Source: a virus. Taken from it: a stretch of 53,953 nt of DNA. The position numbers and the translations under genes are program-made. This document shows positions 1 to 53,953 of this stretch, piece after piece. Positions within the stretch are counted from its first letter, which is position 1. Every line of letters begins with the position of its first letter. The notes beneath the pieces were generated by a model that did not search any database, had not been told where the DNA came from, and worked only from the letters and a program-made list of their open reading frames with translations. Location of the stretch: positions 1-53,953 of IMG/VR virus record IMGVR_UViG_3300027741_002957; one strand, given 5' to 3'.

Positions 1-2
1 AA

Positions 3-185
3 CTAATAGACACAGCTCTAGAACAGGGATGGTCGGTGAGTTTTCCTGACTGGGCACAGGGCATCAAGGATGCTGCAGATTCTAGCAAACGATATGGTAG
101 GTTATATACTATAGCCAGTGTTATACAGGCTAGAACCAAAAGCACGTTGGAAATCAGCATGAAACGACAGATGATGAGGAGTTAA
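3..185 (+). CDS. C-terminal end of a possible DNA primase (partial)
   Basis: An open frame enters from the left edge and ends at TAA 183-185, giving the last 60 residues of a protein. The segment has a KDAAD-type stretch followed by RYGRLYTIASVI and a basic tail, which recalls the end of TOPRIM-type phage primases. It ends two bases before the replicative helicase start, and primase next to helicase is a familiar phage arrangement. The catalytic part lies outside the window, so the call rests on a short tail plus context. It could be another replication or recombination protein. Confidence 0.35.
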   Translation, partial: LIDTALEQGWSVSFPDWAQGIKDAADSSKRYGRLYTIASVIQARTKSTLEISMKRQMMRS

Positions 186-186
186 C

Positions 187-819
187 GTGGCCAAAACACC
201 TACAGAAACCAAAGAATACACTGAGGAAAAACAAAAACTACTCATTGACGTCCTTTTGAGCAGCGAAGAAATCTTTGCTCGCTGCCAAAATATCCTCAAT
301 GCCAAGTACTTCGTCAACAAATATCGCCCTGCCATGCGATTTATCATGCAGCATGCTGAAAAATATCGCATCTTACCAAAATTTGAACAGGTCAATGCTG
401 AAACTGGGCTAACATTTAACAAGATAGAAAACATAGCCCCACAGCATCAGGATGCTTTTCTAGACGAGATTGAAGAGTTCTGTAAAAACCGTGCACTGGC
501 TGATGCGGTGTTGAATGCTGTCGATCTCATAGAAAAAGGCAACTACGGCGAAGTTGAAAAATTAGTTAGAGAAGCCATACTGATTAGTCTGCAAAGTGAT
601 ATAGGCACTAACTATTTCGAAGATCCTAGATTAAGGCTGATGAAGATCAAAGACAACAACGGTCAGATCAGCACTGGCTGGCGAGACATTGACGACAAAC
701 TCTATGGTGGAGTAAATCGTGGTGAGATAACCATTTGGTGTGGCGGTAGTGGATGTGTAGTGGCAGATACCAAGATTCAGATCATTAAATTGTTAGATTT
801 GTCAGAGTCAGCAAGGTGA
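187..819 (+). CDS. Replicative DNA helicase (DnaB/gp41-like), N-terminal part fused to a short N-intein
   Basis: This is the N-terminal piece of a hexameric replicative helicase. It starts at GTG behind GAGGAG (176-181). Residues 1-189 cover the N-terminal domain and the lead-in to the ATPase domain, reaching GGSG (residues 186-189), the first half of the Walker A loop. At Cys190 an intein begins (CVVADTKI, block A) and runs only 21 residues to TGA. The rest of the Walker loop (SGKS) is in the next frame at 1325. The protein is therefore active only if trans-splicing joins it to the product of 851-2560. The joined exteins would total about 469 residues, close to T4 gp41 (about 475). A frameshifted intein is the alternative, but the second piece has its own ribosome binding site. 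Confidence 0.85.
   Translation: MAKTPTETKEYTEEKQKLLIDVLLSSEEIFARCQNILNAKYFVNKYRPAMRFIMQHAEKYRILPKFEQVNAETGLTFNKIENIAPQHQDAFLDEIEEFCKNRALADAVLNAVDLIEKGNYGEVEKLVREAILISLQSDIGTNYFEDPRLRLMKIKDNNGQISTGWRDIDDKLYGGVNRGEITIWCGGSGCVVADTKIQIIKLLDLSESAR
754..816 (+). other. Split intein 1, N-part (21 residues)
   Basis: The intein N-terminal nucleophile Cys is at 754-756, directly after the GGSG of the helicase P-loop. Only block A (CVVADTKIQI) and a few residues follow before the stop at 817-819. Blocks B, F and G are all in the following frame. An N-part this short matches the class called atypically split inteins, known from viral metagenomes. Confidence 0.8.
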
Positions 820-850
820 AGCAGATCTCAAGAAGAAAGGTTCAATATAG

Positions 851-1324
851 ATGATTTACAACGTAAAAAAATATGAATATGTCAATCAGTATTATACTGC
901 TGCTCAGATTGAATCATATTGCGCTGGTGACAACTCTAAATTAGATAAACTTTGGCATTCTGCACAACCAGTGGAAATCACAATAAAGGATTTTATTGAC
1001 CAATGGGAATACGGCAAATATTTGATTAACAGTCCCGACGGATACATACCCGTTGTTGATACTATTATTAAGCAGAAAATAAAGATGTATGAGATAACAA
1101 CAGAATTGGGCAAGTCGTTGACCTGCAGTTATGATCATTATCTACAGGGCCCGTCAGCGGAGTGGATATACGCTCAGAATCTCAGCATTGGAGACAAGAT
1201 ACTAACCAAAGACGGTATAGAACGCATAACCTGTGTGCAAGAATTACCCGGAGACACGACATATGACATTGAAGTAGGACACGAAAATCATAGGTACTAC
1301 ACCAATGGGCTATCTAGCCACAAT
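851..1324 (+). other. Split intein 1, C-part (158 residues)
   Basis: Recognisable Hint blocks are present: a B-like SLTCSYDHYL with the conserved His, GDKILT, an F-like block (YDIEVGHENHRYYTNG) and terminal LSSHN followed by the +1 Ser of SGKS. No homing endonuclease domain is seen. The 31-base spacer to the N-part holds only a ribosome binding site. Confidence 0.82.
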
Positions 1325-2560
1325 AGTGGCAAATCGCTGTTCTTGCAGAACATTAGCCTCAACCTGGTCAAACAGGGTATGAATGTAATCTACATCACAT
1401 TGGAGTTGAGTGAGGAACTTTGTAGCATGCGCATGGACAGTATGTTGAGCGAAGTTCAAACCAAAGAAATCTTTCGCAAGATAGATGAGGTAGAAATACG
1501 TGTAAAACAAGCAGGCAAGCGCAGTGGTTTGCTGCATGTCAAACAGTTACCCCAAGGCAGTACCTGCAATGATATCAAGGCCTATCTCAAGACCTATGAG
1601 ATTGAAACACAACGTAAACCAGATGTTCTAGTTGTAGACTATCTCGATCTATTGTTTCCCAACAACAAGAAAATTGACCCCAGCAACCTATTTGTCAAGG
1701 ACAAGTTTGTCACAGAAGAACTGCGCGGACTAATGGTAGAACGTCAAATGATTGGCATGACCGCCGCCCAGTTGAATCGCTGCCTTTCTACAGATACTGA
1801 GGTAGTTTCAAATGGAGTTAAAACAAAAATCTTAGAAGTTAACGTTGGCGATTGGCTAGATTCATCTGAAGGTCCAGTGCAAATTTTAGAAAAATTGCCT
1901 GTAATTAAACAACCAGTGTTCAAAATCACAACAAAAAGTGGTAAAACTGTGACATGTAGTGCAAAACATAAATTTCCCACCAAATCTGGATTAAAAAGTT
2001 TAGAATCTGGGCTAAAGATTGGCGATTCTTTGTCTGTAGTGATAAACATGTATCAACTTTTTAAAATAGATGACGAAATTACATCAATTGAATATATTGG
2101 AGTTGAAGATACAGTAGATATAAATGTATCTGGAAATAAATTATTTTATGCCAACGAAATTTTAACACACAATTCCTCAGTTCAAGAACAAGAACACGAT
2201 CACAGTCATATTTCGGGTGGTATTTCCAAGATCCAAACGGCGGATAATGTGATTTCTATCTTTGCCAGCGCTGCTATGAAAGAACGTGGTCAGTATCAGG
2301 TGCAGTTTCTCAAGACGCGCTCGTCTAGTGGTGTTGGTAGCAAGGTCAATCTTGGATTTGATCCAAATACCTTGCAGATATTCAACAGTGATGATGACAG
2401 TGCAGCAGTTGTAACCAGCAGTGCCACTGCAGATGTTTTTGCAGATCTCAGAAGGAAGAATTCATCCGCTGCTAAGAAGGCTGATGGCGACCAAAAGTCT
2501 ACAGATTCAACAAAAAGCATCAAAGATCTCAGCGCATTAACAGCACTGGTACGTCGTTAA
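851..2560 (+). CDS. C-intein plus C-terminal DnaB/gp41-like helicase, with an internal mini-intein
   Basis: The ATG is preceded by AAGAAAGG, so this piece is translated on its own, 31 bases after the N-piece and in a different frame. Residues 1-158 are the C-part of intein 1, ending in His-Asn. The helicase resumes at SGKS (residues 159-162), with Walker B-like VLVVDYLDLL near residue 258. A second, contiguous intein (residues 311-441) sits after AAQLNR. The helicase then continues with DHSHISGG and the rest of the RecA-fold core, ending in a Ser/Ala/Lys-rich tail. Two splicing events, one in trans and one in cis, are needed for a working enzyme. The stop overlaps the convergent gene's stop by 3 bases. 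Confidence 0.88.
   Translation: MIYNVKKYEYVNQYYTAAQIESYCAGDNSKLDKLWHSAQPVEITIKDFIDQWEYGKYLINSPDGYIPVVDTIIKQKIKMYEITTELGKSLTCSYDHYLQGPSAEWIYAQNLSIGDKILTKDGIERITCVQELPGDTTYDIEVGHENHRYYTNGLSSHNSGKSLFLQNISLNLVKQGMNVIYITLELSEELCSMRMDSMLSEVQTKEIFRKIDEVEIRVKQAGKRSGLLHVKQLPQGSTCNDIKAYLKTYEIETQRKPDVLVVDYLDLLFPNNKKIDPSNLFVKDKFVTEELRGLMVERQMIGMTAAQLNRCLSTDTEVVSNGVKTKILEVNVGDWLDSSEGPVQILEKLPVIKQPVFKITTKSGKTVTCSAKHKFPTKSGLKSLESGLKIGDSLSVVINMYQLFKIDDEITSIEYIGVEDTVDINVSGNKLFYANEILTHNSSVQEQEHDHSHISGGISKIQTADNVISIFASAAMKERGQYQVQFLKTRSSSGVGSKVNLGFDPNTLQIFNSDDDSAAVVTSSATADVFADLRRKNSSAAKKADGDQKSTDSTKSIKDLSALTALVRR
1781..2173 (+). other. Contiguous mini-intein in the helicase (131 residues)
   Basis: It begins CLSTDTEVV (Cys at 1781) after QLNR and ends LTHN before Ser-Ser at 2174. 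Block B is TCSAKHKFPT. There is no endonuclease domain. From memory, it resembles the split intein Gp41-8 closely over GDWL, GPVQ, PIIKQPVF-like and HKFPTK segments. Gp41-8 is split in two, whereas this copy is one piece. The DNA is visibly more AT-rich than the helicase around it. Confidence 0.85.
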
Positions 2561-3303
2561 TGCGCTGACTTGTACTGTAGCACATCTCCAACCAGCAGCA
2601 TCAGAGCCACTACTATGTGTGAAAATTCTCTGCTGCTGATGGCCTGCTCATCGCCCTCAACATGGTTTACCATGCTGGCAATACTTTTCAATGCTGATGC
2701 TTCTTGACCATTTTTGGCGGCTGTAAGTGCAGACACTACACCTGTCATAACATGTGAAATGCCGCCATTTTTTGTTCGATTATTCATACCCTTGATGATA
2801 TGGTAGACCAGTTTGGTTGCCTGAAGTTTAGACACTGGACTGGTATTACCGGCATCCTTGATTACTGTTGTTAGATCTTTAATGCTGGCAATTTTGGTTT
2901 TGGTATCATTAGCCTCGGTAATTTCTTCAGTTGATTCAGCTGCAGATACGGCCTTGATATTATTCAACAGGGATCCTTTATCGCCCGATGCCAACATATG
3001 ATCAAATGCCGTAGCCAGCGCCAGAGTTTGTTTACTGTCTAGTTGCGGTTTATCGCTTTGTAGTGCCGCTATAGCACTTTTGAAACTACCCTGAAGATCC
3101 TGCGGAATGTCAAGCCTTTGTATCAGTTCACCAACATTGAGATTACCTGCTATCTTCTGAAGTCCGGCTGGTTTAGTCAAAAGGTCATCAATAGATTGGC
3201 TGCTTTTGGAGGCTGACAAATCATCGGCTTCATCGACTGCAGACATATATTCAGATAGTGTATCTACCAGACGCCTAAAGTCTTCGGCAATATATTGTGA
3301 CAT
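2557..3303 (-). CDS. Hypothetical phage protein (248 residues)
   Basis: Family not recognised. The ATG at 3303 is chosen over an upstream TTG because GGAGAG lies at the right distance and an exact TATAAATA late motif sits 25 bases upstream on the same strand. The protein is mostly helical, rich in Ala, Ser, Asp and Lys, with no signal peptide. A hydrophobic stretch near the C-terminus (IVVALMLLVGDVL) is too short to call a membrane segment with confidence. Its stop overlaps that of the helicase gene head-on. The late promoter suggests a virion or assembly role, which is inference. Confidence 0.7.
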   Translation of the reverse strand: MSQYIAEDFRRLVDTLSEYMSAVDEADDLSASKSSQSIDDLLTKPAGLQKIAGNLNVGELIQRLDIPQDLQGSFKSAIAALQSDKPQLDSKQTLALATAFDHMLASGDKGSLLNNIKAVSAAESTEEITEANDTKTKIASIKDLTTVIKDAGNTSPVSKLQATKLVYHIIKGMNNRTKNGGISHVMTGVVSALTAAKNGQEASALKSIASMVNHVEGDEQAISSREFSHIVVALMLLVGDVLQYKSAH

Positions 3304-3328
3304 GATTTGACTCTCCAAGGTATCAGTC

Positions 3329-3336
3329 TATTTATA
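3329..3336 (-). promoter_or_regulatory. T4-type late promoter octamer
   Basis: Exact TATAAATA on the minus strand, 25 bases before the 3303 start. It lies back to back with the plus-strand copy at 3352. Confidence 0.7.
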
Positions 3337-3351
3337 TATTTGGCTAGCAGG

Positions 3352-3359
3352 TATAAATA
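3352..3359 (+). promoter_or_regulatory. T4-type late promoter octamer
   Basis: Exact TATAAATA, 25 bases before the GTG start at 3385. It would drive the rightward block beginning there. Confidence 0.7.
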
Positions 3360-3384
3360 TCGCTAGATCAAACAGGAATATATC

Positions 3385-3630
3385 GTGGATCATATTAAGA
3401 ATTTCATAGATGAACTCGACGCGATTGTTCCAGCAAAGAGCAAACATACCGTCATCGAAAGCAGAGCCACTCATCTCATTGCTAGTGCAGTTAATCTTGT
3501 GCGCTTAATCAGAGAAAGTTATCCGACTGAGCAGGCCGAAGATTTGGTCAAACGTTTGCATCGCAGCATCCTTAGTGAGGATGACAAAAAATTCACCCGC
3601 AAAATCAAAGAATTGAGGAAAGACAGATGA
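3385..3630 (+). CDS. Small hypothetical protein (81 residues)
   Basis: GTG start behind AGGAATAT and a late promoter motif. The protein is charged and helical, with no membrane segment; the C-terminal third is basic (KKFTRKIKELRKDR). Family not recognised. Its stop overlaps the next start by 4 bases (ATGA), so the two genes are probably translationally coupled and belong to one late operon running to 6277. Confidence 0.65.
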   Translation: MDHIKNFIDELDAIVPAKSKHTVIESRATHLIASAVNLVRLIRESYPTEQAEDLVKRLHRSILSEDDKKFTRKIKELRKDR

Positions 3631-4325
3631 ACTCGGAGATGAGACATTATCTTGACATCGTAGAAGATAAAAATTCAATAATACACGAAGGAATACTGGA
3701 CAGTATCAAGAAATGGGTATCAGGCCTTGGAGGCCCGGTAAAACAACGCGGCCAAGAATTGATCAACGATCTTGCAGCACAATTGAAAAGCAAATATGGT
3801 GCTGCTGTCCCAAAACAGACACAGCAGGCCAATCGTGATTGGATGTGGGGCAAACTTACTTATAAAAATCTCTATGACTTTTTAAAGAAAAACCAATTTG
3901 AGGATGCTGATATTGATACAGCATTGCGTAATTCTATAGTCAGCAACAACCTCAAACAGTTGTTTCGTACTCTACCAGCAGATGTTGAAAAACCAACACT
4001 GCCGCTGAAAGGCGCAACCATACGGAACAATACTAATTTTATCTCTGCGGCTGTTGACAGCCAGACTAAACAGTACCTATCAAAGGCCATAGCGCTGGCT
4101 GTTATAGATGGTCTTTCATATATTGATCAAGATAAAAAAAGCCAAGAGAAGCCAACAGCACCTTCGACACAACCGCCCGATACCACTGCAGAGCCAACTG
4201 CATCAAAACCTTCTGCTGGTACTGCACCAGCAACCTCTCCGGCCACTGCTGAAGATCCAGTGAAAATTAAAGCAGCAGTTGACAAACTGAAAACCTATCT
4301 AGCCAGTAAAGGAGCCGCAGCGTGA
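3627..4325 (+). CDS. Hypothetical protein with Pro/Thr/Ala-rich linker (232 residues)
   Basis: Starts in an ATGA overlap with the upstream gene. The N-terminal two thirds look globular and helical. Residues about 170-210 form a low-complexity Pro/Thr/Ala/Ser linker, followed by a short helical tail. No enzyme motif or signal peptide is seen. The next gene begins in its stop codon. Genes with such linkers in a late phage operon are often minor virion components, but nothing here proves that. Confidence 0.65.
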   Translation: MNSEMRHYLDIVEDKNSIIHEGILDSIKKWVSGLGGPVKQRGQELINDLAAQLKSKYGAAVPKQTQQANRDWMWGKLTYKNLYDFLKKNQFEDADIDTALRNSIVSNNLKQLFRTLPADVEKPTLPLKGATIRNNTNFISAAVDSQTKQYLSKAIALAVIDGLSYIDQDKKSQEKPTAPSTQPPDTTAEPTASKPSAGTAPATSPATAEDPVKIKAAVDKLKTYLASKGAAA

Positions 4326-6277
4326 TGAAACAGCATCAATGGGCTTATCAGCAATATGGTTGGACTGACTTGACACCTGCCAACCGTCTAGTTTTTGAAA
4401 ATATAGAACTGAATGTCATGCCTCTGCGCAGGAATCTTAAGATCCTAATGGAAGCAGAACTATCACAAAATCAAATTGAACAAATGTTCAAATATGCAGA
4501 GGACATCAGCAGGCAAAAAGGCTATAAGACTGGGTTTGGAAAGGCTGCAAGCCTACCAAAAGAAGCCATGTCAAAGGTCAATGGAGTCTTGGGAAAGTTT
4601 GGCACAGAATTACAAAATAGTGCACCAGTCAAGGCGTTTGATCAAAAATTTGATGAACTCAAAGACAAGATAAAGACCAAATTAGGATCATCCAAAAAAG
4701 GACAGGACTTTGTAATATTCATCGAGCAATTAGGCTCTGCAGCCAAAGCCAACCCAGTTTGGCAATCTGCCATAATAGGCCTTTTGGTAGCAGGATCCAG
4801 TCTGTTGTTGGGACCAGCAAGTATCCCTGTTGTGGGCTTTCTCTTAAAAGGCGCAGCCGAACTAATAAAGGGTGAAAAACTCAGTACTGCTATTGGCAAA
4901 GGTGTAAAAACTGCAGCATTTGGTTATCTGGCAGGGCATGTTATAGGATCAATTGTCAGTTGGGCACAGGGATTGCATGTGGTAGCCAATACTATTGCAC
5001 CTGATGTAGTCAAGGTTACTATAGATGCCAGCCAAAATCTACATGGAATAGCCAGCAAATTCCACTTGTCCGATGTTGTTATGACCGTAGCTGATAAGGC
5101 TAAATTAGATAAATTGATATTGGATTTTGGTGATCCGTCGCATATTGGCAGCGCATACAAAAACCTATTGAATTTTTCAAAACATCTAGCCAGCCCTGAA
5201 TATGTTTCCCAACTTGCACAGCAGGCTGGTACAGCAGCAGTAAATCAAGCATCACAGGCAGCCTTTGCTAACAGTGTACAAAACATAGGTGCTGTAATTC
5301 AAGCTGCCGCCGGCGGCGCAGCCAGCGCAGCAGGAGCAAAAGATCTAAAAGAAACTCGACAATTACCTCGTGCAGTAATGGAAGGTATGTGGGCCGACCT
5401 AACACTGAAGTTTGGCGCTGGTAAATTGAATAAAACATGGATCAAAGCCGGACGTCCCACGGACAGTGTTGATATTGCCGAAATGTTGGCCAACATGGGT
5501 ATGGACAACGACGATATTGGAGAACTTATGACCAAATCTGGACTGTCGCCTGATGACGTTTCTGCTACCTTGAAAGGGTTAGCCACATTAGGTGACGACG
5601 AAGGTCTTGAGGCTCCATTTGTCAGTGGTATTGAGGATCTCGATAATGAAGCTAAAAAGATACTCAAGACACAGGGTGAAAAAGCCTTTGACGACTTTTG
5701 GAAGGCAAAACTTCCAGAACTGGAGAAAAAGGTATCCCCTGCTACACCCCCTGCTACACCCCCTGCTACACCCCCTGCTACACCCCCTGCTACACCCCCT
5801 GACCCTGCCGCTGCCGCTGCCGCCTTCGCCACCGATCTGCGTAATGGCATTGCCGCTGCCATACCCCCTGCCAAAAAAACACGGACTGGTGGTAAACAAC
5901 CTGGACAAGTCAGCCAGACACAGAATGCTAAACAAAAGCGTGCCGCTAGAGCAGCTGCCAAAGCCAAACTTAGTGAAAGTATTGACAGGAAACTTGCAGC
6001 AATCAATGAAATACTTAGTATCATCAGAGAAAACAAACTCAGCAATCGCAGCAGGAAAATCAAAATAAAAGCACTGCTGGAATATGCATCAGGTGGCAGC
6101 ACGTCTGCAGGCAATATAGGCAGCATACCTGGTACAGGCGGCCCAATGATGCCTGTAATAAGACGCATGCCAGCCGGACAAAGTTTTTTTGGGCCAGCAG
6201 GCACGTTACCAGCAGAGCAAAACCAAAAAAGACGCAAGACCAAGGGGAAACGTAGTTCAAAATCAAATGTGACATAA
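4325..6277 (+). CDS. Large late protein with hydrophobic core and PATP repeats (650 residues)
   Basis: ATG 4325 overlaps the previous stop; a GTG at 4322 is an equal alternative. Residues about 150-215 are strongly hydrophobic (IIGLLVAGSSLLLGPASIPV, then AAFGYLAGHVIGSIVSW), giving two or three possible membrane or hydrophobic helices. Around residues 472-492 lies a PATP tetrapeptide repeated five times, then an Ala run, then a basic Lys/Arg-rich segment and a Gly-rich tail. The family is not recognised. Possible roles are an internal or membrane-interacting virion protein. A 339-residue open frame on the other strand is a shadow of the repeat-rich end. Confidence 0.65.
   Translation: MKQHQWAYQQYGWTDLTPANRLVFENIELNVMPLRRNLKILMEAELSQNQIEQMFKYAEDISRQKGYKTGFGKAASLPKEAMSKVNGVLGKFGTELQNSAPVKAFDQKFDELKDKIKTKLGSSKKGQDFVIFIEQLGSAAKANPVWQSAIIGLLVAGSSLLLGPASIPVVGFLLKGAAELIKGEKLSTAIGKGVKTAAFGYLAGHVIGSIVSWAQGLHVVANTIAPDVVKVTIDASQNLHGIASKFHLSDVVMTVADKAKLDKLILDFGDPSHIGSAYKNLLNFSKHLASPEYVSQLAQQAGTAAVNQASQAAFANSVQNIGAVIQAAAGGAASAAGAKDLKETRQLPRAVMEGMWADLTLKFGAGKLNKTWIKAGRPTDSVDIAEMLANMGMDNDDIGELMTKSGLSPDDVSATLKGLATLGDDEGLEAPFVSGIEDLDNEAKKILKTQGEKAFDDFWKAKLPELEKKVSPATPPATPPATPPATPPATPPDPAAAAAAFATDLRNGIAAAIPPAKKTRTGGKQPGQVSQTQNAKQKRAARAAAKAKLSESIDRKLAAINEILSIIRENKLSNRSRKIKIKALLEYASGGSTSAGNIGSIPGTGGPMMPVIRRMPAGQSFFGPAGTLPAEQNQKRRKTKGKRSSKSNVT
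5736..5801 (+). repeat. 12-bp tandem repeat inside the 4325-6277 gene
   Basis: About five copies of the unit CCTGCTACACCC encode (PATP)5. The unit keeps the reading frame, so copy number can change without breaking the gene. It probably makes a flexible linker. Confidence 0.85.
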
Positions 6278-6280
6278 ATA
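6273..6280 (+). promoter_or_regulatory. Late promoter-like octamer CATAAATA
   Basis: CATAAATA, 41 bases before the start of the structural gene at 6322. It overlaps the end of the previous gene. Confidence 0.6.
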
Positions 6281-6321
6281 TGTTTGCAAAACAAGATTTG
6301 CACTTTTAAGGAGAACAAATT

Positions 6322-7104
6322 ATGGCCTATAATTCAGGCACCAACAACCGTGTAAACGGTGGTGCTCTTGGTGGGAACTTCCTCACAGGTAGCATGGATT
6401 TTTTCACCGTTGCTACCCTGGTACCAGTGTTCCAGACCAACGTTGATACCCCCATCAACCTGCTCTACACCCAACAGGGCTACAGCACTTGGCAGACTGT
6501 TACAGTTGTTGACGGTACTGGCACGGCTCAGACCTACAGCACAGCATCAGCTTACCAGGATGCTTATACCAAGCAGTACAACTTGAACCTGCTGCAACAA
6601 TTGTTTGCACAAAATGTCAACCCAGTTGCCATCAGTGTTAACTATGCAACATCTTCAAATCCAAGTGCCATTAACCTAACTGCTACACAGTTGAACAGTG
6701 TCACTAACTACAGCTACAGCAACGACTTCGGCTCAGACTATGATGGGTCCATGACTGTTTATTACGTGAAGTTCATCACTGAGCGTACACAGTATTGGTA
6801 TGTAAACGGATCAACCCTCAACAGCCCCAACTGGGATACCAATTCAACTGGTTATCAGTTCCTTGATGCGCTGGATAATGCAACAACAGCTGGTGTGACT
6901 GTGTTTGATCTACAATCACCAGTGCTGAACGGTTCAACCACAGCAGGTACTGTTACATCACTTAGTAACCAGACTGTCAACGTCAACACCAACTACTTTG
7001 AAGTTGCCCCAGGTGCAACACTCAACACAGTTGCTTATGTTGCTACACTTGCCAATGCTGGTTCACCTAACGTACCAAACCAGAACGCTCTTCCAACTCC
7101 ATAA
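6322..7104 (+). CDS. Probable abundant structural protein (260 residues)
   Basis: The gene has a strong ribosome binding site (AAGGAG, 6309-6314), its own late promoter motif and a strong hairpin right after the stop, so it is likely a single highly expressed unit. The protein is rich in Asn, Thr, Ser, Tyr and Gly with very few charged residues, typical of beta-rich virion proteins such as decoration, vertex or fibre proteins. Codons in AAC, TAC and ACC are favoured more than in neighbours, also fitting high expression. No named family is recognised. Confidence 0.7.
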   Translation: MAYNSGTNNRVNGGALGGNFLTGSMDFFTVATLVPVFQTNVDTPINLLYTQQGYSTWQTVTVVDGTGTAQTYSTASAYQDAYTKQYNLNLLQQLFAQNVNPVAISVNYATSSNPSAINLTATQLNSVTNYSYSNDFGSDYDGSMTVYYVKFITERTQYWYVNGSTLNSPNWDTNSTGYQFLDALDNATTAGVTVFDLQSPVLNGSTTAGTVTSLSNQTVNVNTNYFEVAPGATLNTVAYVATLANAGSPNVPNQNALPTP

Positions 7105-7125
7105 TTGCTGTTGGACAAGTGAATA

Positions 7126-7159
7126 ATCATGAAAGGCGCAGCGATGCGCCTTTCATGAT
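7126..7159 (+). terminator. Strong hairpin after the structural gene
   Basis: A perfect 15-bp stem (ATCATGAAAGGCGCA and its complement) closes a GCGA tetraloop of the GNRA type. It begins 21 bases after the stop. No T-run follows, so it may act as an RNA 3'-end stabiliser or a terminator that does not need U residues. Confidence 0.65.
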
Positions 7160-7167
7160 GATCAACG

Positions 7168-7175
7168 CATAAATA
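7168..7175 (+). promoter_or_regulatory. Late promoter-like octamer CATAAATA
   Basis: CATAAATA just after the hairpin. It lies too close to the 7183 start for a normal leader there but suits the genes from 7338/7395 onward. Confidence 0.5.
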
Positions 7176-7182
7176 TTCTGCA

Positions 7183-7341
7183 ATGTTATTAGATCACATG
7201 TTCAGACCATCAGGTCCACTACAAATTGTCATTGTCCGCAAGGATGGTCGACTCTTTCACGACACACGTCCCCTTCCCCAGACCACCGACAATGATCTGT
7301 CGGATAAACCGTTGTTTCCGATCAGCAAAGACAGGTCATGA
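7183..7341 (+). CDS. Small hypothetical protein (52 residues)
   Basis: An open frame with protein-like composition, including GPLQIVIVRKDGRLFHDTRP, which reads like a beta-hairpin core. Its stop overlaps the ATG at 7338 as ATGA. No clear ribosome binding site precedes 7183; an in-frame ATG at 7198 is possible. The family is not recognised. Since the late motif is only 7 bases upstream of 7183, the downstream start or a leaderless message is more likely if the gene is real. Confidence 0.4.
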   Translation: MLLDHMFRPSGPLQIVIVRKDGRLFHDTRPLPQTTDNDLSDKPLFPISKDRS

Positions 7342-7394
7342 AAACTTCACACGACTACCTTAGATCTTTATCAGAATTTTCAAAGGAGGACAAT

Positions 7395-8036
7395 ATGAAA
7401 CCCATGCACATTGTAGCAGAGCAGACCAATGAAGAATTAGTATTGTGGAATACCGAGGATGACCGTTGGAGCCGTCGTGCTAAACATCCCCTACGTGTGA
7501 ATGAAGTTCCTCGTGAAAGTACGATAATCTGGGAACAGGGTGATATGGCGTTGTACAAGTCACATCCAGTTGAAGTGACCGTGCCAAGTGGACCAAATGG
7601 TACCATAGGCATTATCTACGAAGGGCAAACCAAGATGGTACTAAAATCACGTCTTACCAAGATCGACGAGTCTGTATTTGGCAATATGCAGGCGATATTG
7701 CCCATTAACCGCATGATGCAGTTGGCCGGTATCAGCACCCCGCAGATCATGACGCCAACTGATCAGATTGCTGATGGAGACTCAGCTGTACAATTGACAG
7801 AAGACACGGGGACATTGTTTGATCAACTGTACAAAACCAATTTTGCTGGGCAATACAGGAACAATCCCACCGCAGCACAGGTAGCAACTATTGGTCAGAT
7901 TATGATAGGACTCCAAGGGCAGATGCAGGAAATACAAGACAAATTGCCTCCAGATCTTGCAACAAAATTACAGGCCGCAGTTGGCATCGGTGCAGCATTG
8001 ATCAATGCAGCAAAGGCCATGACACAAGACAAGTGA
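7395..8036 (+). CDS. Hypothetical phage protein (213 residues)
   Basis: The start at 7395 is chosen because a perfect AAGGAGG (7382-7388) precedes it. The frame is open back to ATG 7338, which overlaps the small gene upstream, so a 232-residue form is possible. The N-terminal half is charged and beta-like, with a segment GTIGIIYEGQTKMVLKSRL that could be a small SH3-like barrel. The C-terminal half is helical and Ala-rich. No enzyme motif seen. Confidence 0.6.
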   Translation: MKPMHIVAEQTNEELVLWNTEDDRWSRRAKHPLRVNEVPRESTIIWEQGDMALYKSHPVEVTVPSGPNGTIGIIYEGQTKMVLKSRLTKIDESVFGNMQAILPINRMMQLAGISTPQIMTPTDQIADGDSAVQLTEDTGTLFDQLYKTNFAGQYRNNPTAAQVATIGQIMIGLQGQMQEIQDKLPPDLATKLQAAVGIGAALINAAKAMTQDK

Positions 8037-8048
8037 TCGGGGACACAC

Positions 8049-8279
8049 ATGAAATTCATTGAGGTCAGCGGCGGGTGGCTTCAACCAGTCAGCAACGATG
8101 AAAATATCATAGTCGAGCGTGTCAGAGGACATGATGGACCTCTGCCAAAGGCTGTGCTGGATGAACATGAACAAGAACTGGCAAGGAATTTAGTTTACAG
8201 AGGAATATTGACCAGGTTTGTTTATGAAGGTAATTTATGTTTTGCTGTAAATGATCTAGAGGACCTATGGGAGAACTAG
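8049..8279 (+). CDS. Small hypothetical protein (76 residues)
   Basis: It has an ATG start and follows the preceding gene by 12 bases; the next gene starts one base after its stop, so the block is probably an operon. The sequence (VSNDENIIVERVRGHDG and later VYRGILTRFVYEGNLCFAV) looks like a compact alpha/beta protein. Family not recognised. Confidence 0.6.
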   Translation: MKFIEVSGGWLQPVSNDENIIVERVRGHDGPLPKAVLDEHEQELARNLVYRGILTRFVYEGNLCFAVNDLEDLWEN

Positions 8280-8280
8280 A

Positions 8281-8937
8281 ATGGCAACGGTAACACTAGA
8301 AGAACGTGAAGCTATGTTGCGACTACGCAACATAATGGAAGGTGATATATCAATACCTGCAACTGATTTTAAATCAACCGCACCATCTGGTGTGGAACTA
8401 GCCGGACCCGGTCAGATCACGTCATCAGATGTAAATGCTATGGCAGATGTTCTAAAACGTCTCAACAATCTCAGCAACCATGTTGTGAACGACATGATCA
8501 CAGAAAGTGCTAATAATTCTCAGATACAAGAAGCCATGGCAACATCCCGTACAGCAACTGGGATCAAAGTTGGAAGGTATCAAATTGATATCAAGGAAGA
8601 TCACACAAGACTAGCCGGTAAACAATTCTACAGCATCTACAATGGTTTGACCAAAGACACCATTGCAAATGACATCAGCCTTTATGAAACAGCCTTAGCT
8701 GCTGTACGTTTGCTGAATTCGGGAAAATTTGTTAATAGCCCAGAGATTCGCCAACTTTTTGAGCAGGATGATGTATATACCAGCCACAGGGTCGATGCTC
8801 TAACCTACAAGCGAAAATTAAACAATATAAAAGATCCAACCAAGAGAGATCTGTATGAAAGTCGCCTACAGGGGTGCATGGATCGCTGTATGAATGCCAA
8901 AAAATTAATTAAAAAACTGGCAAAAAATGGCAATTGA
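8281..8937 (+). CDS. Hypothetical phage protein (218 residues)
   Basis: The N-terminal 80 residues are charged and possibly disordered. From about residue 95 a compact domain follows (TGIKVGRYQIDIKED through LAGKQFYSIYNG), and then a long helical, Lys-rich C-terminus (MDRCMNAKKLIKKLAKNGN). No signal peptide or membrane segment. The last 11 bases overlap the start of the Fe-S carrier gene. The layout resembles conserved hypothetical proteins in T4-related phages, but I cannot name the family. Confidence 0.6.
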   Translation: MATVTLEEREAMLRLRNIMEGDISIPATDFKSTAPSGVELAGPGQITSSDVNAMADVLKRLNNLSNHVVNDMITESANNSQIQEAMATSRTATGIKVGRYQIDIKEDHTRLAGKQFYSIYNGLTKDTIANDISLYETALAAVRLLNSGKFVNSPEIRQLFEQDDVYTSHRVDALTYKRKLNNIKDPTKRDLYESRLQGCMDRCMNAKKLIKKLAKNGN

Positions 8938-9241
8938 AATTAAACCTTCGGCCCAACAAAGAATAGGCGAAATCTGTGCCAAGGACCGCCTGGTAAGGTT
9001 GAGCATTACCAGTGGGGGTTGTCAGGGTTTCAACAAGGTCTGGGACCTTGTTGACTCAATCAACAACGACGATGAAATCTTTGAAATTGGTCAAGGCCGA
9101 CTGGCCATAGATGCGGCTAGTCTTGAAATACTCGGTGATGCTGTGATAGACTTCAAGACTGCATTTGACGGTTCATACTTTACTGTGGAAATACCCAGTG
9201 CAACCAGTACCTGCGGTTGTGGTACTTCATTTTCAATCTAA
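8927..9241 (+). CDS. A-type iron-sulfur cluster carrier (IscA/ErpA/HesB family)
   Basis: A 104-residue protein with the three conserved cysteines of A-type carriers: Cys32 in SGGCQGF, and Cys96 and Cys98 in TCGCGTSF. Length matches the family (about 105-120). Such proteins bind or deliver Fe-S clusters to apo-enzymes in the cytoplasm. Here it sits inside a late operon and overlaps the upstream gene by 11 bases. Possible clients in this window include the HiPIP-like protein at 36315. Assignment to IscA rather than ErpA is not possible by eye. Confidence 0.85.
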   Translation: MAIEIKPSAQQRIGEICAKDRLVRLSITSGGCQGFNKVWDLVDSINNDDEIFEIGQGRLAIDAASLEILGDAVIDFKTAFDGSYFTVEIPSATSTCGCGTSFSI

Positions 9242-9259
9242 CTGATATCCCGGGGTTCA

Positions 9260-9267
9260 CATAAATA
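9260..9267 (+). promoter_or_regulatory. Late promoter-like octamer CATAAATA
   Basis: CATAAATA, 41 bases before the chosen start at 9309. The spacing supports 9309 over the earlier ATG at 9288. Confidence 0.6.
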
Positions 9268-9308
9268 GTCGAACAGCATAGGCCTGCATGGTCGGGAGAT
9301 CTTACCAA

Positions 9309-12300
9309 ATGTATTTGAATCAATTCCAAACTACCGATAGCACAAGGCTGCAGCAGATATTATCAACACTTGACCATGTACATGGGGTAAAAATCAACAT
9401 TGACCTGGCAAATCATCATGCAGTCGCTACCCTTAAAGAAACACAATTGTCATATCAAATTCTGCGTGATAGCATAGTCAACGGCAGCGGCTTCAACAGT
9501 TATCAACAGAACCCGGAATATATCAAAAGCTTGTTGATACTAGAAGCAGTGAAAATCATGTTGACTGAAATTGCTCCAAAGCGTCGCCGCAGCAAAAAAA
9601 TGAACGAATCAACTATGGACAGAAACATGAAAGCCAAACCAACTATCAGCACTCAACTCAGTGATATTGCGTTATCGGTTCCCCAGACCAGTGATGAAGC
9701 AACAGCATTCAGCAACACTCTAAGCAGCATAGCCGATAAAATGGCAGCAAAAGGCACGGCATTTGCCGGCACCGACAGTGCGTTAGACTCGGACGAAAAA
9801 GCCGTCATGGGATGGATTAAATCACTGCCTCGTCCAATACATGTTAATAACATGATTTCCCAAGGTGTAAAACGGTGGGGGCCAATATTGTTGAAAAAAC
9901 GCATGGACACTGTGGCTAGTCTACCCAAGATTGATATGTCAGAAGACCGCAGGCTATCCCCGCAACAGTTAAACAAAATTTCAGCACTGGGACGTGCAAT
10001 GATTGACTACAGCACCAAGACACACAGCAAAGACGAGCGTGAATTGGCAATACTTAATAGTATTTCGCGTGTTGGTGACAAACTGGCCAGCATGGGCACT
10101 GATTTTGGACCAAAAGGTTTGACGGATACGGAGAAGAAAATTGTCAAACTGGCCCAGATGAGGATGAAAACTCATGGAGATCTTACACAGGATCTTGATG
10201 AAGAATTGGAAATAATGACTGCTGAAACGACACGACGTGCCAACCCTGGTATGGACAACATTCATGAAAGCGACACGGTAATAGGACAAGTGTCGAATCG
10301 ACCAAAACTACCAGGCGACGCAACCTTCAGCCAAGCACATCACTATGAATATCAAGCCAGTATGGCACGCAGCGAACTCTATCGCAATGCCAAATATGCC
10401 ATGAGTATGATGAAACAGGTTGACCCCAATGGAGAAGTCCCTCCCTGGATTGCTGCATGCTTGACCAAATCTGCCAACATGCTTGACAAGATCTTTCACT
10501 ATCTCGATTATTACAAGACCTTTGAACCAGATCAATTGCCAGAAGGCATGGACAGTGACATGGAATTGGGCGAGACCAGTGGCAGCATTGCTCGTGAAAA
10601 TCTCATGCTGATTATAGAATACAGCACAAATCTTTTCAATATGATCAAACCAGGTGACAAGTTGGAAGGTTGGGTTGCTATGAAGTTGACTACTGCCAGC
10701 GAATGCATCAGCAGCAGCAAGCACTATATGGATTATGTGCAATTTGAGCAGCATGCAATGGATGATCATTTTGAAGAAGGGCGCAAGGCCAAACGTAGAA
10801 CAATGGCAGAATCACGGCTGTACGAGGAGGAGGACCCAGACAATGAAACACTGGCTCGTGCACAGTTAATTCTCAATGCAAAATCATTAAGCAGCAAAGT
10901 GCAGGATATGGCTGAAGATGTGGCTAAAATGTCTGTAAATGATCTAATGCCGCTGGTTGACAGCATGCGTGCACAGTTTGGACCAGAAGCAGCAACTGGA
11001 TTCAATACCACTGTAAAGACTGCCTTAGATGGATTATTAGAAAACACAACCTCAACCAAAGAAGCCATTGACACAGCAGTAACTACATTACAAGGAGGGG
11101 GAGTACCAGCACAACCAACTGATATAGAACAGGCCACTCCAGAACCTGCTGCAGAAGAACCTGTTGCAGAAGAACCTCCTGCAGAAGAACCTGCTGCTGC
11201 AGACCAAGTAGGCCAAGAGGCATTGGGTCGTGCCAAAAAGCCAATGTCTGAAGGCATGATAAAAAATCTAAAGCGTGCTGCGAGCGGATGGCCATCACTG
11301 GGGGTACCCAAAATTGGTGGAACTGGTGGCAAACCAAAAGATGTTGTGGCCAGGGTAAAGCAGATGAGCGATGATCAACTACAGTCCCTAGCAGATCGCA
11401 ATGATGTAGCAGCTGGTTCGCCAGCTGACCTACAAATCAAAGCCGCGAGGCAAGAACTCCGTCGCCGAAAAACCACACAAAATGAAGCATGGGGGACAGA
11501 AATGCACACAGCCAAAAAAGATATTGGCAAGTGGGACGACTGGACCATTGCTGAATTGAAAGCACGCAAAAAGCAATTGATGCACAAACCAGAACGCAAT
11601 GAAAAAGAGCAGAAGGAAGTTAGACAACTGAATTTTGCTATTCGTGCCAAGCAAAAGGATCATTGGGGTGATGTCAATGAAAATGCCATGACCTGCAATG
11701 AGTGCGGCATGGGCACCTATATGGAAGATGATCATGGCAAGATGTGCTGCAACGAATGTGGTGCCGTTATGATTGCAGAGACTTGGCCGGGCTATAAGAA
11801 AAAAATGGCCGATCAAAAGAAGATCATGAGTCGCACAGACAAGGAATGGAACCGTATAACCAAGATCAACAGTGAACCTCCGGTGGTAGAAGCCATGTTT
11901 GGTAAGAAAATCACCGTTACTCAAGAACCAGGACCATTAGGTGGGCCAGCGGTACCTCCAAACAAGGCCAAGGACAAAGCTGCAACAACCGTACAACAGG
12001 TTGACATTCGTGGCAATCCAATTGAGCCTAGCAAAATTTCCAAAAAATCAACAAAACCAGAAGTTACTCAGATTGATCCAAAAGACATGGCCAAAATGCT
12101 GAAGGAAAAAGCCCCACCGGGTGAGAAGGCTGAGCAATTTATACGTGATCAAAAAGATGTTTTTAAAAAACGCTATGGTAAAAACTGGGAAAGTGTATTG
12201 TATGCCACTGCATGGAAAGAGTTTGGGCCAAAGCACGAAGGGTATATCTCAGCAGTAAAGGCATTAGCCGAAGCAAAGGGATCACTAGCAGGCCTCAAAA

Positions 12301-12719
12301 AGCAAATGAACACACACAGGGTAAATTTTAAAAAGCATCTTGCAGAAGGCACAGCTTCCGACCCACTGCAGGTTGGATATGGACTGGAAGGTGAAGATAT
12401 TCTTCAGCAGATGAAGCAACAACAACGTAGAATCTCTGAACTAACTAGTGTTGTTCGTCATATTATGCAAGAAGGTGTGATCGGTATGCTGCAAAACATC
12501 AAATCGCTGAACAAGGCCAAGGAACTACAATCCATAAAAAATCGCACTCCATATGGTGTTGTCTACGAAACTCAAAATGGTAGCAAAAGCAAAAAGATGT
12601 TTGAAACAGCAGATACAAGAGCCTATTGGCTGGATCTACATGCACTAGAGATTAAAAATCCACGCATGATTGATCCTGAAACCTTTGATCGTGCGATAGA
12701 CAAAAAGACAAAGGCTTAA
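9309..12719 (+). CDS. Very large late multidomain protein with zinc-ribbon (1136 residues)
   Basis: Start at 9309 is chosen because CGGGAGA precedes it by a normal distance. The protein is mostly helical and charged. Around residues 600-630 there is a Pro/Glu/Ala-rich linker (EEPVAEEPPAEEPAA). Near residues 796-822 a Cys-rich zinc-ribbon appears (CNECGMGTY ... CCNECGAVM). Near 950-985 a conserved-looking module contains FKKRYGKNWESVLYATAWK, a segment I recall from other large phages. Several short NE-A and AES-type motifs separate the modules. Its size and late promoter suggest a virion or scaffold role, but this is inference. A 4-base gap separates it from the next gene. Confidence 0.65.
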   Translation: MYLNQFQTTDSTRLQQILSTLDHVHGVKINIDLANHHAVATLKETQLSYQILRDSIVNGSGFNSYQQNPEYIKSLLILEAVKIMLTEIAPKRRRSKKMNESTMDRNMKAKPTISTQLSDIALSVPQTSDEATAFSNTLSSIADKMAAKGTAFAGTDSALDSDEKAVMGWIKSLPRPIHVNNMISQGVKRWGPILLKKRMDTVASLPKIDMSEDRRLSPQQLNKISALGRAMIDYSTKTHSKDERELAILNSISRVGDKLASMGTDFGPKGLTDTEKKIVKLAQMRMKTHGDLTQDLDEELEIMTAETTRRANPGMDNIHESDTVIGQVSNRPKLPGDATFSQAHHYEYQASMARSELYRNAKYAMSMMKQVDPNGEVPPWIAACLTKSANMLDKIFHYLDYYKTFEPDQLPEGMDSDMELGETSGSIARENLMLIIEYSTNLFNMIKPGDKLEGWVAMKLTTASECISSSKHYMDYVQFEQHAMDDHFEEGRKAKRRTMAESRLYEEEDPDNETLARAQLILNAKSLSSKVQDMAEDVAKMSVNDLMPLVDSMRAQFGPEAATGFNTTVKTALDGLLENTTSTKEAIDTAVTTLQGGGVPAQPTDIEQATPEPAAEEPVAEEPPAEEPAAADQVGQEALGRAKKPMSEGMIKNLKRAASGWPSLGVPKIGGTGGKPKDVVARVKQMSDDQLQSLADRNDVAAGSPADLQIKAARQELRRRKTTQNEAWGTEMHTAKKDIGKWDDWTIAELKARKKQLMHKPERNEKEQKEVRQLNFAIRAKQKDHWGDVNENAMTCNECGMGTYMEDDHGKMCCNECGAVMIAETWPGYKKKMADQKKIMSRTDKEWNRITKINSEPPVVEAMFGKKITVTQEPGPLGGPAVPPNKAKDKAATTVQQVDIRGNPIEPSKISKKSTKPEVTQIDPKDMAKMLKEKAPPGEKAEQFIRDQKDVFKKRYGKNWESVLYATAWKEFGPKHEGYISAVKALAEAKGSLAGLKKQMNTHRVNFKKHLAEGTASDPLQVGYGLEGEDILQQMKQQQRRISELTSVVRHIMQEGVIGMLQNIKSLNKAKELQSIKNRTPYGVVYETQNGSKSKKMFETADTRAYWLDLHALEIKNPRMIDPETFDRAIDKKTKA

Positions 12720-12722
12720 CAA

Positions 12723-13088
12723 GTGTTGATCAAAGAGTTGCTGAAGGAAAGCAAGGTAGTAGACAACATAAACAATGATCTCATGGATTTCATTGTAACC
12801 TATAGACGTAAAAACCGGCCATGGGCTCCCATGGCCGGGAAAAATGGTGCAGTGGAATACATGCTTAAATTGGGCTATGATGTTGATGCTGATGATCTGA
12901 TGAAGTTACTATCGCAACCTATGTTTTCAGATGTGGTAGCACAGACTGGTCCTCAAAACATCAAGATCAAAACGGAAATACCAGATCCTCTCAACGACAA
13001 GACTGCCGAAAAAGAACAAAAACAAATAGCCAACACTGCAGATAAGGTTGCAGATGCTGCAGTCAAATCTGGCGAGTTAGCATTATAA
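12723..13088 (+). CDS. Small hypothetical protein (121 residues)
   Basis: GTG start (TTG one codon later is an alternative). The N-terminal MLIKELLKESKV segment resembles the leader-like start of several late proteins here. The middle holds a compact helical region (VEYMLKLGYDVDADDLMKLL) and the C-terminus is charged and Ala-rich. No known family. It probably belongs to the operon of the 9309 gene. Confidence 0.6.
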   Translation: MLIKELLKESKVVDNINNDLMDFIVTYRRKNRPWAPMAGKNGAVEYMLKLGYDVDADDLMKLLSQPMFSDVVAQTGPQNIKIKTEIPDPLNDKTAEKEQKQIANTADKVADAAVKSGELAL

Positions 13089-13103
13089 AGGAGATACAGT
13101 GTC

Positions 13104-13787
13104 ATGTCTTGCTCGTTGAACAATGCCAACTATTGGACCAGTTTTTACTATAACTATGCCTATAACCCCAACCCACCACCGTCCGGAGTTTTCAGCAACG
13201 CAGTAGATGCTCGCCACAGCCTACCAGCAGAAGAAGCAGTCAATGGCGAAGTCTACAATCTCCAGCAGGCAGTGTTTGCAGCCATTAGCCAGGGCGTTTA
13301 TCAAACGCAGGTATCTAACAATACATTGATGACTTACAGCACACCATTTACTCCATTGACATGGACGGTATCTGACAATTTCCTAATAATACCAAACCAT
13401 CCATTTAATACTGGCAACATTGTTACAGTCAGCAGCACAGAAGACCTGCCTACACCACTACAGCAGGCCACTTATTATTATGTTATCTTCGTTGATGTTA
13501 ATACCATAATGCTGGCAACAAATTTTGCCAATGCAACCGCACAGCGCCCGATTCCCATTGTAATATCATCCTCCGGCTCGGGGGTTTTCAGTATCTATGC
13601 CTATTATCCCAGCCAAGACTACTATGGCGCGTGGGCAGGCGAAATGATGAGTAATCCTCTGCTGTCCCCGTCATACAACAACCAAATGAATGCTGTAATC
13701 AATTATTTTTCTACTTTAGGTTATATTGTCAACCGCATAGTTAACACCAATACTGGTAATACCTTTACCTGGGTCCTGCAGTGGTAG
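13104..13787 (+). CDS. Probable fibre or tail structural protein (227 residues)
   Basis: Preceded by AAGGAG. The protein is Tyr/Asn/Ser/Thr-rich. Residues about 90-135 contain the pattern NHPFNTGNIVTVSSTEDLPTP followed by YYYVIFVDVNTIMLATNFANA, which is the kind of beta-rich module found in phage fibre and baseplate proteins (turn, TG-x-V, L-x-x-PL, Y-x-V, A-T). That suggests a virion surface role. I cannot assign a specific T4 counterpart. The next gene starts 6 bases downstream. Confidence 0.6.
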   Translation: MSCSLNNANYWTSFYYNYAYNPNPPPSGVFSNAVDARHSLPAEEAVNGEVYNLQQAVFAAISQGVYQTQVSNNTLMTYSTPFTPLTWTVSDNFLIIPNHPFNTGNIVTVSSTEDLPTPLQQATYYYVIFVDVNTIMLATNFANATAQRPIPIVISSSGSGVFSIYAYYPSQDYYGAWAGEMMSNPLLSPSYNNQMNAVINYFSTLGYIVNRIVNTNTGNTFTWVLQW

Positions 13788-13793
13788 TCTGTT

Positions 13794-14027
13794 ATGCGTA
13801 GCAGTTATGGTCCGGAAAAACTACTACTGGCTAGTAAAAAGCCGCAGATAATTGACTTAATTGCCAAATCCATACTCATGACAGAAGATGATATTCGCGC
13901 TTTGCAGGAGAAACCAGACGTGATCAAAGGTCTGTTGAACATTAGGCGTCAACATTATCAAATGGATGCTCAACTCAGGGCCGAAGCTATTGCAGATGCA
14001 ATGATGGCCGCACAAAAACAAATATAG
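13794..14027 (+). CDS. Small hypothetical helical protein (77 residues)
   Basis: ATG start, closely following the structural gene. The sequence is helical and charged (KKPQIIDLIAKSILMTEDD, then QLRAEAIADAMMAAQKQI) with no Cys, no membrane segment and no enzyme motif. Family not recognised. It could be a small assembly factor or an accessory to the nuclease gene that follows 32 bases later. Confidence 0.55.
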   Translation: MRSSYGPEKLLLASKKPQIIDLIAKSILMTEDDIRALQEKPDVIKGLLNIRRQHYQMDAQLRAEAIADAMMAAQKQI

Positions 14028-14059
14028 TTCAATCCTAGTCAACCTGCTAAAATAACAAC

Positions 14060-14743
14060 ATGGCAATAACAAATCGGTACCCCTATCAAAAACTCACAAG
14101 AGAAGACGGTGGAGCAGATGGTCGAAAATATGTTGATCCCACAGGTGAAAAACTCCCATCTGTAACAACCATACTGGATCGCACGAAACCAGAAGAAAGC
14201 CGGCGTGCTCTAGCAGCATGGCGACGCAGCGTAGGCGACAAAAAAGCTACTGAAATCACCAATGAAGCAGCCTTTCGAGGTACTATGATGCACAGTTTTC
14301 TCGAAAGGTTCATGCTTGGTGAGGACCCAAAACCTGGCAGTAATTTCTACCATCAACAGAGTTTCAAGATGGCCCAAGCCATTATGCGCGAATACCTCAT
14401 GCCTTTCATGGATGAAACCTGGGGTCTAGAAGCCTCACTGTATTACCCGGGTATCTATGCAGGAACCACTGATATGGCAGGTGTATATCGTGGTAAACCC
14501 AGCATTGTAGATTTTAAACAATCAAATAAATTCAAAACAGATGATCGCGTGGTTGATTATAAACTACAACTTGCTGCCTATGCTCTAGCACATGATGTTT
14601 TGTATGGTACTGATATAAAACAAGGCGTAATCTTGATGTGTACCAAAGATTTGGTAGTGCAAAACTGGGTATTGAATGGATCAGAATTCGAAGAGTATAA
14701 AAATCTATGGTGGAAAAGAGTAGCCGATTACTATGAGGTATGA
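14060..14743 (+). CDS. PD-(D/E)XK family exonuclease (RecB/Cas4-like fold)
   Basis: A 227-residue protein with the ordered motifs of this nuclease fold: RGTMMHSFLE (residues about 74-83), a Glu plus YAGTTDMAG (about 136-144), SIVDFKQSNK (the Asp-x-Lys core, about 150-160) and QLAAYALAHD (the QxxxY motif, about 170-180). Such enzymes cut DNA in a metal-dependent reaction and act in recombination, end processing or host DNA breakdown. Length fits small phage members. Upstream TAAAAT (14048-14053) could be a -10 box, but no good -35 is seen. Confidence 0.8.
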   Translation: MAITNRYPYQKLTREDGGADGRKYVDPTGEKLPSVTTILDRTKPEESRRALAAWRRSVGDKKATEITNEAAFRGTMMHSFLERFMLGEDPKPGSNFYHQQSFKMAQAIMREYLMPFMDETWGLEASLYYPGIYAGTTDMAGVYRGKPSIVDFKQSNKFKTDDRVVDYKLQLAAYALAHDVLYGTDIKQGVILMCTKDLVVQNWVLNGSEFEEYKNLWWKRVADYYEV

Positions 14744-14745
14744 CA

Positions 14746-14904
14746 TCATTGATTGACGTTGTCTAACCAGTCAACATAGTCATCTACCAATTGGCACACA
14801 TCTTCAACGGATATTTTGTTACTCGCAACAGTTTCAGCCCACTCCAAAGTCAGAAGTGGTATTTGTTCACGGGTTAGCCAACGCAGTTTGACTTGTTGAT
14901 CCAT
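14746..14904 (-). CDS. Small hypothetical acidic protein (52 residues)
   Basis: An ATG-initiated frame on the minus strand, encoding MDQQVKLRWLTREQIPLLTL and an acidic tail (VEDVCQLVDDYVDWLDNV). It is convergent with the nuclease gene and lies 61 bases downstream of the leftward oxygenase-like gene. No strong ribosome binding site is visible, so support is from composition and position only. Function unknown. Confidence 0.45.
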   Translation of the reverse strand: MDQQVKLRWLTREQIPLLTLEWAETVASNKISVEDVCQLVDDYVDWLDNVNQ

Positions 14905-14965
14905 GTCTACTGTTATAAGGTGTATATTTGGTTGGTCAATCTTTGAATTATATGTTTTTTGATTG

Positions 14966-15544
14966 TCAATATTCTTCGTTGATTTTTATTACTCTCTTAC
15001 CAAGTTTTTCTATCATGTTATCTATGTTCAGGTTTGGTAAGAATCGCATGGTTATGCTGCGGCGAGGGGTATTTTGGCTAATGACTCTGACCCTGTGGGG
15101 TTGTTGAATACTTAATAGTGCAGGGCGCTGTCCCTGCCACGAGCCAATTAATTGCGGTGTAGATTCTGTGTAATTCCACACTGTTACCGGAAAGACGTTC
15201 TGCTTGAAAATTAAATTTGGTTTTGCTCCTGCGCGACTGAACCATTCAACTGCGCTGTTGCCCTCTATCAACCAATTTATAGCCACATGTCTGGGGTTGT
15301 TGGTATAATGGCCGTCGGTGTGTATATGATAAATTTCATCATTTGGTACTGGGTTCCAGGTCCACAACAGGAGAACATCTACAGTTAAACCTAGATCTCG
15401 TATGATAGTCTGCATTTCATCAGTTATGGCATCTGCATCGATCCGTTTGACTTGGTTAACCTGTGGAGTTGGCCAGACTACATTTGGACGCAATGGATTC
15501 ATTGGCAAATCAAGCGATGCAAACAATATTTTAGAATCCATCAT
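14966..15544 (-). CDS. Possible 2-oxoglutarate/Fe(II)-dependent oxygenase-like protein
   Basis: A 192-residue protein. The facial triad of the double-stranded beta-helix oxygenases can be traced as IHTDG (His-x-Asp), a distal His in QQPHRV and a following Arg-Arg-Ser-Ile-Thr-Met-Arg that could hold 2-oxoglutarate. Between them lies HVAINWLIEGNSAVEWF, typical of core strands. These enzymes hydroxylate proteins, nucleic acids or small molecules. The start overlaps the upstream small gene as ATGA, so the genes are coupled. A second protein with the same motif order is at 52588. Substrate unknown. Confidence 0.5.
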   Translation of the reverse strand: MMDSKILFASLDLPMNPLRPNVVWPTPQVNQVKRIDADAITDEMQTIIRDLGLTVDVLLLWTWNPVPNDEIYHIHTDGHYTNNPRHVAINWLIEGNSAVEWFSRAGAKPNLIFKQNVFPVTVWNYTESTPQLIGSWQGQRPALLSIQQPHRVRVISQNTPRRSITMRFLPNLNIDNMIEKLGKRVIKINEEY

Positions 15545-15717
15545 CTAATTTCTCCATTGGTCCTGGCTATTGGGGGACAACCATTGTCGTCAACTGTCCA
15601 GTGCAGTTTTGCAGCTTGACGTTTGATTTCTCCAGGGTGTATATCTGGTGTGGTGTTTATACCAGGTTCAATTTTGCCAACACCTGCTGCCTCGCCGATT
15701 AACTCAAATAACCGCAT
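15541..15717 (-). CDS. Small hypothetical protein, first gene of a leftward late operon (58 residues)
   Basis: ATG start behind GGGGGAA, with a late motif GATAAATA 20 bases upstream on the same strand. The protein includes PDIHPGEIKRQAAKLHW, a 17-residue stretch that looks conserved in character. The stop overlaps the next start as ATGA. No family recognised. The promoter, ribosome binding site and coupling together make this small gene well supported. Confidence 0.6.
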   Translation of the reverse strand: MRLFELIGEAAGVGKIEPGINTTPDIHPGEIKRQAAKLHWTVDDNGCPPIARTNGEIR

Positions 15718-15737
15718 TTAATTTCCCCCAGCCTGGT

Positions 15738-15745
15738 TATTTATC
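15738..15745 (-). promoter_or_regulatory. Late promoter-like octamer GATAAATA
   Basis: GATAAATA on the minus strand, 20 bases before the 15717 start; divergent from the CGTAAATA motif at 15855. Confidence 0.55.
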
Positions 15746-15854
15746 AGCACTAATTGTGACCAACACAAAAGATTTGGTCAACTACCGCGCAGCAAGCTGT
15801 CGCGGCTTTCCGCTCGACGCAGCTAACGCTGCTGGTAAATACCACAAAGTTTGA

Positions 15855-15862
15855 CGTAAATA
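15855..15862 (+). promoter_or_regulatory. Late promoter-like octamer CGTAAATA
   Basis: CGTAAATA, 26 bases before the tail-spike-like gene at 15889; one base from the usual NATAAATA pattern. Confidence 0.5.
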
Positions 15863-15888
15863 TTTCACATAGCGGAGTTGACATTATT

Positions 15889-17451
15889 ATGGCCATCCAG
15901 ACAATTTCAAGAATTCAAAATCGCAGGGGATTATATGCCGATCTGCCAGCGTCACTGGCAGAGGGAGAGTTTGGATGGTGTTTGGATACTCGCCAACTGT
16001 TTATCGGCAACAGCGACGGTTACGGAGGCAACACTGAAGTTCTCACCGAGTATAGCCAAAATACAGATATTATTTCCACTGTCTACAACAACAATGGCCT
16101 GCAACTAGCCGCTGCTAAACCAAGAACACTGGGTAGCAAGTTGAATGACATAGTCAGTGTAAAAGATTTTGGTGCGGTTGGCAATGGGTTAGTTAATGAC
16201 GCACCTGCTATAAATGCTGCTATCACCAGTCTGCTTAAAAACTATCCCAATAGTGGCACTACTGTACCCTGTATACATTTACCTGCTGGAAAATATCTTA
16301 TCAACAGCACCATATTGCTGTACCCTTATTTGAATTTACTTGGTGACAGTGACGGGGCCACAACAATACTCTGCAATGACCAACAACTGATGTTTATGAT
16401 GCAGACTGCAGATAGCCTAGGACAAACAGGGGCCAACATTGGTTTGAATAATGCTGCACTGCCGTCTCGCATCCGCCTGCAAGATCTTGTAATCAACACC
16501 AATGGGTTTCACATGAATGCTGTGCAGTTGGTGCGTTATAATCACATACGGTTTGAACGTGTGACTTTTCAAGGCGGATGGACACAAGGACAGGGTCTGT
16601 TGCAGGACTCGGCTGTTACACTAAAAAGTTTTGGCACTGCTATCAACACCTATGATGCACAGTTTATTGACTGTCAATTTAAAGGCTTTACTGTTGGCAT
16701 CACAGCCGATGATCCTGTGACCTATACCGCTGTGGCTAGAAGTGTATTCCGCAACAATTATAGAGGTATGGCATTTGGTGTGACGCCTGTCAGTGGTGGG
16801 CCAAGTTATACCAGTGTGTCACAGAGTTATTTCTATGCTTTGGAAAACTACAACATCATGGTTGGTGATGACAGTACCAATCCCGGAGTTCTCAGCACAA
16901 GCAACTCCTTTAACAGTGATGGTCGTAATCTTGGAGGATATCACATATATTGGGGAAATAACAGCACTTTAAACTCCAGTATCGGAGATGTGTTTGATAT
17001 TTTACCTTCTATCAATAACAATGGTGTAAACAACATCATACTAGATGCACAGATACCACCATTGGGCACAGCACCCAGCAGAACGACCATTATGATCACT
17101 ACCGGTTCAATAGCTCCGGGCAGCAATGTAACTGTCAATGCTACTGGATTCAAAGGCTATAATCTCTACAGTATACAGACCAATCAACCTGCCTGGGTTA
17201 CCATTTACAGCAGCGCAGCAAGTCTAGTTGCCGATGCTGGGCGACCCATACACACAGATCCAACATCTGGAAGCGGTGTAATCGCCGAAGCCATTAACAA
17301 TATAGGTACTATCAAATTATTTACACCAGCAGCAATTGGGTTCAGCAGCGAATCACCGCCAACTGACATAATACCCATAAAAGTGACCAATACTGCAGCC
17401 GGCGCAGCAGTCATCACCGTGACATTGACCCTACTACAAACAGAATCCTAA
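15889..17451 (+). CDS. Tail spike / fibre with pectate-lyase-like beta-helix (520 residues)
   Basis: Residues 1-50 form a virion-attachment-like head (RIQNRRGLYADLPASL, then GEFGWCLDTRQLFIGN), common at the start of phage fibre proteins. Residues about 88-115 carry VSVKDFGAVGNG...NDAPAINAAI, the signature entry of the pectate lyase 3 / right-handed beta-helix fold, followed by regularly spaced strands. The last 130 residues are a separate Gly/Thr/Ser-rich beta domain. Such proteins bind and often cleave host surface polysaccharide. Whether this one is an active depolymerase cannot be read from sequence. It has its own late promoter. Confidence 0.8.
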   Translation: MAIQTISRIQNRRGLYADLPASLAEGEFGWCLDTRQLFIGNSDGYGGNTEVLTEYSQNTDIISTVYNNNGLQLAAAKPRTLGSKLNDIVSVKDFGAVGNGLVNDAPAINAAITSLLKNYPNSGTTVPCIHLPAGKYLINSTILLYPYLNLLGDSDGATTILCNDQQLMFMMQTADSLGQTGANIGLNNAALPSRIRLQDLVINTNGFHMNAVQLVRYNHIRFERVTFQGGWTQGQGLLQDSAVTLKSFGTAINTYDAQFIDCQFKGFTVGITADDPVTYTAVARSVFRNNYRGMAFGVTPVSGGPSYTSVSQSYFYALENYNIMVGDDSTNPGVLSTSNSFNSDGRNLGGYHIYWGNNSTLNSSIGDVFDILPSINNNGVNNIILDAQIPPLGTAPSRTTIMITTGSIAPGSNVTVNATGFKGYNLYSIQTNQPAWVTIYSSAASLVADAGRPIHTDPTSGSGVIAEAINNIGTIKLFTPAAIGFSSESPPTDIIPIKVTNTAAGAAVITVTLTLLQTES

Positions 17452-17533
17452 ACGGACAATCATAATCGACGATAGATAGAATCCATCTCTCGGATCAATT
17501 GTATCCATGTCAGTCAATCCAAAGGAGGTCTAA

Positions 17534-18049
17534 ATGACCAATAGCGATAATTTTGGTAATTCAACAGCTCTACTCAATTCGTGGAAACAACTTCGTCTTT
17601 CAATGACACACGACCAAACTGACCAAGAACATCTTGATAAAGTAGTTGAATTTTGGAGCCATGCACCAATATCTCTACATGTATTAGACTGGGATCAACC
17701 ACATCTGTGGCCAAATGCCTGGAATCTCATGTATCAAAATAAATTTGATGAAAATGCAGTTGCCCTGGGCATGTTCTATTCACTTATATACTCTAGCGAT
17801 CGCCGCTGGAATTCTCAAAGGATTGAGATATGTCTTATCAACAGCACACCTAAAAACTACCAGGGACTAATTTTGGAAGTCGACGACCGATGGCTCCTGA
17901 ATGTAGAATACAATAGACTGATCGACAGTACCAAAAACAGCAGGGATTATATAGTGCAGCAGACATATGACTACGAAAACAATCGCTACACTGCACGTTA
18001 TAGTCAAGATCAAAGTCAGACAAAAACAAATGATAACCAAATATTTTGA
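17534..18049 (+). CDS. Conserved phage protein of unknown function (171 residues)
   Basis: A perfect AAAGGAGG precedes the ATG. The core has a Trp-rich region with LDWDQPHLWPNAWNLMYQNK and then a beta-rich part ending in VDDRWLLNVEYNRL. I recall a similar layout (WPNPW..., then LILIDDRWLLN-like) in conserved hypothetical proteins of cyanophages, often near structural genes. No catalytic motif is seen. It lies 69 bases upstream of nrdA. Confidence 0.65.
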   Translation: MTNSDNFGNSTALLNSWKQLRLSMTHDQTDQEHLDKVVEFWSHAPISLHVLDWDQPHLWPNAWNLMYQNKFDENAVALGMFYSLIYSSDRRWNSQRIEICLINSTPKNYQGLILEVDDRWLLNVEYNRLIDSTKNSRDYIVQQTYDYENNRYTARYSQDQSQTKTNDNQIF

Positions 18050-18118
18050 AGTTTAAATAGAACGCTCTTACATTACACAGCGACTTCAAAACATCAACAG
18101 ACATAAAGAGGACTGCGC

Positions 18119-19087
18119 ATGACAACTCAAAAACAGGGTGATATTTTCGTCACCAAGAGAGACGGACACCAAGAACTATTGAACATCGAAAAATGGCAAC
18201 AGCAAATCGCTAAGATTTGTAAAAATGTAGCAGATGTCAGCCAGTCTATGATCGAAATCAAAGCACAGTTACATTTTTATAACAATATCACCACTACCGA
18301 AATCGATAGTATCACACTGCGGGCCATAGTTGATTTGATCGACATTGAGATCAACCCGGTGATTGGCCATACAAATTATCAATATGTTGCTGGTAAACAA
18401 CGCCTGTCAATGCTGCGCAAGGATGTTTATGGTTCCTATGAGGTACCGGATCTCTTGTCAATCGTCAAACGCAATGTAGAGGTAGGTCTCTATACTCCAG
18501 AACTGCTGGAATGGTACTCAGACGATGATTGGCACAAGATGAACGAGATGCTGGATCATGAAAAGGACGAGCAATACAGTTTTGCTGCTATTGAACAGAT
18601 GATTGAAAAATATCTTGTTCGCAACAGGGCAACCAATAAGATCTATGAAACTCCGCAGATTCGCTACATTGTAGCCGCTGCTACTGTTTTCCATAGAGAA
18701 GAACCAAATACGGCGAGAATGCGCTATATCAAAGAATACTACAATGCTGCATCAGATGGTTTGTTTACTCTTGCTACACCTGTGTTGGCTGGCCTTGGCA
18801 CTCCAACTAAACAGTTTTCTAGTTGTGTGCTAATCCGCAGTGACGACAATTTGGATAGTATCTTTGCTTCTGGCGAGATGATGGCCAAGTATGCCAGTAA
18901 ACGTGCTGGGATCGGATTGGAAATAGGTCGACTGCGCCCATTGGGCTCCTCAATTCGCGGTGGCGAAATCATGCATACTGGTATGATACCTTTCTTGAAA
19001 AAATGGTTTGGTGATCTGCGCAGTTGCTGTGTTACCCCAGATACCTGGGTAGAGGTTTTAGATGAGGATAATTCTATAGATAAATGA
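18119..19087 (+). CDS. nrdA: Ribonucleotide reductase alpha subunit, N-terminal piece plus short N-intein
   Basis: The first of three pieces of class Ia NrdA, the enzyme that makes dNDPs from NDPs. Residues 1-90 form an ATP-cone-like regulatory domain. The catalytic barrel follows, with FSSCVLIRSDDNLDSI holding the equivalent of E. coli Cys225. After DLRSC the intein starts at residue 304 (CVTPDTWVEVL) and the frame stops 19 residues later. The protein must be joined to the product of 20212-21192 through trans-splicing. The enzyme also needs the third piece at 21238. AGAGGA precedes the ATG. Confidence 0.9.
   Translation: MTTQKQGDIFVTKRDGHQELLNIEKWQQQIAKICKNVADVSQSMIEIKAQLHFYNNITTTEIDSITLRAIVDLIDIEINPVIGHTNYQYVAGKQRLSMLRKDVYGSYEVPDLLSIVKRNVEVGLYTPELLEWYSDDDWHKMNEMLDHEKDEQYSFAAIEQMIEKYLVRNRATNKIYETPQIRYIVAAATVFHREEPNTARMRYIKEYYNAASDGLFTLATPVLAGLGTPTKQFSSCVLIRSDDNLDSIFASGEMMAKYASKRAGIGLEIGRLRPLGSSIRGGEIMHTGMIPFLKKWFGDLRSCCVTPDTWVEVLDEDNSIDK
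19028..19084 (+). other. Split intein 3 (NrdA), N-part (19 residues)
   Basis: Cys at 19028 follows Arg-Ser-Cys of NrdA. Only block A (CVTPDTWVEV) and a few acidic residues precede the stop. The C-part lies 1.1 kb away beyond an endonuclease gene. Confidence 0.8.
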
Positions 19088-19105
19088 CAGTTTTTCGTAT
19101 ACCAG

Positions 19106-19113
19106 CATAAATA
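19106..19113 (+). promoter_or_regulatory. Late promoter-like octamer inside the broken nrdA
   Basis: CATAAATA, 17 bases before the endonuclease start at 19131, so the mobile gene can be transcribed apart from nrdA. Confidence 0.6.
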
Positions 19114-19130
19114 ATATGGAGGTATACGAA

Positions 19131-20225
19131 ATGCTAAATTATCTACAAGAATCATATAATGGATCACAAACTAATATGCTAATGAACTCTGCTTATTATT
19201 GCTATACAATTAAAGACACGGAAACAGGAAAGTTTTACTCTGGTTCTCGCGGAGTTGAAGGTAGTGGTATGCACGATTTGTTAATAAAGTATTTTACCAG
19301 TTCAACAGTGATTGATTTTAAGGAAAAACTAAAAAAATTCCCAGATTTGTTTGAATATAGAGTTGAATACTTTAAAACTAGAAGCGATGCATTCGCAGCA
19401 GAAAAAATATTCCATCAAAAGCATCAAGTTGGTAAGAATCCTGATTTTTTAAATTCTCTTACAGCAGGGGGATCAAACTGTGGGGCGGGTTCTGTGTTAT
19501 GCAAAGACAACTGTGGCAATACTTATCGAGTAACGGTAGAAGAATTCGCTACAGGAAAACATCAGCACGTTACGAAAGGTATGATGAATATACGCACAGT
19601 AACAGGTATTAAAAAAATATATACCACAGACTTTGATCCTAATACTCAATTGACTGAATTTAACGATTACGTTCTGGCATTAGACACAACTACTGGAAAA
19701 ACTTTCAGAATCCCAAAGACTACTTTTAGGTCTAACCCTAATTTTGTCGGCATTACTAAAGGGAAAGTAGCGGCATATGATACTGTTAATAAATGTAAAA
19801 AATTGGTGTCACAGAATGAATTCAACAACTCAAATGGCAGATATGTTGGTAATACATTTGGGTTAGTTCCGGTTATAGACAGAGACACCGGAGAAAAGAA
19901 ACTAGTAGCAAAAGAAAAATATGATAAAAATGTATATAAACATCATAATACCGGAAATATTGTAGTATATTCCATTGCTGAAAGAAAAGTTGTCACAATA
20001 AGCAAGGAAGAATATGAGACAAATTCTACCAACTACGCCAATTTAAGTACTAAGGTTTTCTATAAAGTAGATGGTAAGTTTTTTAAATCAAAAGATCTAA
20101 TGAATGAATACTACAAAACAACTAGAGGTAAAACGGTATTAAAAGTCAGTCAATTTGAGATGTCCGATAGGTTTACTGATATCAAAACTTTAACAAGAGA
20201 AGAACACGAAAATGGTAAAAACTAA
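19131..20225 (+). CDS. GIY-YIG family homing endonuclease
   Basis: Start at ATG 19131 is chosen because GGAGG precedes it by 8 bases; an in-frame ATG at 19116 lies upstream of that site. Residues about 22-42 hold the GIY-YIG-type core (YYCYTIKD, then GKFYSGSRG), followed by a Glu/Lys helix (RSDAFAAEKIFHQKH) and an FLNSL segment as in the family. Residues about 140-350 carry several copies of a 35-40-residue DNA-binding-like module (V-x-D-x-x-TG-x-x-K-x-V-x-K-E-x-Y). It sits between the two halves of a split intein in nrdA and overlaps the C-half gene by 14 bases. The DNA is much more AT-rich than nrdA, a sign of transfer. Confidence 0.8.
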   Translation: MLNYLQESYNGSQTNMLMNSAYYCYTIKDTETGKFYSGSRGVEGSGMHDLLIKYFTSSTVIDFKEKLKKFPDLFEYRVEYFKTRSDAFAAEKIFHQKHQVGKNPDFLNSLTAGGSNCGAGSVLCKDNCGNTYRVTVEEFATGKHQHVTKGMMNIRTVTGIKKIYTTDFDPNTQLTEFNDYVLALDTTTGKTFRIPKTTFRSNPNFVGITKGKVAAYDTVNKCKKLVSQNEFNNSNGRYVGNTFGLVPVIDRDTGEKKLVAKEKYDKNVYKHHNTGNIVVYSIAERKVVTISKEEYETNSTNYANLSTKVFYKVDGKFFKSKDLMNEYYKTTRGKTVLKVSQFEMSDRFTDIKTLTREEHENGKN

Positions 20226-20616
20226 AAAGATTCAAATTAAAGATCTAACCGCAGGTATGAAAATTAAAACTAAAAATGAGAACGGCGAAATAGTGTTTAA
20301 AACAGTAACTAATAAATGGGATACTACTGTAAATCAACACGACCAAGTTCGATTAGAATTTGAAAATGGTGTGACATTGAATTGCTCAGTGAATCACCCT
20401 ATTATGGTGCTACATGAGTCGGGATCGTTCTTGCAAAAGAAGCCAACGGATCTTACAAATGAAGATCGCGTTCTTACTGAAAATGGATTTACTCGCTTGC
20501 TGGTTGCAGATTTTGAACAGCAAAACGACACCAGATACATTGATATTACAGTAGACGACACCCATACATTTTTTGCTTCGAATAGCAGCCATGGTCCTAT
20601 GGTCTTGACTCACAAC
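20212..20616 (+). other. Split intein 3 (NrdA), C-part (135 residues)
   Basis: It starts with its own ATG, 14 bases inside the endonuclease gene, and ends His-Asn before the +1 Ser of SQGG. Recognisable Hint blocks are present. No endonuclease domain is inside the protein; that function is in the separate 19131 gene. Confidence 0.82.
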
Positions 20617-21192
20617 AGCCAAGGAGGGATCCGGAACGCAAGTGCTACTGTATTTTATCCAATTTGGCATCTTCAGTTTGATGATCTTATTGTTCTTAAG
20701 AATAACCAAGGCACAGAAGAAACTAGGGTACGACATATGGACTACGGAGTGGTACTTTCTGCCTTCTTCTGGAGGAGATTTAAAAACAAAGAAAATATAA
20801 CATTCTTTGATCCAAATGAAGTACCTGACTTGTACGAAGCATTTTATAAAGATATCGCCGCTTTTGAAAAACTGTATGTAAAATATGAAAAGCGTAAAGA
20901 CTTACGTACTAAAACAATGGCAGCTGAAGATGTATTCAAAGGCGGCATATTAAAAGAGCGCACAGATACTGGACGCATTTATCTTGTGTTTATCGACAAC
21001 GTACAGAATCAAGGTCCATTTGATCCCAACTTCCACACCATTTATCAAAGTAATCTTTGTTTGGAGATTTTGTTGCCAACTGTTGCAATGGGTACTACAA
21101 AGAAGAAGTTTATTAAGGTTAAAAAAGAAGTAGCAAGTGACTTTTTACTAAACAAACCAGAGCAATTTGTTAAACTGAAGAAACTGAAATAG
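20212..21192 (+). CDS. nrdA: C-intein plus middle piece of NrdA with a basic C-terminal tail
   Basis: Residues 1-135 are the intein C-part, with a block B-like LNCSVNHPIMVL, an F-like DITVDDTHTFFASN and terminal LTHN. NrdA resumes at SQGGIRNASATVFYP and runs to QSNLCLEILLPT, which holds the equivalents of E. coli Asn437, Cys439 (the thiyl radical site) and Glu441. It then departs into a 36-residue tail not found in ordinary NrdA, with 11 Lys and 3 acidic residues. The rest of NrdA is a separate gene 45 bases downstream. Confidence 0.88.
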   Translation: MVKTKKIQIKDLTAGMKIKTKNENGEIVFKTVTNKWDTTVNQHDQVRLEFENGVTLNCSVNHPIMVLHESGSFLQKKPTDLTNEDRVLTENGFTRLLVADFEQQNDTRYIDITVDDTHTFFASNSSHGPMVLTHNSQGGIRNASATVFYPIWHLQFDDLIVLKNNQGTEETRVRHMDYGVVLSAFFWRRFKNKENITFFDPNEVPDLYEAFYKDIAAFEKLYVKYEKRKDLRTKTMAAEDVFKGGILKERTDTGRIYLVFIDNVQNQGPFDPNFHTIYQSNLCLEILLPTVAMGTTKKKFIKVKKEVASDFLLNKPEQFVKLKKLK

Positions 21193-21237
21193 TTAGTGGA
21201 TTGGTGGAAATATTTTAACACATTTTGGAGTTGAAGA

Positions 21238-22254
21238 ATGATTGAATTATATGAAGAAATAGAATATCTACCCGAAGAACTGGATGATGAATATGAATAT
21301 TATGAGGTGGATGAAGATGCCGCGAGGATTAGTTTGTGTACGCTTGGTAGTATCAACTGGGGAGCCTTCCGTAATCCTGAAGACATGCGTCGTGCTTGCC
21401 GTATTCTACAGCGTAGCCTATGCAATATCTTAGATTATCAAGACTTCCTATCAATCCAGAGTAAATTATCTAACGATGAAATCAGCCCACTAGGTATTGG
21501 TATAACCAATTTAGCCTACTGGCATGCCAAGCGTAACCTAAAGTATGGAGAAAAGGACGCACTCCAGGATGTCAAGACATGGATGGAACATCAAGCGTTT
21601 TACCTGACAGAGGCTACTGTTGAATTAGCCCGAGAGCGCGGTGCATGCATCGATAGTGAAAAAACACGATATGGGCAAGGAATATTTCCTTGGGAATTAA
21701 GAGCCAAGGCTGTTAATGACTTAGCAGACTTTACACCAGAACTTGATTGGGAAACACTCCGTACTAATATGAGACAGTATGGAGTCCGCAATGCAACAGT
21801 AATGGCCATTGCTCCAGTTGAAAGCAGTAGTGTTGTTATAAACAGCACTAATGGAATTGAATTACCTATGAGCTTGATCAGCACAAAGGAAAGCAAAGCA
21901 GGATCACTCACACAAGTTGTACCAGAGTACACTAAACTTAAAAACAAGTATCAACTAATGTGGGATCAAAAGGACTGCGACGGATATCTCAAAACCGCTG
22001 CGGTTTTGGCAGCTTATGTTGATCAAAGCATTAGTACCAATACTTTTTATAATCCTGCTCATTTCGCAGATCGTAAAGTGCCGGCGACATTGGTTGCTAA
22101 GAACTTGATGCAAGCGCATTTGTGGGGCCTCAAGACCATATACTACTCACTAGTGAATAAACAAGGATCAAAAGCCGACGCTGGAGAAGCACCTGCTATG
22201 CTAGAACCAATTGACTTTGATGATGAGTCTGGATGTGAGTCGTGTAAATTATAG
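21238..22254 (+). CDS. nrdA: Ribonucleotide reductase alpha subunit, C-terminal piece with an acidic N-terminal tail
   Basis: The first 29 residues are strongly acidic (14 Asp/Glu, no Lys or Arg). NrdA sequence then resumes at ISLCTLGSINWGAF, which holds the equivalent of E. coli Cys462, continues through DYQDF and GIGITNLAYW, the PVESSSVVINSTNGIE active-site loop, and ends in CESCKL, the redox-shuttling cysteine pair. A TTGGAG ribosome binding site precedes it. There is no intein at this break, so the piece must associate non-covalently with the middle piece. Without the extra tails the three parts add up to about 769 residues, close to E. coli NrdA (761). Confidence 0.9.
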   Translation: MIELYEEIEYLPEELDDEYEYYEVDEDAARISLCTLGSINWGAFRNPEDMRRACRILQRSLCNILDYQDFLSIQSKLSNDEISPLGIGITNLAYWHAKRNLKYGEKDALQDVKTWMEHQAFYLTEATVELARERGACIDSEKTRYGQGIFPWELRAKAVNDLADFTPELDWETLRTNMRQYGVRNATVMAIAPVESSSVVINSTNGIELPMSLISTKESKAGSLTQVVPEYTKLKNKYQLMWDQKDCDGYLKTAAVLAAYVDQSISTNTFYNPAHFADRKVPATLVAKNLMQAHLWGLKTIYYSLVNKQGSKADAGEAPAMLEPIDFDDESGCESCKL

Positions 22255-22344
22255 CCTGTGAGGAAATAGTTCCCTGCATGAATATGGTAAAATATTTTAG
22301 AAATGGTTGGGTTCCGACACAAGACACAGAATGGAAGAATATAA

Positions 22345-23445
22345 ATGTCAAAAGCACAATATGATTTATCTACCAAAACTGACTATCTCACACGCAAGAT
22401 GTTCTTGGATCCTGCTGGTCCGGTAACTGTCCAGCGCTTTGAGGAATTTCGTTATCCGCGTGTTGCCAAATATGAACAGGAGCAGCGTGGATTTTTCTGG
22501 GTGCCAGAAGAGATCAATCTTACCAAGGATGCTAATGATTTCAAGAATGCCAGTGATGCGGTCAAACATATATTCACCAGCAATCTATTGCGACAAACAG
22601 CACTGGATAGCCTACAGGGCCGTGCCCCGGTACAGGTATTCAGCCCAGTGGTAAGCCTACCGGAAATGGAATCTCTAGTGTCAATCTGGAGTGCGTTTGA
22701 AACCAATATTCACAGCAAATCCTACAGTCACATCATACAAAACATCTATAATGTTCCCAAAGACGTATTCAACACCATCCACGACGTCAGTGAGATTATC
22801 AGCATGGCCGCCGACATCGGTGAATACTACAATGCTCTGCACATTATCAACTGCCGCAAGGAACTTGGACAGGAGATCCACGAGCAAGAGCACATCGATG
22901 CCATTTGGCTAGCACTCAATGCCAGTTATGCACTGGAAGCGTTTCGCTTCATGGTCAGTTTTGCCACCAGCCTAGCCATGGTTGAGAACAAGATCTTTAT
23001 TGGCAACGGCAACATCATCAGCCTTATCCTACAGGATGAGATGCTGCACAAGGACTGGACTGCATTCATCATCAATCAAGTTGTCAAAGAAGATGCGCGT
23101 TTCGCCCAGGCCAAAATTCGCTGCCAAACTGAAGTGTACGCTATGTATGCCAGCGTAGTAGCCGAGGAAAAAGCCTGGGCCGACTATCTGTTCAGCAAAG
23201 GCCCTGTGATCGGACTCAATGCTAATATTTTGAAAGATTTTGTTGATTTCACCAGTGCAGCAGCATTGAAGGACATAGGCATAAAATACCAAGGCACAGC
23301 GCCACGCAGCACTCCGATACCTTGGTTCAACAAGCACAGTAATCCCAGCAAGAAGCAATCAGCACTGCAGGAAACTGAATCAACCAACTATGTTATTGGT
23401 GTGCTCAGTACAGACATCAGTTACAACGAATTGCCCATCCTGTGA
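22345..23445 (+). CDS. nrdB: Ribonucleotide reductase class Ia beta subunit
   Basis: A 366-residue di-iron, tyrosyl-radical subunit. Key segments: ALDSLQG with the first Asp ligand (Asp88), FETNIHSKSYSHI with Glu/His ligands and the radical Tyr (Tyr127), then EIHEQEHID and DEMLHKDW with the remaining Glu and His ligands. The C-terminus (STDISYNELPIL) is the tail that docks on NrdA. It is intact and uninterrupted, unlike nrdA. It follows nrdA by 90 bases and overlaps the next gene by 4. Confidence 0.93.
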   Translation: MSKAQYDLSTKTDYLTRKMFLDPAGPVTVQRFEEFRYPRVAKYEQEQRGFFWVPEEINLTKDANDFKNASDAVKHIFTSNLLRQTALDSLQGRAPVQVFSPVVSLPEMESLVSIWSAFETNIHSKSYSHIIQNIYNVPKDVFNTIHDVSEIISMAADIGEYYNALHIINCRKELGQEIHEQEHIDAIWLALNASYALEAFRFMVSFATSLAMVENKIFIGNGNIISLILQDEMLHKDWTAFIINQVVKEDARFAQAKIRCQTEVYAMYASVVAEEKAWADYLFSKGPVIGLNANILKDFVDFTSAAALKDIGIKYQGTAPRSTPIPWFNKHSNPSKKQSALQETESTNYVIGVLSTDISYNELPIL

Positions 23446-24134
23446 AAATTGCAGTTATCACGCCGTATTGGCATGAAACTTCCGATGTGCTGACACGCTG
23501 CAGGCTCAGCGTGTCAGCACAGACACATGCAGATTATAGACACATCATGGTGGCAGATGGCAACCCCCATCCCATAGTGAGCAAATGGCCCGATGTTGAC
23601 CACATGGTATTACCTTGCTGCCATGCTGATGCCGGTGCTACTCCCAGAGCATTGGCTGCTATATCAGCATTCAGCCAAGGCTATGATGCTGTGGCATTTT
23701 TAGATGCTGACAACACCTATGAACCAAATCACCTAGAATTGATGGTAAAAACTATTGGTTCTCAAGCAGTTGCAACAGCTACACGAACAATATGTACCAG
23801 ACTCGGGACTGCTCTTTATATCGACACAATAGAAAGCACTGGCGAAGATTTTTGCGATACCAACTGTCTTTTTCTGACAGCGCCAAGCATGCATTGTCTT
23901 GTAAACTGGATCACCGAACCATCACTGCGGTTATGGAGCGATAGGAAATTTTGGCACAGTATATTGCAGGCCAATCTGTCACGAGTACATTGTAAAATAC
24001 CCAGTGTAAACTATCATTCAAGATGGGCTTGGCACTATCAACATGCTGGACTGATTCCACCTGCAGACAGTGTTTGGATTGCTCAACAGAATGGGAATTT
24101 GCATACATATACACATGCTGAGACAACAAGATAG
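23442..24134 (+). CDS. Glycosyltransferase, GT-A fold (family 2-like)
   Basis: GTG start overlapping the nrdB stop. The protein begins MKIAVITPYWHET, typical of family 2 enzymes, with SVSAQTHADYRHIMVADG and the metal-binding AFLDADNTYEPNHLELM (a DxD-like motif at about residues 87-90). A WAWHYQHAG segment closes the fold. No membrane segment. It may add sugar to phage DNA, virion or cell surface; the acceptor is not visible. Its place inside the RNR/glutaredoxin operon hints at modified nucleotides, which is inference only. Confidence 0.72.
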   Translation: MKIAVITPYWHETSDVLTRCRLSVSAQTHADYRHIMVADGNPHPIVSKWPDVDHMVLPCCHADAGATPRALAAISAFSQGYDAVAFLDADNTYEPNHLELMVKTIGSQAVATATRTICTRLGTALYIDTIESTGEDFCDTNCLFLTAPSMHCLVNWITEPSLRLWSDRKFWHSILQANLSRVHCKIPSVNYHSRWAWHYQHAGLIPPADSVWIAQQNGNLHTYTHAETTR

Positions 24135-24143
24135 GACGGTGAC

Positions 24144-24407
24144 ATGACTGCAGTAATCTACACCAAACATGACTGCCCGTATTGTGTACGAGCCAAAGAT
24201 CTATTAATCAGTCAAGGAATCGACTATGTTGAATACATAGTCAGCCCGGGATTTGGCGAAACTCCCGCAAATCCAAACCAATTCTACGTAACCAAAGCTG
24301 ATCTTTTGGCAAAACTACCAAATGCCAAAACAGTGCCGCAGATCTGGCTTGATGACCAACATATAGGCGGCTATAGCGAGTTGGCCCAGCATTTTAACCA
24401 AACCTAA
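24144..24407 (+). CDS. Glutaredoxin
   Basis: An 87-residue thioredoxin-fold protein with the active-site CPYC (Cys11, Cys14), the cis-Pro segment KTVPQIWLDDQ and the glutathione-binding GGYSEL near the end. It probably reduces the NrdA shuttle cysteines, as T4 NrdC does for its reductase. It is the last gene of the nrd block, followed by a late promoter for a lysis-type gene. It is somewhat longer in the central loop than E. coli Grx1, to which its size is otherwise close. Confidence 0.9.
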   Translation: MTAVIYTKHDCPYCVRAKDLLISQGIDYVEYIVSPGFGETPANPNQFYVTKADLLAKLPNAKTVPQIWLDDQHIGGYSELAQHFNQT

Positions 24408-24409
24408 AA

Positions 24410-24417
24410 AATAAATA
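24410..24417 (+). promoter_or_regulatory. Late promoter-like octamer AATAAATA
   Basis: AATAAATA, 30 bases before the amidase-like gene at 24448. Confidence 0.55.
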
Positions 24418-24447
24418 CGCACATATTTCCCTACCTGGAGAACTGAT

Positions 24448-25329
24448 GTGCCTTTAAATCCCCCGTCATACAGCGGCCAAGATGTATGGTATAGTCCTAA
24501 TGTTTATATAAACCAAGTACAGGCAGCCTTGTGGCAGCCGGCGGTGCCGATGCCATCGGCACTGCATTCTATACCTGTATTGCCAAATCCTTCCTACAGC
24601 CTGACTGCTGAACAGATATCATTGGCCACTTCTTCTACATTTACTCAGTGGACCATACGTGATGCAGATGGTAATATTACATTTGTTCCAGCAGATACTC
24701 CTGGTGCCAGTCCAGAAGGCACGGCCCCTTCCCCGGGCGCTGCTGCTGGGCAAATATCGGGCCCAACTACTACTGCTATTGATCCTGTGGCTGTAGGCCA
24801 AGGAGGCTATTCTACATTTATTGCCAATATGACCAAAGCCTATCAGGAAGGATTAAGTGGAGCATGGCGTGGCGGTGCCAGCAACTCAAATATACAAAAA
24901 ATGCTAGCAGCCACCGGCATCAGTTCTGGCAGTGTGTTTCCGCCCGGGCATAGTTTTTGGTGTGCAGCATTCATGGGATGGATGCTGAAAATCAGTGGTT
25001 TAAAATATGTAGTTGGACCCGGTGATACCTGCTCTGCATCTGCTCCAAGTTATGTTAATTATGGACAGTCTATTGACATCAAGAATCCAAAACTATGGCG
25101 GCAGGGGGATGTAGCAGTGGTAGGCAGCCATGGTAACACCAGTTCTGGGTCACATGTGACCTTTTTGTGGTCATATCCAGGTGGAGGTTGGTGGAAATGC
25201 CTTGGGGGCAATCAAGGCAACACACCGGGTGATTTAATTCTGGGCGGATTCCAACTGGACTCGTTTAGATATATAGGCCGTGCTTGGCCTGATCCAAACA
25301 CTCCGCTGCCCACAAGTCCATCAAAATAA
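24448..25329 (+). CDS. Cell wall amidase/endopeptidase-like protein (CHAP/TIGR02594-like)
   Basis: GTG start behind CTGGAG. Residues 1-130 are Pro/Ser/Thr-rich and have no signal peptide. The C-terminal domain (about 150-285) has the cysteine-peptidase pattern WCAAFMGWMLKISGL (catalytic Cys), RQGDVAVVGS, a His in SGSHVTFLW and CLGGNQGN. This order matches the NlpC/P60-CHAP-like family TIGR02594. It would cut peptide bonds in peptidoglycan. The long N-terminal region and late promoter allow either a lysis enzyme or a virion-associated lysin; the window also holds a SleB-type hydrolase at 38121. Confidence 0.75.
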   Translation: MPLNPPSYSGQDVWYSPNVYINQVQAALWQPAVPMPSALHSIPVLPNPSYSLTAEQISLATSSTFTQWTIRDADGNITFVPADTPGASPEGTAPSPGAAAGQISGPTTTAIDPVAVGQGGYSTFIANMTKAYQEGLSGAWRGGASNSNIQKMLAATGISSGSVFPPGHSFWCAAFMGWMLKISGLKYVVGPGDTCSASAPSYVNYGQSIDIKNPKLWRQGDVAVVGSHGNTSSGSHVTFLWSYPGGGWWKCLGGNQGNTPGDLILGGFQLDSFRYIGRAWPDPNTPLPTSPSK

Positions 25330-25382
25330 TATTGCTGTGCCAAGAGACTTTTGATTATCCTGTATACAGCAGGAGAACAAAC

Positions 25383-25718
25383 ATGTTATTAGATAAACCA
25401 CTAGATGCCAACGATATCGTAAGTGTTAAACTTGGCAACGGCGACGAGATCATCGCAAAGGTTCTAGCTGTTGACGCCGAAAAGATCACAGTGTCTAAAC
25501 CACTACTGATGATTCTAAGCCAAGATCCAAGATCAGGTGCACCAGGTGTACAAATGGCGCCATTTTGGATGATGGGTGCAGATCCCGCAGGAAAATTCAC
25601 AATCTCAAAGACACATGTTGTTTGCTTAGTCAAAGCCAACATAGACGCTGCAAAGAGTTATTTGGCACAGACCACAGGATTGACCATCCCCAGCGCCGGC
25701 AGCGGACTCATTACATGA
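25383..25718 (+). CDS. Sm-like small protein (111 residues)
   Basis: ATG 25383 is chosen because CAGGAGA precedes it; the frame is open upstream to a TTG. The sequence VKLGNGDEIIAKVLAVDAEKITVSKPL has the alternating pattern of an Sm/Hfq-type beta barrel. The C-terminal part (HVVCLVKANIDAAKSYL) is less typical. Similar small proteins are common in T4-related marine phages, role unknown. Its stop overlaps the agmatinase start as ATGA. Confidence 0.6.
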   Translation: MLLDKPLDANDIVSVKLGNGDEIIAKVLAVDAEKITVSKPLLMILSQDPRSGAPGVQMAPFWMMGADPAGKFTISKTHVVCLVKANIDAAKSYLAQTTGLTIPSAGSGLIT

Positions 25719-26656
25719 ATTATAAACCTTTCCAATATAGCGGCACCACAAACTTCCTACGTTGCGAAAGGTACTATGATCAACCCATAGCTGTGTTGGG
25801 ATTACCAGTTGACAGTGGTACCTCATATCGCAGCGGTACTAGACATGGGCCTGCTGGCATACGTGCAGCCAGTGCCATGTTGACTGACGGACATCTTGCT
25901 GGTTATGATGTTGATCTCTATCCATGGTTGGGCGATTATGGAGATCTACCATTGCCAACTGGCAACACGCAAGCGGTATTGGCTATGATCCAAGCACGCA
26001 TGACGGACTTGACCAGGACCAACACACATGTGGTGGCCCTGGGTGGAGACCACCTTATAACCCTGCCAATTCTACGCAGCCTTAAAGAAAAGCATGGCAA
26101 GATTGCTGTTGTGCATTTCGATGCACACTGTGATACATGGAATGATCACTTCGGTGAAACCCATGGGCATGGTACATGGCTACGCCATGCCATTGATGAG
26201 GATCTAGTGCAGGCTGATCACACCATCAGCATTGGCATCCGTAGCCCCGCTGATGAAGACTCTCGGCATTATCTGGTCTCAAAAGGTGGTATCACACTGT
26301 CGGCTTACGAAGCAACAGTGGTCCAACCACGAGACATGGCCGGACTGATTGCCCGCAGGGTTGGCAATATGCCTGCCTATCTCAGCCTTGATATCGACTG
26401 CCTTGATCCGTCGCAGGCTCCTGGTACAGGCACTCCAGAGATAGGTGGCCTGTCTAGTATTTGGCTTCGTGAAGTCATGGATAATATGCAGGGCATTTCA
26501 TGGATAGGCATGGATTGTGTAGAAGTATCACCAGCCTACGATCATGCTGAGATTACATCATTGGCTGCAGCGACATTTTGTCTGCAGTATATATCCAAAA
26601 TTGCCATGGCCATGGACACACAACTTAGATTGAAAAGACTTTCAAAACCCGCATAA
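25715..26656 (+). CDS. speB: Agmatinase (ureohydrolase family)
   Basis: Hydrolyses agmatine to putrescine and urea in bacteria. The start at 25715 overlaps the upstream stop and gives 313 residues, the normal length; the frame is open further upstream but that part is a shadow. All six manganese ligands are visible: His113 in GGDH, Asp136, His138 and Asp140 in DAHCD, and Asp226 and Asp228 in DIDCLD. An EVSPAYD segment follows as in the family. The ureohydrolase fold also includes guanidinobutyrase-type enzymes, so the substrate is inferred. A SpeD-like protein at 40076 makes a polyamine role more likely. Confidence 0.85.
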   Translation: MNYKPFQYSGTTNFLRCERYYDQPIAVLGLPVDSGTSYRSGTRHGPAGIRAASAMLTDGHLAGYDVDLYPWLGDYGDLPLPTGNTQAVLAMIQARMTDLTRTNTHVVALGGDHLITLPILRSLKEKHGKIAVVHFDAHCDTWNDHFGETHGHGTWLRHAIDEDLVQADHTISIGIRSPADEDSRHYLVSKGGITLSAYEATVVQPRDMAGLIARRVGNMPAYLSLDIDCLDPSQAPGTGTPEIGGLSSIWLREVMDNMQGISWIGMDCVEVSPAYDHAEITSLAAATFCLQYISKIAMAMDTQLRLKRLSKPA

Positions 26657-26659
26657 ATA
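26652..26659 (+). promoter_or_regulatory. Late promoter-like octamer CATAAATA
   Basis: CATAAATA, 25 bases before the 26685 glycosyltransferase gene. Confidence 0.55.
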
Positions 26660-26684
26660 GGCCAGTTGATAAAAGGACGGCATC

Positions 26685-27740
26685 ATGGCAAGGGTTTTGT
26701 TCATACTGAAAAGACGAGACGACTATAATCACAAGGCCCATGCACATGTTGGTCTCAGTACAGGTCTTTATAACAGTGTGAAATTTGTCAATGACATGCT
26801 GAACAGCGCTGGTATAGAAAGTAAACTGTTCGTAGCCATTGACAATAACTGTATTGATCGCGAGGTGCGTAATTATCAACCAACACATGTAATAATAGAA
26901 GCGCTATGGGTAGTGCCAACAAAATTTCATATACTAACGCAACTACATCCAACGGTCAACTGGATAATAAGACTGCATAGCGAAATGCCATTTATTGCTG
27001 CTGAAGGCATTGCAATGGATTGGATAGCAGACTATGTGCGTTTTGCCAAGGTCAACATGGCCGTCAATGCACCCCGCATGTTAGACGAAACTCGTTTTTA
27101 TCTTAAACACATATATGGTTGGTCAGATGAGCATACCAACCAGCGTGTGACATATTTGCCAAACTTTTATCCTCAAGACTACACAAAACCAAAATCAAAA
27201 TCATCCAACAGCTATATAGATATCTCCTGCTTTGGAGCCATTCGCCCGCTGAAAAACCACCTTCTTCAGGCATTATGTGCTGTACAATTTGCCGATTCAA
27301 TTGGTAAGAAATTGCGCTTCCATGTGAATGCTGGTCGAATTGAAATGAAAGGCGAACCCATGTTGAATAATCTCAAAGGCATGTTTCAGCATCTTGCAGA
27401 TTCTGGACATCAATTGATCAGTCATACCTGGGTTCCGCGAGAAGAATTTCTTGAAATTTGTGCCAAAATGGACATGGGCATGCAGGTCAGTCTGTCAGAA
27501 ACATTTAACATAGTAGCAGCAGATCACCTAAGCCAAGGAGTGCCAGTTGTGGGCAGCAGGGAGATACCATGGGCCAGCAGCCTATTCACTGCGGACCCGG
27601 TAGAAAGCCGAGATATTGTGAAAAAACTGTCTCGCACATGGGATTGTCCTTGGATTAATGTAAAATTAAATCAATTTGAATTGACTAACTACACCGATAA
27701 AACACGTGATATTTGGGTTAAATATTTCAATATAAACTGA
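26685..27740 (+). CDS. Glycosyltransferase, GT-B fold (GT4-like)
   Basis: A 351-residue protein with the C-terminal signature of nucleotide-sugar-binding GT-B enzymes: GMQVSLSETFNIVAADHLSQ followed by GVPVVGSREIPW (residues about 265-300). The middle holds ISCFGAIRPLKNHLLQA, the usual 'start of the second Rossmann domain' stretch. The N-terminus begins directly with a beta strand (ARVLFILKRRDD) and has no signal. The acceptor is unknown. An AAAGGACGG ribosome binding site precedes the ATG. Confidence 0.7.
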   Translation: MARVLFILKRRDDYNHKAHAHVGLSTGLYNSVKFVNDMLNSAGIESKLFVAIDNNCIDREVRNYQPTHVIIEALWVVPTKFHILTQLHPTVNWIIRLHSEMPFIAAEGIAMDWIADYVRFAKVNMAVNAPRMLDETRFYLKHIYGWSDEHTNQRVTYLPNFYPQDYTKPKSKSSNSYIDISCFGAIRPLKNHLLQALCAVQFADSIGKKLRFHVNAGRIEMKGEPMLNNLKGMFQHLADSGHQLISHTWVPREEFLEICAKMDMGMQVSLSETFNIVAADHLSQGVPVVGSREIPWASSLFTADPVESRDIVKKLSRTWDCPWINVKLNQFELTNYTDKTRDIWVKYFNIN

Positions 27741-27755
27741 AAAGATGGAGGCATT

Positions 27756-27968
27756 ATGTCTGAAGAATTTTACAAGGTGCGTATGCATGACTGGGAAAAA
27801 GGCATGCTGAAATTTGTGGATACATTTTTTTCGTCATTTGATGAAGCATTGACCTATGCGTCAGAGTTGTATTGTGATAATTTTAAAATTTTTGATTCTA
27901 ACAACAATCTCAGACACAGCAGCCATGGCAAGAAACAACAGCATCAAGATTGGCCTAAATATGCTTGA
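27756..27968 (+). CDS. Small hypothetical protein (70 residues)
   Basis: ATG behind GATGGAGG. The pattern SSFDEALTYASELYCDNFKI followed by FDSNNNLRHS resembles small proteins often seen in T4-related phages, where a short alpha/beta domain ends with an N-N-x-L-x-H-S turn. Function unknown. The stop lies beside the promoter of the noncoding RNA: the -35 box (27965-27970) begins within the stop codon region. Confidence 0.6.
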   Translation: MSEEFYKVRMHDWEKGMLKFVDTFFSSFDEALTYASELYCDNFKIFDSNNNLRHSSHGKKQQHQDWPKYA

Positions 27969-27994
27969 CATAGGGACTTTATGATTTTTATAAT
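27965..27994 (+). promoter_or_regulatory. Consensus sigma70 promoter of the tmRNA-like gene
   Basis: TTGACA at 27965-27970 and TATAAT at 27989-27994 with an 18-base spacer. Both boxes match consensus exactly, the only such pair found in the window. The predicted start is near 28001. Confidence 0.85.
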
Positions 27995-28258
27995 AGAACT
28001 GATGCTGTTTGACGGAAGGTGAATGAATTGTACAGTACCGGAGGGGCAGTACCTCCGCATCTCCACCAGTAAGCACATTGGTACCCATAGGTGTTAGAAA
28101 TATGGGGTAATTGCATTAACACTCGTCCGGTGTGCTTGCTCGTGGGGATGAAACAGGATCGCCTGGCAATATGAAGACCAACTTTAGGTATTGGGTAAGA
28201 CACGACTCACAATCAGTTCAAAAAACAAAAATGACAATGACAACATTGCATTTGGAGA

Positions 28259-28276
28259 CATGCTGCTAGCAGCATG
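28259..28276 (+). other. 18-bp perfect palindrome over the tag stop codon
   Basis: CATGCTGCTAGCAGCATG covers the last codons of the tag frame and its stop. A stem here would match tmRNA helix P5, which normally carries the tag end. Confidence 0.65.
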
Positions 28277-28310
28277 AGCTCTTGGGCTTACAGGACGCCT
28301 AGAAACAGAA

Positions 28311-28330
28311 GAAGGCCCGCAAGGGCCTTC
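28311..28330 (+). terminator. Hairpin at the end of the tmRNA-like gene
   Basis: GAAGGCCC and GGGCCTTC pair around a GCAA tetraloop. No T-run follows, so it may be a 3' structure rather than a classic terminator. Confidence 0.55.
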
Positions 28331-28487
28331 ACCTATGATCACATGAACATTTGAGACAAAAAGATGATCATTGTGGAAAAAATTTTCATGTATAAACAGA
28401 CCTGAGATGCAGCAAGAAGATTTTGGGTTTTTCCCCCAACAACATCACTTCAATATTGCGTCCGGACAGGGTTTCCATTTATATTTG

Positions 28488-28517
28488 GTGTGATTTGATA
28501 ATGCTATCAAATCACAC
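28488..28517 (+). other. 13-bp hairpin in the leader of the 28544 gene
   Basis: GTGTGATTTGATA and its complement flank ATGC. It ends 26 bases before the ATG, just upstream of CAGGAG. It may be a leader structure. The rest of 28332-28487 shows no gene; a weak TTGGG/CCCAA hairpin with a T-rich loop is at about 28424-28440. Confidence 0.5.
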
Positions 28518-28543
28518 ACACACAGACACACAGGAGAACAAAA

Positions 28544-28795
28544 ATGGAAGCTTTTGAAATTCGCTTAGAATTGGTAAGGATGGCTAAGGACCTTTTGATG
28601 GAAGAATGGCATGCAAACAGAAATGCTGCAGACTGCCAATTTACCCTTGATCGCGAGTTGGCCCTAAAAAATCAGAACGGAGAACCTGTTAACTATCCCA
28701 GCATAGCACCAGTTCCTTCAGTTGAAGAAATTACCAAAGTTGCTGTAAAACTCAATGCATTTGTCAGCCGTAGAGATGGCATTACAATGGACTAA
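28544..28795 (+). CDS. Small hypothetical protein (83 residues)
   Basis: ATG behind CAGGAGAAC. The layout (IRLELVRMAKDLLMEEWHANR, then YPSIAPVPSVEEITKVAVKL) resembles a small conserved protein family of T4-related phages with an N-terminal helix, a Pro-rich turn and a second helix. Function unknown. It is followed by a strong terminator at 28899, so it is probably a single transcription unit with an unknown promoter. Confidence 0.65.
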   Translation: MEAFEIRLELVRMAKDLLMEEWHANRNAADCQFTLDRELALKNQNGEPVNYPSIAPVPSVEEITKVAVKLNAFVSRRDGITMD

Positions 28796-28898
28796 AATGC
28801 GTTTTAACAAGTTATAAATCAATTAAAAAAATATCCAGGATCAACATGTCAATGTTAGAATCTCTGGAGTATTAGTCTAGAATAAAATTATGCTACAA

Positions 28899-28927
28899 CG
28901 GGGGGATGTTACCATCCCCCCGTTTTT
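28899..28927 (+). terminator. Rho-independent terminator
   Basis: A 10-bp stem (CGGGGGGATG with CATCCCCCCG), loop TTAC, followed by five T. It separates the 28544 gene from the topoisomerase block. Confidence 0.9.
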
Positions 28928-28934
28928 CATGAGG

Positions 28935-28962
28935 TTGACAAACATGCAGATTTGCATATGCT
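28935..28962 (+). promoter_or_regulatory. Sigma70-like promoter for the topoisomerase block
   Basis: TTGACA (28935-28940), 16-base spacer, TATGCT (28957-28962), 30 bases before the start at 28993. Confidence 0.55.
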
Positions 28963-28992
28963 AGTCATGTCGATACACAGTTGGGAATCATA

Positions 28993-30807
28993 ATGGCTAA
29001 AAAATCAAGCGAAGAAATTGTTAAATTAACCGACTACGACCATCATCGCTTGCGGACGGAAATGTATCTAGGCAGCCGCAATATTCACAGTCAAACAGTC
29101 ATAAATTGGAATGGTAGTCAGCTGATTGCAGAAGAAGTTGCTTGGACGCCGGCCGCATATTCTGCCTTTCGAGAGATATTTGACAATGCTCTGGATGAAG
29201 TTGTCGGTCATGGACATGGATCTCGCATTGATATCACCTACGATCCCAGTACTTTGACATTTGGTGTGTCAGATGATGGCCGTGGTATTCCAATTGACTG
29301 GGATGAAAATGAAAAAATGCACAAGGCTACCTTGGCACTGACGCAGGCTCGTGTTGGCAGGAATTTTGGCACACGTGAAGAAGTGCGTGGTACCAACGGT
29401 GTTGGTTCTTCTGTAGTTGTCAGTTGTTCGCGTTCATTCACCATCGACATCAAACGAGATGGCAAACGATTCCAACAGGAATTTAAAGAATGTACAGAAC
29501 TCATGCCAGATCTCAACATTGGTGAGCCGCGTATCTTCAACAGTACTATGAAATCGGGAACTGAAATCAATTTCACTCTCAGTTCGGTGGTTTTTCCCAA
29601 GGCCAAGATACCGTTGTCGTTTGTCAAGGCCAGGGTATTTGAAGTAGCTGCCAATCATCCTAAAATACGCTTTAGTTTCAATGGTGACAGAGTCGTAGTG
29701 GCCAAAAGCCTCGACAAGACTATGTTTGCCAACAATAATCCCGTGATCATCAGCATACAGGAAGAAAAGTTTCACAGCAATTACTACTTGATTCCGGGAT
29801 TTGGCTCCGAAGGCGAATTTGTGCACAGTACAGTTAACGATATACCTGCATTCAATGGCGGCCAACACATTGATGTGTTTAAAAGGTTGTTTTTCAGTGG
29901 CATGCTAAAAGCCATGGAACGTGAAAGCAAGCGTCGAGGACTGACTCCAAACCGCAGTGATATATCAGAAGGTCTATTGATTTACAACACCACTGTGATG
30001 CATGCTCCAAACTTTGACAGTCAAAGCAAAACACGCTTGATCAATGACGAGGTAGATCGTTGGATCAAAGCCAGTTTAGAAGATGAAAACACATTCAAAA
30101 ACATCCTACGTACTCATAAGGAGTGGTTGGATGAGATCTATGCTCGCTGTGCAGCACGTACTCAAAAACGCGATGATGCAGATATTGCCAAGGCCAATCG
30201 CAAACTGCTGCGCAACAAGGTCCCAAAACTTCTAGATGCCAACGGCAAGGATAGAAGCAAATGTATACTGTTGATATGCGAGGGTGATTGTCTAGCAGAA
30301 GATACAGCTATCGCAATATTTGAAGATGGAAGATTTTGTAGCAAAAAAATTAAAGACATCCAAATAGGTGATTTAGTTTTAACGCATAAAGGCAGAATTA
30401 AACCGGTATGTAATAAACAGGCAAAAATAACAGACGGAATTGCTATTACAACATCATCTGGAAAAACATTAAAAATAAGTCTTGAGCATAAAATACCTGT
30501 TTATAACACACAACTTAACCAATATGAAATTGTAAAAGGCAAAGATTTAGACAAGTCTAAACATAAACTGTTTTCCTCTATAATTGATATGGAGTCTACA
30601 TTTTTTGAAATCGTCGCTGTAAATGATTATGATGATGGAAAATTTAATAAATCAATTTCTTTTACAAATGGTATAATTAATCAAACCTGTATAACGTCCG
30701 AAAATCATTTATTCTCTGTTTTAAATAAATGCACTGCGACCATTGAAAAGGTAGCTGCTAAAAATCTAGACATTGATATCCATTTACTAATGGCACATAA
30801 TTTGTAG
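28993..30807 (+). CDS. DNA topoisomerase II large subunit (gp39-like), N-terminal part plus N-intein
   Basis: ATG 28993 is chosen (GGGA upstream) over TTG 28981. Residues 1-430 hold the GHKL ATPase (REIFDNALDEV with the metal Asn, DDGRGIPI, GTNGVGSSV) and the transducer domain. The frame reaches LLICEGD, the start of the TOPRIM motif EGDSA, and then an intein begins with Cys433 and runs 172 residues to the stop. The rest of the TOPRIM domain is in the 30893 frame. T4 itself has this subunit split in two genes (39 and 60), though by a different mechanism. Works with the gp52-like subunit at 31964. Confidence 0.9.
   Translation: MAKKSSEEIVKLTDYDHHRLRTEMYLGSRNIHSQTVINWNGSQLIAEEVAWTPAAYSAFREIFDNALDEVVGHGHGSRIDITYDPSTLTFGVSDDGRGIPIDWDENEKMHKATLALTQARVGRNFGTREEVRGTNGVGSSVVVSCSRSFTIDIKRDGKRFQQEFKECTELMPDLNIGEPRIFNSTMKSGTEINFTLSSVVFPKAKIPLSFVKARVFEVAANHPKIRFSFNGDRVVVAKSLDKTMFANNNPVIISIQEEKFHSNYYLIPGFGSEGEFVHSTVNDIPAFNGGQHIDVFKRLFFSGMLKAMERESKRRGLTPNRSDISEGLLIYNTTVMHAPNFDSQSKTRLINDEVDRWIKASLEDENTFKNILRTHKEWLDEIYARCAARTQKRDDADIAKANRKLLRNKVPKLLDANGKDRSKCILLICEGDCLAEDTAIAIFEDGRFCSKKIKDIQIGDLVLTHKGRIKPVCNKQAKITDGIAITTSSGKTLKISLEHKIPVYNTQLNQYEIVKGKDLDKSKHKLFSSIIDMESTFFEIVAVNDYDDGKFNKSISFTNGIINQTCITSENHLFSVLNKCTATIEKVAAKNLDIDIHLLMAHNL
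30289..30804 (+). other. Split intein 4 (topoisomerase), N-part (172 residues)
   Basis: It begins CLAEDTAIAIF. A first block B-like region is KTLKISLEHKIPVYN; a second region, TSENHLFSVLN with later KNLDIDIHLLM, also looks like block B. It ends AHNL and stop. At 172 residues it is longer than a usual N-part (about 100). The DNA is AT-rich relative to the topoisomerase gene. Confidence 0.78.
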
Positions 30808-30816
30808 CTGAAAAAA

Positions 30817-30856
30817 ACAATTATTTGGATCTATTATGATAGATCCAAATAATTGT
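30817..30856. other. 16-bp hairpin between the topoisomerase pieces
   Basis: ACAATTATTTGGATCT and its complement flank an 8-base loop. On the minus strand the stem is followed by a T-run, as in a terminator; on the plus strand it is followed by A. It sits where an endonuclease gene would be expected in a fractured intein gene and may be a remnant. Confidence 0.55.
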
Positions 30857-30892
30857 AAAAATACAATATCTAATAGTAGGTAAGGTACAACA

Positions 30893-31027
30893 ATGAATAT
30901 AAATGAAAGTTTGTTTTTAATGGAAGATATAATAGATATCTCTCCTATAGGGAAAACAAACATGTATGATATACAAGTTATGGATGACGAAACATTTGTA
31001 TTATCAAACGGACTGCTAAGTCATAAT
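30893..31027 (+). other. Split intein 4 (topoisomerase), C-part (45 residues)
   Basis: Contains the F-like MYDIQVMDDETFVLSNG and terminal LLSHN before +1 Ser. The length is the classical size for a C-part, unlike the long C-parts of the other two split inteins here. Confidence 0.85.
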
Positions 31028-31666
31028 AGCGCAAAAAGCATGGTGGCCGCCGTTCGCCATCCCGAAATCCATGGTGCTCTGCCACTGCGTGGCAAAATCC
31101 TCAATGTCAGAGGAGAGTTGCCAAAGACCATTATTGAAAACCAAATCATCAGCGATATCATGACTTCACTGGGCGTTGGTCTAGGCCAACCTGCCAATCG
31201 GCGAGACATGCGGTATGGCAGTGTCTATCTAGCAGCAGATCAAGATCCCGACGGAGCCAATATTACTGCACTGTTGGTCAATTTTTTCTATCTACATTGG
31301 CCAGAATTGTTTGACCCAAAACTCCCTCCGGTATTTTATGTGTTCCAGACACCGTTCATCATACAGGAAAAGGGTAAGAAAAGAACCTACTGGTATGCCG
31401 ATGACTATCATCTCTACAATGCAGATGATTGGAAAGGGGCTCCAAAACCAACTCGTGCCAAGGGTTTGGGCAGTCTAGAAGAAATTGATTGGATACACAG
31501 TCTTTCTAATCCACGATTAATCCCCCTGACAGACGACGGAGCACTGTCAGAAGCCCTTGATTTGATTTTCAATGCAAGTCGCGCAGATGATCGCAAAGCC
31601 TGGGTAGCACTGAGTGGTGAGACTGCTGACACAACAATGTCCGGAAATCAGGCAGGACAAAACTAG
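30893..31666 (+). CDS. C-intein plus C-terminal part of topoisomerase II large subunit
   Basis: ATG behind TAAGG, so translated independently. Residues 1-45 are the intein C-part ending LLSHN. The topoisomerase resumes at SAKSMVAAVRHPEIHGALPL, giving EGD-SA when joined, and includes the metal-binding DQDPDG of the TOPRIM domain. The joined exteins would be about 644 residues, near the T4 gp39 plus gp60 total of about 676. The C-terminal 40 residues are acidic and Ala-rich. Its stop is followed directly by the next ATG. Confidence 0.9.
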   Translation: MNINESLFLMEDIIDISPIGKTNMYDIQVMDDETFVLSNGLLSHNSAKSMVAAVRHPEIHGALPLRGKILNVRGELPKTIIENQIISDIMTSLGVGLGQPANRRDMRYGSVYLAADQDPDGANITALLVNFFYLHWPELFDPKLPPVFYVFQTPFIIQEKGKKRTYWYADDYHLYNADDWKGAPKPTRAKGLGSLEEIDWIHSLSNPRLIPLTDDGALSEALDLIFNASRADDRKAWVALSGETADTTMSGNQAGQN

Positions 31667-31945
31667 ATGATCAACAACGATGTGATAAATTTCACTAGAG
31701 ATTATCAATATGAAATAGGTCGCATGCTGTTTTCACATGATCAAGAAAACCTGGAACATAGTTATGATCTACTGTTTAGTCTACACTGCCAGTCAGCAAT
31801 AGAATGGTGCAATGTGAATTATCCAGATCAAATTATCTATACCAGGCACTTTGAGCCCGGGAAGAACTTGGACCACAGCGTTTTGGCATGGTATGCTGTG
31901 TTCCCGGATCAATCCTCGCTGCTGCACTTTATACTTAGCCGCTAA
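31667..31945 (+). CDS. Hypothetical protein between topoisomerase subunits (92 residues)
   Basis: It starts immediately after the topoisomerase stop. The sequence is rich in His, Tyr and acidic residues, with FSHDQENLEHSYDLLFSLHC and a C-terminal LAWYAVFPDQSSLLHFIL. It looks globular, with no membrane segment or known motif. It lies 18 bases before the gp52-like gene, so it is probably co-transcribed with the topoisomerase genes. Confidence 0.55.
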   Translation: MINNDVINFTRDYQYEIGRMLFSHDQENLEHSYDLLFSLHCQSAIEWCNVNYPDQIIYTRHFEPGKNLDHSVLAWYAVFPDQSSLLHFILSR

Positions 31946-31963
31946 CCTAGGATCGACACAGTT

Positions 31964-33322
31964 ATGACCAACATTGGTACCACAGGATTCATCAAGACTA
32001 CCAGCAGAGACTATTCAATTTATGTGTGTCAAAGCCGAGGAATACCAAGTGTAAGTGATGGTCTCAAAGACAGCCAGCGCAAAGCACTGTTTGTCATGAA
32101 AACACAAAATGAAAAACTGAAAACCATCTCATTAGCTGGTAGATTGATTTCAGAAAACATCTATCTACACTCTGATGCTTCTGCCTGTGATACCATTTCA
32201 ATGATGGCTGCGCCATACTGCAACAATGTACCATTGTTCAGTGGTATTGGCGCATTTGGAACCAGGGTTGGTCCCAGCGACTGGGGTGCCCCGCGCTATA
32301 CCTATGTAAAGAAAAATTCACACACAGAGGCTTTGATCTACACCGACTACGACATAATACCCCTCAAGGAAAACTATGACGGATCTGTGCTGGAACCAAA
32401 ACATTTCCTACCATTGATCCCATTGGTGCTGTTGAATGGTGTAAGTGGTATTGCGGTTGGTTGGAGCACAATGATACTGCCGCGCAAATTCTCTGACATC
32501 ATTAACGCTACACTGGCAGCTATTGACAAGAAAGACAAATTGCCAGCAATGATGCCAATTTATGAATACCTCGACTGTTTGGTTCGCGGTCTGGGCGACA
32601 ACGGGTATGAGTTTACGGGCAAGGTAAAGGTTGATGGCAGCACCGTTACGGTAATGGAACTACCTCCAGATCTTTCATTAGAAAAGTTTAAATCTAGATT
32701 GAACAAGATGGAAGATGATGAGCAGATACAAACCTATATTGATCGCAGTACCAAAGACATACGTATTGATGTGCGATTCAAACGCGGTACTATAGACGGT
32801 TGGACTGAAGAAAAAGCTATTGAATTTCTCAAGTTAAAAAGCAGAACCACCGAACGACTGGTAGTGCTGGACTGGGATGGCAACAACATCAAGCAGTATG
32901 ACAACAGTGAACTGCTGATGAGGGATTTTGTAGAATGGCGTCTGGGTTTTTATGCTGTGAGATATCAAAAACTCATCAAGGATGCCACATATCAACTGCA
33001 TTGGAATCAAGCACTCAAGGAGTGCTATGAACATGGTTTACCAGCATTTCTTGCCAAGGCCAAAAACAAAGGCGATATCCTAAAGAAGATACAAGAACTG
33101 ACAGTGAACATTCCAATTGATGCAGGGCAGCAGGATCGCATTGCCAGTTTGCCCAGTTATAGATGGGCAAGAGATGCGTATGATGAGACTCTGGCACGCA
33201 TCAATGAATTAACGTCAACTATAGACAATTACAAAAATATTCTCAACGACGAAAATCAAATGCGTGCAATTTACAAGCAGGAAGTAATGGCTTTGAAAAA
33301 ATTACCCAGCATTGACAGATAA
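31964..33322 (+). CDS. DNA topoisomerase II medium subunit (gp52-like)
   Basis: The DNA-breaking and rejoining subunit. The catalytic tyrosine is in GAPRYTYVKK (Tyr112, next to Arg111; T4 gp52 uses Tyr116 as I recall). The N-terminus SRDYSIYVCQSRGIPSVSDG and LKDSQRKALFVM are typical of the GyrA/ParC-like winged-helix domain. It lacks the C-terminal beta-pinwheel of GyrA. Length 452 residues against about 442 in T4. Intact, no intein. It pairs with the split large subunit upstream. Confidence 0.92.
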   Translation: MTNIGTTGFIKTTSRDYSIYVCQSRGIPSVSDGLKDSQRKALFVMKTQNEKLKTISLAGRLISENIYLHSDASACDTISMMAAPYCNNVPLFSGIGAFGTRVGPSDWGAPRYTYVKKNSHTEALIYTDYDIIPLKENYDGSVLEPKHFLPLIPLVLLNGVSGIAVGWSTMILPRKFSDIINATLAAIDKKDKLPAMMPIYEYLDCLVRGLGDNGYEFTGKVKVDGSTVTVMELPPDLSLEKFKSRLNKMEDDEQIQTYIDRSTKDIRIDVRFKRGTIDGWTEEKAIEFLKLKSRTTERLVVLDWDGNNIKQYDNSELLMRDFVEWRLGFYAVRYQKLIKDATYQLHWNQALKECYEHGLPAFLAKAKNKGDILKKIQELTVNIPIDAGQQDRIASLPSYRWARDAYDETLARINELTSTIDNYKNILNDENQMRAIYKQEVMALKKLPSIDR

Positions 33323-33330
33323 ATAACAAA

Positions 33331-33786
33331 ATGAAACTGCAAGATCTACACAACAGGCACCGAGCTGGCGCAGGCATTTTGATATACTGCTTGAAGACTG
33401 ACAAGTTCTTGATGATCCAACGCAGTGAATACGTGAATGAACCTCTGAAATGGGGCCTACCGGGGGGCAATGTAGATGGCAACGAAACCCCTGAATCGGC
33501 AGCACGCAGGGAAACTTTGGAAGAAATTGGTATGACCATTGGCGATGCACCGATGGTGCTGATTTATACCAACACTGTGCATGCTCCTCGTTTTACCTTT
33601 TATACTTTTGCCTGCACAGTGGCAAATGAATTTGAACCAAAACTCAATTATGAATCGTCTGACTACTGCTGGTGTAATCTAGACAGTCTACCAGAGACAC
33701 TGCATTGGGGAATGAAGCAGATGCTGAATCATGACAATGCTGCCAAACTGCTGCAGGCCTTTGTTCAAGAGCAGAAAAAACACTAA
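33331..33786 (+). CDS. Nudix hydrolase
   Basis: A 151-residue protein with a complete Nudix box from Gly46: GGNVDGNETPESAARRETLE followed by EIGM, holding Glu52, Arg60, Glu61, Glu64 and Glu65. It hydrolyses a nucleoside diphosphate linked to another group; targets in phages include NTPs, ADP-ribose, Np(n)N and RNA caps. The substrate cannot be read here. A GATAAATA motif (33318-33325) lies only 5 bases before the ATG, which is too close for a normal leader, so it may be chance. Confidence 0.85.
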   Translation: MKLQDLHNRHRAGAGILIYCLKTDKFLMIQRSEYVNEPLKWGLPGGNVDGNETPESAARRETLEEIGMTIGDAPMVLIYTNTVHAPRFTFYTFACTVANEFEPKLNYESSDYCWCNLDSLPETLHWGMKQMLNHDNAAKLLQAFVQEQKKH

Positions 33787-33799
33787 TCCCAATTGTGAA

Positions 33800-33815
33800 C
33801 GCTACCATGGTAGCG
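33800..33815. other. 16-bp perfect palindrome upstream of tilS
   Basis: CGCTACCATGGTAGCG, 72 bases before the tilS start. It could be an operator or an RNA hairpin. The TTGACA at 33838 follows it, with only a weak -10. Confidence 0.45.
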
Positions 33816-33887
33816 ATATGCAACCCGTCTAAAACCATTGACATAACAGTAGATGGTGTTAGTGTATGCGGACCTAGAGGATATTTT

Positions 33888-34874
33888 ATGGACCTGTTGT
33901 GCAAGGACAAAGTGTTAAAATTATTTGCCAACAGCAGGCAGTGCCTGCTGGGCATCAGCGGTGGCATAGACAGCATGTGTATGTTGACATGGTTTGCCAA
34001 AAATCGTTCAGAATTTCCGTTTGAAGTCAAAGCCATACATGTGAATCATGGGATCAATGCGCTCAGTGACACATGGGCACACTTTGTTGAGGATCGCTGT
34101 AGGGATTTGTCGATTGATCTTATCACAGTAAAAGTCAGCCTCGATGGTCTTGGTAATAATCTTGAATACGCCGCACGCAAGGCTAGATACCAAGCCTTTT
34201 GCGAATCACGTGCCGACAGCATTGTTCTAGCACATCATGCTAATGATCAATGCGAAAGTTTTTTCTTGAAACTTTTCCGAGGCAGCGGCATACGCGGTTT
34301 GAAAAGCATGTTACCTGCTGTGCCCTGCTGGTATGACGAATCTGTGACGGTGCTTAGACCAATGTTGGAAGTCACTCGGCCGCAGATCGAACTATGGGCC
34401 GAAGAACACAATATCACTGCTGTGCAAGACCCCAGCAATCGAGACAACAGTTACGACAGAAACTACATAAGAAACAAGATCTGGCCGGTCATTACTGATC
34501 GTTTTGGTGTAGCAGATGTCAACGTCCTGCGCAGTGTAGCTCATATCGAAGAGGCTTGGCAATTAACTAGAATTTTAGCTGATCAGGATCTGTCACGTGT
34601 CACTGCCAAACCAAATGTGCTGGATTGGTATCGAGTGAGAGACCTAGGCTATCTCCGCATTAAAAACATGGTGTTGAGGATTTTAGAACTAGAGGGAGTA
34701 TATACGTTTAGTGCAGGGCAGGTTGAACAGTTTGCCAATGGTCTGGTCACTGCAAATCTAGACAATCGCAACCAACTACTGACCAAAAATCTACGTATTC
34801 GCAAGATAGGCAAGAGAATCTTTGTCGAACGTTTGACGCCGACGGCTGCAGACAATAAACTAGTGCATGCATGA
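33888..34874 (+). CDS. tilS: tRNA(Ile)-lysidine synthetase-like protein
   Basis: TilS converts the CAU anticodon of a tRNA-Ile to lysidine-AU so that it reads AUA. The PP-loop ATPase motif is SGGIDS (residues 24-29), followed by HVNHGIN, ARKARYQAFCE, LAHHANDQCESFFLKLFRGS and the RNYIRNKIWP segment that is specific to TilS. The start at 33888 is chosen for the strong AGAGGA; the frame is open to GTG 33795. At 328 residues it lacks most of the C-terminal domain of long TilS proteins. No tRNA gene is seen in the window, so its substrate would be a host tRNA or a phage tRNA elsewhere. Confidence 0.83.
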   Translation: MDLLCKDKVLKLFANSRQCLLGISGGIDSMCMLTWFAKNRSEFPFEVKAIHVNHGINALSDTWAHFVEDRCRDLSIDLITVKVSLDGLGNNLEYAARKARYQAFCESRADSIVLAHHANDQCESFFLKLFRGSGIRGLKSMLPAVPCWYDESVTVLRPMLEVTRPQIELWAEEHNITAVQDPSNRDNSYDRNYIRNKIWPVITDRFGVADVNVLRSVAHIEEAWQLTRILADQDLSRVTAKPNVLDWYRVRDLGYLRIKNMVLRILELEGVYTFSAGQVEQFANGLVTANLDNRNQLLTKNLRIRKIGKRIFVERLTPTAADNKLVHA

Positions 34875-35586
34875 CAAATCCGCAATAATTGTAATACCGA
34901 CTACAGGAGCCAAAACCCTAGCCGATGCTGTGGCCAGTGCAACCACTCAAACACATACCAATACCACCTGTTTGGTCATCATCGATGGGCCAGAATTTGA
35001 ATCAGCAGCACTGAGCATACTACGGCAGTTTCCTTCTGTAAAACACATGACCCTGCCATGGAACACAGGCAGAAATGGCTGGTATGGACACAGAATATAT
35101 TTTCTCTCAGCGCCGTTGATAGAACAAGATTATTGGCTGGCGTTGGATCAAGACAATTGGTTTGAGCCCGATCATGTAACTAAAATGATCTCTGCCTGCG
35201 AAGCCAACAATTGGCGTTGGTGTCACAGCCTTCGCAAAATACACGATGCTCAGGGTAGGTGGATCTGCGATGATGATTGCGAAAGCCTTGGGCGTTGGCC
35301 GATCTATCTCAGCGACCAGCATCATTTAGTTGATACGTCTACCTATTGTATACGCAAAGATGTTATGATAGGCATGGCCCCTGCCTGGTATAGCGGTTGG
35401 GGTGGAGATCGACGCTTTTATTCTGCTATAGCTCAGCATGTACAGGATTTTGGTTGCACAGGCTATACCACAGCATGCTACAGATTGGATGGCAATCCAC
35501 AATCCGTGACCGCAGATTTTTTCATCAAGGGCAACAGTATCATGAATCAGCGTTATCCCAATGGACTACCTTGGCGAGCAAAATGA
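34867..35586 (+). CDS. Glycosyltransferase, GT-A fold (family 2-like)
   Basis: It overlaps the tilS end by 8 bases. The N-terminal half has IIVIPTTGAKTLADAVASAT with QTHTNTTCLVIIDGPE, the usual first Rossmann-like unit, and YWLALDQDNWFEPDHVTKM, a DxD-like metal site (near residues 96-99). The second half has Trp-rich acceptor-site sequence (WYSGWGGDRRFYSAI). No membrane segment. It is one of three GT-A-like proteins in the window. The acceptor is unknown. Confidence 0.68.
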   Translation: MHDKSAIIVIPTTGAKTLADAVASATTQTHTNTTCLVIIDGPEFESAALSILRQFPSVKHMTLPWNTGRNGWYGHRIYFLSAPLIEQDYWLALDQDNWFEPDHVTKMISACEANNWRWCHSLRKIHDAQGRWICDDDCESLGRWPIYLSDQHHLVDTSTYCIRKDVMIGMAPAWYSGWGGDRRFYSAIAQHVQDFGCTGYTTACYRLDGNPQSVTADFFIKGNSIMNQRYPNGLPWRAK

Positions 35587-35628
35587 TTATCTGTAACTGA
35601 GCCCATTAATTTTAAGGAAACCACCCGC

Positions 35629-36276
35629 ATGAAGATAATATTTTGCCTACCTGGCAAGACATTTTCCAACAATTATTTCAACTCATGGAATGCCACGGTA
35701 TCAGTGCTGAGACAAAACAACATAGAATTTGGCTATTCAATGATCTATGATCCTGTAGTTTACTACACTCGCAATCGTATACTTGGTGGGAACAACAACA
35801 GCGGTAGGCATCAAAAACCATGGGGAGGTCAGATAACCTATGACAAAATGATTTGGATAGACAGTGATATGGTCTGGTCTCCTGATGACGTTATGAAGTT
35901 GATTCAGTATGACCTTCCCATAGTTGCTGGAACATATCTCATGTCAAGTGGAGATGCGTTCCCTGTAGTAGAGAACCTAGACTACACACACCTTGTCAAT
36001 TCCGGCACATTTCAATTTATGAGCAAGCATGCTATGGCCAGCAGGACCATGCCATTTGTTGTGAGTTATACCGGATTTGGATTCATTGCTATCAAGGCTG
36101 GCATTCTTGAAACCATGGAGTATCCTTGGTTCCAACCGCGATGGTTTAGCCAGGGTAACTTTCATGATTTCTGTGCAGAAGATGTGGGATTTTGCTGGGC
36201 AGCGCAAGAACTTGGACACAAGATCTGGGTTGATCCTACCATACGTCTTGGTCACGAAAAACTGCTGATCATTTAG
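35629..36276 (+). CDS. Glycosyltransferase-like protein, GT-A fold
   Basis: TAAGGA precedes the ATG. The protein begins MKIIFCLPGKTFSNNYFNSW, has YDKMIWIDSDMVWSPDD (a DSD metal-binding motif near residues 84-86), DLPIVAGTYLM and a C-terminal catalytic-like AEDVGFCWAAQELG with VDPTIRLGHE. This order is common in phage and virus GT-A enzymes. It forms a pair with the preceding gene. The target is unknown. Confidence 0.65.
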   Translation: MKIIFCLPGKTFSNNYFNSWNATVSVLRQNNIEFGYSMIYDPVVYYTRNRILGGNNNSGRHQKPWGGQITYDKMIWIDSDMVWSPDDVMKLIQYDLPIVAGTYLMSSGDAFPVVENLDYTHLVNSGTFQFMSKHAMASRTMPFVVSYTGFGFIAIKAGILETMEYPWFQPRWFSQGNFHDFCAEDVGFCWAAQELGHKIWVDPTIRLGHEKLLII

Positions 36277-36314
36277 ACCCCACGACTCCTACTCTATCAG
36301 TGATAAATACACGC

Positions 36315-36752
36315 ATGGACATGCGATCTATTATCACACTCATGGAAAAAGCCTACAAAAAAGGCGACAAGATAGGACGCTGGGCATTCATATATCTAGA
36401 ACCAGAAGACAATTCAGGCGAAAATTATTCGCAATTTGCTCAGTGTGGTACTTGTGTTTTGTTCATGCCTGGAAAAAAACGCTGTGGGCTGTATGGACCA
36501 GACGACAAAGTTGTTGCCAATGCCAGTTGCGGTCTTTATATAAATGGTATGCCGCACGATGACCAACCGTTCTTGGCAGCAGCAACTCCAGAAAATTCAG
36601 GCTATGTTTTAGGGCAGGTACGCTGCGAAAACTGCAGTTGGTACAAGAAAGGTGCTTGTGAACTTTTTGAAAAACTTGATCAGCAACTGCCAGATACCTT
36701 TGAACTGGGATCGGCTGTAGATGCCAAGGGTTGCTGCAACGCCTGGAGTTGA
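36315..36752 (+). CDS. Double HiPIP-like iron-sulfur protein
   Basis: The frame is open from GTG 36300; ATG 36315 or 36321 (MRSIITLMEKA) is more likely. Two Cys modules follow each other: CGTCVLFMPGKKRC ... ASCGLY (about residues 44-78) and CENCSWYKKGAC ... GCCNAW (about 101-144). The C-x2-C-x(n)-C-x(n)-C-x-x-W order resembles high-potential iron-sulfur proteins, which bind one 4Fe-4S cluster. No Tat or Sec signal is seen, so it would act in the cytoplasm or virion. The A-type carrier at 8927 could serve it. A Zn-binding role is the alternative. Confidence 0.5.
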   Translation: MDMRSIITLMEKAYKKGDKIGRWAFIYLEPEDNSGENYSQFAQCGTCVLFMPGKKRCGLYGPDDKVVANASCGLYINGMPHDDQPFLAAATPENSGYVLGQVRCENCSWYKKGACELFEKLDQQLPDTFELGSAVDAKGCCNAWS

Positions 36753-36784
36753 AGCAGCAGTGGTCATCCCCCCTGCTGCTGTTT
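36751..36784. terminator. Hairpin between convergent genes
   Basis: GAAGCAGCAG pairs imperfectly with CTGCTGCTGTTTC around a C-rich loop, between the 36752 and 36788 stops. It could end both transcripts; the stem has a 2-base bulge. Confidence 0.4.
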
Positions 36785-36787
36785 CAC

Positions 36788-36982
36788 TCATTTCTTCACA
36801 TGGGCCATTGAAACAAACAAGTTGACCAGTTCCTTGGCAGGAGACAGGTCAATCAGTTTCTTGTTAAGTGATACCCATTCAGTAGCCAGCGAGGTTTGTA
36901 GGTCGATGCTCTTGCGAGCAGCAGCCGTAGCATAATTAAATACTGCTTCGTTAGCATCTTTGAACGCAGTGTTGTTGATCAT
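36788..36982 (-). CDS. Small phasin-like protein (64 residues)
   Basis: ATG behind TAGGAG. The sequence (NEAVFNYATAAARKSIDLQT, then WVSLNKKLIDLSPAKELVNL) is an amphipathic helical repeat with a feel of the phasin family, proteins that coat polyhydroxyalkanoate granules. At 64 residues it would be a fragment of a normal phasin (about 110-190). The assignment is tentative; a small coiled-coil protein of other function is equally possible. Its start overlaps the upstream gene's stop by 4 bases. Confidence 0.45.
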   Translation of the reverse strand: MINNTAFKDANEAVFNYATAAARKSIDLQTSLATEWVSLNKKLIDLSPAKELVNLFVSMAHVKK

Positions 36983-37146
36983 TTGAATTCTCCTAGTTTG
37001 GGGTAATGATTGTGATTATGGATCATGCGCAGTCGCAGTTCCAACTCACGTATATCTGCACTAGAAGCCAGCCAACGTTCCTGTTCTGTCATAGTAAAAT
37101 TTTGCCACCATGTGTGCAGGCGTTGCTTAAGATGTTTGAATAACAT
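36979..37146 (-). CDS. DUF3563-like small protein (55 residues)
   Basis: ATG 37146 is chosen for AAGGAG (the frame is open upstream). The sequence EQERWLASSADIRELELRLR is close to the conserved core of DUF3563, a proteobacterial family of small proteins with a WL-x-x-A/S-x-D-x-x-x-LE-x-R-x-R pattern. Function unknown. A sigma70-like TTGCAG, 17-base spacer, TAAATA lies upstream on the minus strand (37202-37174). It suggests a gene taken from a proteobacterial host. Confidence 0.6.
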   Translation of the reverse strand: MLFKHLKQRLHTWWQNFTMTEQERWLASSADIRELELRLRMIHNHNHYPKLGEFK

Positions 37147-37173
37147 AACTGATCTCCTTGTGCAGTTCACATA

Positions 37174-37202
37174 TTTAGCAAGTTTTATGCTGCACTGCAA
37201 CA
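37174..37202 (-). promoter_or_regulatory. Sigma70-like promoter for the small leftward genes
   Basis: Minus strand TTGCAG (37202-37197), 17-base spacer, TAAATA (37179-37174). Confidence 0.45.
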
Positions 37203-37230
37203 TGTCACAGAGTATGGCTGCCTTGCGTCA

Positions 37231-37659
37231 TTAACGTCTACGCAAAGCATAGATATGAACAGTGTATGCACCGGCGGTTCCTGTAGTGTCTAATATAGGC
37301 TCGACCTTGCGCACAAATGAATAATTTGCAATCCATTCTGGCAGTTCATCGGCAATCTTACCGCTTTTACCGCATATAATCACCACGCTCCTAGAGCCGT
37401 TGATGTTGTGTTCCTCGAGGAATTGTCCGGTGGCATTGAATGCCTGTTGTATTGTCAGGCCATGCAGATCAAGACTTGATCTCAGTGTTTGGTCATGTCC
37501 TTTTTTTGGACGAAAACTTTCCTGCGGCTTTTTTTGGAGGTTTTCAATATAAGCATTCCACACTCGCTGATCCTCTGGTTTTACTTGGTCCTGCGAGTTC
37601 CAGTGTGTAACTGATCTGCCTGACAGAGAACGAGATTTGAGTTGTTTTGCCGCTGACAT
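37231..37659 (-). CDS. Smr (MutS2-type) domain protein
   Basis: ATG 37659 has AAGG at 9 bases; the frame begins at ATG 37668, which is too close to that site. Residues about 64-140 form the Smr domain: SLDLHGLTIQQAFNATGQFL with the DLHG motif, VVIICGKSG, and the closing GTAGAYTVHI. The N-terminal 60 residues are basic and include VKPEDQRVWNAYIENL, a common lead-in. Smr domains nick or bind DNA or RNA; recent work links some to ribosome rescue at collided ribosomes. It overlaps the next leftward gene by 116 bases. Confidence 0.8.
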   Translation of the reverse strand: MSAAKQLKSRSLSGRSVTHWNSQDQVKPEDQRVWNAYIENLQKKPQESFRPKKGHDQTLRSSLDLHGLTIQQAFNATGQFLEEHNINGSRSVVIICGKSGKIADELPEWIANYSFVRKVEPILDTTGTAGAYTVHIYALRRR

Positions 37660-37825
37660 GGTTTTCATCCTTGATTATGCTTACATGAAGCCCTATCCCA
37701 GCGGCATCAGCCAGCAACGCATTGAGGAGGTCCACTGTTTGGACCAATTGACTGGTCAATGATGTGCAGTGTCGCAGGGTAACCAAAAGGTCTTCTGGTT
37801 TAGAGGAGTTTGTCGTAGTTTCCAT
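37544..37825 (-). CDS. Hypothetical protein overlapping smr (93 residues)
   Basis: A frame in a different register whose last 116 bases overlap the smr N-terminus. The first 60 residues look like a regular helix (LRHCTSLTSQLVQTVDLLNA, LLADAAGIG), then a beta-like part. No ribosome binding site is clear. It may be a real gene upstream of smr with an unusually long overlap, or only its N-terminal part may be expressed as a leader. Confidence 0.4.
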   Translation of the reverse strand: METTTNSSKPEDLLVTLRHCTSLTSQLVQTVDLLNALLADAAGIGLHVSIIKDENHVSGKTTQISFSVRQISYTLELAGPSKTRGSASVECLY

Positions 37826-38120
37826 ATGGTTATTATGTGGATCTATCTTGAAAACGTCTAGAAAAGCTCAGTTGTTGTGACCATGATCAAAACTGTGCTA
37901 TATAACATTGAGAGAACAAAGGCCAACCTAGGAACACTGCCCGGTTAGAATAACCAATGGTTTAACTACCATAGGTAAAACCTAAATATCATGCTGGGCC
38001 GATCTTAAGATCACAGCGTTATGATAGATATTGTTTTTGTCTATCAATGGTTTAGAACCACAACATTGACTTCAATGTGTCTGAATCATATAAACAACAA
38101 ATAAGGAGAGTGAAAACGTA
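37826..38120. promoter_or_regulatory. Intergenic region with repeated GGTT/AACC dyads and an early-type promoter
   Basis: No gene is seen in these 295 bases. Four short dyads share the pattern GGT-n-ACC: 37943-37955 (GGTTAGAATAACC), 37959-37970, 37974-37982 and 38049-38059 (GGTTTAGAACC). The last ends just before a promoter, TTGACT (38066-38071), 17-base spacer, TATAAA (38089-38094), that would drive the 38121 gene. The dyads could be repressor sites. Confidence 0.45.
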
Positions 38121-38849
38121 ATGCGTATAAGCCACCTATTTCTGTACCTGAACCTATGTCTGGGAGCAACTTACATGTATTGTGCCCCAGCCATCGCAGT
38201 GATTACAGTATATCCAACTTCTAGGCATGACGAGGAGCCTCCAGATCTGGACTCAAAACCAATAATCATGGATATACCGTCTCAAAACACTACACCGGTG
38301 GCAATCGCAGTGCCCCCAACTGTATCCACCGACATCAAGGTCAAGACTGTTCAGCCAAAAACTATTCACAAAGCCACAGCCGATTTTAAATCAGTAACGA
38401 ACCTTAGACAACATCTTCCTCTTAACATACCCGAGGCCAATGACCTCAACGATCATGACAGACGAGAAATTGAGTGTATTGCATGGAATCTCTATTTTGA
38501 AGTAAGAGGTGGTAAAATGGATGAACAGATTGCCATAGCCTTTGTGCCTATCAATCGTATAGGCCTTCCAGATTTCGGTGATGATATCTGTACAAATGTT
38601 TTTCAATATACCATTCGCAATGGGGTTGTAAAACATCAGTTCAGTTGGGTAGGCAGAATTCTTGGTCCAAAATGGAAGCGTGAAGATGATTCTTGGGAAA
38701 AAATGCAGAAGATAGCCCTGAGTGTTTACCAACGTAGAATCCGTGATGTTGGACAAGGGGCTACCTATTTTCAAAGTGTACGATTGTCATCTAGTTGGGC
38801 CCATCATGCTAGAAAATTCAGATTGGGCGGTACTCTTTTCTGGAGTTAA
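38121..38849 (+). CDS. SleB-type cell wall hydrolase (endolysin-like)
   Basis: ATG behind AAGGAGAG. Residues 1-27 are a hydrophobic leader (LFLYLNLCLGATYMYCAPAI) that could be a signal peptide or a signal-arrest anchor. Residues 28-105 are Pro/Thr-rich. The Hydrolase_2 domain (about 110-242) has IECIAWNLYFEVRGG with the catalytic Glu, AFVPINRIGLPDFGDDIC, HQFSWVG and GATYFQS...SSWA. Such enzymes cut the glycan backbone of peptidoglycan. With a leader, it could be exported by Sec and would not need a holin for access. Expression from the sigma70-like promoter suggests early or continuous synthesis. Confidence 0.8.
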   Translation: MRISHLFLYLNLCLGATYMYCAPAIAVITVYPTSRHDEEPPDLDSKPIIMDIPSQNTTPVAIAVPPTVSTDIKVKTVQPKTIHKATADFKSVTNLRQHLPLNIPEANDLNDHDRREIECIAWNLYFEVRGGKMDEQIAIAFVPINRIGLPDFGDDICTNVFQYTIRNGVVKHQFSWVGRILGPKWKREDDSWEKMQKIALSVYQRRIRDVGQGATYFQSVRLSSSWAHHARKFRLGGTLFWS

Positions 38850-38875
38850 CCACAACACCAGGTTTGCAGTATTTT

Positions 38876-38883
38876 GATAAATA
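38876..38883 (+). promoter_or_regulatory. Late promoter-like octamer GATAAATA
   Basis: GATAAATA, 29 bases before the structural gene at 38913. Confidence 0.55.
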
Positions 38884-38912
38884 CTCCACATACTGCATGC
38901 AAGGAATCATAA

Positions 38913-40058
38913 ATGGCTACGTATTCATACAACACTACCTATTTTGAGATCACATACAACAACAACACGCCAACCAATTATTCGGCGTTGACCGGTTGCC
39001 AAGCAGGAGGTCTTGATAGTGAAACGGCTTGGCAGATACAAAACTGCATCAGAGCCACTGGTAGCACAATAGTAAGCGGTACACCTTTGGCCAACGGGTC
39101 AACTATAATTGTCAATGGGTATACTGTGACATTCAGTTCTACAGATACGCTGGCAGATGTCATTGTCAAACTCAATCTCATGACAAAATTTACAGGAATA
39201 GCAGCTGATCAAAGTGTTGCTGGTGGATATCTCACAGTCTTCAATGCTCCCGGATATGAAGGGACACCATTCTATCTCATGGAAGGCAACGGTACCGCGC
39301 TTGCCACTTTGGGGTTCACCAGCCCTAGCCAATTCATCTATGCACCCAGCGTGATTGCATCTAGCACCTACAGCAACGTGAGCAGCAATTCTAATGTCAA
39401 CATCAACAACACTACTATAACATTCACGGCAGGCAACCTTGCCGCGGCTGCTGCACGTATCAATTCATATACAACCTGCACGGGCGTGGCGGCGTCTGCT
39501 GCTGGACCGTACCTGCAGTTGTCATCGGCCGGTTGGACTCAACCGATAGTCATTAACGGCGGCAACGCATTAACAGCACTTGGCTTTTCAGCAGGTGTTT
39601 ATCCTGGTCCAATCAGCAACATTACACTCAGCGAAGACAAGGAACGAGCCAATATGCGTTGGTTTCAAGCTGTGAGCCAATTGGAAAGCACAGCAACACC
39701 AAACTATTTTGGCAGCATTACACGCACCGGCAACATCGGCAATGCAGCGCTCAACACCATTACCTGGACAGTAGGCTACGGTTGTTATTCTGCACTACAG
39801 ACCACTGCCACTGCATGCGAACCAGATTATGGTACCACCTACACAGGTACGGCTGCCATACAACGCTGGGTTGCACGAGCCATGGTCAACACATGGACCA
39901 GCAATCGCAAAGTGTTTGCCCCTTGTTCCTGTAAGGTACTGGGTTTTGCCTACTATCGTAATCCTGCAAGAATTTTGCCTATTACAGCGCAGGGTGTTGA
40001 CACCAATGTAATAGTAGTTTCTAATAATATTGTCGTTACGCAGATTCCAGGCGTTTAA
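38913..40058 (+). CDS. Structural protein with two flagellin-IN-like repeats (381 residues)
   Basis: AAGGAA precedes the ATG. Residues about 52-140 and 150-230 are two copies of one module: a strand (IIVNGYTVTF / VNINNTTITF), a helix (TLADVIVKLN / NLAAAAARIN), a C-T-G-I/V-A-A segment, and a closing TALATLGF / NALTALGF. This is the pattern of flagellin hook IN motifs, seen also in phage tail and fibre proteins. The C-terminal 150 residues are a separate Tyr/Thr-rich domain. Late promoter and composition suggest a virion surface or tail protein. Confidence 0.65.
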   Translation: MATYSYNTTYFEITYNNNTPTNYSALTGCQAGGLDSETAWQIQNCIRATGSTIVSGTPLANGSTIIVNGYTVTFSSTDTLADVIVKLNLMTKFTGIAADQSVAGGYLTVFNAPGYEGTPFYLMEGNGTALATLGFTSPSQFIYAPSVIASSTYSNVSSNSNVNINNTTITFTAGNLAAAAARINSYTTCTGVAASAAGPYLQLSSAGWTQPIVINGGNALTALGFSAGVYPGPISNITLSEDKERANMRWFQAVSQLESTATPNYFGSITRTGNIGNAALNTITWTVGYGCYSALQTTATACEPDYGTTYTGTAAIQRWVARAMVNTWTSNRKVFAPCSCKVLGFAYYRNPARILPITAQGVDTNVIVVSNNIVVTQIPGV

Positions 40059-40075
40059 CCTAGGATACTAAAACT

Positions 40076-40489
40076 TTGAAACCCAGTGCACACCTACACC
40101 TTCTTATTACGGCTGAGATACAGAACCCGCCGGGCCCAGAAGATTGCGAAAAAATCAATGAGTTCATGCGAGGCATGGTTAAACATGTCCGTATGAACAT
40201 CATGCTTGAACCAAACACAGCATATTGCAGTGATCTCGGTAATGAAGGTATAACCAGCGTAGTAATACTAACAACCAGTCATTGTTCCATGCACATATGG
40301 AACCTGCCAGCCCCAGCACCAAGCATCATGCAATTTGATCTATATAGTTGCGCTGCATTTAGTGTCGATGAGGTATTGGCATACATTGCTGCACATTTCA
40401 AACTTGTCAGTGTAAAATACAAATTTTTAGATAGAGAAAACGGTTTTATCGAGTTAGATCACGGCACCACCTTGTTTAACAAACACTGA
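40076..40489 (+). CDS. S-adenosylmethionine decarboxylase-like protein (SpeD-like)
   Basis: TTG start, 137 residues, the right length for the small bacterial SpeD type. The core VVILTTSHCSMHIWNLP aligns with the family's autocleavage region (ESH-x-S-x-H-x-W-P), and FDLYSCAAFSVDEVLAYIAA with the D-x-x-x-C region that carries the catalytic Cys. The residue before the would-be pyruvoyl Ser is Thr rather than the usual Glu, so self-processing may be altered or lost. SpeD makes decarboxylated AdoMet for spermidine; the agmatinase at 25715 would supply putrescine. Confidence 0.6.
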   Translation: MKPSAHLHLLITAEIQNPPGPEDCEKINEFMRGMVKHVRMNIMLEPNTAYCSDLGNEGITSVVILTTSHCSMHIWNLPAPAPSIMQFDLYSCAAFSVDEVLAYIAAHFKLVSVKYKFLDRENGFIELDHGTTLFNKH

Positions 40490-40501
40490 GGAAAACCATC
40501 G

Positions 40502-41725
40502 ATGAAATTGATCAACCTACTGCTGTTGCTGTGTGCCCTGGGTCTCAGCAGCACTGCAGCCTATTACAGTATTGCAGGATTGGCCAGCATATTCAGCAGT
40601 GCATTCTGGCCAGTGGTCGTTATGGCCACTATTCTCGAAGTGAGCAAACTGGTACTGGCTAGTTTTCTCTATCAAAAATGGACTATACTGCCTCGGGGAC
40701 TGCGTATATATCTAACTGCCAGTGTTATGGTGCTGATGCTGATCACCAGCCTTGGCATCTTTGGTTTTCTCAGCAAGGCACATGTTGATCAAGGACTTAC
40801 CACCTCAGAATTAGTGCTGCGCATTGACCAACTCCATCAGCGTCGCATCGAACTTGATAAAACAATCTCACGTTATCAAACTCAGTTAACCCAACTAGAT
40901 ACCAGCATCAATATCAAACTTCAAAACAATAGGTCAATTGATGCTGACGTGCTGCGGAAACAACAGGCTCCAGAGCGTACAGACATCAAGACCCAACTAG
41001 ATTCAGCCTCAGCACAGATAGTAAAGATAACCAACGAAGAAACTGATTTAAAAAGTCAATTACAAATAGTAGAAAGCAAGGTTGGTCCAATCAAATACAT
41101 CGCAGAATTTTTTGCAAATGGCAAAGAAGTTGATCTCGACAAGGCAGTACGCTATATGATCATCATAATCGTTATGGTATTTGATCCACTAGCTGTACTG
41201 ATGCTGATCGGTGCCAATATCAGTTTCAAAAGTGATCAACAAATCATTACTGCACTACCAGCAGCGCCTCTAGTGGAACCTGAAATACCTGCAACAGCAC
41301 CAACTGTAGACTTAGATCAGCTACATGCGGTTATTGCAGAAAGTATGGACGCGTGGCTGAACAAAGCTCTATCTCATCCAGAACTAAAGTCACCTGACCA
41401 AACTGAGACTGTGTCTAGTTCGTTAGTTGTACAAGAAAATACACCACCTATTCCACAAATATCCAACCAACTCCCTACTACAGAAGAACGCAAAGAACCA
41501 ACGCTATCAACGGAATTCAAGATAGATACAGAATCAAAAGTAGAACCAATTACAACTGTACAAGAAAATGACTACAAACGAAAATCGATGACCGGCATCA
41601 TACCTAATAAAATATCTGCTTCAACAATACCACCACCTTTAGAACAAGGTCACGAACGTCCTGAACACCAAAGCAAAGACTTTCTACCAACACACATACC
41701 TCAGGATAGGCGCAGATGGCCATAA
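40502..41725 (+). CDS. Conserved phage membrane protein with coiled coil (407 residues)
   Basis: Three membrane segments are near residues 2-33 (LINLLLLLCALGLSS), 36-56 and 70-93 (ASVMVLMLITSLGIFGFL), and a fourth near 220-240 (MIIIIVMVFDPLAVLMLIGA). Between the third and fourth lies a long coiled coil with Gln/Leu heptads. The C-terminal 160 residues are Pro/Thr/Glu-rich and disordered. This arrangement is shared by proteins I recall from many T4-related phages of aquatic bacteria; the role is unknown. It overlaps the ClpX gene by 10 bases. Confidence 0.7.
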   Translation: MKLINLLLLLCALGLSSTAAYYSIAGLASIFSSAFWPVVVMATILEVSKLVLASFLYQKWTILPRGLRIYLTASVMVLMLITSLGIFGFLSKAHVDQGLTTSELVLRIDQLHQRRIELDKTISRYQTQLTQLDTSINIKLQNNRSIDADVLRKQQAPERTDIKTQLDSASAQIVKITNEETDLKSQLQIVESKVGPIKYIAEFFANGKEVDLDKAVRYMIIIIVMVFDPLAVLMLIGANISFKSDQQIITALPAAPLVEPEIPATAPTVDLDQLHAVIAESMDAWLNKALSHPELKSPDQTETVSSSLVVQENTPPIPQISNQLPTTEERKEPTLSTEFKIDTESKVEPITTVQENDYKRKSMTGIIPNKISASTIPPPLEQGHERPEHQSKDFLPTHIPQDRRRWP

Positions 41726-42957
41726 CAATTTATCATCATTGTAGTTTTTGCGAAAAAACACAACAGCAGATTAAAAAATTAATTGCAGGTCCAGACGTTT
41801 ATATTTGCAATGAATGTGTTAACCTATGTTATGACCTTATCAAGGAAGAACCTGCTAAAATCATACCACAAGACGAACTAACTCCACAACAGGTCACAAG
41901 TTATCTTGATGAATATATAGTTGGACAGGAAAAAGCCAAAAAGACACTGTCAGTGGCCGTATACAACCATATCAAACGCATCAATAATCCTGTGATCGAC
42001 GGTGTTGAAATAGAAAAAAGCAATATGTTGTTTATTGGTGGTTCAGGCACTGGCAAAACATATTTGATACAGACTGTGGCCAAAATTGTCAATGTACCAT
42101 TGGCCATCGTTGACGCTACCAGCTTAACCGAAAGCGGCTACGTTGGTTTGGATGTAGAAGATGCCATTTCTAAACTCTATCAAGCAGCTGATCAAGACAT
42201 TGAAAAAACCAAGTGCGGCATTGTCTACATAGATGAAATTGACAAAAAAGGGCGCAAGTCAGAAAACACCTCGGTAACACGAGACGTCAGTGGCGAAGGC
42301 GTTCAACAGGCACTGCTGAAAATGATTGAAGGTTGCGATGTAAAAATAATGCCCAATGGCGGTAGGAAGAATCCCAACGGAGACTTCATCACAATTAATA
42401 CCAAAAATATACTATTCATCGTAGGTGGAGCCTTTGAAGGTCTTGACAAAATAATCGAAAAGCGACAAACTCAAAATACAACAGGTGTAGGTTTTGGCTC
42501 AAAAATCAAAGATTCTACCAACACCAAGGGCAATTACGATTTAATCAAAACTGTGCGTGGCGATGACATGGTAAAATTTGGGATGATCCCAGAACTAATT
42601 GGTCGACTGCCAATTATTGTCACATTTGAAGATCTTGACGAATCTGCATTGATTAGGATATTGACTGAACCAAAAAATGCTATCATAAAACAGTTTCAAA
42701 AAATGTTTGCTCTTGACAGCATCAATCTTATCTTTGCACCAGACAGTTTGCAGGCAATATCTTCAATGGCAATTGAGATGAAAACCGGAGCCAGGGGACT
42801 GCGTAGCATAGTTGAAAACCTGTTGCTTGACCTGCATTTTTCCCTCCCGCAGATGTCTAAGAATGGAGTTAAAAAAATTATAATATCTAAGGAAACAGTA
42901 GAAAACATGAAAGAACCAGTGCTGGTTTATGATCAAAACAAGGATTCAATACTTTGA
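41716..42957 (+). CDS. clpX: ClpX-like AAA+ unfoldase
   Basis: A 413-residue protein covering the full ClpX: a zinc-binding domain (Cys9, Cys12, Cys31, Cys34), Walker A GGSGTGKT, pore loop SGYVGLDVED, Walker B VYIDEIDK, RDVSGEGVQQALLKMIEG and sensor 2 GARGLR. The loop that contacts ClpP normally reads IGF; here it is VGFG (TTGVGFGSK), so docking on host ClpP is plausible. ClpX unfolds substrates, including tmRNA-tagged proteins ending in LAA, and feeds them to ClpP. No clpP is seen. It may also redirect host ClpP to new targets. Confidence 0.9.
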   Translation: MAITIYHHCSFCEKTQQQIKKLIAGPDVYICNECVNLCYDLIKEEPAKIIPQDELTPQQVTSYLDEYIVGQEKAKKTLSVAVYNHIKRINNPVIDGVEIEKSNMLFIGGSGTGKTYLIQTVAKIVNVPLAIVDATSLTESGYVGLDVEDAISKLYQAADQDIEKTKCGIVYIDEIDKKGRKSENTSVTRDVSGEGVQQALLKMIEGCDVKIMPNGGRKNPNGDFITINTKNILFIVGGAFEGLDKIIEKRQTQNTTGVGFGSKIKDSTNTKGNYDLIKTVRGDDMVKFGMIPELIGRLPIIVTFEDLDESALIRILTEPKNAIIKQFQKMFALDSINLIFAPDSLQAISSMAIEMKTGARGLRSIVENLLLDLHFSLPQMSKNGVKKIIISKETVENMKEPVLVYDQNKDSIL

Positions 42958-43529
42958 GTGGGCATTGGCATAATGATCAACGTCGCAGTCAACGACGTGC
43001 AGAAGATCCAATCAAGGCCAGTATAGTGGCCAACGAGCGCATCAAACATCCTGAAGTAAGATTAGTAGACGAGCAGGGTCAACAGATAGGTATTGTCCCT
43101 ATCAAACAAGCCATGTGGCAGGCACGCAATCTAGGTCTCGACCTAATTGAAATCACCGCAGATGCTGTGCCACCTGTGGTTAGGATAGTAGATCTCAACA
43201 AATGGATCTACAATCTTCGCCAAGAAAAAAAGAAGAAAGAGCGAAAAGCTAGAGAGAATGCTGTGGTCATTAAGGAAATACAACTGCGGCCAGTAACAGA
43301 CAAGCATGACATTGAAACAAAACAGGGGCATGCTCGCGAATTCCTAGCTGACAACAACAAGGTCAAGGTGGTGATCAAATTCCGTGGCCGTGAGTTGAGT
43401 TTCAAAGAAAAGGGATTTGAGATCATGGATACCTTTATCAAAGGTCTCGATGCTTGCAAGTTGGAAAAGACGCCAGAAATGAACGGCCGTACCATAATGG
43501 CCATACTAGCACCAAATGGCAAAAATTGA
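42954..43529 (+). CDS. infC: Translation initiation factor IF-3
   Basis: TTG start overlapping the ClpX stop. The 191-residue protein has both IF-3 domains: N-terminal (VANERIKHPEVRLVDEQGQQ, then PIKQAMWQARNLGLDLIEIT), a Lys-rich linker helix (LRQEKKKKERKARE), and C-terminal (EIQLRPVTDKHDIETKQGHA, FRGRELSFKEKGFEIM). Full-length compared with E. coli (180). It checks start-codon/initiator tRNA pairing and splits ribosomes; a phage copy could bias initiation. The non-ATG start recalls the AUU start used in host infC autoregulation, but many genes here use GTG or TTG. Confidence 0.9.
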   Translation: MSGHWHNDQRRSQRRAEDPIKASIVANERIKHPEVRLVDEQGQQIGIVPIKQAMWQARNLGLDLIEITADAVPPVVRIVDLNKWIYNLRQEKKKKERKARENAVVIKEIQLRPVTDKHDIETKQGHAREFLADNNKVKVVIKFRGRELSFKEKGFEIMDTFIKGLDACKLEKTPEMNGRTIMAILAPNGKN

Positions 43530-43554
43530 CGGTTTTTCAAATACCTGCTAAAAT
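43526..43554 (+). promoter_or_regulatory. Sigma70-like promoter for the bS21 gene
   Basis: TTGACG (43526-43531), 17-base spacer, TAAAAT (43549-43554), 26 bases before the 43581 start. The -35 begins at the infC stop. Confidence 0.6.
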
Positions 43555-43580
43555 ATATTGTCACTTACAAGGATATAGAA

Positions 43581-43883
43581 ATGGATAATGACGATTTCGT
43601 GCTGCGTAAAAAGGGCATGACAGTTAAGGTTTTCAACAACAATATAGATGGTGCAATCGTACAACTCAAACGTCGTATGAACAGCGAAGGTGTAAACAAA
43701 GAACTTCGCAAGCGGAAACATTACACATCTCCAAGTGTTGTACGCAGACAGAAACTGGCAGAAGCCAAGGTTCGGTGGAAGAAGAAGTATAGCCAAATTA
43801 TGGAAATAGAAATGCCTTCAAAGAAAAAGACCAAACGCGATTACAAACCTGTTAACAGAGCTGTGATTGCATCACCAACCTAA
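43581..43883 (+). CDS. rpsU: Ribosomal protein bS21 homologue
   Basis: ATG behind AAGGA. The bS21 core is visible as VKVFNNNIDGAIVQLKRRMN, then GVNKELRKRKHYTSPSVVRR and basic QKLAEAKVRWKKK. It has an N-terminal extension of about 12 residues and a C-terminal extension of about 30, against about 70 residues in bacteria. bS21 sits near the anti-Shine-Dalgarno end of 16S rRNA and helps initiation. Phage-encoded bS21 is known from several aquatic phages. It lies next to infC, so both may alter mRNA choice by the ribosome. Confidence 0.88.
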   Translation: MDNDDFVLRKKGMTVKVFNNNIDGAIVQLKRRMNSEGVNKELRKRKHYTSPSVVRRQKLAEAKVRWKKKYSQIMEIEMPSKKKTKRDYKPVNRAVIASPT

Positions 43884-44668
43884 TGCTAGATACTGGCAAG
43901 ATATCAAATGCAGCAAAAGCAGTTGATTGGAAACCTGCCGACCTAAAGATTTACCATAGATTCAAACAACAATTTCACAATTGGATAGCATCATCTAAAC
44001 AACCAGTCAAGGGTTTGCCAGACACTTTTTACATAGTGACTGGCATCACCGATGCATTTAACCAAACCTACGGTCTGTTCAAAAACATAGGTGTATTTCC
44101 TGGAGAATATGGTTATCATAGATTGGCTATTGGCAATCGATGTACTACAGATCTTGCAATGGCAGATGTAATCATCATAAGCCACCCATTTAGTGCTGAT
44201 GGCATGTCAGCACATGACAAACTGGCCAAAGCTGATTTATATGGCAAACCAATATTTGTCGACTGTGCATTTTTTGGGTCCTGCCGGAATATCAATTTTG
44301 ATTTCTCCAAATATAAAAACATACAAAGCGTGTGTTTTTCACTTTCAAAAACATTTGGTACTGGTCATCACAGGGTTGGATTATTATATACGGCTGCAGC
44401 ATATCCTGCAGCGGTTTATGAACAATGGCATTACCCTGTTGTTTCGTCGGCGCAGCATCATTATGGTCTACTTGATACCATGTCTCCAGATGATCTAGCC
44501 GTGAAATATGGCCGTGTACAACTTGAAATCTGCGAGGAACTTGGCATAGTTCCCTCTGATACAGTGATATTTGGATTAGATTATTCAGATAAATTTGCTC
44601 AATTCGACAGAGGCGGGGTCAATAGGTTGTGCATAAGTGATCTGATACGAGATAGATATCACGGTTGA
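43883..44668 (+). CDS. PLP-dependent aminotransferase-like protein (fold type I)
   Basis: The start overlaps the bS21 stop by one base. The 261-residue protein has KPIFVDCAFFGSCRNINFDF, with an Asp in the place that binds the PLP ring nitrogen, and VCFSLSKTFGTGHHRVGLL, with the S-x-S-K pattern that holds the Schiff-base Lys. It is shorter than normal aminotransferases (about 350-400), missing most of the small C-terminal domain. Reaction unknown. It lies among translation and chaperone genes. Confidence 0.55.
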   Translation: MLDTGKISNAAKAVDWKPADLKIYHRFKQQFHNWIASSKQPVKGLPDTFYIVTGITDAFNQTYGLFKNIGVFPGEYGYHRLAIGNRCTTDLAMADVIIISHPFSADGMSAHDKLAKADLYGKPIFVDCAFFGSCRNINFDFSKYKNIQSVCFSLSKTFGTGHHRVGLLYTAAAYPAAVYEQWHYPVVSSAQHHYGLLDTMSPDDLAVKYGRVQLEICEELGIVPSDTVIFGLDYSDKFAQFDRGGVNRLCISDLIRDRYHG

Positions 44669-44693
44669 CATTTCAGAAAAGAAAATGTAAATA
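44665..44693 (+). promoter_or_regulatory. Sigma70-like promoter for the Hsp20 gene
   Basis: TTGACA (44665-44670), 17-base spacer, TAAATA (44688-44693). A small hairpin, GTCAGC-AACT-GCTGAC (44700-44715), lies right after it in the leader. Confidence 0.6.
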
Positions 44694-44775
44694 GTATTTG
44701 TCAGCAACTGCTGACAAGGAGATGCCTTAAAGGGTCTCTTATGCTACAAACTTCGCTCACAGAGGAGGTAAAATC

Positions 44776-45267
44776 ATGCGAAGCCTAACACTCACACAAC
44801 AAATCGATGACCTTTTTCGCGACTTCAACCGGTTTGCAGTTGGATATGAACCAACCTTCCGCATGTTGGATCAAGCACGCACTACTCAAACCAACGGTTA
44901 TCCACCATACGATCTCGAAAGCACCGGTGAAAACAACTACCGTCTCAGCATGGCTGTAGCGGGTTTTACAGCAGACGATCTCGAAATCACTCTGCAAAAT
45001 GGTCTACTAACCATTGACGGCAAAATCAAACAAGATGAAACTCGCACATACCTGCATAAGGGCATTGCTGGTCGCAGTTTCCGCCGCCAATTCTCGCTGC
45101 ACCCCTATGTCGAAATCATAGGCAGCAGTCTTAGCGATGGAATTCTTACTGTGGAATTTGTTCATGAGATACCAGAAAGCATGAAACCACGTAAGATTAC
45201 AATCAATGGTCCAACTGCTGAAATAAAAGTTTTGAATCCGTCGTCTGGGGTTACTGCTACGGCTTGA
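44776..45267 (+). CDS. Small heat shock protein (Hsp20/IbpA type)
   Basis: AGAGGAGG precedes the ATG. The alpha-crystallin domain spans about residues 46-145: YPPYDLESTGENNYRLSMAV, then AGFTADDLEIT, YLHKGIAGRSFRRQFSL as in IbpA, and the closing strands. A short N-terminal arm (LTQQIDDLFRDFNRFAVGYE) is typical of IbpA. It holds unfolded proteins soluble during infection. Hsp20 genes are common in T4-related phages of cyanobacteria and others. The conserved I-x-I/V C-terminal motif appears as EIKVL. Confidence 0.88.
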   Translation: MRSLTLTQQIDDLFRDFNRFAVGYEPTFRMLDQARTTQTNGYPPYDLESTGENNYRLSMAVAGFTADDLEITLQNGLLTIDGKIKQDETRTYLHKGIAGRSFRRQFSLHPYVEIIGSSLSDGILTVEFVHEIPESMKPRKITINGPTAEIKVLNPSSGVTATA

Positions 45268-45312
45268 CAGGCTAAAACAATCCGCGTAGTATATCATTAA
45301 GGGAGAAGGCGT

Positions 45313-45621
45313 ATGGTAACTGCTGATGTGATAGAAGAGGTGATGACTGCACATAAGGTTGCCATACGTCCTCCTAAAATGTTCAATGTGATACTGCACA
45401 ACGATCCGCATACCACTATTGAATTTGTGGTTTTGATCTTGATGAGTATTTTCTACAAGAGTTTTGAAAATGCCACAGCGTTAACTATGGACATTCATGA
45501 GAAGGGTAAAGGTATCGCTGGTACCTATACATTTGAAATTGCAAGCCAAAAACAAACAGACACATTGAATGCAGCTAGAGCTAACGGATTTCCTCTAAAA
45601 TGTGACCTAGTTGAAGCCTAA
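45313..45621 (+). CDS. clpS: ClpS adaptor protein
   Basis: A 102-residue protein with the ClpS core: PPKMFNVILHNDPHTTIEFV (Asn30, Asp31 of the N-degron pocket), then MDIHEKGKGIAGTYTFEIA with the conserved His, and the C-terminal NAARANGFPLKCDLVEA. ClpS delivers proteins with destabilising N-termini to ClpAP. ClpA is not seen, so it would act with the host protease, or block other ClpA substrates. Stop overlaps the convergent gene by 4 bases. A GGGAGAAGG ribosome binding site precedes it. Confidence 0.9.
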   Translation: MVTADVIEEVMTAHKVAIRPPKMFNVILHNDPHTTIEFVVLILMSIFYKSFENATALTMDIHEKGKGIAGTYTFEIASQKQTDTLNAARANGFPLKCDLVEA

Positions 45622-46457
45622 GGTTGACCCATTTGATGCAGTGCACGTTGGCTGATTATCTCAAAAAAGCATCGTTCGTTGGCCCCATTTAATTTATCAT
45701 AGTCAAAATTGATGCCTGACCAAATGGGACGATAATACAGTGTCAGCTGACTCGGTACCAAAGCCAACTGACCGGTAGTTTTCATATAGCCATTGCGACT
45801 ATCTCTACGGCAGGGATTAAGTTGCGGATTGCTGTCTTTATGGTCTAGTATAGAGTTCATACACTCGTCAAGTGTAGTGGCACGATGCAGACCCAATTCA
45901 GCTTTGATCTTACGCACCTCAGAACTCACACGCTTGCGACTGTGGCTGGGATCATTAGGAACGCGCTGATAACCAGCCCAGGGCAGTAAAATACCATGGT
46001 TGGTACGCACGCAGGTATGAGGTTTGATGATTTCCTCAATTTTATAAACAAAGTCGCCATTTCTATGACTGCTTTCCAACATGAAGCAGCGATTTTGATC
46101 AAAAACAAAAGTATGGCCTGTAAGCTGCTTTTCCACAAGGCTTTCTAGTGCCGATATACAGTCGCGTTCCAGCATTGCGGTCCTGATCTTTTTGCCGTCT
46201 GGACTGAGATAATTTTGTCTAGTTCCTTCATGAGTGGTACCAGTTTGACCTTTTTCATCCGATATTGTAGCCATACTGGCTGAGATTATACTGATCCCAT
46301 GCTCGTTAAGTCCTTCGGTATAGCCTGTGTTTTCATCCCAGATATAGATGCGTTCAATTCCGCCCATACGACTCTTGCGAATATTAATGGTTGGATAGTA
46401 GCCGCGATCTCGATTTTTGATACCAACCCAACCAAGATCAGGAAGATATTTCGCCAT
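45618..46457 (-). CDS. Possible Ntn-hydrolase-like protein (C45-like)
   Basis: ATG 46457 is chosen because a late motif lies 17 bases upstream on the same strand. The protein has GIKNRDRGYYP near the N-terminus and GIERIYIWDENTGYTEGLNE followed by GISIISASM, which recall the acyl-transferase/C45 Ntn-hydrolase group (an NRD motif, then a GLNE-x-G-I stretch). The catalytic N-terminal Cys of that group is not evident, so activity is doubtful. RTNHGILLPWAGY in the middle is also typical. Convergent with clpS. Confidence 0.4.
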   Translation of the reverse strand: MAKYLPDLGWVGIKNRDRGYYPTINIRKSRMGGIERIYIWDENTGYTEGLNEHGISIISASMATISDEKGQTGTTHEGTRQNYLSPDGKKIRTAMLERDCISALESLVEKQLTGHTFVFDQNRCFMLESSHRNGDFVYKIEEIIKPHTCVRTNHGILLPWAGYQRVPNDPSHSRKRVSSEVRKIKAELGLHRATTLDECMNSILDHKDSNPQLNPCRRDSRNGYMKTTGQLALVPSQLTLYYRPIWSGINFDYDKLNGANERCFFEIISQRALHQMGQP

Positions 46458-46474
46458 TATAATACACATAAACA

Positions 46475-46482
46475 TATTTATC
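46475..46482 (-). promoter_or_regulatory. Late promoter-like octamer GATAAATA
   Basis: GATAAATA on the minus strand, 17 bases before the 46457 start. Confidence 0.5.
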
Positions 46483-46493
46483 ACGGCAACGAC

Positions 46494-46715
46494 GTGAACC
46501 AAGGTGTGTTCGATCAACCTCTGGTATTACATATTGCAGCGGAAAGCCAGGGTGCTTTGGCCTGTTGTGGTGGTTCACTGCAAGAACATGTGAAACTGTC
46601 AATGACATCAACCAGTGAACGATGGATCAGTTTTGATCCCCATAGTGACCAAGATATGATCGCTGTACTGACTTGGATTGAAAATGGTAGGATAATAATC
46701 AAACAAAAATCATAA
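46494..46715 (+). CDS. Small hypothetical protein (73 residues)
   Basis: The frame is open from 46299, but that part lies over the opposite gene; GTG 46494 is the best start in the intergenic space. The product begins MNQGVFDQPLVLHIAAESQG and includes ACCGGSLQEHVKL and SERWISFDPHSDQDM. It looks like a small globular protein with a Cys-Cys pair. Family unknown. No good ribosome binding site is seen. Confidence 0.4.
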   Translation: MNQGVFDQPLVLHIAAESQGALACCGGSLQEHVKLSMTSTSERWISFDPHSDQDMIAVLTWIENGRIIIKQKS

Positions 46716-46771
46716 AATAGTTTGATTAAAATTGCTCACAGGTCAGCTGGAAAAATGACTTGGCGACATGG

Positions 46772-47047
46772 TTATTTTTTGTTTTGGTCACTGTCATTTT
46801 TAAGCAAATCTTTTTCACGCAGAGTCAAAACTGTATTGATCTTTTCACTTAAACGAATGAGATCATTATTCAGCAGAGTAACACGATCCATTAATGCGGT
46901 CAAAACCACATTGGTGTTTTTCAGCACAGGCTTTACTTCTTTTGAACACCATTGCCAAACATATTGAATGACAAAAGCTAACCCCACTGCCATGACTATA
47001 GGAAGTCCATATTTGTCAGTCATTTGAAATATGTAAGTTTCTTCCAT
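46772..47047 (-). CDS. Small membrane protein with coiled coil (91 residues)
   Basis: ATG 47047 follows AGGGA. Residues 13-33 form a single membrane helix (YGLPIVMAVGLAFVIQYVWQ), then a long helical part with Leu heptads (LTALMDRVTLLNNDLIRLSE) and a Lys-rich tail. It forms a tandem pair with the next leftward gene, which has the same layout. Such pairs resemble small holin or holin-regulator-like proteins of phages (BhlA/UviB-like), but the similarity is in layout only. Confidence 0.55.
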   Translation of the reverse strand: MEETYIFQMTDKYGLPIVMAVGLAFVIQYVWQWCSKEVKPVLKNTNVVLTALMDRVTLLNNDLIRLSEKINTVLTLREKDLLKNDSDQNKK

Positions 47048-47066
47048 TTTTAGATCCCTTCAGGTC

Positions 47067-47345
47067 TCATTTCTTATCATCTCGACCATCAGCACGACCT
47101 ATGCGCTCAACAGCCAGCGGTAGATCCAATGCCATTGATACCAAAGTATCTATCTTGATGATGTCGTTATCCATGTCTTTGATTCTTTCTTCTAACCTGA
47201 CAATATGAGCAGACATTTGTCTAATGTTGTCTCGCACCCCAGCCAACATCATCTTTATGGACAGGTAAACTACACCTCCGCCAACTATGGCCGCTGCCAC
47301 AGAAAAACCAACGCCTTCTATTATGTAGAATACAAGTTCAATCAT
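47067..47345 (-). CDS. Small membrane protein with coiled coil (92 residues)
   Basis: ATG 47345 is chosen, as the upstream GTG lies in its likely ribosome binding site (GGGTGA). Residues about 8-31 are a membrane helix (IEGVGFSVAAAIVGGGVVYL), followed by a heptad region (MSAHIVRLEERIKDMDNDII). It lies 19 bases upstream of its partner. Together they may be a lysis or membrane-bound pair; no function is proven. Confidence 0.55.
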   Translation of the reverse strand: MIELVFYIIEGVGFSVAAAIVGGGVVYLSIKMMLAGVRDNIRQMSAHIVRLEERIKDMDNDIIKIDTLVSMALDLPLAVERIGRADGRDDKK

Positions 47346-47481
47346 CAGAGTCACCCAGTGAGATTTTGTAGGCTTTACTGTATTTAACGTGCCATTGTAT
47401 GTTGTTCAAGCAGTTGTTAACCCCTGTGCAAGCACAATGATGAATCATGATATTTTGGATGCAGATAACTTCTTTGATTCT

Positions 47482-47509
47482 TTGACTTCTAGCAAATATG
47501 CTTTATATT
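47482..47509 (+). promoter_or_regulatory. Sigma70-like promoter
   Basis: TTGACT (47482-47487), 16-base spacer, TATATT (47504-47509), 24 bases before the 47534 start. Confidence 0.55.
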
Positions 47510-47533
47510 AGAATGAGAACAAAGGGGATGAAA

Positions 47534-47824
47534 ATGGATTTACCTAAGCCAACCTTTCCTTATATTGGGCGCTTGTATCAAGCAGTGGTGTCTGAAGGTT
47601 TGAGTGCTGGGAGTTTGAATCGTGAAAATACAGATACTGTATTGCGCAAACTCTGCAAGACAACGTGGTTGGAAGAAAATCGCGACATCTACAAGATTTG
47701 GATGTTGGGAGGTGATACTTGGGGAGACCTAATCAAAGACGTAAAAAAATACAGTGCTGTAGTAAACCAATACAAGCGCGATGCCAAAAAAACAGAGAAA
47801 AACATAAAAAAGTCACATGAATAA
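47534..47824 (+). CDS. Hypothetical protein (96 residues)
   Basis: ATG 47534 is chosen because AAAGGGG lies at the right distance; the frame is open to 47498, which overlaps the -10 box. The protein is charged, with KPTFPYIGRLYQAVVSEGLS and a Lys-rich end (RDAKKTEKNIKKSHE). Transcribed from a sigma70-like promoter, so possibly early. A strong hairpin follows. Family not recognised. Confidence 0.6.
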   Translation: MDLPKPTFPYIGRLYQAVVSEGLSAGSLNRENTDTVLRKLCKTTWLEENRDIYKIWMLGGDTWGDLIKDVKKYSAVVNQYKRDAKKTEKNIKKSHE

Positions 47825-47840
47825 CAGCATCCTTGTTTAG

Positions 47841-47876
47841 AGCTCATTGATGATTACCTTGAATCATCAATGAGCT
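47841..47876. terminator. Hairpin between convergent genes
   Basis: A 15-bp stem (AGCTCATTGATGATT and its complement) around a 6-base loop, between the 47824 and 47890 gene ends. No long T-run; it probably ends transcripts from both sides. Confidence 0.6.
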
Positions 47877-47889
47877 ATGTGATACAGAA

Positions 47890-48486
47890 TCACTGTCGCA
47901 GATACGACGGAGGAAAATAAGGTACAATGGTATTCTGTAGAGTTGGTTCCCACCAATGTATCTGACGTATTGTATGTTGTATGCCCTGCGGCTGATGCAC
48001 ACGCACAATATGCCTGGTTCCAGTTTCAATATACCAGAGTTGACAGGTTTTTTGATTGTAACTCCAACGCATTACTTCTACTGTGATATGGCTATCCAAA
48101 AGCCAGTAATCTAATCTGTGGCGAGGGTTAAATTCCGCCCATAATTCCCAACCAAAACTTAAAGTTGGTGGCACACCGTTGTTTTGAAAGACAGAACGAT
48201 TGGTCAAGGCCAATTGATGTGCCATCCACCATGAAACGGCATCTGCTCCATACCATAGTTTCTGCACAAAATGCCTAGCCAACCATAGAATTCCGATGAT
48301 ACTGCCCCATATGGTAAAAATAGCCACCAACGTTACTGCATGCCATAGCCGAAACAGCAGCGATTTTGAGCTAGACCAAATCGCCGCTGCTGCTGTTTTT
48401 ACAGAGTTGGCGATATATGTTGGAATAACACCGGCAAAAGCCTGCATCAATAGATAAGTTAGTTTGGTAATCGGATTTCTTGTCAT
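47890..48486 (-). CDS. Membrane-associated hypothetical protein (198 residues)
   Basis: ATG 48486 is taken as the start. Residues about 45-75 contain a membrane helix (LWHAVTLVAIFTIWGSIIGI). The C-terminal 110 residues are Trp- and His-rich (SWWMAHQLAL, RQIHWWEPTL) and appear globular. No known family. A late motif (48499-48492) lies only 5 bases before the ATG inside a perfect dyad, so the true transcription start or start codon is uncertain. Confidence 0.5.
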   Translation of the reverse strand: MTRNPITKLTYLLMQAFAGVIPTYIANSVKTAAAAIWSSSKSLLFRLWHAVTLVAIFTIWGSIIGILWLARHFVQKLWYGADAVSWWMAHQLALTNRSVFQNNGVPPTLSFGWELWAEFNPRHRLDYWLLDSHITVEVMRWSYNQKTCQLWYIETGTRHIVRVHQPQGIQHTIRQIHWWEPTLQNTIVPYFPPSYLRQ

Positions 48487-48502
48487 GCCGATATTTATCG
48501 GC
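48487..48502. promoter_or_regulatory. Dyad overlapping a late promoter-like octamer
   Basis: GCCGATATTTATCGGC is a 7-bp dyad with a TT spacer, containing minus-strand GATAAATA (48499-48492). Regulation by a dimeric protein or an RNA hairpin is possible. Confidence 0.4.
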
Positions 48503-48576
48503 AAAACACTGTTAATTGTGGAAAAAAACTCATTATGGACAAACCTGTGTTAGTCACCTGGCTTTCCGCGGCGGGA

Positions 48577-48584
48577 GATAAATA
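48577..48584 (+). promoter_or_regulatory. Late promoter-like octamer GATAAATA
   Basis: GATAAATA, 32 bases before the chosen start at 48617. Confidence 0.55.
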
Positions 48585-48616
48585 TGCAACGACATTATCA
48601 AATACGAGGAAATTAC

Positions 48617-49723
48617 ATGAGTGATCATATACTAGATGAGATCAAACGTTACAAGAACTTGCTTGAAAGTTCTGTTAATATGGATCCAACCAATGCCTTG
48701 AGCGACAGGGAACTCGTTCGTTTCCAACAAATGCCTGCGGCCAAACAAAAGATAGCCAGTCCTCAACAGCAGGCAATGCTAGATCGTGAAATGAACAGCC
48801 GTCTTAACATGGATGAAAAACTCAGCAGCAACGATCGCAGAAGAATGTTGACACGAGTTATGAAAAGGTTGGAAAAGTTATCTGGTTTGAAGCAGGATGG
48901 TCAAGACTTAACGGAAAAAATGGCCAACTTCATCATAAATTGTATTACACGAGGAATGTCATTTGAAGACGCCTTGCATTTGAGCAACAAGCGAATAGCA
49001 GAGACCAACAGACACGCTGCTGATGACAAGGGCCCTGTTGCAGCTCATCAGAACTCAACAAAAACCTGCGACGTTTGCCAGGGCACTGGACAGGACGACT
49101 ATCACAAGGATCATCCCTGCGGGGCCTGTGGCGGTACTGGCAAGGAAAGTTACATGCATGAGGAAATGACCAAAGAAGGCAATGCATTTCTAAATGCTCG
49201 GCGCAATGCTGCAATGAAAGGTCTTGATTCTTTCGAGTTTGATGGCAAAACACATACAATTACCGGAGATGAAGACCTAGGAGAAGGTGCCTATACTAAT
49301 CAGTTTGAAGATCCAAAGCCCGCTGCTGATCACAATGATCGCAACTGGAAAGACTGGGGTACCACCAAGCAAGACTATACAGATGCTGAGACCAAGACCT
49401 GGGATAGTTACATGCAGAATGAAGATCAAAACTCAACAAAAACCTGCGACGTTTGCCAGGGCACTGGACAGGACGACTATCACAAGGATCATCCCTGCGG
49501 GGCCTGTGGCGGTACTGGCAAGGAAAGTGACATGCAGAATGAAGATCAAAACTCAACAAAAAAGTGTGACGTTTGCCAGGGCACTGGACAGGACGACTAT
49601 CACAAGGATCATCCCTGCGGGGCCTGTGGCGGTACTGGCAAGGAAAGTGACACAGCAGCAGTTGATCTTCATGAAACAAAAGTGTTTGTTAATCGCCTCC
49701 GTAAATTGTCAGGCTTAAAATGA
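48617..49723 (+). CDS. Protein with three DnaJ-type zinc-finger repeats (368 residues)
   Basis: ATG 48617 is chosen for CGAGGA and because the frame's first ATG at 48584 lies on the late promoter. Residues 1-140 are helical and charged. Three copies of a Cys-rich module follow (CDVCQGTGQDDYHKDHPCGA, then CGGTG). Each has two C-x-x-C-x-G-x-G half-sites, as in the DnaJ zinc-finger domain. No J-domain (HPD) is present. The first and second copies are 280 bases apart; the second and third are tandem. It may bind unfolded protein or act as a zinc-stabilised virion module. Confidence 0.65.
   Translation: MSDHILDEIKRYKNLLESSVNMDPTNALSDRELVRFQQMPAAKQKIASPQQQAMLDREMNSRLNMDEKLSSNDRRRMLTRVMKRLEKLSGLKQDGQDLTEKMANFIINCITRGMSFEDALHLSNKRIAETNRHAADDKGPVAAHQNSTKTCDVCQGTGQDDYHKDHPCGACGGTGKESYMHEEMTKEGNAFLNARRNAAMKGLDSFEFDGKTHTITGDEDLGEGAYTNQFEDPKPAADHNDRNWKDWGTTKQDYTDAETKTWDSYMQNEDQNSTKTCDVCQGTGQDDYHKDHPCGACGGTGKESDMQNEDQNSTKKCDVCQGTGQDDYHKDHPCGACGGTGKESDTAAVDLHETKVFVNRLRKLSGLK
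49052..49150 (+). repeat. 99-bp coding repeat, copy 1
   Basis: Encodes one zinc-finger module. Nearly identical DNA recurs at 49430-49528 and 49550-49648. Silent positions are also conserved, so the duplication is recent or kept uniform by recombination. Confidence 0.9.
49430..49528 (+). repeat. 99-bp coding repeat, copy 2
   Basis: Identical to copy 1 as far as I can read. With its flank (ATGCAGAATGAAGATC) it forms a 120-bp tandem unit with copy 3. Confidence 0.9.
49550..49648 (+). repeat. 99-bp coding repeat, copy 3
   Basis: Differs from copy 2 only near the beginning (AAGTGTGAC in place of ACCTGCGAC). Confidence 0.9.
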
Positions 49724-51567
49724 CCAATGCGGAACGCATGAGGCAACTTATAGATGAACTAGAGTTGGAGATGGCAGGTAACAAACTGCCATCTGCTCCT
49801 GCGGTACTGCAAAATGGAAAAAAAGTTCTTACAGAAGACCAAACCACCACTATTGAAGAAAACCTCCGAGATTGGTTCAACCAGAAGTGGGTACGGTTTG
49901 GACCAGACGGCAAGATCCGCGGCGCATGTGCTCGAGGCAGTGACAAAGAAGGCAAGCCCAAGTGCCTGCCGCAGGCCAAAGCTCATGCATTGGGCAAGAA
50001 GAAGCGTGCCACCGCTGCGCGCCGCAAACGCAGAGAAGATCCACATGCAGATCGTCGAGGTGCTGCAAAGAATGTGCATACAAACGAGTCTATTGCAGAA
50101 GATTCGGCGCTGAGTGCAGCTATACGACGTGTACAACACCTGCTGAATGACCGTTTTGGTGCCAATTTGGACGTAGATGGTATATTTGGGCCTCTTACCC
50201 TGCAGTCAATCAACATGTTTATGCCTGGGGCTGATTTTGGCCCAGCGCCCCATCCAGACCGTACCACTGCGGTCCAAGGCCTGCAGACTAAACCCGTAAG
50301 AGCAGATACTTGCCCGTTCTGCGGCGGAGAAATGTATGATGTCGACACAATGTTGGAAAACAAAGATGCCTGTTATTACAAGGTAAAACGTCGTTACAAA
50401 GTATGGCCCAGTGCCTACGCCAGTGGAGCGCTGGTGCAATGCCGGAAGCGGGGTGCCAAAAATTGGGGCAAGAGCCAGACAAATGAAAATTCATCAGGAC
50501 GGTTCGACGCTATTCCATCTGCTGTTACTAAAGATGGGCAATTGACCAACGCCCACTTCAAACAGAACTCCAGAGACCATGCCAATGTGCGGATGGACCG
50601 TCAACAAGTCGACGAAAATATGGACCATTCCAAAGATACTCAAGCCGTAGCTGAATTGGCTGCAGCACTGCTGGCACGTAAACGTAGTCTTAAGCGTTTG
50701 AAAAACAACACAGAAAAACTCTATTCTGAGATAGATCAACTGATGACCACGGTAGCCAAGACCCACGGTATCAGCGGGCAAAAACTTCACGACATGTGGA
50801 TAGCCAAATACCATGAGGTGCCAGATACTTGGATACAGTTGGCAGAAATTGATCATGTAGACGAAGCATGGAGCAAAAAATACAAAAAAAGTATAAATTG
50901 CAGCAATCCCAAAGGATTTAGCCAAAAAGCCCATTGTGCTGCAAGACGCAAAAGACAACGTCATCAGCCTACCAAAAGCAAAAGTGTCAGCGAAAACCAC
51001 AACCCAGTTGACAATGAAAATTTAATCTCAGTCAACAATGCCAAAATCCTGATGCCGCAGATACTCTCAAAGGTCCAAAAGATTTATGATGATTGGGACG
51101 AATCTGATCGAGACACCTATGCTGGTGGGGGAATCTGCCACCTACTGTCAGATGCCATTTGTAACATACTCAATGATAATGATATAGACTCTACTCCAGT
51201 TAGTTGCACAATGGAACAACATGTTTATGTTGTGGCTAAATTCCAAGAAGGTATCTATGAGGTCGATATACCATATCATGTTTATGAAATAGGTGGCGGT
51301 TATTCTTGGAGCAAGATACCAGATGTAAAGTTTGAGCCCAGTGATGTGAGATTCCAAAAGTTATCAGGAGATCCAAACCAGTGGGAAAATTATATAGAAG
51401 AAAACTTTGCTGATGGTCGAGGTCCTGGTAGACCAGGTGACAGTGCTAGACATGGCATTCCACGGCACGCTACACTTGCACAATTGGATGTAATTGGCCA
51501 AGGCAAGGGCCGCAAGGCTCAACTGGCCAGATGGCAGGCAAACATGCGCAGAGGTAGGAAAAAATGA
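49720..51567 (+). CDS. Multidomain patchwork protein with peptidoglycan-binding-like domain (615 residues)
   Basis: Starts in an ATGA overlap. Four regions can be seen. Residues about 48-115: a basic Cys-containing module (WVRFGPDGKIRGACARGSDK, PKCLPQAKAHALGKK) known from many phages (DUF5872-like). About 128-165: a PG_binding_1-like repeat (LNDRFGANLDVDGIFGPLTL). About 205-255: CPFCGGEM and YYKVKRRYKVWPSAYASGAL. About 385-420: a second basic module (KKSINCSNPKGFSQKAHCAA). The C-terminus has SARHGIPRHATLAQLDVIGQ and a basic end. These modules recur in different orders in large phages. A virion role is likely but not shown. Confidence 0.65.
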   Translation: MTNAERMRQLIDELELEMAGNKLPSAPAVLQNGKKVLTEDQTTTIEENLRDWFNQKWVRFGPDGKIRGACARGSDKEGKPKCLPQAKAHALGKKKRATAARRKRREDPHADRRGAAKNVHTNESIAEDSALSAAIRRVQHLLNDRFGANLDVDGIFGPLTLQSINMFMPGADFGPAPHPDRTTAVQGLQTKPVRADTCPFCGGEMYDVDTMLENKDACYYKVKRRYKVWPSAYASGALVQCRKRGAKNWGKSQTNENSSGRFDAIPSAVTKDGQLTNAHFKQNSRDHANVRMDRQQVDENMDHSKDTQAVAELAAALLARKRSLKRLKNNTEKLYSEIDQLMTTVAKTHGISGQKLHDMWIAKYHEVPDTWIQLAEIDHVDEAWSKKYKKSINCSNPKGFSQKAHCAARRKRQRHQPTKSKSVSENHNPVDNENLISVNNAKILMPQILSKVQKIYDDWDESDRDTYAGGGICHLLSDAICNILNDNDIDSTPVSCTMEQHVYVVAKFQEGIYEVDIPYHVYEIGGGYSWSKIPDVKFEPSDVRFQKLSGDPNQWENYIEENFADGRGPGRPGDSARHGIPRHATLAQLDVIGQGKGRKAQLARWQANMRRGRKK

Positions 51568-51800
51568 CCATAAGAATACAACCGGGGACAAAATTCCCAC
51601 ACACCGTGGCTGTTGGGTCTGAGGAGTCTATCGGTCCAGGTCATACCTACAGCACATTAGCAGATTGGTGCAGTAATCTCATGGGAGACATGGACAAAAA
51701 CTGGACCATATGCTGGGATGACATTAGTGGCATGACATGGACATTCCGTAACAGGTTAGATGCCAGCCTGTTTAATTTCACCTGGTGTTCAGATAGATAG
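51564..51800 (+). CDS. Small hypothetical protein (78 residues)
   Basis: Starts in an ATGA overlap with the large gene, so probably coupled to it. The sequence is Trp- and Asp-rich (ADWCSNLMGDMDKNWTICWD, DISGMTWTFRN) and appears to be a small beta-rich protein. No known family or membrane segment. Confidence 0.55.
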   Translation: MTIRIQPGTKFPHTVAVGSEESIGPGHTYSTLADWCSNLMGDMDKNWTICWDDISGMTWTFRNRLDASLFNFTWCSDR

Positions 51801-51845
51801 TCAACAGAGGTATAACCTGCAGATGCTTTTTGGGAGATGATACGA

Positions 51846-52088
51846 ATGAAAAGACTACTTAATCACCACGAGCATAAAATAATCACAGATAATGCCAAGG
51901 CTGCATGGACTCGTTGGTACACAACTGGTGTCAAAGGCGACATGATGTTGCCTCAGGATACACTGGAGTTTTGGATGATAGTTGAGACTGAGAAATATCT
52001 ACAATCAATTCGCCAAGATCATCAAGGCCTTGATGATCTTGGCGACAATTTAAAATTTAGGTGCAATGACAGCGAAACTGGTGCCTAA
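51846..52088 (+). CDS. Small hypothetical protein with a palindrome in its 3' end (80 residues)
   Basis: ATG 51846 is chosen for GGGAG at a normal distance; ATG 51837 overlaps it. The protein is helical and charged (LNHHEHKIITDNAKAAWTRW). Its last quarter (RQDHQGLDDLGDN) is encoded by a 34-bp perfect palindrome. Function unknown. Confidence 0.5.
   Translation: MKRLLNHHEHKIITDNAKAAWTRWYTTGVKGDMMLPQDTLEFWMIVETEKYLQSIRQDHQGLDDLGDNLKFRCNDSETGA
52011..52044. terminator. 34-bp perfect palindrome, possible terminator
   Basis: CGCCAAGATCATCAAGG and its exact complement with no spacer. It overlaps the end of the 51846 gene. It could end transcription from both directions or be a protein or resolution site. 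Confidence 0.5.
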
Positions 52089-52093
52089 CATTG

Positions 52094-52255
52094 TCAGTTC
52101 ATATGGGCCAAAAACACCCATGCTGACAGCCCAACAACCAAAATCAACATGTTGGTAAAAGATTTTAAACCCCATTTCAACGTTATCCATATAAGCCAGA
52201 TAAAAACTCCCAGCAAGAAAAAATTCTGAACGGTTCTTTTGGTATTGTTGTCCAT
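52094..52255 (-). CDS. Small two-helix membrane protein (53 residues)
   Basis: ATG 52255 behind GGAGA. The product has two hydrophobic helices (NFFLLGVFIWLIWITL at about 11-26 and MLILVVGLSAWVFLA at about 36-50) separated by a short basic loop. It would lie in the inner membrane with both ends on the same side. Holin-like by size and layout but too short for a firm call. It follows a small lipoprotein gene in the same direction; a longer frame in another register over this stretch is a shadow. Confidence 0.55.
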   Translation of the reverse strand: MDNNTKRTVQNFFLLGVFIWLIWITLKWGLKSFTNMLILVVGLSAWVFLAHMN

Positions 52256-52333
52256 ATCTGTCTCCATTGTGAGAGTGGTGTTGGTTACCAGTTGATAATA
52301 ACATACATCCGCTAGATTTCAACCAAAATCATG

Positions 52334-52459
52334 TCAATGACGATGTGAATATGGAGAATGCTGATAATAAGAGTGATGGTATGAATAATTTCCATGCGGG
52401 ACTATCATGCAGCCCTGCAGAACAAGAATCACCACAAACATTAACACGAATTTGAACAT
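52334..52459 (-). CDS. Small lipoprotein (41 residues)
   Basis: ATG 52459 behind TGGAGA; the frame is open upstream. The leader MFKFVLMFVVILVLQGC ends in a lipobox (L-Q-G-C), so Cys17 would be lipidated after signal peptidase II. The mature part is only 25 residues, rich in His and Tyr (NYSYHHSYYQHSPYSHRH). Short lipoproteins in phages may be outer spanins, superinfection-exclusion or lysis-associated factors; none can be chosen here. Confidence 0.6.
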   Translation of the reverse strand: MFKFVLMFVVILVLQGCMIVPHGNYSYHHSYYQHSPYSHRH

Positions 52460-52587
52460 GTTTGATCTCCATTTGTATGGTAATTTGATGTTAACATGTT
52501 TGGTCAAAAACTGCAACCTGTTTGATCCAATCTGTTGATTATTCACACAGATCTTATGGACCAGCAGCAGGGCAGTGTAACCCTGTT

Positions 52588-53145
52588 TCAAACATAACCA
52601 GTTTCTTGTAACATATCATAAACTGCATTATATGAGTGCTTCCGCGTCTGCAGGACCAATGCCCTTCGTGCAACTGGTACATCACTGCTACTTTCTACAC
52701 TGTGTGGTTTAGTAACGTCTAACAACCAACTTTCGCCATCTGCAGCTGTAAATTCAGCTGCCGACTCTAAACAGGCTTCGTCAAAGATCGCACCATTTGT
52801 TTGATTGGCTATCTTGCTTGTTACAGGTTCTTGATCCTTTTTGAGTTGCCAAAATCGCGTGACACATCCGCTGGTTTCGACATAGCAATTAATGGTAGCC
52901 AGTATACCGCTATCGGTATGAGGTGGAATACGTGAGCGATTTATACTCATACACAGCACAGCAAAATCACTCCGATACCTCAAGGGGATGACGTTGTATA
53001 ATCCGTCAAAATCGCCTTTGGCAATATGATACTGGATACCTCGGAAAGTTCCGGTGTCGTCCGGGCGACCATATCTAGTCCAAAGAGTCTGCGTCTCAAA
53101 GTTGGAAATTGGAATGTTTTTTGATAATTTTGTGAACATGTCCAT
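52588..53145 (-). CDS. Possible 2-oxoglutarate/Fe(II)-dependent oxygenase-like protein
   Basis: A 185-residue protein with SRIPPHTDSGILATINCYVE (His-x-Asp) and VTKPHSVESS...RRALVLQT (distal His, then Arg). This order matches the oxygenase-like protein at 14966, though overall sequence differs. Start is ATG 53145 or 53139; no strong ribosome binding site is visible. A substrate cannot be inferred. It might also be a cupin-fold protein without activity. Confidence 0.5.
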   Translation of the reverse strand: MDMFTKLSKNIPISNFETQTLWTRYGRPDDTGTFRGIQYHIAKGDFDGLYNVIPLRYRSDFAVLCMSINRSRIPPHTDSGILATINCYVETSGCVTRFWQLKKDQEPVTSKIANQTNGAIFDEACLESAAEFTAADGESWLLDVTKPHSVESSSDVPVARRALVLQTRKHSYNAVYDMLQETGYV

Positions 53146-53190
53146 TTATACCATCAAACCATATCTTTGGTCAATTTCTGTAGGATTGTG

Positions 53191-53218
53191 TTGACTTAGG
53201 AAAAAGATGCATTAATAT
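53191..53218 (+). promoter_or_regulatory. Sigma70-like promoter
   Basis: TTGACT (53191-53196), 16-base spacer, TAATAT (53213-53218), 38 bases before the TTG start at 53257. Confidence 0.55.
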
Positions 53219-53256
53219 AGCAGTTGTTAGAGCTAACCACACACGGAGATCATATC

Positions 53257-53427
53257 TTGTTCTACATCTTGGTTGACACTGAATCAGAATCTGCCTGCAT
53301 GACTTTTGACAGCCTTGCTAAAGCACAAGAGGCTTGTTCATATCGCAAGAGGACAGTTGGTGGGAAGTGGAAAGTAATCCGCACGGATTCAACCAACCAA
53401 ATGGTCAAGGAGTCTATGCAGAACTAG
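53257..53427 (+). CDS. Small hypothetical protein (56 residues)
   Basis: TTG 53257 is chosen because CGGAG lies at the right distance; the frame is open to 53224. The sequence YILVDTESESACMTFDSLAK followed by GKWKVIRTDS looks like a compact beta-alpha-beta unit. Transcribed from a sigma70-like promoter and followed by a strong hairpin. Function unknown. Confidence 0.5.
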   Translation: MFYILVDTESESACMTFDSLAKAQEACSYRKRTVGGKWKVIRTDSTNQMVKESMQN

Positions 53428-53470
53428 ATCATGTGAACAAAAAAATATAAAAACACTAACAAAAAATAAA

Positions 53471-53509
53471 CAATAATTGGGTCATCTGTTTTGGTTGACC
53501 CAATTATTG
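53471..53509. terminator. Bidirectional terminator
   Basis: A 14-bp stem (CAATAATTGGGTCA with its complement), 11-base loop. T-rich on the right for plus-strand transcripts and a T-run (A-run on plus) on the left for minus-strand transcripts. It lies between the 53427 gene and the convergent cold shock gene. Confidence 0.75.
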
Positions 53510-53517
53510 TTTAATTA

Positions 53518-53808
53518 TCAACTACCGGGGTTGGTCTGAGCCAGCTCAGGATTTTTCAATGCCAGTTCGGTAATCAGTCCACGTCCGCGTGAGGTGCTGA
53601 GTGTGTACGACACTGCTTGTCCTACCACTAGTGTTTCTGCCAAACCAGCACTGCGTACGGTGTTGATATGAACAAACAGATTACGCTGCATGCCAGTGTC
53701 CGGTGTAACTAGACCAAAGCCCTTGCTGGCATCGAACCATTTTACGGTTCCTGTACCTGTGGTGATCACAGGTGTATCATTCATTGTTGGACGATTTGCA
53801 CCACTCAT
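53518..53808 (-). CDS. Cold shock protein (CspA family)
   Basis: TAGGAGG precedes the ATG. Residues about 17-85 are the cold-shock domain: GTGTVKWFDASKGFGLVTPD (RNP1-like KGFGLV), RNLFVHINTV (RNP2-like LFVHI), then AGLAETLVVGQAVSYTL. It binds single-stranded RNA or DNA and may act as an RNA chaperone. An extension of about 16 residues precedes the domain. A late-like AATAAATA motif (53855-53848) is 39 bases upstream. Confidence 0.9.
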   Translation of the reverse strand: MSGANRPTMNDTPVITTGTGTVKWFDASKGFGLVTPDTGMQRNLFVHINTVRSAGLAETLVVGQAVSYTLSTSRGRGLITELALKNPELAQTNPGS

Positions 53809-53847
53809 TGTGTTTTGCCTCCTATTAAATTGGCAGTTGTATAGGTT

Positions 53848-53855
53848 ATTTATTT
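53848..53855 (-). promoter_or_regulatory. Late promoter-like octamer AATAAATA
   Basis: AATAAATA on the minus strand, 39 bases before the cold shock gene start. Confidence 0.5.
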
Positions 53856-53904
53856 CTATGGGCTAACCTAAAGGCAAACAGACTTTGGCTGGGAAGATTA
53901 AATT

Positions 53905-53953
53905 ATGCTTTCACGCATTCATCAACATATGAGCCGCATAGTAATCCATGGGA
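53905..53953 (+). CDS. Start of a possible gene cut by the window edge
   Basis: ATG 53905 follows GGGAAG and opens a frame that runs to the window end (MLSRIHQHMSRIVIHG). Too short to judge. It would be divergent from the cold shock gene. Confidence 0.3.
   Translation, partial: MLSRIHQHMSRIVIHG

What the first reader, a model, noticed from the sequence alone, without database searches (positions are those of the whole stretch)
187..1324. Helicase P-loop interrupted by an atypically split intein with a 21-residue N-part
The break lies inside Walker A (GGSG / SGKS). The N-part has only block A; everything else is in a second frame with its own ribosome binding site 31 bases away. Very short N-parts are rare and valued; known examples come from viral metagenomes. 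No endonuclease lies in the gap.
Basis: partly seen in the sequence, partly recalled or inferred. Interest (0 to 1): 0.85.

Follow-up and report, generated by a model that had tools for sequence, protein, structure and literature searches.

The report
Split intein in phage helicase P-loop
A T4-like phage makes its replicative helicase as two separate proteins, cut inside the ATP-binding loop, that a naturally split self-splicing element with a very short (21-residue) first half should join; it is a convincing new member of a known kind, with about two dozen related viral contigs carrying the same element.

Summary
Confirmed. N-extein 187-753, IntN 754-816 (CVVADTKIQIIKLLDLSESAR, stop 817-819), a 31-base gap, and IntC 851-1324 with its own ATG. 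The cut is GGSG|SGKS in Walker A of a gp41/DnaB-like helicase. IntC's best solved relative is VidaL (phmmer 3e-14; model Z 18.8). A single-base error cannot explain the split (two edits needed). Orthologous split inteins sit in the helicase P-loop of about 24 other IMG/VR contigs; two (L167, L245) also lack an ORF in the gap, others carry one of 1.1-1.8 kb. The window's helicase nests among intein-free helicases, so the intein is an independent acquisition; the P-loop +1 residue is Val in most neighbours but nucleophilic Ser here. Corrections: 21 residues lies within the known 15-37 range, and such splits are common in phage data. New points: IntC carries an N-terminal three-helix module absent from VidaL but conserved in aligned orthologs; the same gene holds a second, contiguous intein; the window holds two more split inteins (NrdA with a 19-residue IntN, topoisomerase II). 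Splicing itself is inferred, not shown.

The parts
187..753 (+). N-extein of gp41/DnaB-like replicative helicase, ending ...GEITIWCGGSG (first half of Walker A)
   Evidence: PHROG_19 DnaB-like helicase E 3e-20; aligns to intein-free helicases up to the junction
754..816 (+). IntN, 21 aa CVVADTKIQIIKLLDLSESAR (Cys1, block A)
   Evidence: aligns from Cys1 to contiguous UvsX inteins and to IntNs of orthologs
817..819 (+). TGA stop of the N-half
   Evidence: orthologs use TAA, TAG or TGA here
820..850 (+). 31-base gap with AAGG Shine-Dalgarno-like site at 837-840; no ORF; frame-2 TAG at 848-850
851..964 (+). IntC N-terminal three-helix module (helices at residues 2-11, 17-24, 28-37), absent from VidaL
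   Evidence: AF2; conserved in all aligned orthologs
965..1324 (+). IntC HINT core with blocks B, F, G, ending SSHN
   Evidence: Pfam Intein_splicing, VidaL 3e-14, VIA Z 18.8 to VidaL 16-141
1325..1780 (+). middle extein of the helicase, starting SGKS (second half of Walker A; Ser+1) to ...AAQLNR
   Evidence: DnaB_C, PHROG_19; 64-90% identical to 80 viral contigs
1781..2173 (+). second intein, contiguous, 131 aa, at AAQLNR/C...THN/SSV (gp41-1-like family)
   Evidence: gp41-1 intein E 1e-19; coordinates
2174..2557 (+). C-terminal extein of the helicase (stop 2558-2560)

Best explanation
A natural atypically split intein of the VidaL (S1) kind interrupts the P-loop of a T4-like phage replicative helicase. 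The two halves are translated separately from adjacent ORFs: N-extein plus 21-aa IntN, and IntC plus the rest of the helicase. Inferred steps: IntN supplies the first strands of the HINT fold and docks onto the near-complete IntC; Cys1 attacks the Gly before it (N-to-S shift), Ser+1 takes over the N-extein, the last Asn cyclises with help of the preceding His, and GGSG is joined to SGKS, restoring GGSGSGKS. The contiguous intein at 1781-2173 in the same chain must also splice, in cis. The intein reached this helicase lineage horizontally, probably with a homing gene of the kind still found between the halves in orthologs, and that gene is now gone from the gap.
For: Anatomy and coordinates. 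VidaL homology by sequence and fold. Exact insertion boundary from 80 intein-free relatives. At least 2 edits needed to make one ORF. Orthologs in helicase P-loops with conserved IntC start and module: L167 has a 21-aa IntN with a 26-68 nt gap and L245 a 19-aa IntN with a gap of about 43 nt, neither with an ORF in the gap; L244 has a 21-aa IntN and L174, L247 and L186 have 22-27 aa, with gap ORFs of about 370-600 aa, two of which have Vsr-like hits below Pfam's cut-off. Tree: the window sits inside the intein-free clade while the 12 orthologous intein-bearing helicases form their own clade, 99/98. P-loop +1 is Val in 56 of the 60 neighbours whose motif could be read, Ser in the window.
Against: The IntN-IntC complex could not be modelled. 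The Shine-Dalgarno before ATG 851 is only AAGG. Homing by a gene now lost is inference.
Confidence: 0.9

Rival explanations
1. A contiguous mini-intein broken by a sequencing or assembly error.
For: Contiguous relatives exist in UvsX and TerL; single assembly.
Against: A single ORF needs at least two independent edits; the IntC start and its N-terminal module match orthologs that are also split, including ones with kilobases in the gap. A second contig matches the window without mismatch over 3,415 bases around nrdA, so the assembly is good at least there.
Confidence: 0.03
2. A degenerate split intein that no longer splices; the helicase is dead or complemented elsewhere in the phage.
For: No endonuclease is left in the gap, and a P-loop intein would disable the ATPase if unspliced (general knowledge; no direct evidence).
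Against: Cys1, the S..H of block B, F-block Asp, penultimate His, terminal Asn and Ser+1 are all present; both ORFs and exteins are intact and conserved. The remainder of the phage genome beyond this 54-kb record is unseen.
Confidence: 0.06
3. Recoding (readthrough, frameshift or ribosome hop) yields one precursor, so it is a cis intein.
For: Only 31 bases separate the ORFs.
Against: A TGA stop and a frame change plus the frame-2 TAG at 848-850 stand in the way; orthologs have 1.1-1.7 kb with another ORF there and varied stop codons.
Confidence: 0.01

Closest known systems
VidaL split intein (phage UvsX; PDB 6vgv, 6vgw)
   Same: S1 split, IntC core 31% identical, Walker-A insertion at GxSG/C...HN/SGKS, Cys1 and Ser+1
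   Different: Host gene UvsX rather than helicase; IntN 16 vs 21 aa; VidaL IntC starts directly at the core, the window's carries an extra three-helix module of about 35 aa
AceL-TerL / GOS-TerL / Cat atypically split inteins
   Same: Short IntN, long IntC, phage ATPase hosts
   Different: Split after the first helix (S2) and in terminase (PMC13014065); here the helix-containing core is wholly in IntC
Fractured genes: split inteins with an endonuclease ORF in the gap (Dassa et al. 2009, known here only as cited in PMC6892783)
   Same: Similar arrangement in orthologs L174, L244, L247, L186
   Different: Window, L167 and L245 have no ORF in the gap
gp41-1 / gp41-8 split inteins
   Same: T4-type helicase host; the second, contiguous intein here is their relative (the gp41-8 site match is from memory)
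   Different: Different insertion site; canonical split (long IntN) in gp41-1/-8; the relative in the window is contiguous
Mycobacterium smegmatis DnaB inteins i1 and i2 (PMC6195587)
   Same: Replicative helicase with one intein in the P-loop and a second further on
   Different: i1 is contiguous and class 3; the window's is split with a class 1 nucleophile

Membership tests
Class 1 intein (HINT) | Cys/Ser1, block B T/S..H, block F, terminal His-Asn followed by Cys/Ser/Thr +1 | tested here: met
   Sequence: Cys1, S..H96, D139, H157, N158, Ser+1
Class 1 intein (HINT) | HINT fold | tested here: met
   AF2 pLDDT 91.9 and Z 12-19 to 50 inteins/Hint domains
Atypically split intein | Two ORFs with IntN of about 15-37 aa holding only block A | tested here: met
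   21 aa; range from PMC13014065
VidaL-type S1 split | Split before the first helix of the HINT core; IntC supplies everything else | tested here: met
   IntC 34-158 aligns to VidaL 16-141, VidaL IntN being 16 aa
VidaL-type S1 split | Spontaneous trans-splicing of the two parts | not testable with these tools
   needs expression
AceL-TerL-type S2 split | Split after the first core helix | tested here: not met
   Core helix at residues 45-50 lies in IntC
Fractured gene with endonuclease in the gap | Endonuclease ORF between IntN and IntC | tested here: not met
   31-base gap here; orthologs have gap ORFs of about 370-600 aa, whose endonuclease identity rests on sub-threshold Vsr-like hits
IntC module as Cro/CI or NUMOD1 HTH | Significant profile or fold match to an HTH family | tested here: inconclusive
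   No Pfam HTH hit for the window module; L129's longer extension hits HTH_26 (1.3e-4); hhalign between the two sets 7.5%; Foldseek of the module alone found nothing

The most novel reading that the evidence does not exclude
The conserved three-helix module at the start of IntC defines a distinct subclass of S1-split inteins, in which IntC carries a DNA-binding (HTH-derived) or fold-capping domain that helps homing or IntN capture.
Probability: 0.25. Interest if true: 0.6.

Novelty: new member of a known kind. Interest (0 to 1): 0.5.

Why it matters
It adds a natural 21-aa, chemically synthesisable IntN with a helicase P-loop junction to a toolbox with few characterised members. It also places orthologs with and without an ORF in the gap side by side (L244 against L167), which makes loss of a homing gene from a split intein, and the origin of atypical splits, testable. 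The extra IntC module, and two S1-like split inteins without detectable sequence similarity in one phage (helicase and NrdA), suggest that such splits have arisen more than once.

Tried and rejected
IntC alone in a close-relative IMG/VR scan found nothing, as did a P-loop/IntN codon pattern and an exact 32-mer. MAFFT without extein anchors misaligned Cys1; anchoring on the exteins fixed it. The apparent near-gapless match of the IntC extension to Ackermannviridae TerL inteins is not taken as homology of the extension. HTH identity of the window module was not established. The ribosome-hop idea was rejected because of the frame and the ortholog gaps.

Full report
The observation. The window is a whole IMG/VR virus record of 53,953 bases. 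At 187-819 an ORF encodes the N-terminal part of a gp41/DnaB-like helicase (PHROG_19) and ends ...GEITIWCGGSG/CVVADTKIQIIKLLDLSESAR before TGA 817-819. At 851 a second ORF starts with ATG, directly after an in-frame TAG, and encodes a 158-aa intein fragment ending SSHN (1322-1324) followed by SGKS and the rest of the helicase.

What it is. IntC matches the solved VidaL split intein best (3e-14), then gp41-1. An AF2 model of IntC (37-row alignment, pLDDT 91.9) is a HINT fold; VIA-align gives VidaL Z 18.8, with IntC 34-158 on VidaL 16-141. VidaL's IntN is 16 aa (PMC13014065), so this split is at the same S1 position. Anchoring on the exteins aligns IntN from Cys1 with contiguous UvsX inteins. 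Cys1, the S..H of block B, the F-block Asp, the penultimate His, the terminal Asn and Ser+1 are all present.

Why the split is real. Joining the frames needs at least two edits. TGA is the commonest stop of the window's long ORFs. Most important, orthologs with the same IntC start and the same N-terminal module occur in helicase P-loops of other contigs (L167-L170, L172-L180, L186, L244-L253). L167 has IntN CVTYDTLVEVIELPDISNSDI (21 aa) and a gap of 26-68 nt depending on the start; L245 has CVTEDTLVEVIELPDLTLE (19 aa) and about 43 nt. L244 has the same 21-aa type but 1.1 kb with a 368-aa ORF; L174, L247 and L186 have 22-27 aa IntNs and about 1.7 kb with ORFs of about 600 aa. Two of the long ORFs hit DUF7487 and, below Pfam's cut-off, Vsr; that they are homing endonucleases is likely but not proved. 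IntN of the window is 9/21 identical, ungapped, to those of L167, L244 and L186 (p 5e-5 to 2e-4 by shuffling). For L168-L170, L172, L246 and L250 the IntN was not located in the stretch held.

How it got there. All 80 helicases most similar to the window (64-90%) have an empty P-loop. In a tree of the middle extein the window nests among them (a 98/83 set of 7 rows with one intein), while the 12 orthologous intein-bearing helicases form a separate 99/98 clade. The intein was therefore most likely gained independently. Of 60 neighbours whose P-loop matched the search motif, 56 have Val at the +1 position, which has no nucleophile for splicing; the window has Ser. Co-conversion of flanks from a GGSG/SGKS donor would explain this; it is inference. 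Some orthologs carry the intein two codons earlier (GG/SGxGKS instead of GGSG/SGKS); with SGSGKS as host sequence both registers restore the same protein.

How it likely works. Separate translation, docking of IntN, class-1 trans-splicing to GGSGSGKS, and cis-splicing of the second intein (1781-2173, gp41-1-like). Until the first has occurred the ATPase has no intact P-loop. Only the sequence and fold steps are shown; splicing is inferred from family knowledge. A replicative helicase with two inteins, one in the P-loop, has a precedent in Mycobacterium smegmatis DnaB (PMC6195587).

The new feature. Relative to VidaL, IntC has about 35 additional N-terminal residues predicted as three helices, in the whole model and alone. 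They are conserved in every aligned ortholog. Other phage IntCs (L095, L104, L129, L156) have longer N-terminal extensions, one with an HTH_26 match above the cut-off, but homology to the window's module was not established. Net charge of the module is 0, which does not favour DNA binding.

Rarity. Within the scans, IntNs of 15-29 aa were found in many UvsX genes, and published natural ones span 15-37 aa. The split is therefore not rare in phages; the helicase P-loop group and its module are what the window adds.

In passing, the window holds two further split inteins (nrdA, topoisomerase II), so this 54-kb fragment has four inteins, three of them split.

Noticed in passing
18119-21192: NrdA (ribonucleotide reductase large subunit) is split by a second atypical intein: IntN CVTPDTWVEVLDEDNSIDK (19 aa, after ...DLRSC), a 369-aa ORF at 19116-20225 without a Pfam hit (GIY-YIG-like by eye), and IntC from 20212 (135 aa...MVLTHN/SQGGIRNA). 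IntC shows no BLASTP similarity to the helicase IntC. Relatives L299-L301, L304 and L305 keep it with IntN 18-25 aa; L298 and L302 are contiguous; Acinetobacter phage KARL-1 is split in three ORFs, Shewanella phage Thanatos-1 has one ORF.
   Followed up: partly
28981-31666: Topoisomerase II (GyrB-type) gene interrupted at LLICEGD/C...HN/SAKS by a canonically split intein: long IntN at the end of 28981-30807, IntC at the start of 30893-31666, 85-base gap, no endonuclease in it.
   Followed up: partly
1781-2173: Contiguous 131-aa intein in the same helicase at AAQLNR/C...HN/SSV, related to gp41-1; in several relatives (L007, L013, L019, L065) its two halves are separated by over 1 kb.
   Followed up: partly
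L296:1-6104: Second IMG/VR contig identical to the window over 3,415 bases including the split NrdA intein: another record of the same phage.
   Followed up: partly
L168:1-3000: No IntN was found in the 3 kb upstream of this helicase IntC; other ORFs, including MORN-like repeats by eye, lie there instead, so the helicase halves may be far apart in this phage.
   Followed up: no
L128, L144, L163, L189, L191: Related split-type IntCs precede Walker-A-like exteins (CGKS, TGKT, SGKT, TGKS, SGKST) of other phage proteins, so the family appears to target P-loops broadly.
   Followed up: no
3-185: The record begins in the end of an ORF resembling the C-terminal end of the primase-like ORF upstream of the helicase in L245 (L245 1255-2238), suggesting a primase-helicase operon.
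   Followed up: no

Follow-up and report, generated by a model that had tools for sequence, protein, structure and literature searches.

Does the DNA upstream of a phage topoisomerase gene encode a ribosome-rescue RNA of the phage's own, and, if so, do all parts of that gene share one history? The window (that is, the whole stretch of DNA analysed here) comprises the 53,953 bases of a virus record classed as linear, a class that often denotes a fragment, and the named phage collection contains no close DNA relative of it. A first-pass annotation, made from the letters alone, had proposed that the phage encodes a tmRNA in circularly permuted form, preceded by a consensus promoter, and had suggested covariance models and ARAGORN as checks.

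A putative permuted tmRNA gene and its parts

The covariance models bore out this proposal. In a Rfam search of the whole window, RF01849 (alpha_tmRNA) matched positions 27961-28319 of the plus strand with 79.2 bits (cut-off 50, E 6.6e-20), and RF04321 (tmRNA_permuted) matched 28001-28277 of the same strand with 74.8 bits (cut-off 47, E 1.4e-12). ARAGORN called no gene anywhere in the window, and no further Rfam family rose above its cut-off across the full window, where neither program found a tRNA. Among the 13 loci that share the core pattern, ARAGORN calls a tmRNA in 6 and Rfam sees one in 12. The predicted fold of 28001-28277 has a z of -4.74, and none of 200 shuffles was equally low. As judged from sequence, we consider it very probable that the locus encodes a functioning two-piece tmRNA, circularly permuted and of the alphaproteobacterial type, in a phage related to the jumbo rhizobiophages. 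This identification draws on the promoter, the permuted order of the parts, the paired acceptor with G3-U70 and an encoded CCA, the T-arm, the model-aligned P2, a tag frame ending in LLAA and conservation in relatives (Table 1). Against it we counted the missing ARAGORN call, the GAC resume codon, the extra T-stem pair, the absence of SmpB, a loose link to ClpX and the fragmentary nature of the window.

Table 1. Parts of the putative tmRNA gene and neighboring phage genes in the window
Feature	Position	Strand	Basis
Sigma-70-type promoter, TTGACA (27965-27970), 18 nt, TATAAT (27989-27994)	27965-27994	+	Exact match of both boxes
Acceptor-side piece, 5' part, including P2 strands 28001-28005, 28017-28020, 28029-28031 and 28033-28035	28001-28038	+	RF04321 alignment
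T-arm, 6-bp stem CGGAGG/CCUCCG, loop GGCAGUA	28039-28057	+	Model alignment and stem parsing
Acceptor 3' strand CATCTCC (28058-28064), discriminator A (28065), encoded CCA (28066-28068)	28058-28068	+	Stem parsing
Intervening sequence (ITS), 75 nt, 13-bp closing helix (28069-28081 with 28127-28139) and two interleaved stems (possible pseudoknot)	28069-28143	+	Comparison with two other phage contigs (69/75 identical to each)
Acceptor 5' strand GGGGATG (28144-28150; G3 opposite U70) and D-loop-like segment	28144-28162	+	Model alignment and stem parsing
P2 3' strands 28163-28165 (with 28033-28035), 28166-28168 (with 28029-28031), 28177-28180 (with 28017-28020) and 28188-28192 (with 28001-28005)	28163-28192	+	RF04321 alignment
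Tag frame DNDNIAFGDMLLAA, resume codon GAC, stop TGA (28275-28277)	28233-28277	+	Alignment with relatives
Coding piece, 3' end	28278-28319	+	RF01849 alignment
Hairpin GAAGGCCC-GCAA-GGGCCTTC, no U run after it; possible end or processing signal	28311-28330	+	Sequence
DNA topoisomerase large subunit, TTG start 28981 (ATG 28993), intein-like insertion after about residue 435	28981-30807	+	Homology; frequent downstream neighbor of the tmRNA in relatives
Smr-domain protein	37231-37668	-	Domain match
ClpX, full length, with zinc finger, Walker motifs, GYVG pore loop and VGF loop	41716-42957	+	Homology and motifs
Translation initiation factor IF-3, overlapping the clpX end	42954-43529	+	Homology

Like the genes described by RF01849 and the merged RF04321, the locus has an acceptor 3' strand that precedes its 5' partner, an ITS separating the two, a discriminator A, a GGCRGUA-type T-loop, a G3-U70 acceptor, a P2 helix and an NDN-type tag, and it aligns across the whole of the RF01849 model from the promoter-like start to the 3' end. 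It differs from the alphaproteobacterial genes in its 6-bp T-stem, its GAC resume codon and its score, which lies below most of theirs, and its 75-nt ITS compares with 4 to 47 nt in the bacterial genes that could be parsed, although longer spans exist among other bacterial matches. Within the acceptor, the pairing that had been proposed between CATCTCC and GGGGATG was found in full (7/7 pairs, with G3-U70 among them), and the hairpin with a 7-base loop noticed beside it corresponds to the T-arm. The loop itself had been taken as noncanonical and as the sign of a divergent form; this did not hold, because GGCRGUA is normal for the type (the RF01849 consensus is GGCgGUA, and GGCGGTA or GGCAGTA occurs in almost every bacterial sequence that could be parsed). 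Instead, the oddity lies in the T-stem, whose extra pair is shared with L175 only among 41 phage sequences. Of the “9 further pairs” said to close the ITS, the helix is there but is longer than described. Both models align P2 and flag few of its pairs as nonstandard (in the RF04321 alignment one, the first of 28017-28020); the earlier guess of 28018-28030 with 28167-28179 came close, although the strands in that alignment are not identical to it.

The tag was placed by comparison with L150 (identical in sequence to L154), the relative closest to the window in the outer parts of the gene. Because L150 reads GCC at the aligned codon, in matching surroundings, the tag is taken to start at GAC 28233 and by homology would lack a leading N. 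The open frame that had been reported to run to a TGA inside a palindrome is indeed present, and its end lies in a predicted hairpin, but the tag begins at GAC rather than at AAT. GAC encodes Asp where Ala is usual at the resume codon; the codon specifies Ala or Val in the other relatives, with GAC in none of them apart from L019, which is ambiguous and can be read either way. The tag ends in LAA in 35 of 42 distinct sequences and in LLAA in the window.

Could the locus be a decaying or nonfunctional tmRNA copy retained by chance? Its having been missed by ARAGORN fits with this, as do the two atypical features, the GAC resume codon and the extra T-stem pair. However, the 7 acceptor pairs, G3-U70, CCA, the T-stem, the LLAA tag frame and the exact consensus promoter are all intact, and an identical copy of the gene is carried by a second contig, IMGVR_UViG_3300027747_003130 (locus L002). 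We regard decay as very improbable. The identical copy also argues against a sequencing error, although the two contigs may have a common source.

Relatives and covariation

Comparison with relatives gives stronger evidence than the fold. Counting the window and its twin, the set comprised 55 phage tmRNA loci, one of which (L157) falls below the cut-off. Dropping L030, which is cut by a contig end, left 54 loci with 42 distinct sequences; pairing was counted without L030 and without L157, whose tRNA-like part is displaced. With L157 set aside, the full 7-pair acceptor is found in 39 of 41 distinct sequences. Of the 133 cells in the 19 distinct acceptor stems, 128 pair, whereas 2000 shuffles averaged 95.8 paired cells and never exceeded 110; all 5 unpaired cells come from L165 (3 pairs) and L175 (6 pairs). 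Both acceptor strands vary with pairing kept, while G3-U70 is fixed in 19 of 19 stems.

Matches above the RF04321 cut-off were found in 19 of the 27 records selected by topoisomerase, in 23 of 50 selected by ClpX (50 of 80 loci searched) and in 12 of 13 loci selected by pattern. In 18 of the 27 topoisomerase-selected loci, the 6 kb preceding the topoisomerase gene contain a tmRNA in the same orientation, at a distance of 294 to 1275 nt in 14 and of about 5 to 5.8 kb in 4 (one of these being the below-cut-off L157). The other 9 have no tmRNA inside the flank, in some cases because the contig ends. Such an arrangement is what one might expect if the element were not a tmRNA but a structured leader for the genes that follow. 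It is hard to see, however, why a leader should score above the cut-offs of two tmRNA covariance models, conserve tag frames and keep the alanine identity pair, or why it should lie about 5 to 5.8 kb from the gene in 4 loci and among tRNA genes in L018 and L255. We consider a leader extremely improbable.

By raw count, the best promoter-like site upstream of the tmRNA agrees with the consensus at 10 or more of its 12 positions in 28 of 43 distinct sequences, one of which is that of the window. In 19 of the 43, TATAAATA, which we take to be the T4 late-promoter box, occurs upstream of the tmRNA, often in the -10 position downstream of a TTGAC -35 box. It is possible that promoters bearing it are used both early and late.

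Two further observations concern incomplete matches. In L157 and L158 (record G023, 10327-11003), the acceptor-side and coding-side parts match separately, about 430 nt apart and both below the cut-off; this would fit a broken gene as well as a long ITS. In L182 (record G071, 94527-94658), a partial second permuted-tmRNA match of 51 bits lies beside the full one in the same record, whose ClpX frame is 777 aa long, leaving room for an insertion.

Evidence for a mosaic gene and a shared ITS

To compare its regions, we divided the gene into outer parts (P2 and everything past the D-like loop) and inner parts (the T-arm, the acceptor and the D-like loop). The window and L150 are 84% identical in the outer parts and 63% in the inner parts, with an ITS of 75 nt in the former and 5 nt in the latter. 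With L018 (contig 3300032271_002267) and L255 (contig 3300010885_072879), the outer parts of the window are 60% and 61% identical, respectively, whereas its ITS is identical to each at 69 of 75 positions (92%); over the acceptor 5' strand and D-like segment, the window and L018 are identical at 18 of 18 positions. L018 and L255 compared with each other are 80% identical in the outer parts and at 67 of 75 positions in the ITS. When 16 window proteins were compared with the stretches around these loci, there was one weak match (the helicase, to L013, which shares its contig with L018) and no match to L255.

Further mosaic cases were found in L144 (against L139, L141 and L145) and in L175 (against L146 and L167). 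With L165 dropped from the mosaic comparisons, outer identity exceeded inner identity by at least 0.10 in 10 of 820 phage pairs but in 0 of 528 pairs of alphaproteobacterial genes, a control of 33 tmRNAs (28 of them from the 30 best-scoring of 142 genomes) that favors conserved tRNA-like domains because it was picked by score; only 1 of the 528 bacterial pairs has the outer parts ahead by any margin. Beyond the three mosaic cases, four weaker phage pairs (outer identity 0.62 to 0.70) show the same reversal.

By these comparisons the tmRNA gene of the window is a mosaic, and the simplest reading is that a contiguous acceptor-ITS-acceptor hairpin has been exchanged between phages, in either direction. 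The mosaic suggests a consequence of the permutation, namely, that the acceptor and ITS can be exchanged en bloc with every pair kept. We are evenly divided on a broader proposal: that permutation makes acceptor-ITS-acceptor one contiguous, self-pairing cassette that phages swap, and that the 75-nt ITS (89 to 92% identity across three phage contigs; a pseudoknot is possible), which is better conserved than the mature RNA, may be a functional or mobile RNA element. Across the acceptor, the closing helix and the possible pseudoknot, 98 of 99 cells pair (99.0%), while slid versions reach at most 49.5%. For the pseudoknot, covariation was equalled by shuffles in 202 of 500 trials, and it is called possible because three sequences cannot prove it. 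The mosaic gene, the cassette exchange and the shared ITS are what is new relative to the known kind of gene; a targeted literature search at title level found no cassette exchange, shared ITS or recombination in permuted tmRNA.

The ITS appears to have a narrow distribution among the sequences searched. A search of 289 bacterial genomes, for which no positive control exists, yielded no relatives of it, and an ITS model run against 85 loci returned only its three building sequences, together with weak matches to the reverse strands of those three. With a less strict pattern 31 loci were retrieved, and in the 30 tested with the ITS model (L002, the twin of the window, being left out) the element was found only in L013 and L255; in 13 of the others the match is confined to a fragment, no longer than 26 nt, surrounding the search word, and the remaining 15 have no match with an E of 1 or less. 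A known ribozyme or riboswitch was also considered for the ITS and rejected, since no Rfam family matched at E up to 1 other than the tmRNA models and one chance match on the opposite strand outside the ITS.

At the other extreme, six distinct relatives (L149, L150, L152, L156, L180 and L019) have an ITS of only 2 to 5 nt between the encoded CCA and G1, so that a single cut by RNase P, followed by trimming, might be enough. Such short spacers are not a phage speciality, as bacteria share them (e.g., 4 nt in Commensalibacter). In L144, L146, L150, L160, L176 and L180, GGCRGTA is replaced by tRNA-like T-loops (of the TTCAA, TTCGA, TGCAA and TGCGA types), and cassettes with such loops might derive from real tRNA genes.

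Gene neighborhood and possible roles

If the gene works as proposed, it would be transcribed by host RNA polymerase, RNase P and 3'-end nucleases would excise the 75-nt ITS, and host AlaRS would charge the product with alanine. Host SmpB would then deliver the tmRNA to ribosomes stalled on broken mRNA, where the predicted tag would be added, and the tagged product would pass to ClpXP, in which the phage ClpX could participate. The likeliest gain for the phage would be that ribosomes are freed and amino acids returned during destruction of host mRNA. These steps are modeled on the known pathway as outlined in parts of PMC11915505 and PMC4131195.

Host SmpB is presumed here, and the RNA would be host dependent, because no SmpB gene was found in the 55 phage records. 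The same absence means that the phage RNA must compete for host SmpB, and it could therefore act as a decoy that titrates SmpB or competes with the host tmRNA, lowering host rescue. There is a reported precedent: such a role has been proposed for the RNA of mycobacteriophage DS6A, which consists of the tRNA-like domain only (described in sections of PMC4131195 and PMC11915505). A decoy, however, would have no need of a full tag frame, and this has been kept, with LAA ends in most distinct sequences. We consider a decoy role unlikely.

Another possibility starts from the gene content of the window. Smr proteins have a nuclease role at collided ribosomes. The window encodes Smr, ClpX and IF-3 (as well as Hsp20), and one can envisage a dedicated phage route for rescue and degradation, in which Smr cuts mRNA at collided ribosomes, the phage tmRNA tags the products and the phage ClpX degrades them. 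The window ClpX keeps the Walker A GTGKT, YIDEID, GYVG and RKSEN motifs and the VGF loop, with RKN in place of the RKH of aligned bacterial chains. IF-3 was found in 21 of 32 records, and in each of these 21 no more than about 2.5 kb separates it from the ClpX zinc finger; Smr was found in 17 of 32. ClpP was present in 10 of 32 records and was not found in the window. Several findings nonetheless count against such a route. SmpB is missing from it, clpX lies 13 kb from the tmRNA, and relatives of ClpX (293 records) and IF-3 (71 records) occur in many other phages. Moreover, the complete genome of Atu_ph07 has ClpX, IF-3, Smr and ClpP with no permuted tmRNA, and the 518-kb record G034 has a tmRNA, ClpX and ClpP, while IF-3 and Smr were not found in it. 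ClpX was found in 28 of the 55 records, a set partly chosen by ClpX, and three tmRNA records of considerable size have no ClpX match (G038, 216 kb; G008, 162 kb; G002, 119 kb). The link between the tmRNA and ClpX is thus loose, and we find a dedicated route doubtful, if conceivable. A single genome fragment with a rescue RNA, ClpX, IF-3 and Smr makes phage trans-translation testable as a set.

The locus is a well-supported added case of a phage carrying its own ribosome-rescue RNA. The first-pass annotation had called a permuted tmRNA in a T4-related phage apparently unusual, which overstates the matter: in the portion of PMC9004378 used here, 18,146 phage genomes yielded 133 unique tmRNA structures, of which 53 are two-piece, 50 of these 53 coming from marine or aquatic samples. 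The same portion describes the T4-like Methylophilales phage Melnitz and related marine phages, which likewise encode a two-piece tmRNA of alphaproteobacterial affinity; an early promoter was proposed for the Melnitz ssrA, and benefits to the phage similar to those considered above, such as ribosome recycling, were suggested. Melnitz differs in that its ssrA has a predicted glutamine riboswitch, whereas Rfam finds no riboswitch around the window tmRNA, and the window phage belongs to a different group. Closer in setting is the Sinorhizobium jumbo phage AP-J-162, for which the part of PMC11242549 that we draw on lists one tmRNA (its Table 1) and places clpX adjoining IF-3 and topoisomerase genes; there, ClpX is tied to DNA replication and not to the tmRNA. 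The kind of gene found in the window is thus already known from published two-piece phage tmRNAs, that of a T4-like phage included (PMC9004378), and a jumbo rhizobiophage with a tmRNA and the clpX, IF-3 and topoisomerase neighborhood has been published too (PMC11242549), as far as these excerpts go. Phage-encoded tmRNAs have also been described in mycobacteriophages and Bacillus phage G (in a section of PMC4131195).

The window topoisomerase has its best named matches in Sinorhizobium phage Phosso (PV764938; 51% identical) and Atu_ph07 (49%), and the ClpX proteins of Phosso and the window are 53% identical. Phosso, too, has a ClpX-IF-3 pair near its topoisomerase gene and a permuted tmRNA (113 bits; L017 1501-2103, which is PV764938 349596-350198, minus strand) over which no feature is annotated; it differs in having a 410-nt ITS and in the distance of about 28 kb between the tmRNA and the topoisomerase gene. 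As to the tmRNAs of the mycobacteriophages and Bacillus phage G, we assume that these are standard one-piece genes.

Two features of the surrounding genes are also worth recording. Intein-like insertions seem to split the replicative helicase, the ribonucleotide reductase large subunit and the topoisomerase large subunit (window positions 187-2560, 18119-22254 and 28981-31666, respectively), with a Pfam intein domain named in the helicase frame only. Furthermore, the window contains an arginase-family gene (25850-26656) and an S-adenosylmethionine decarboxylase-like gene (40076-40489), which possibly serve polyamine metabolism.
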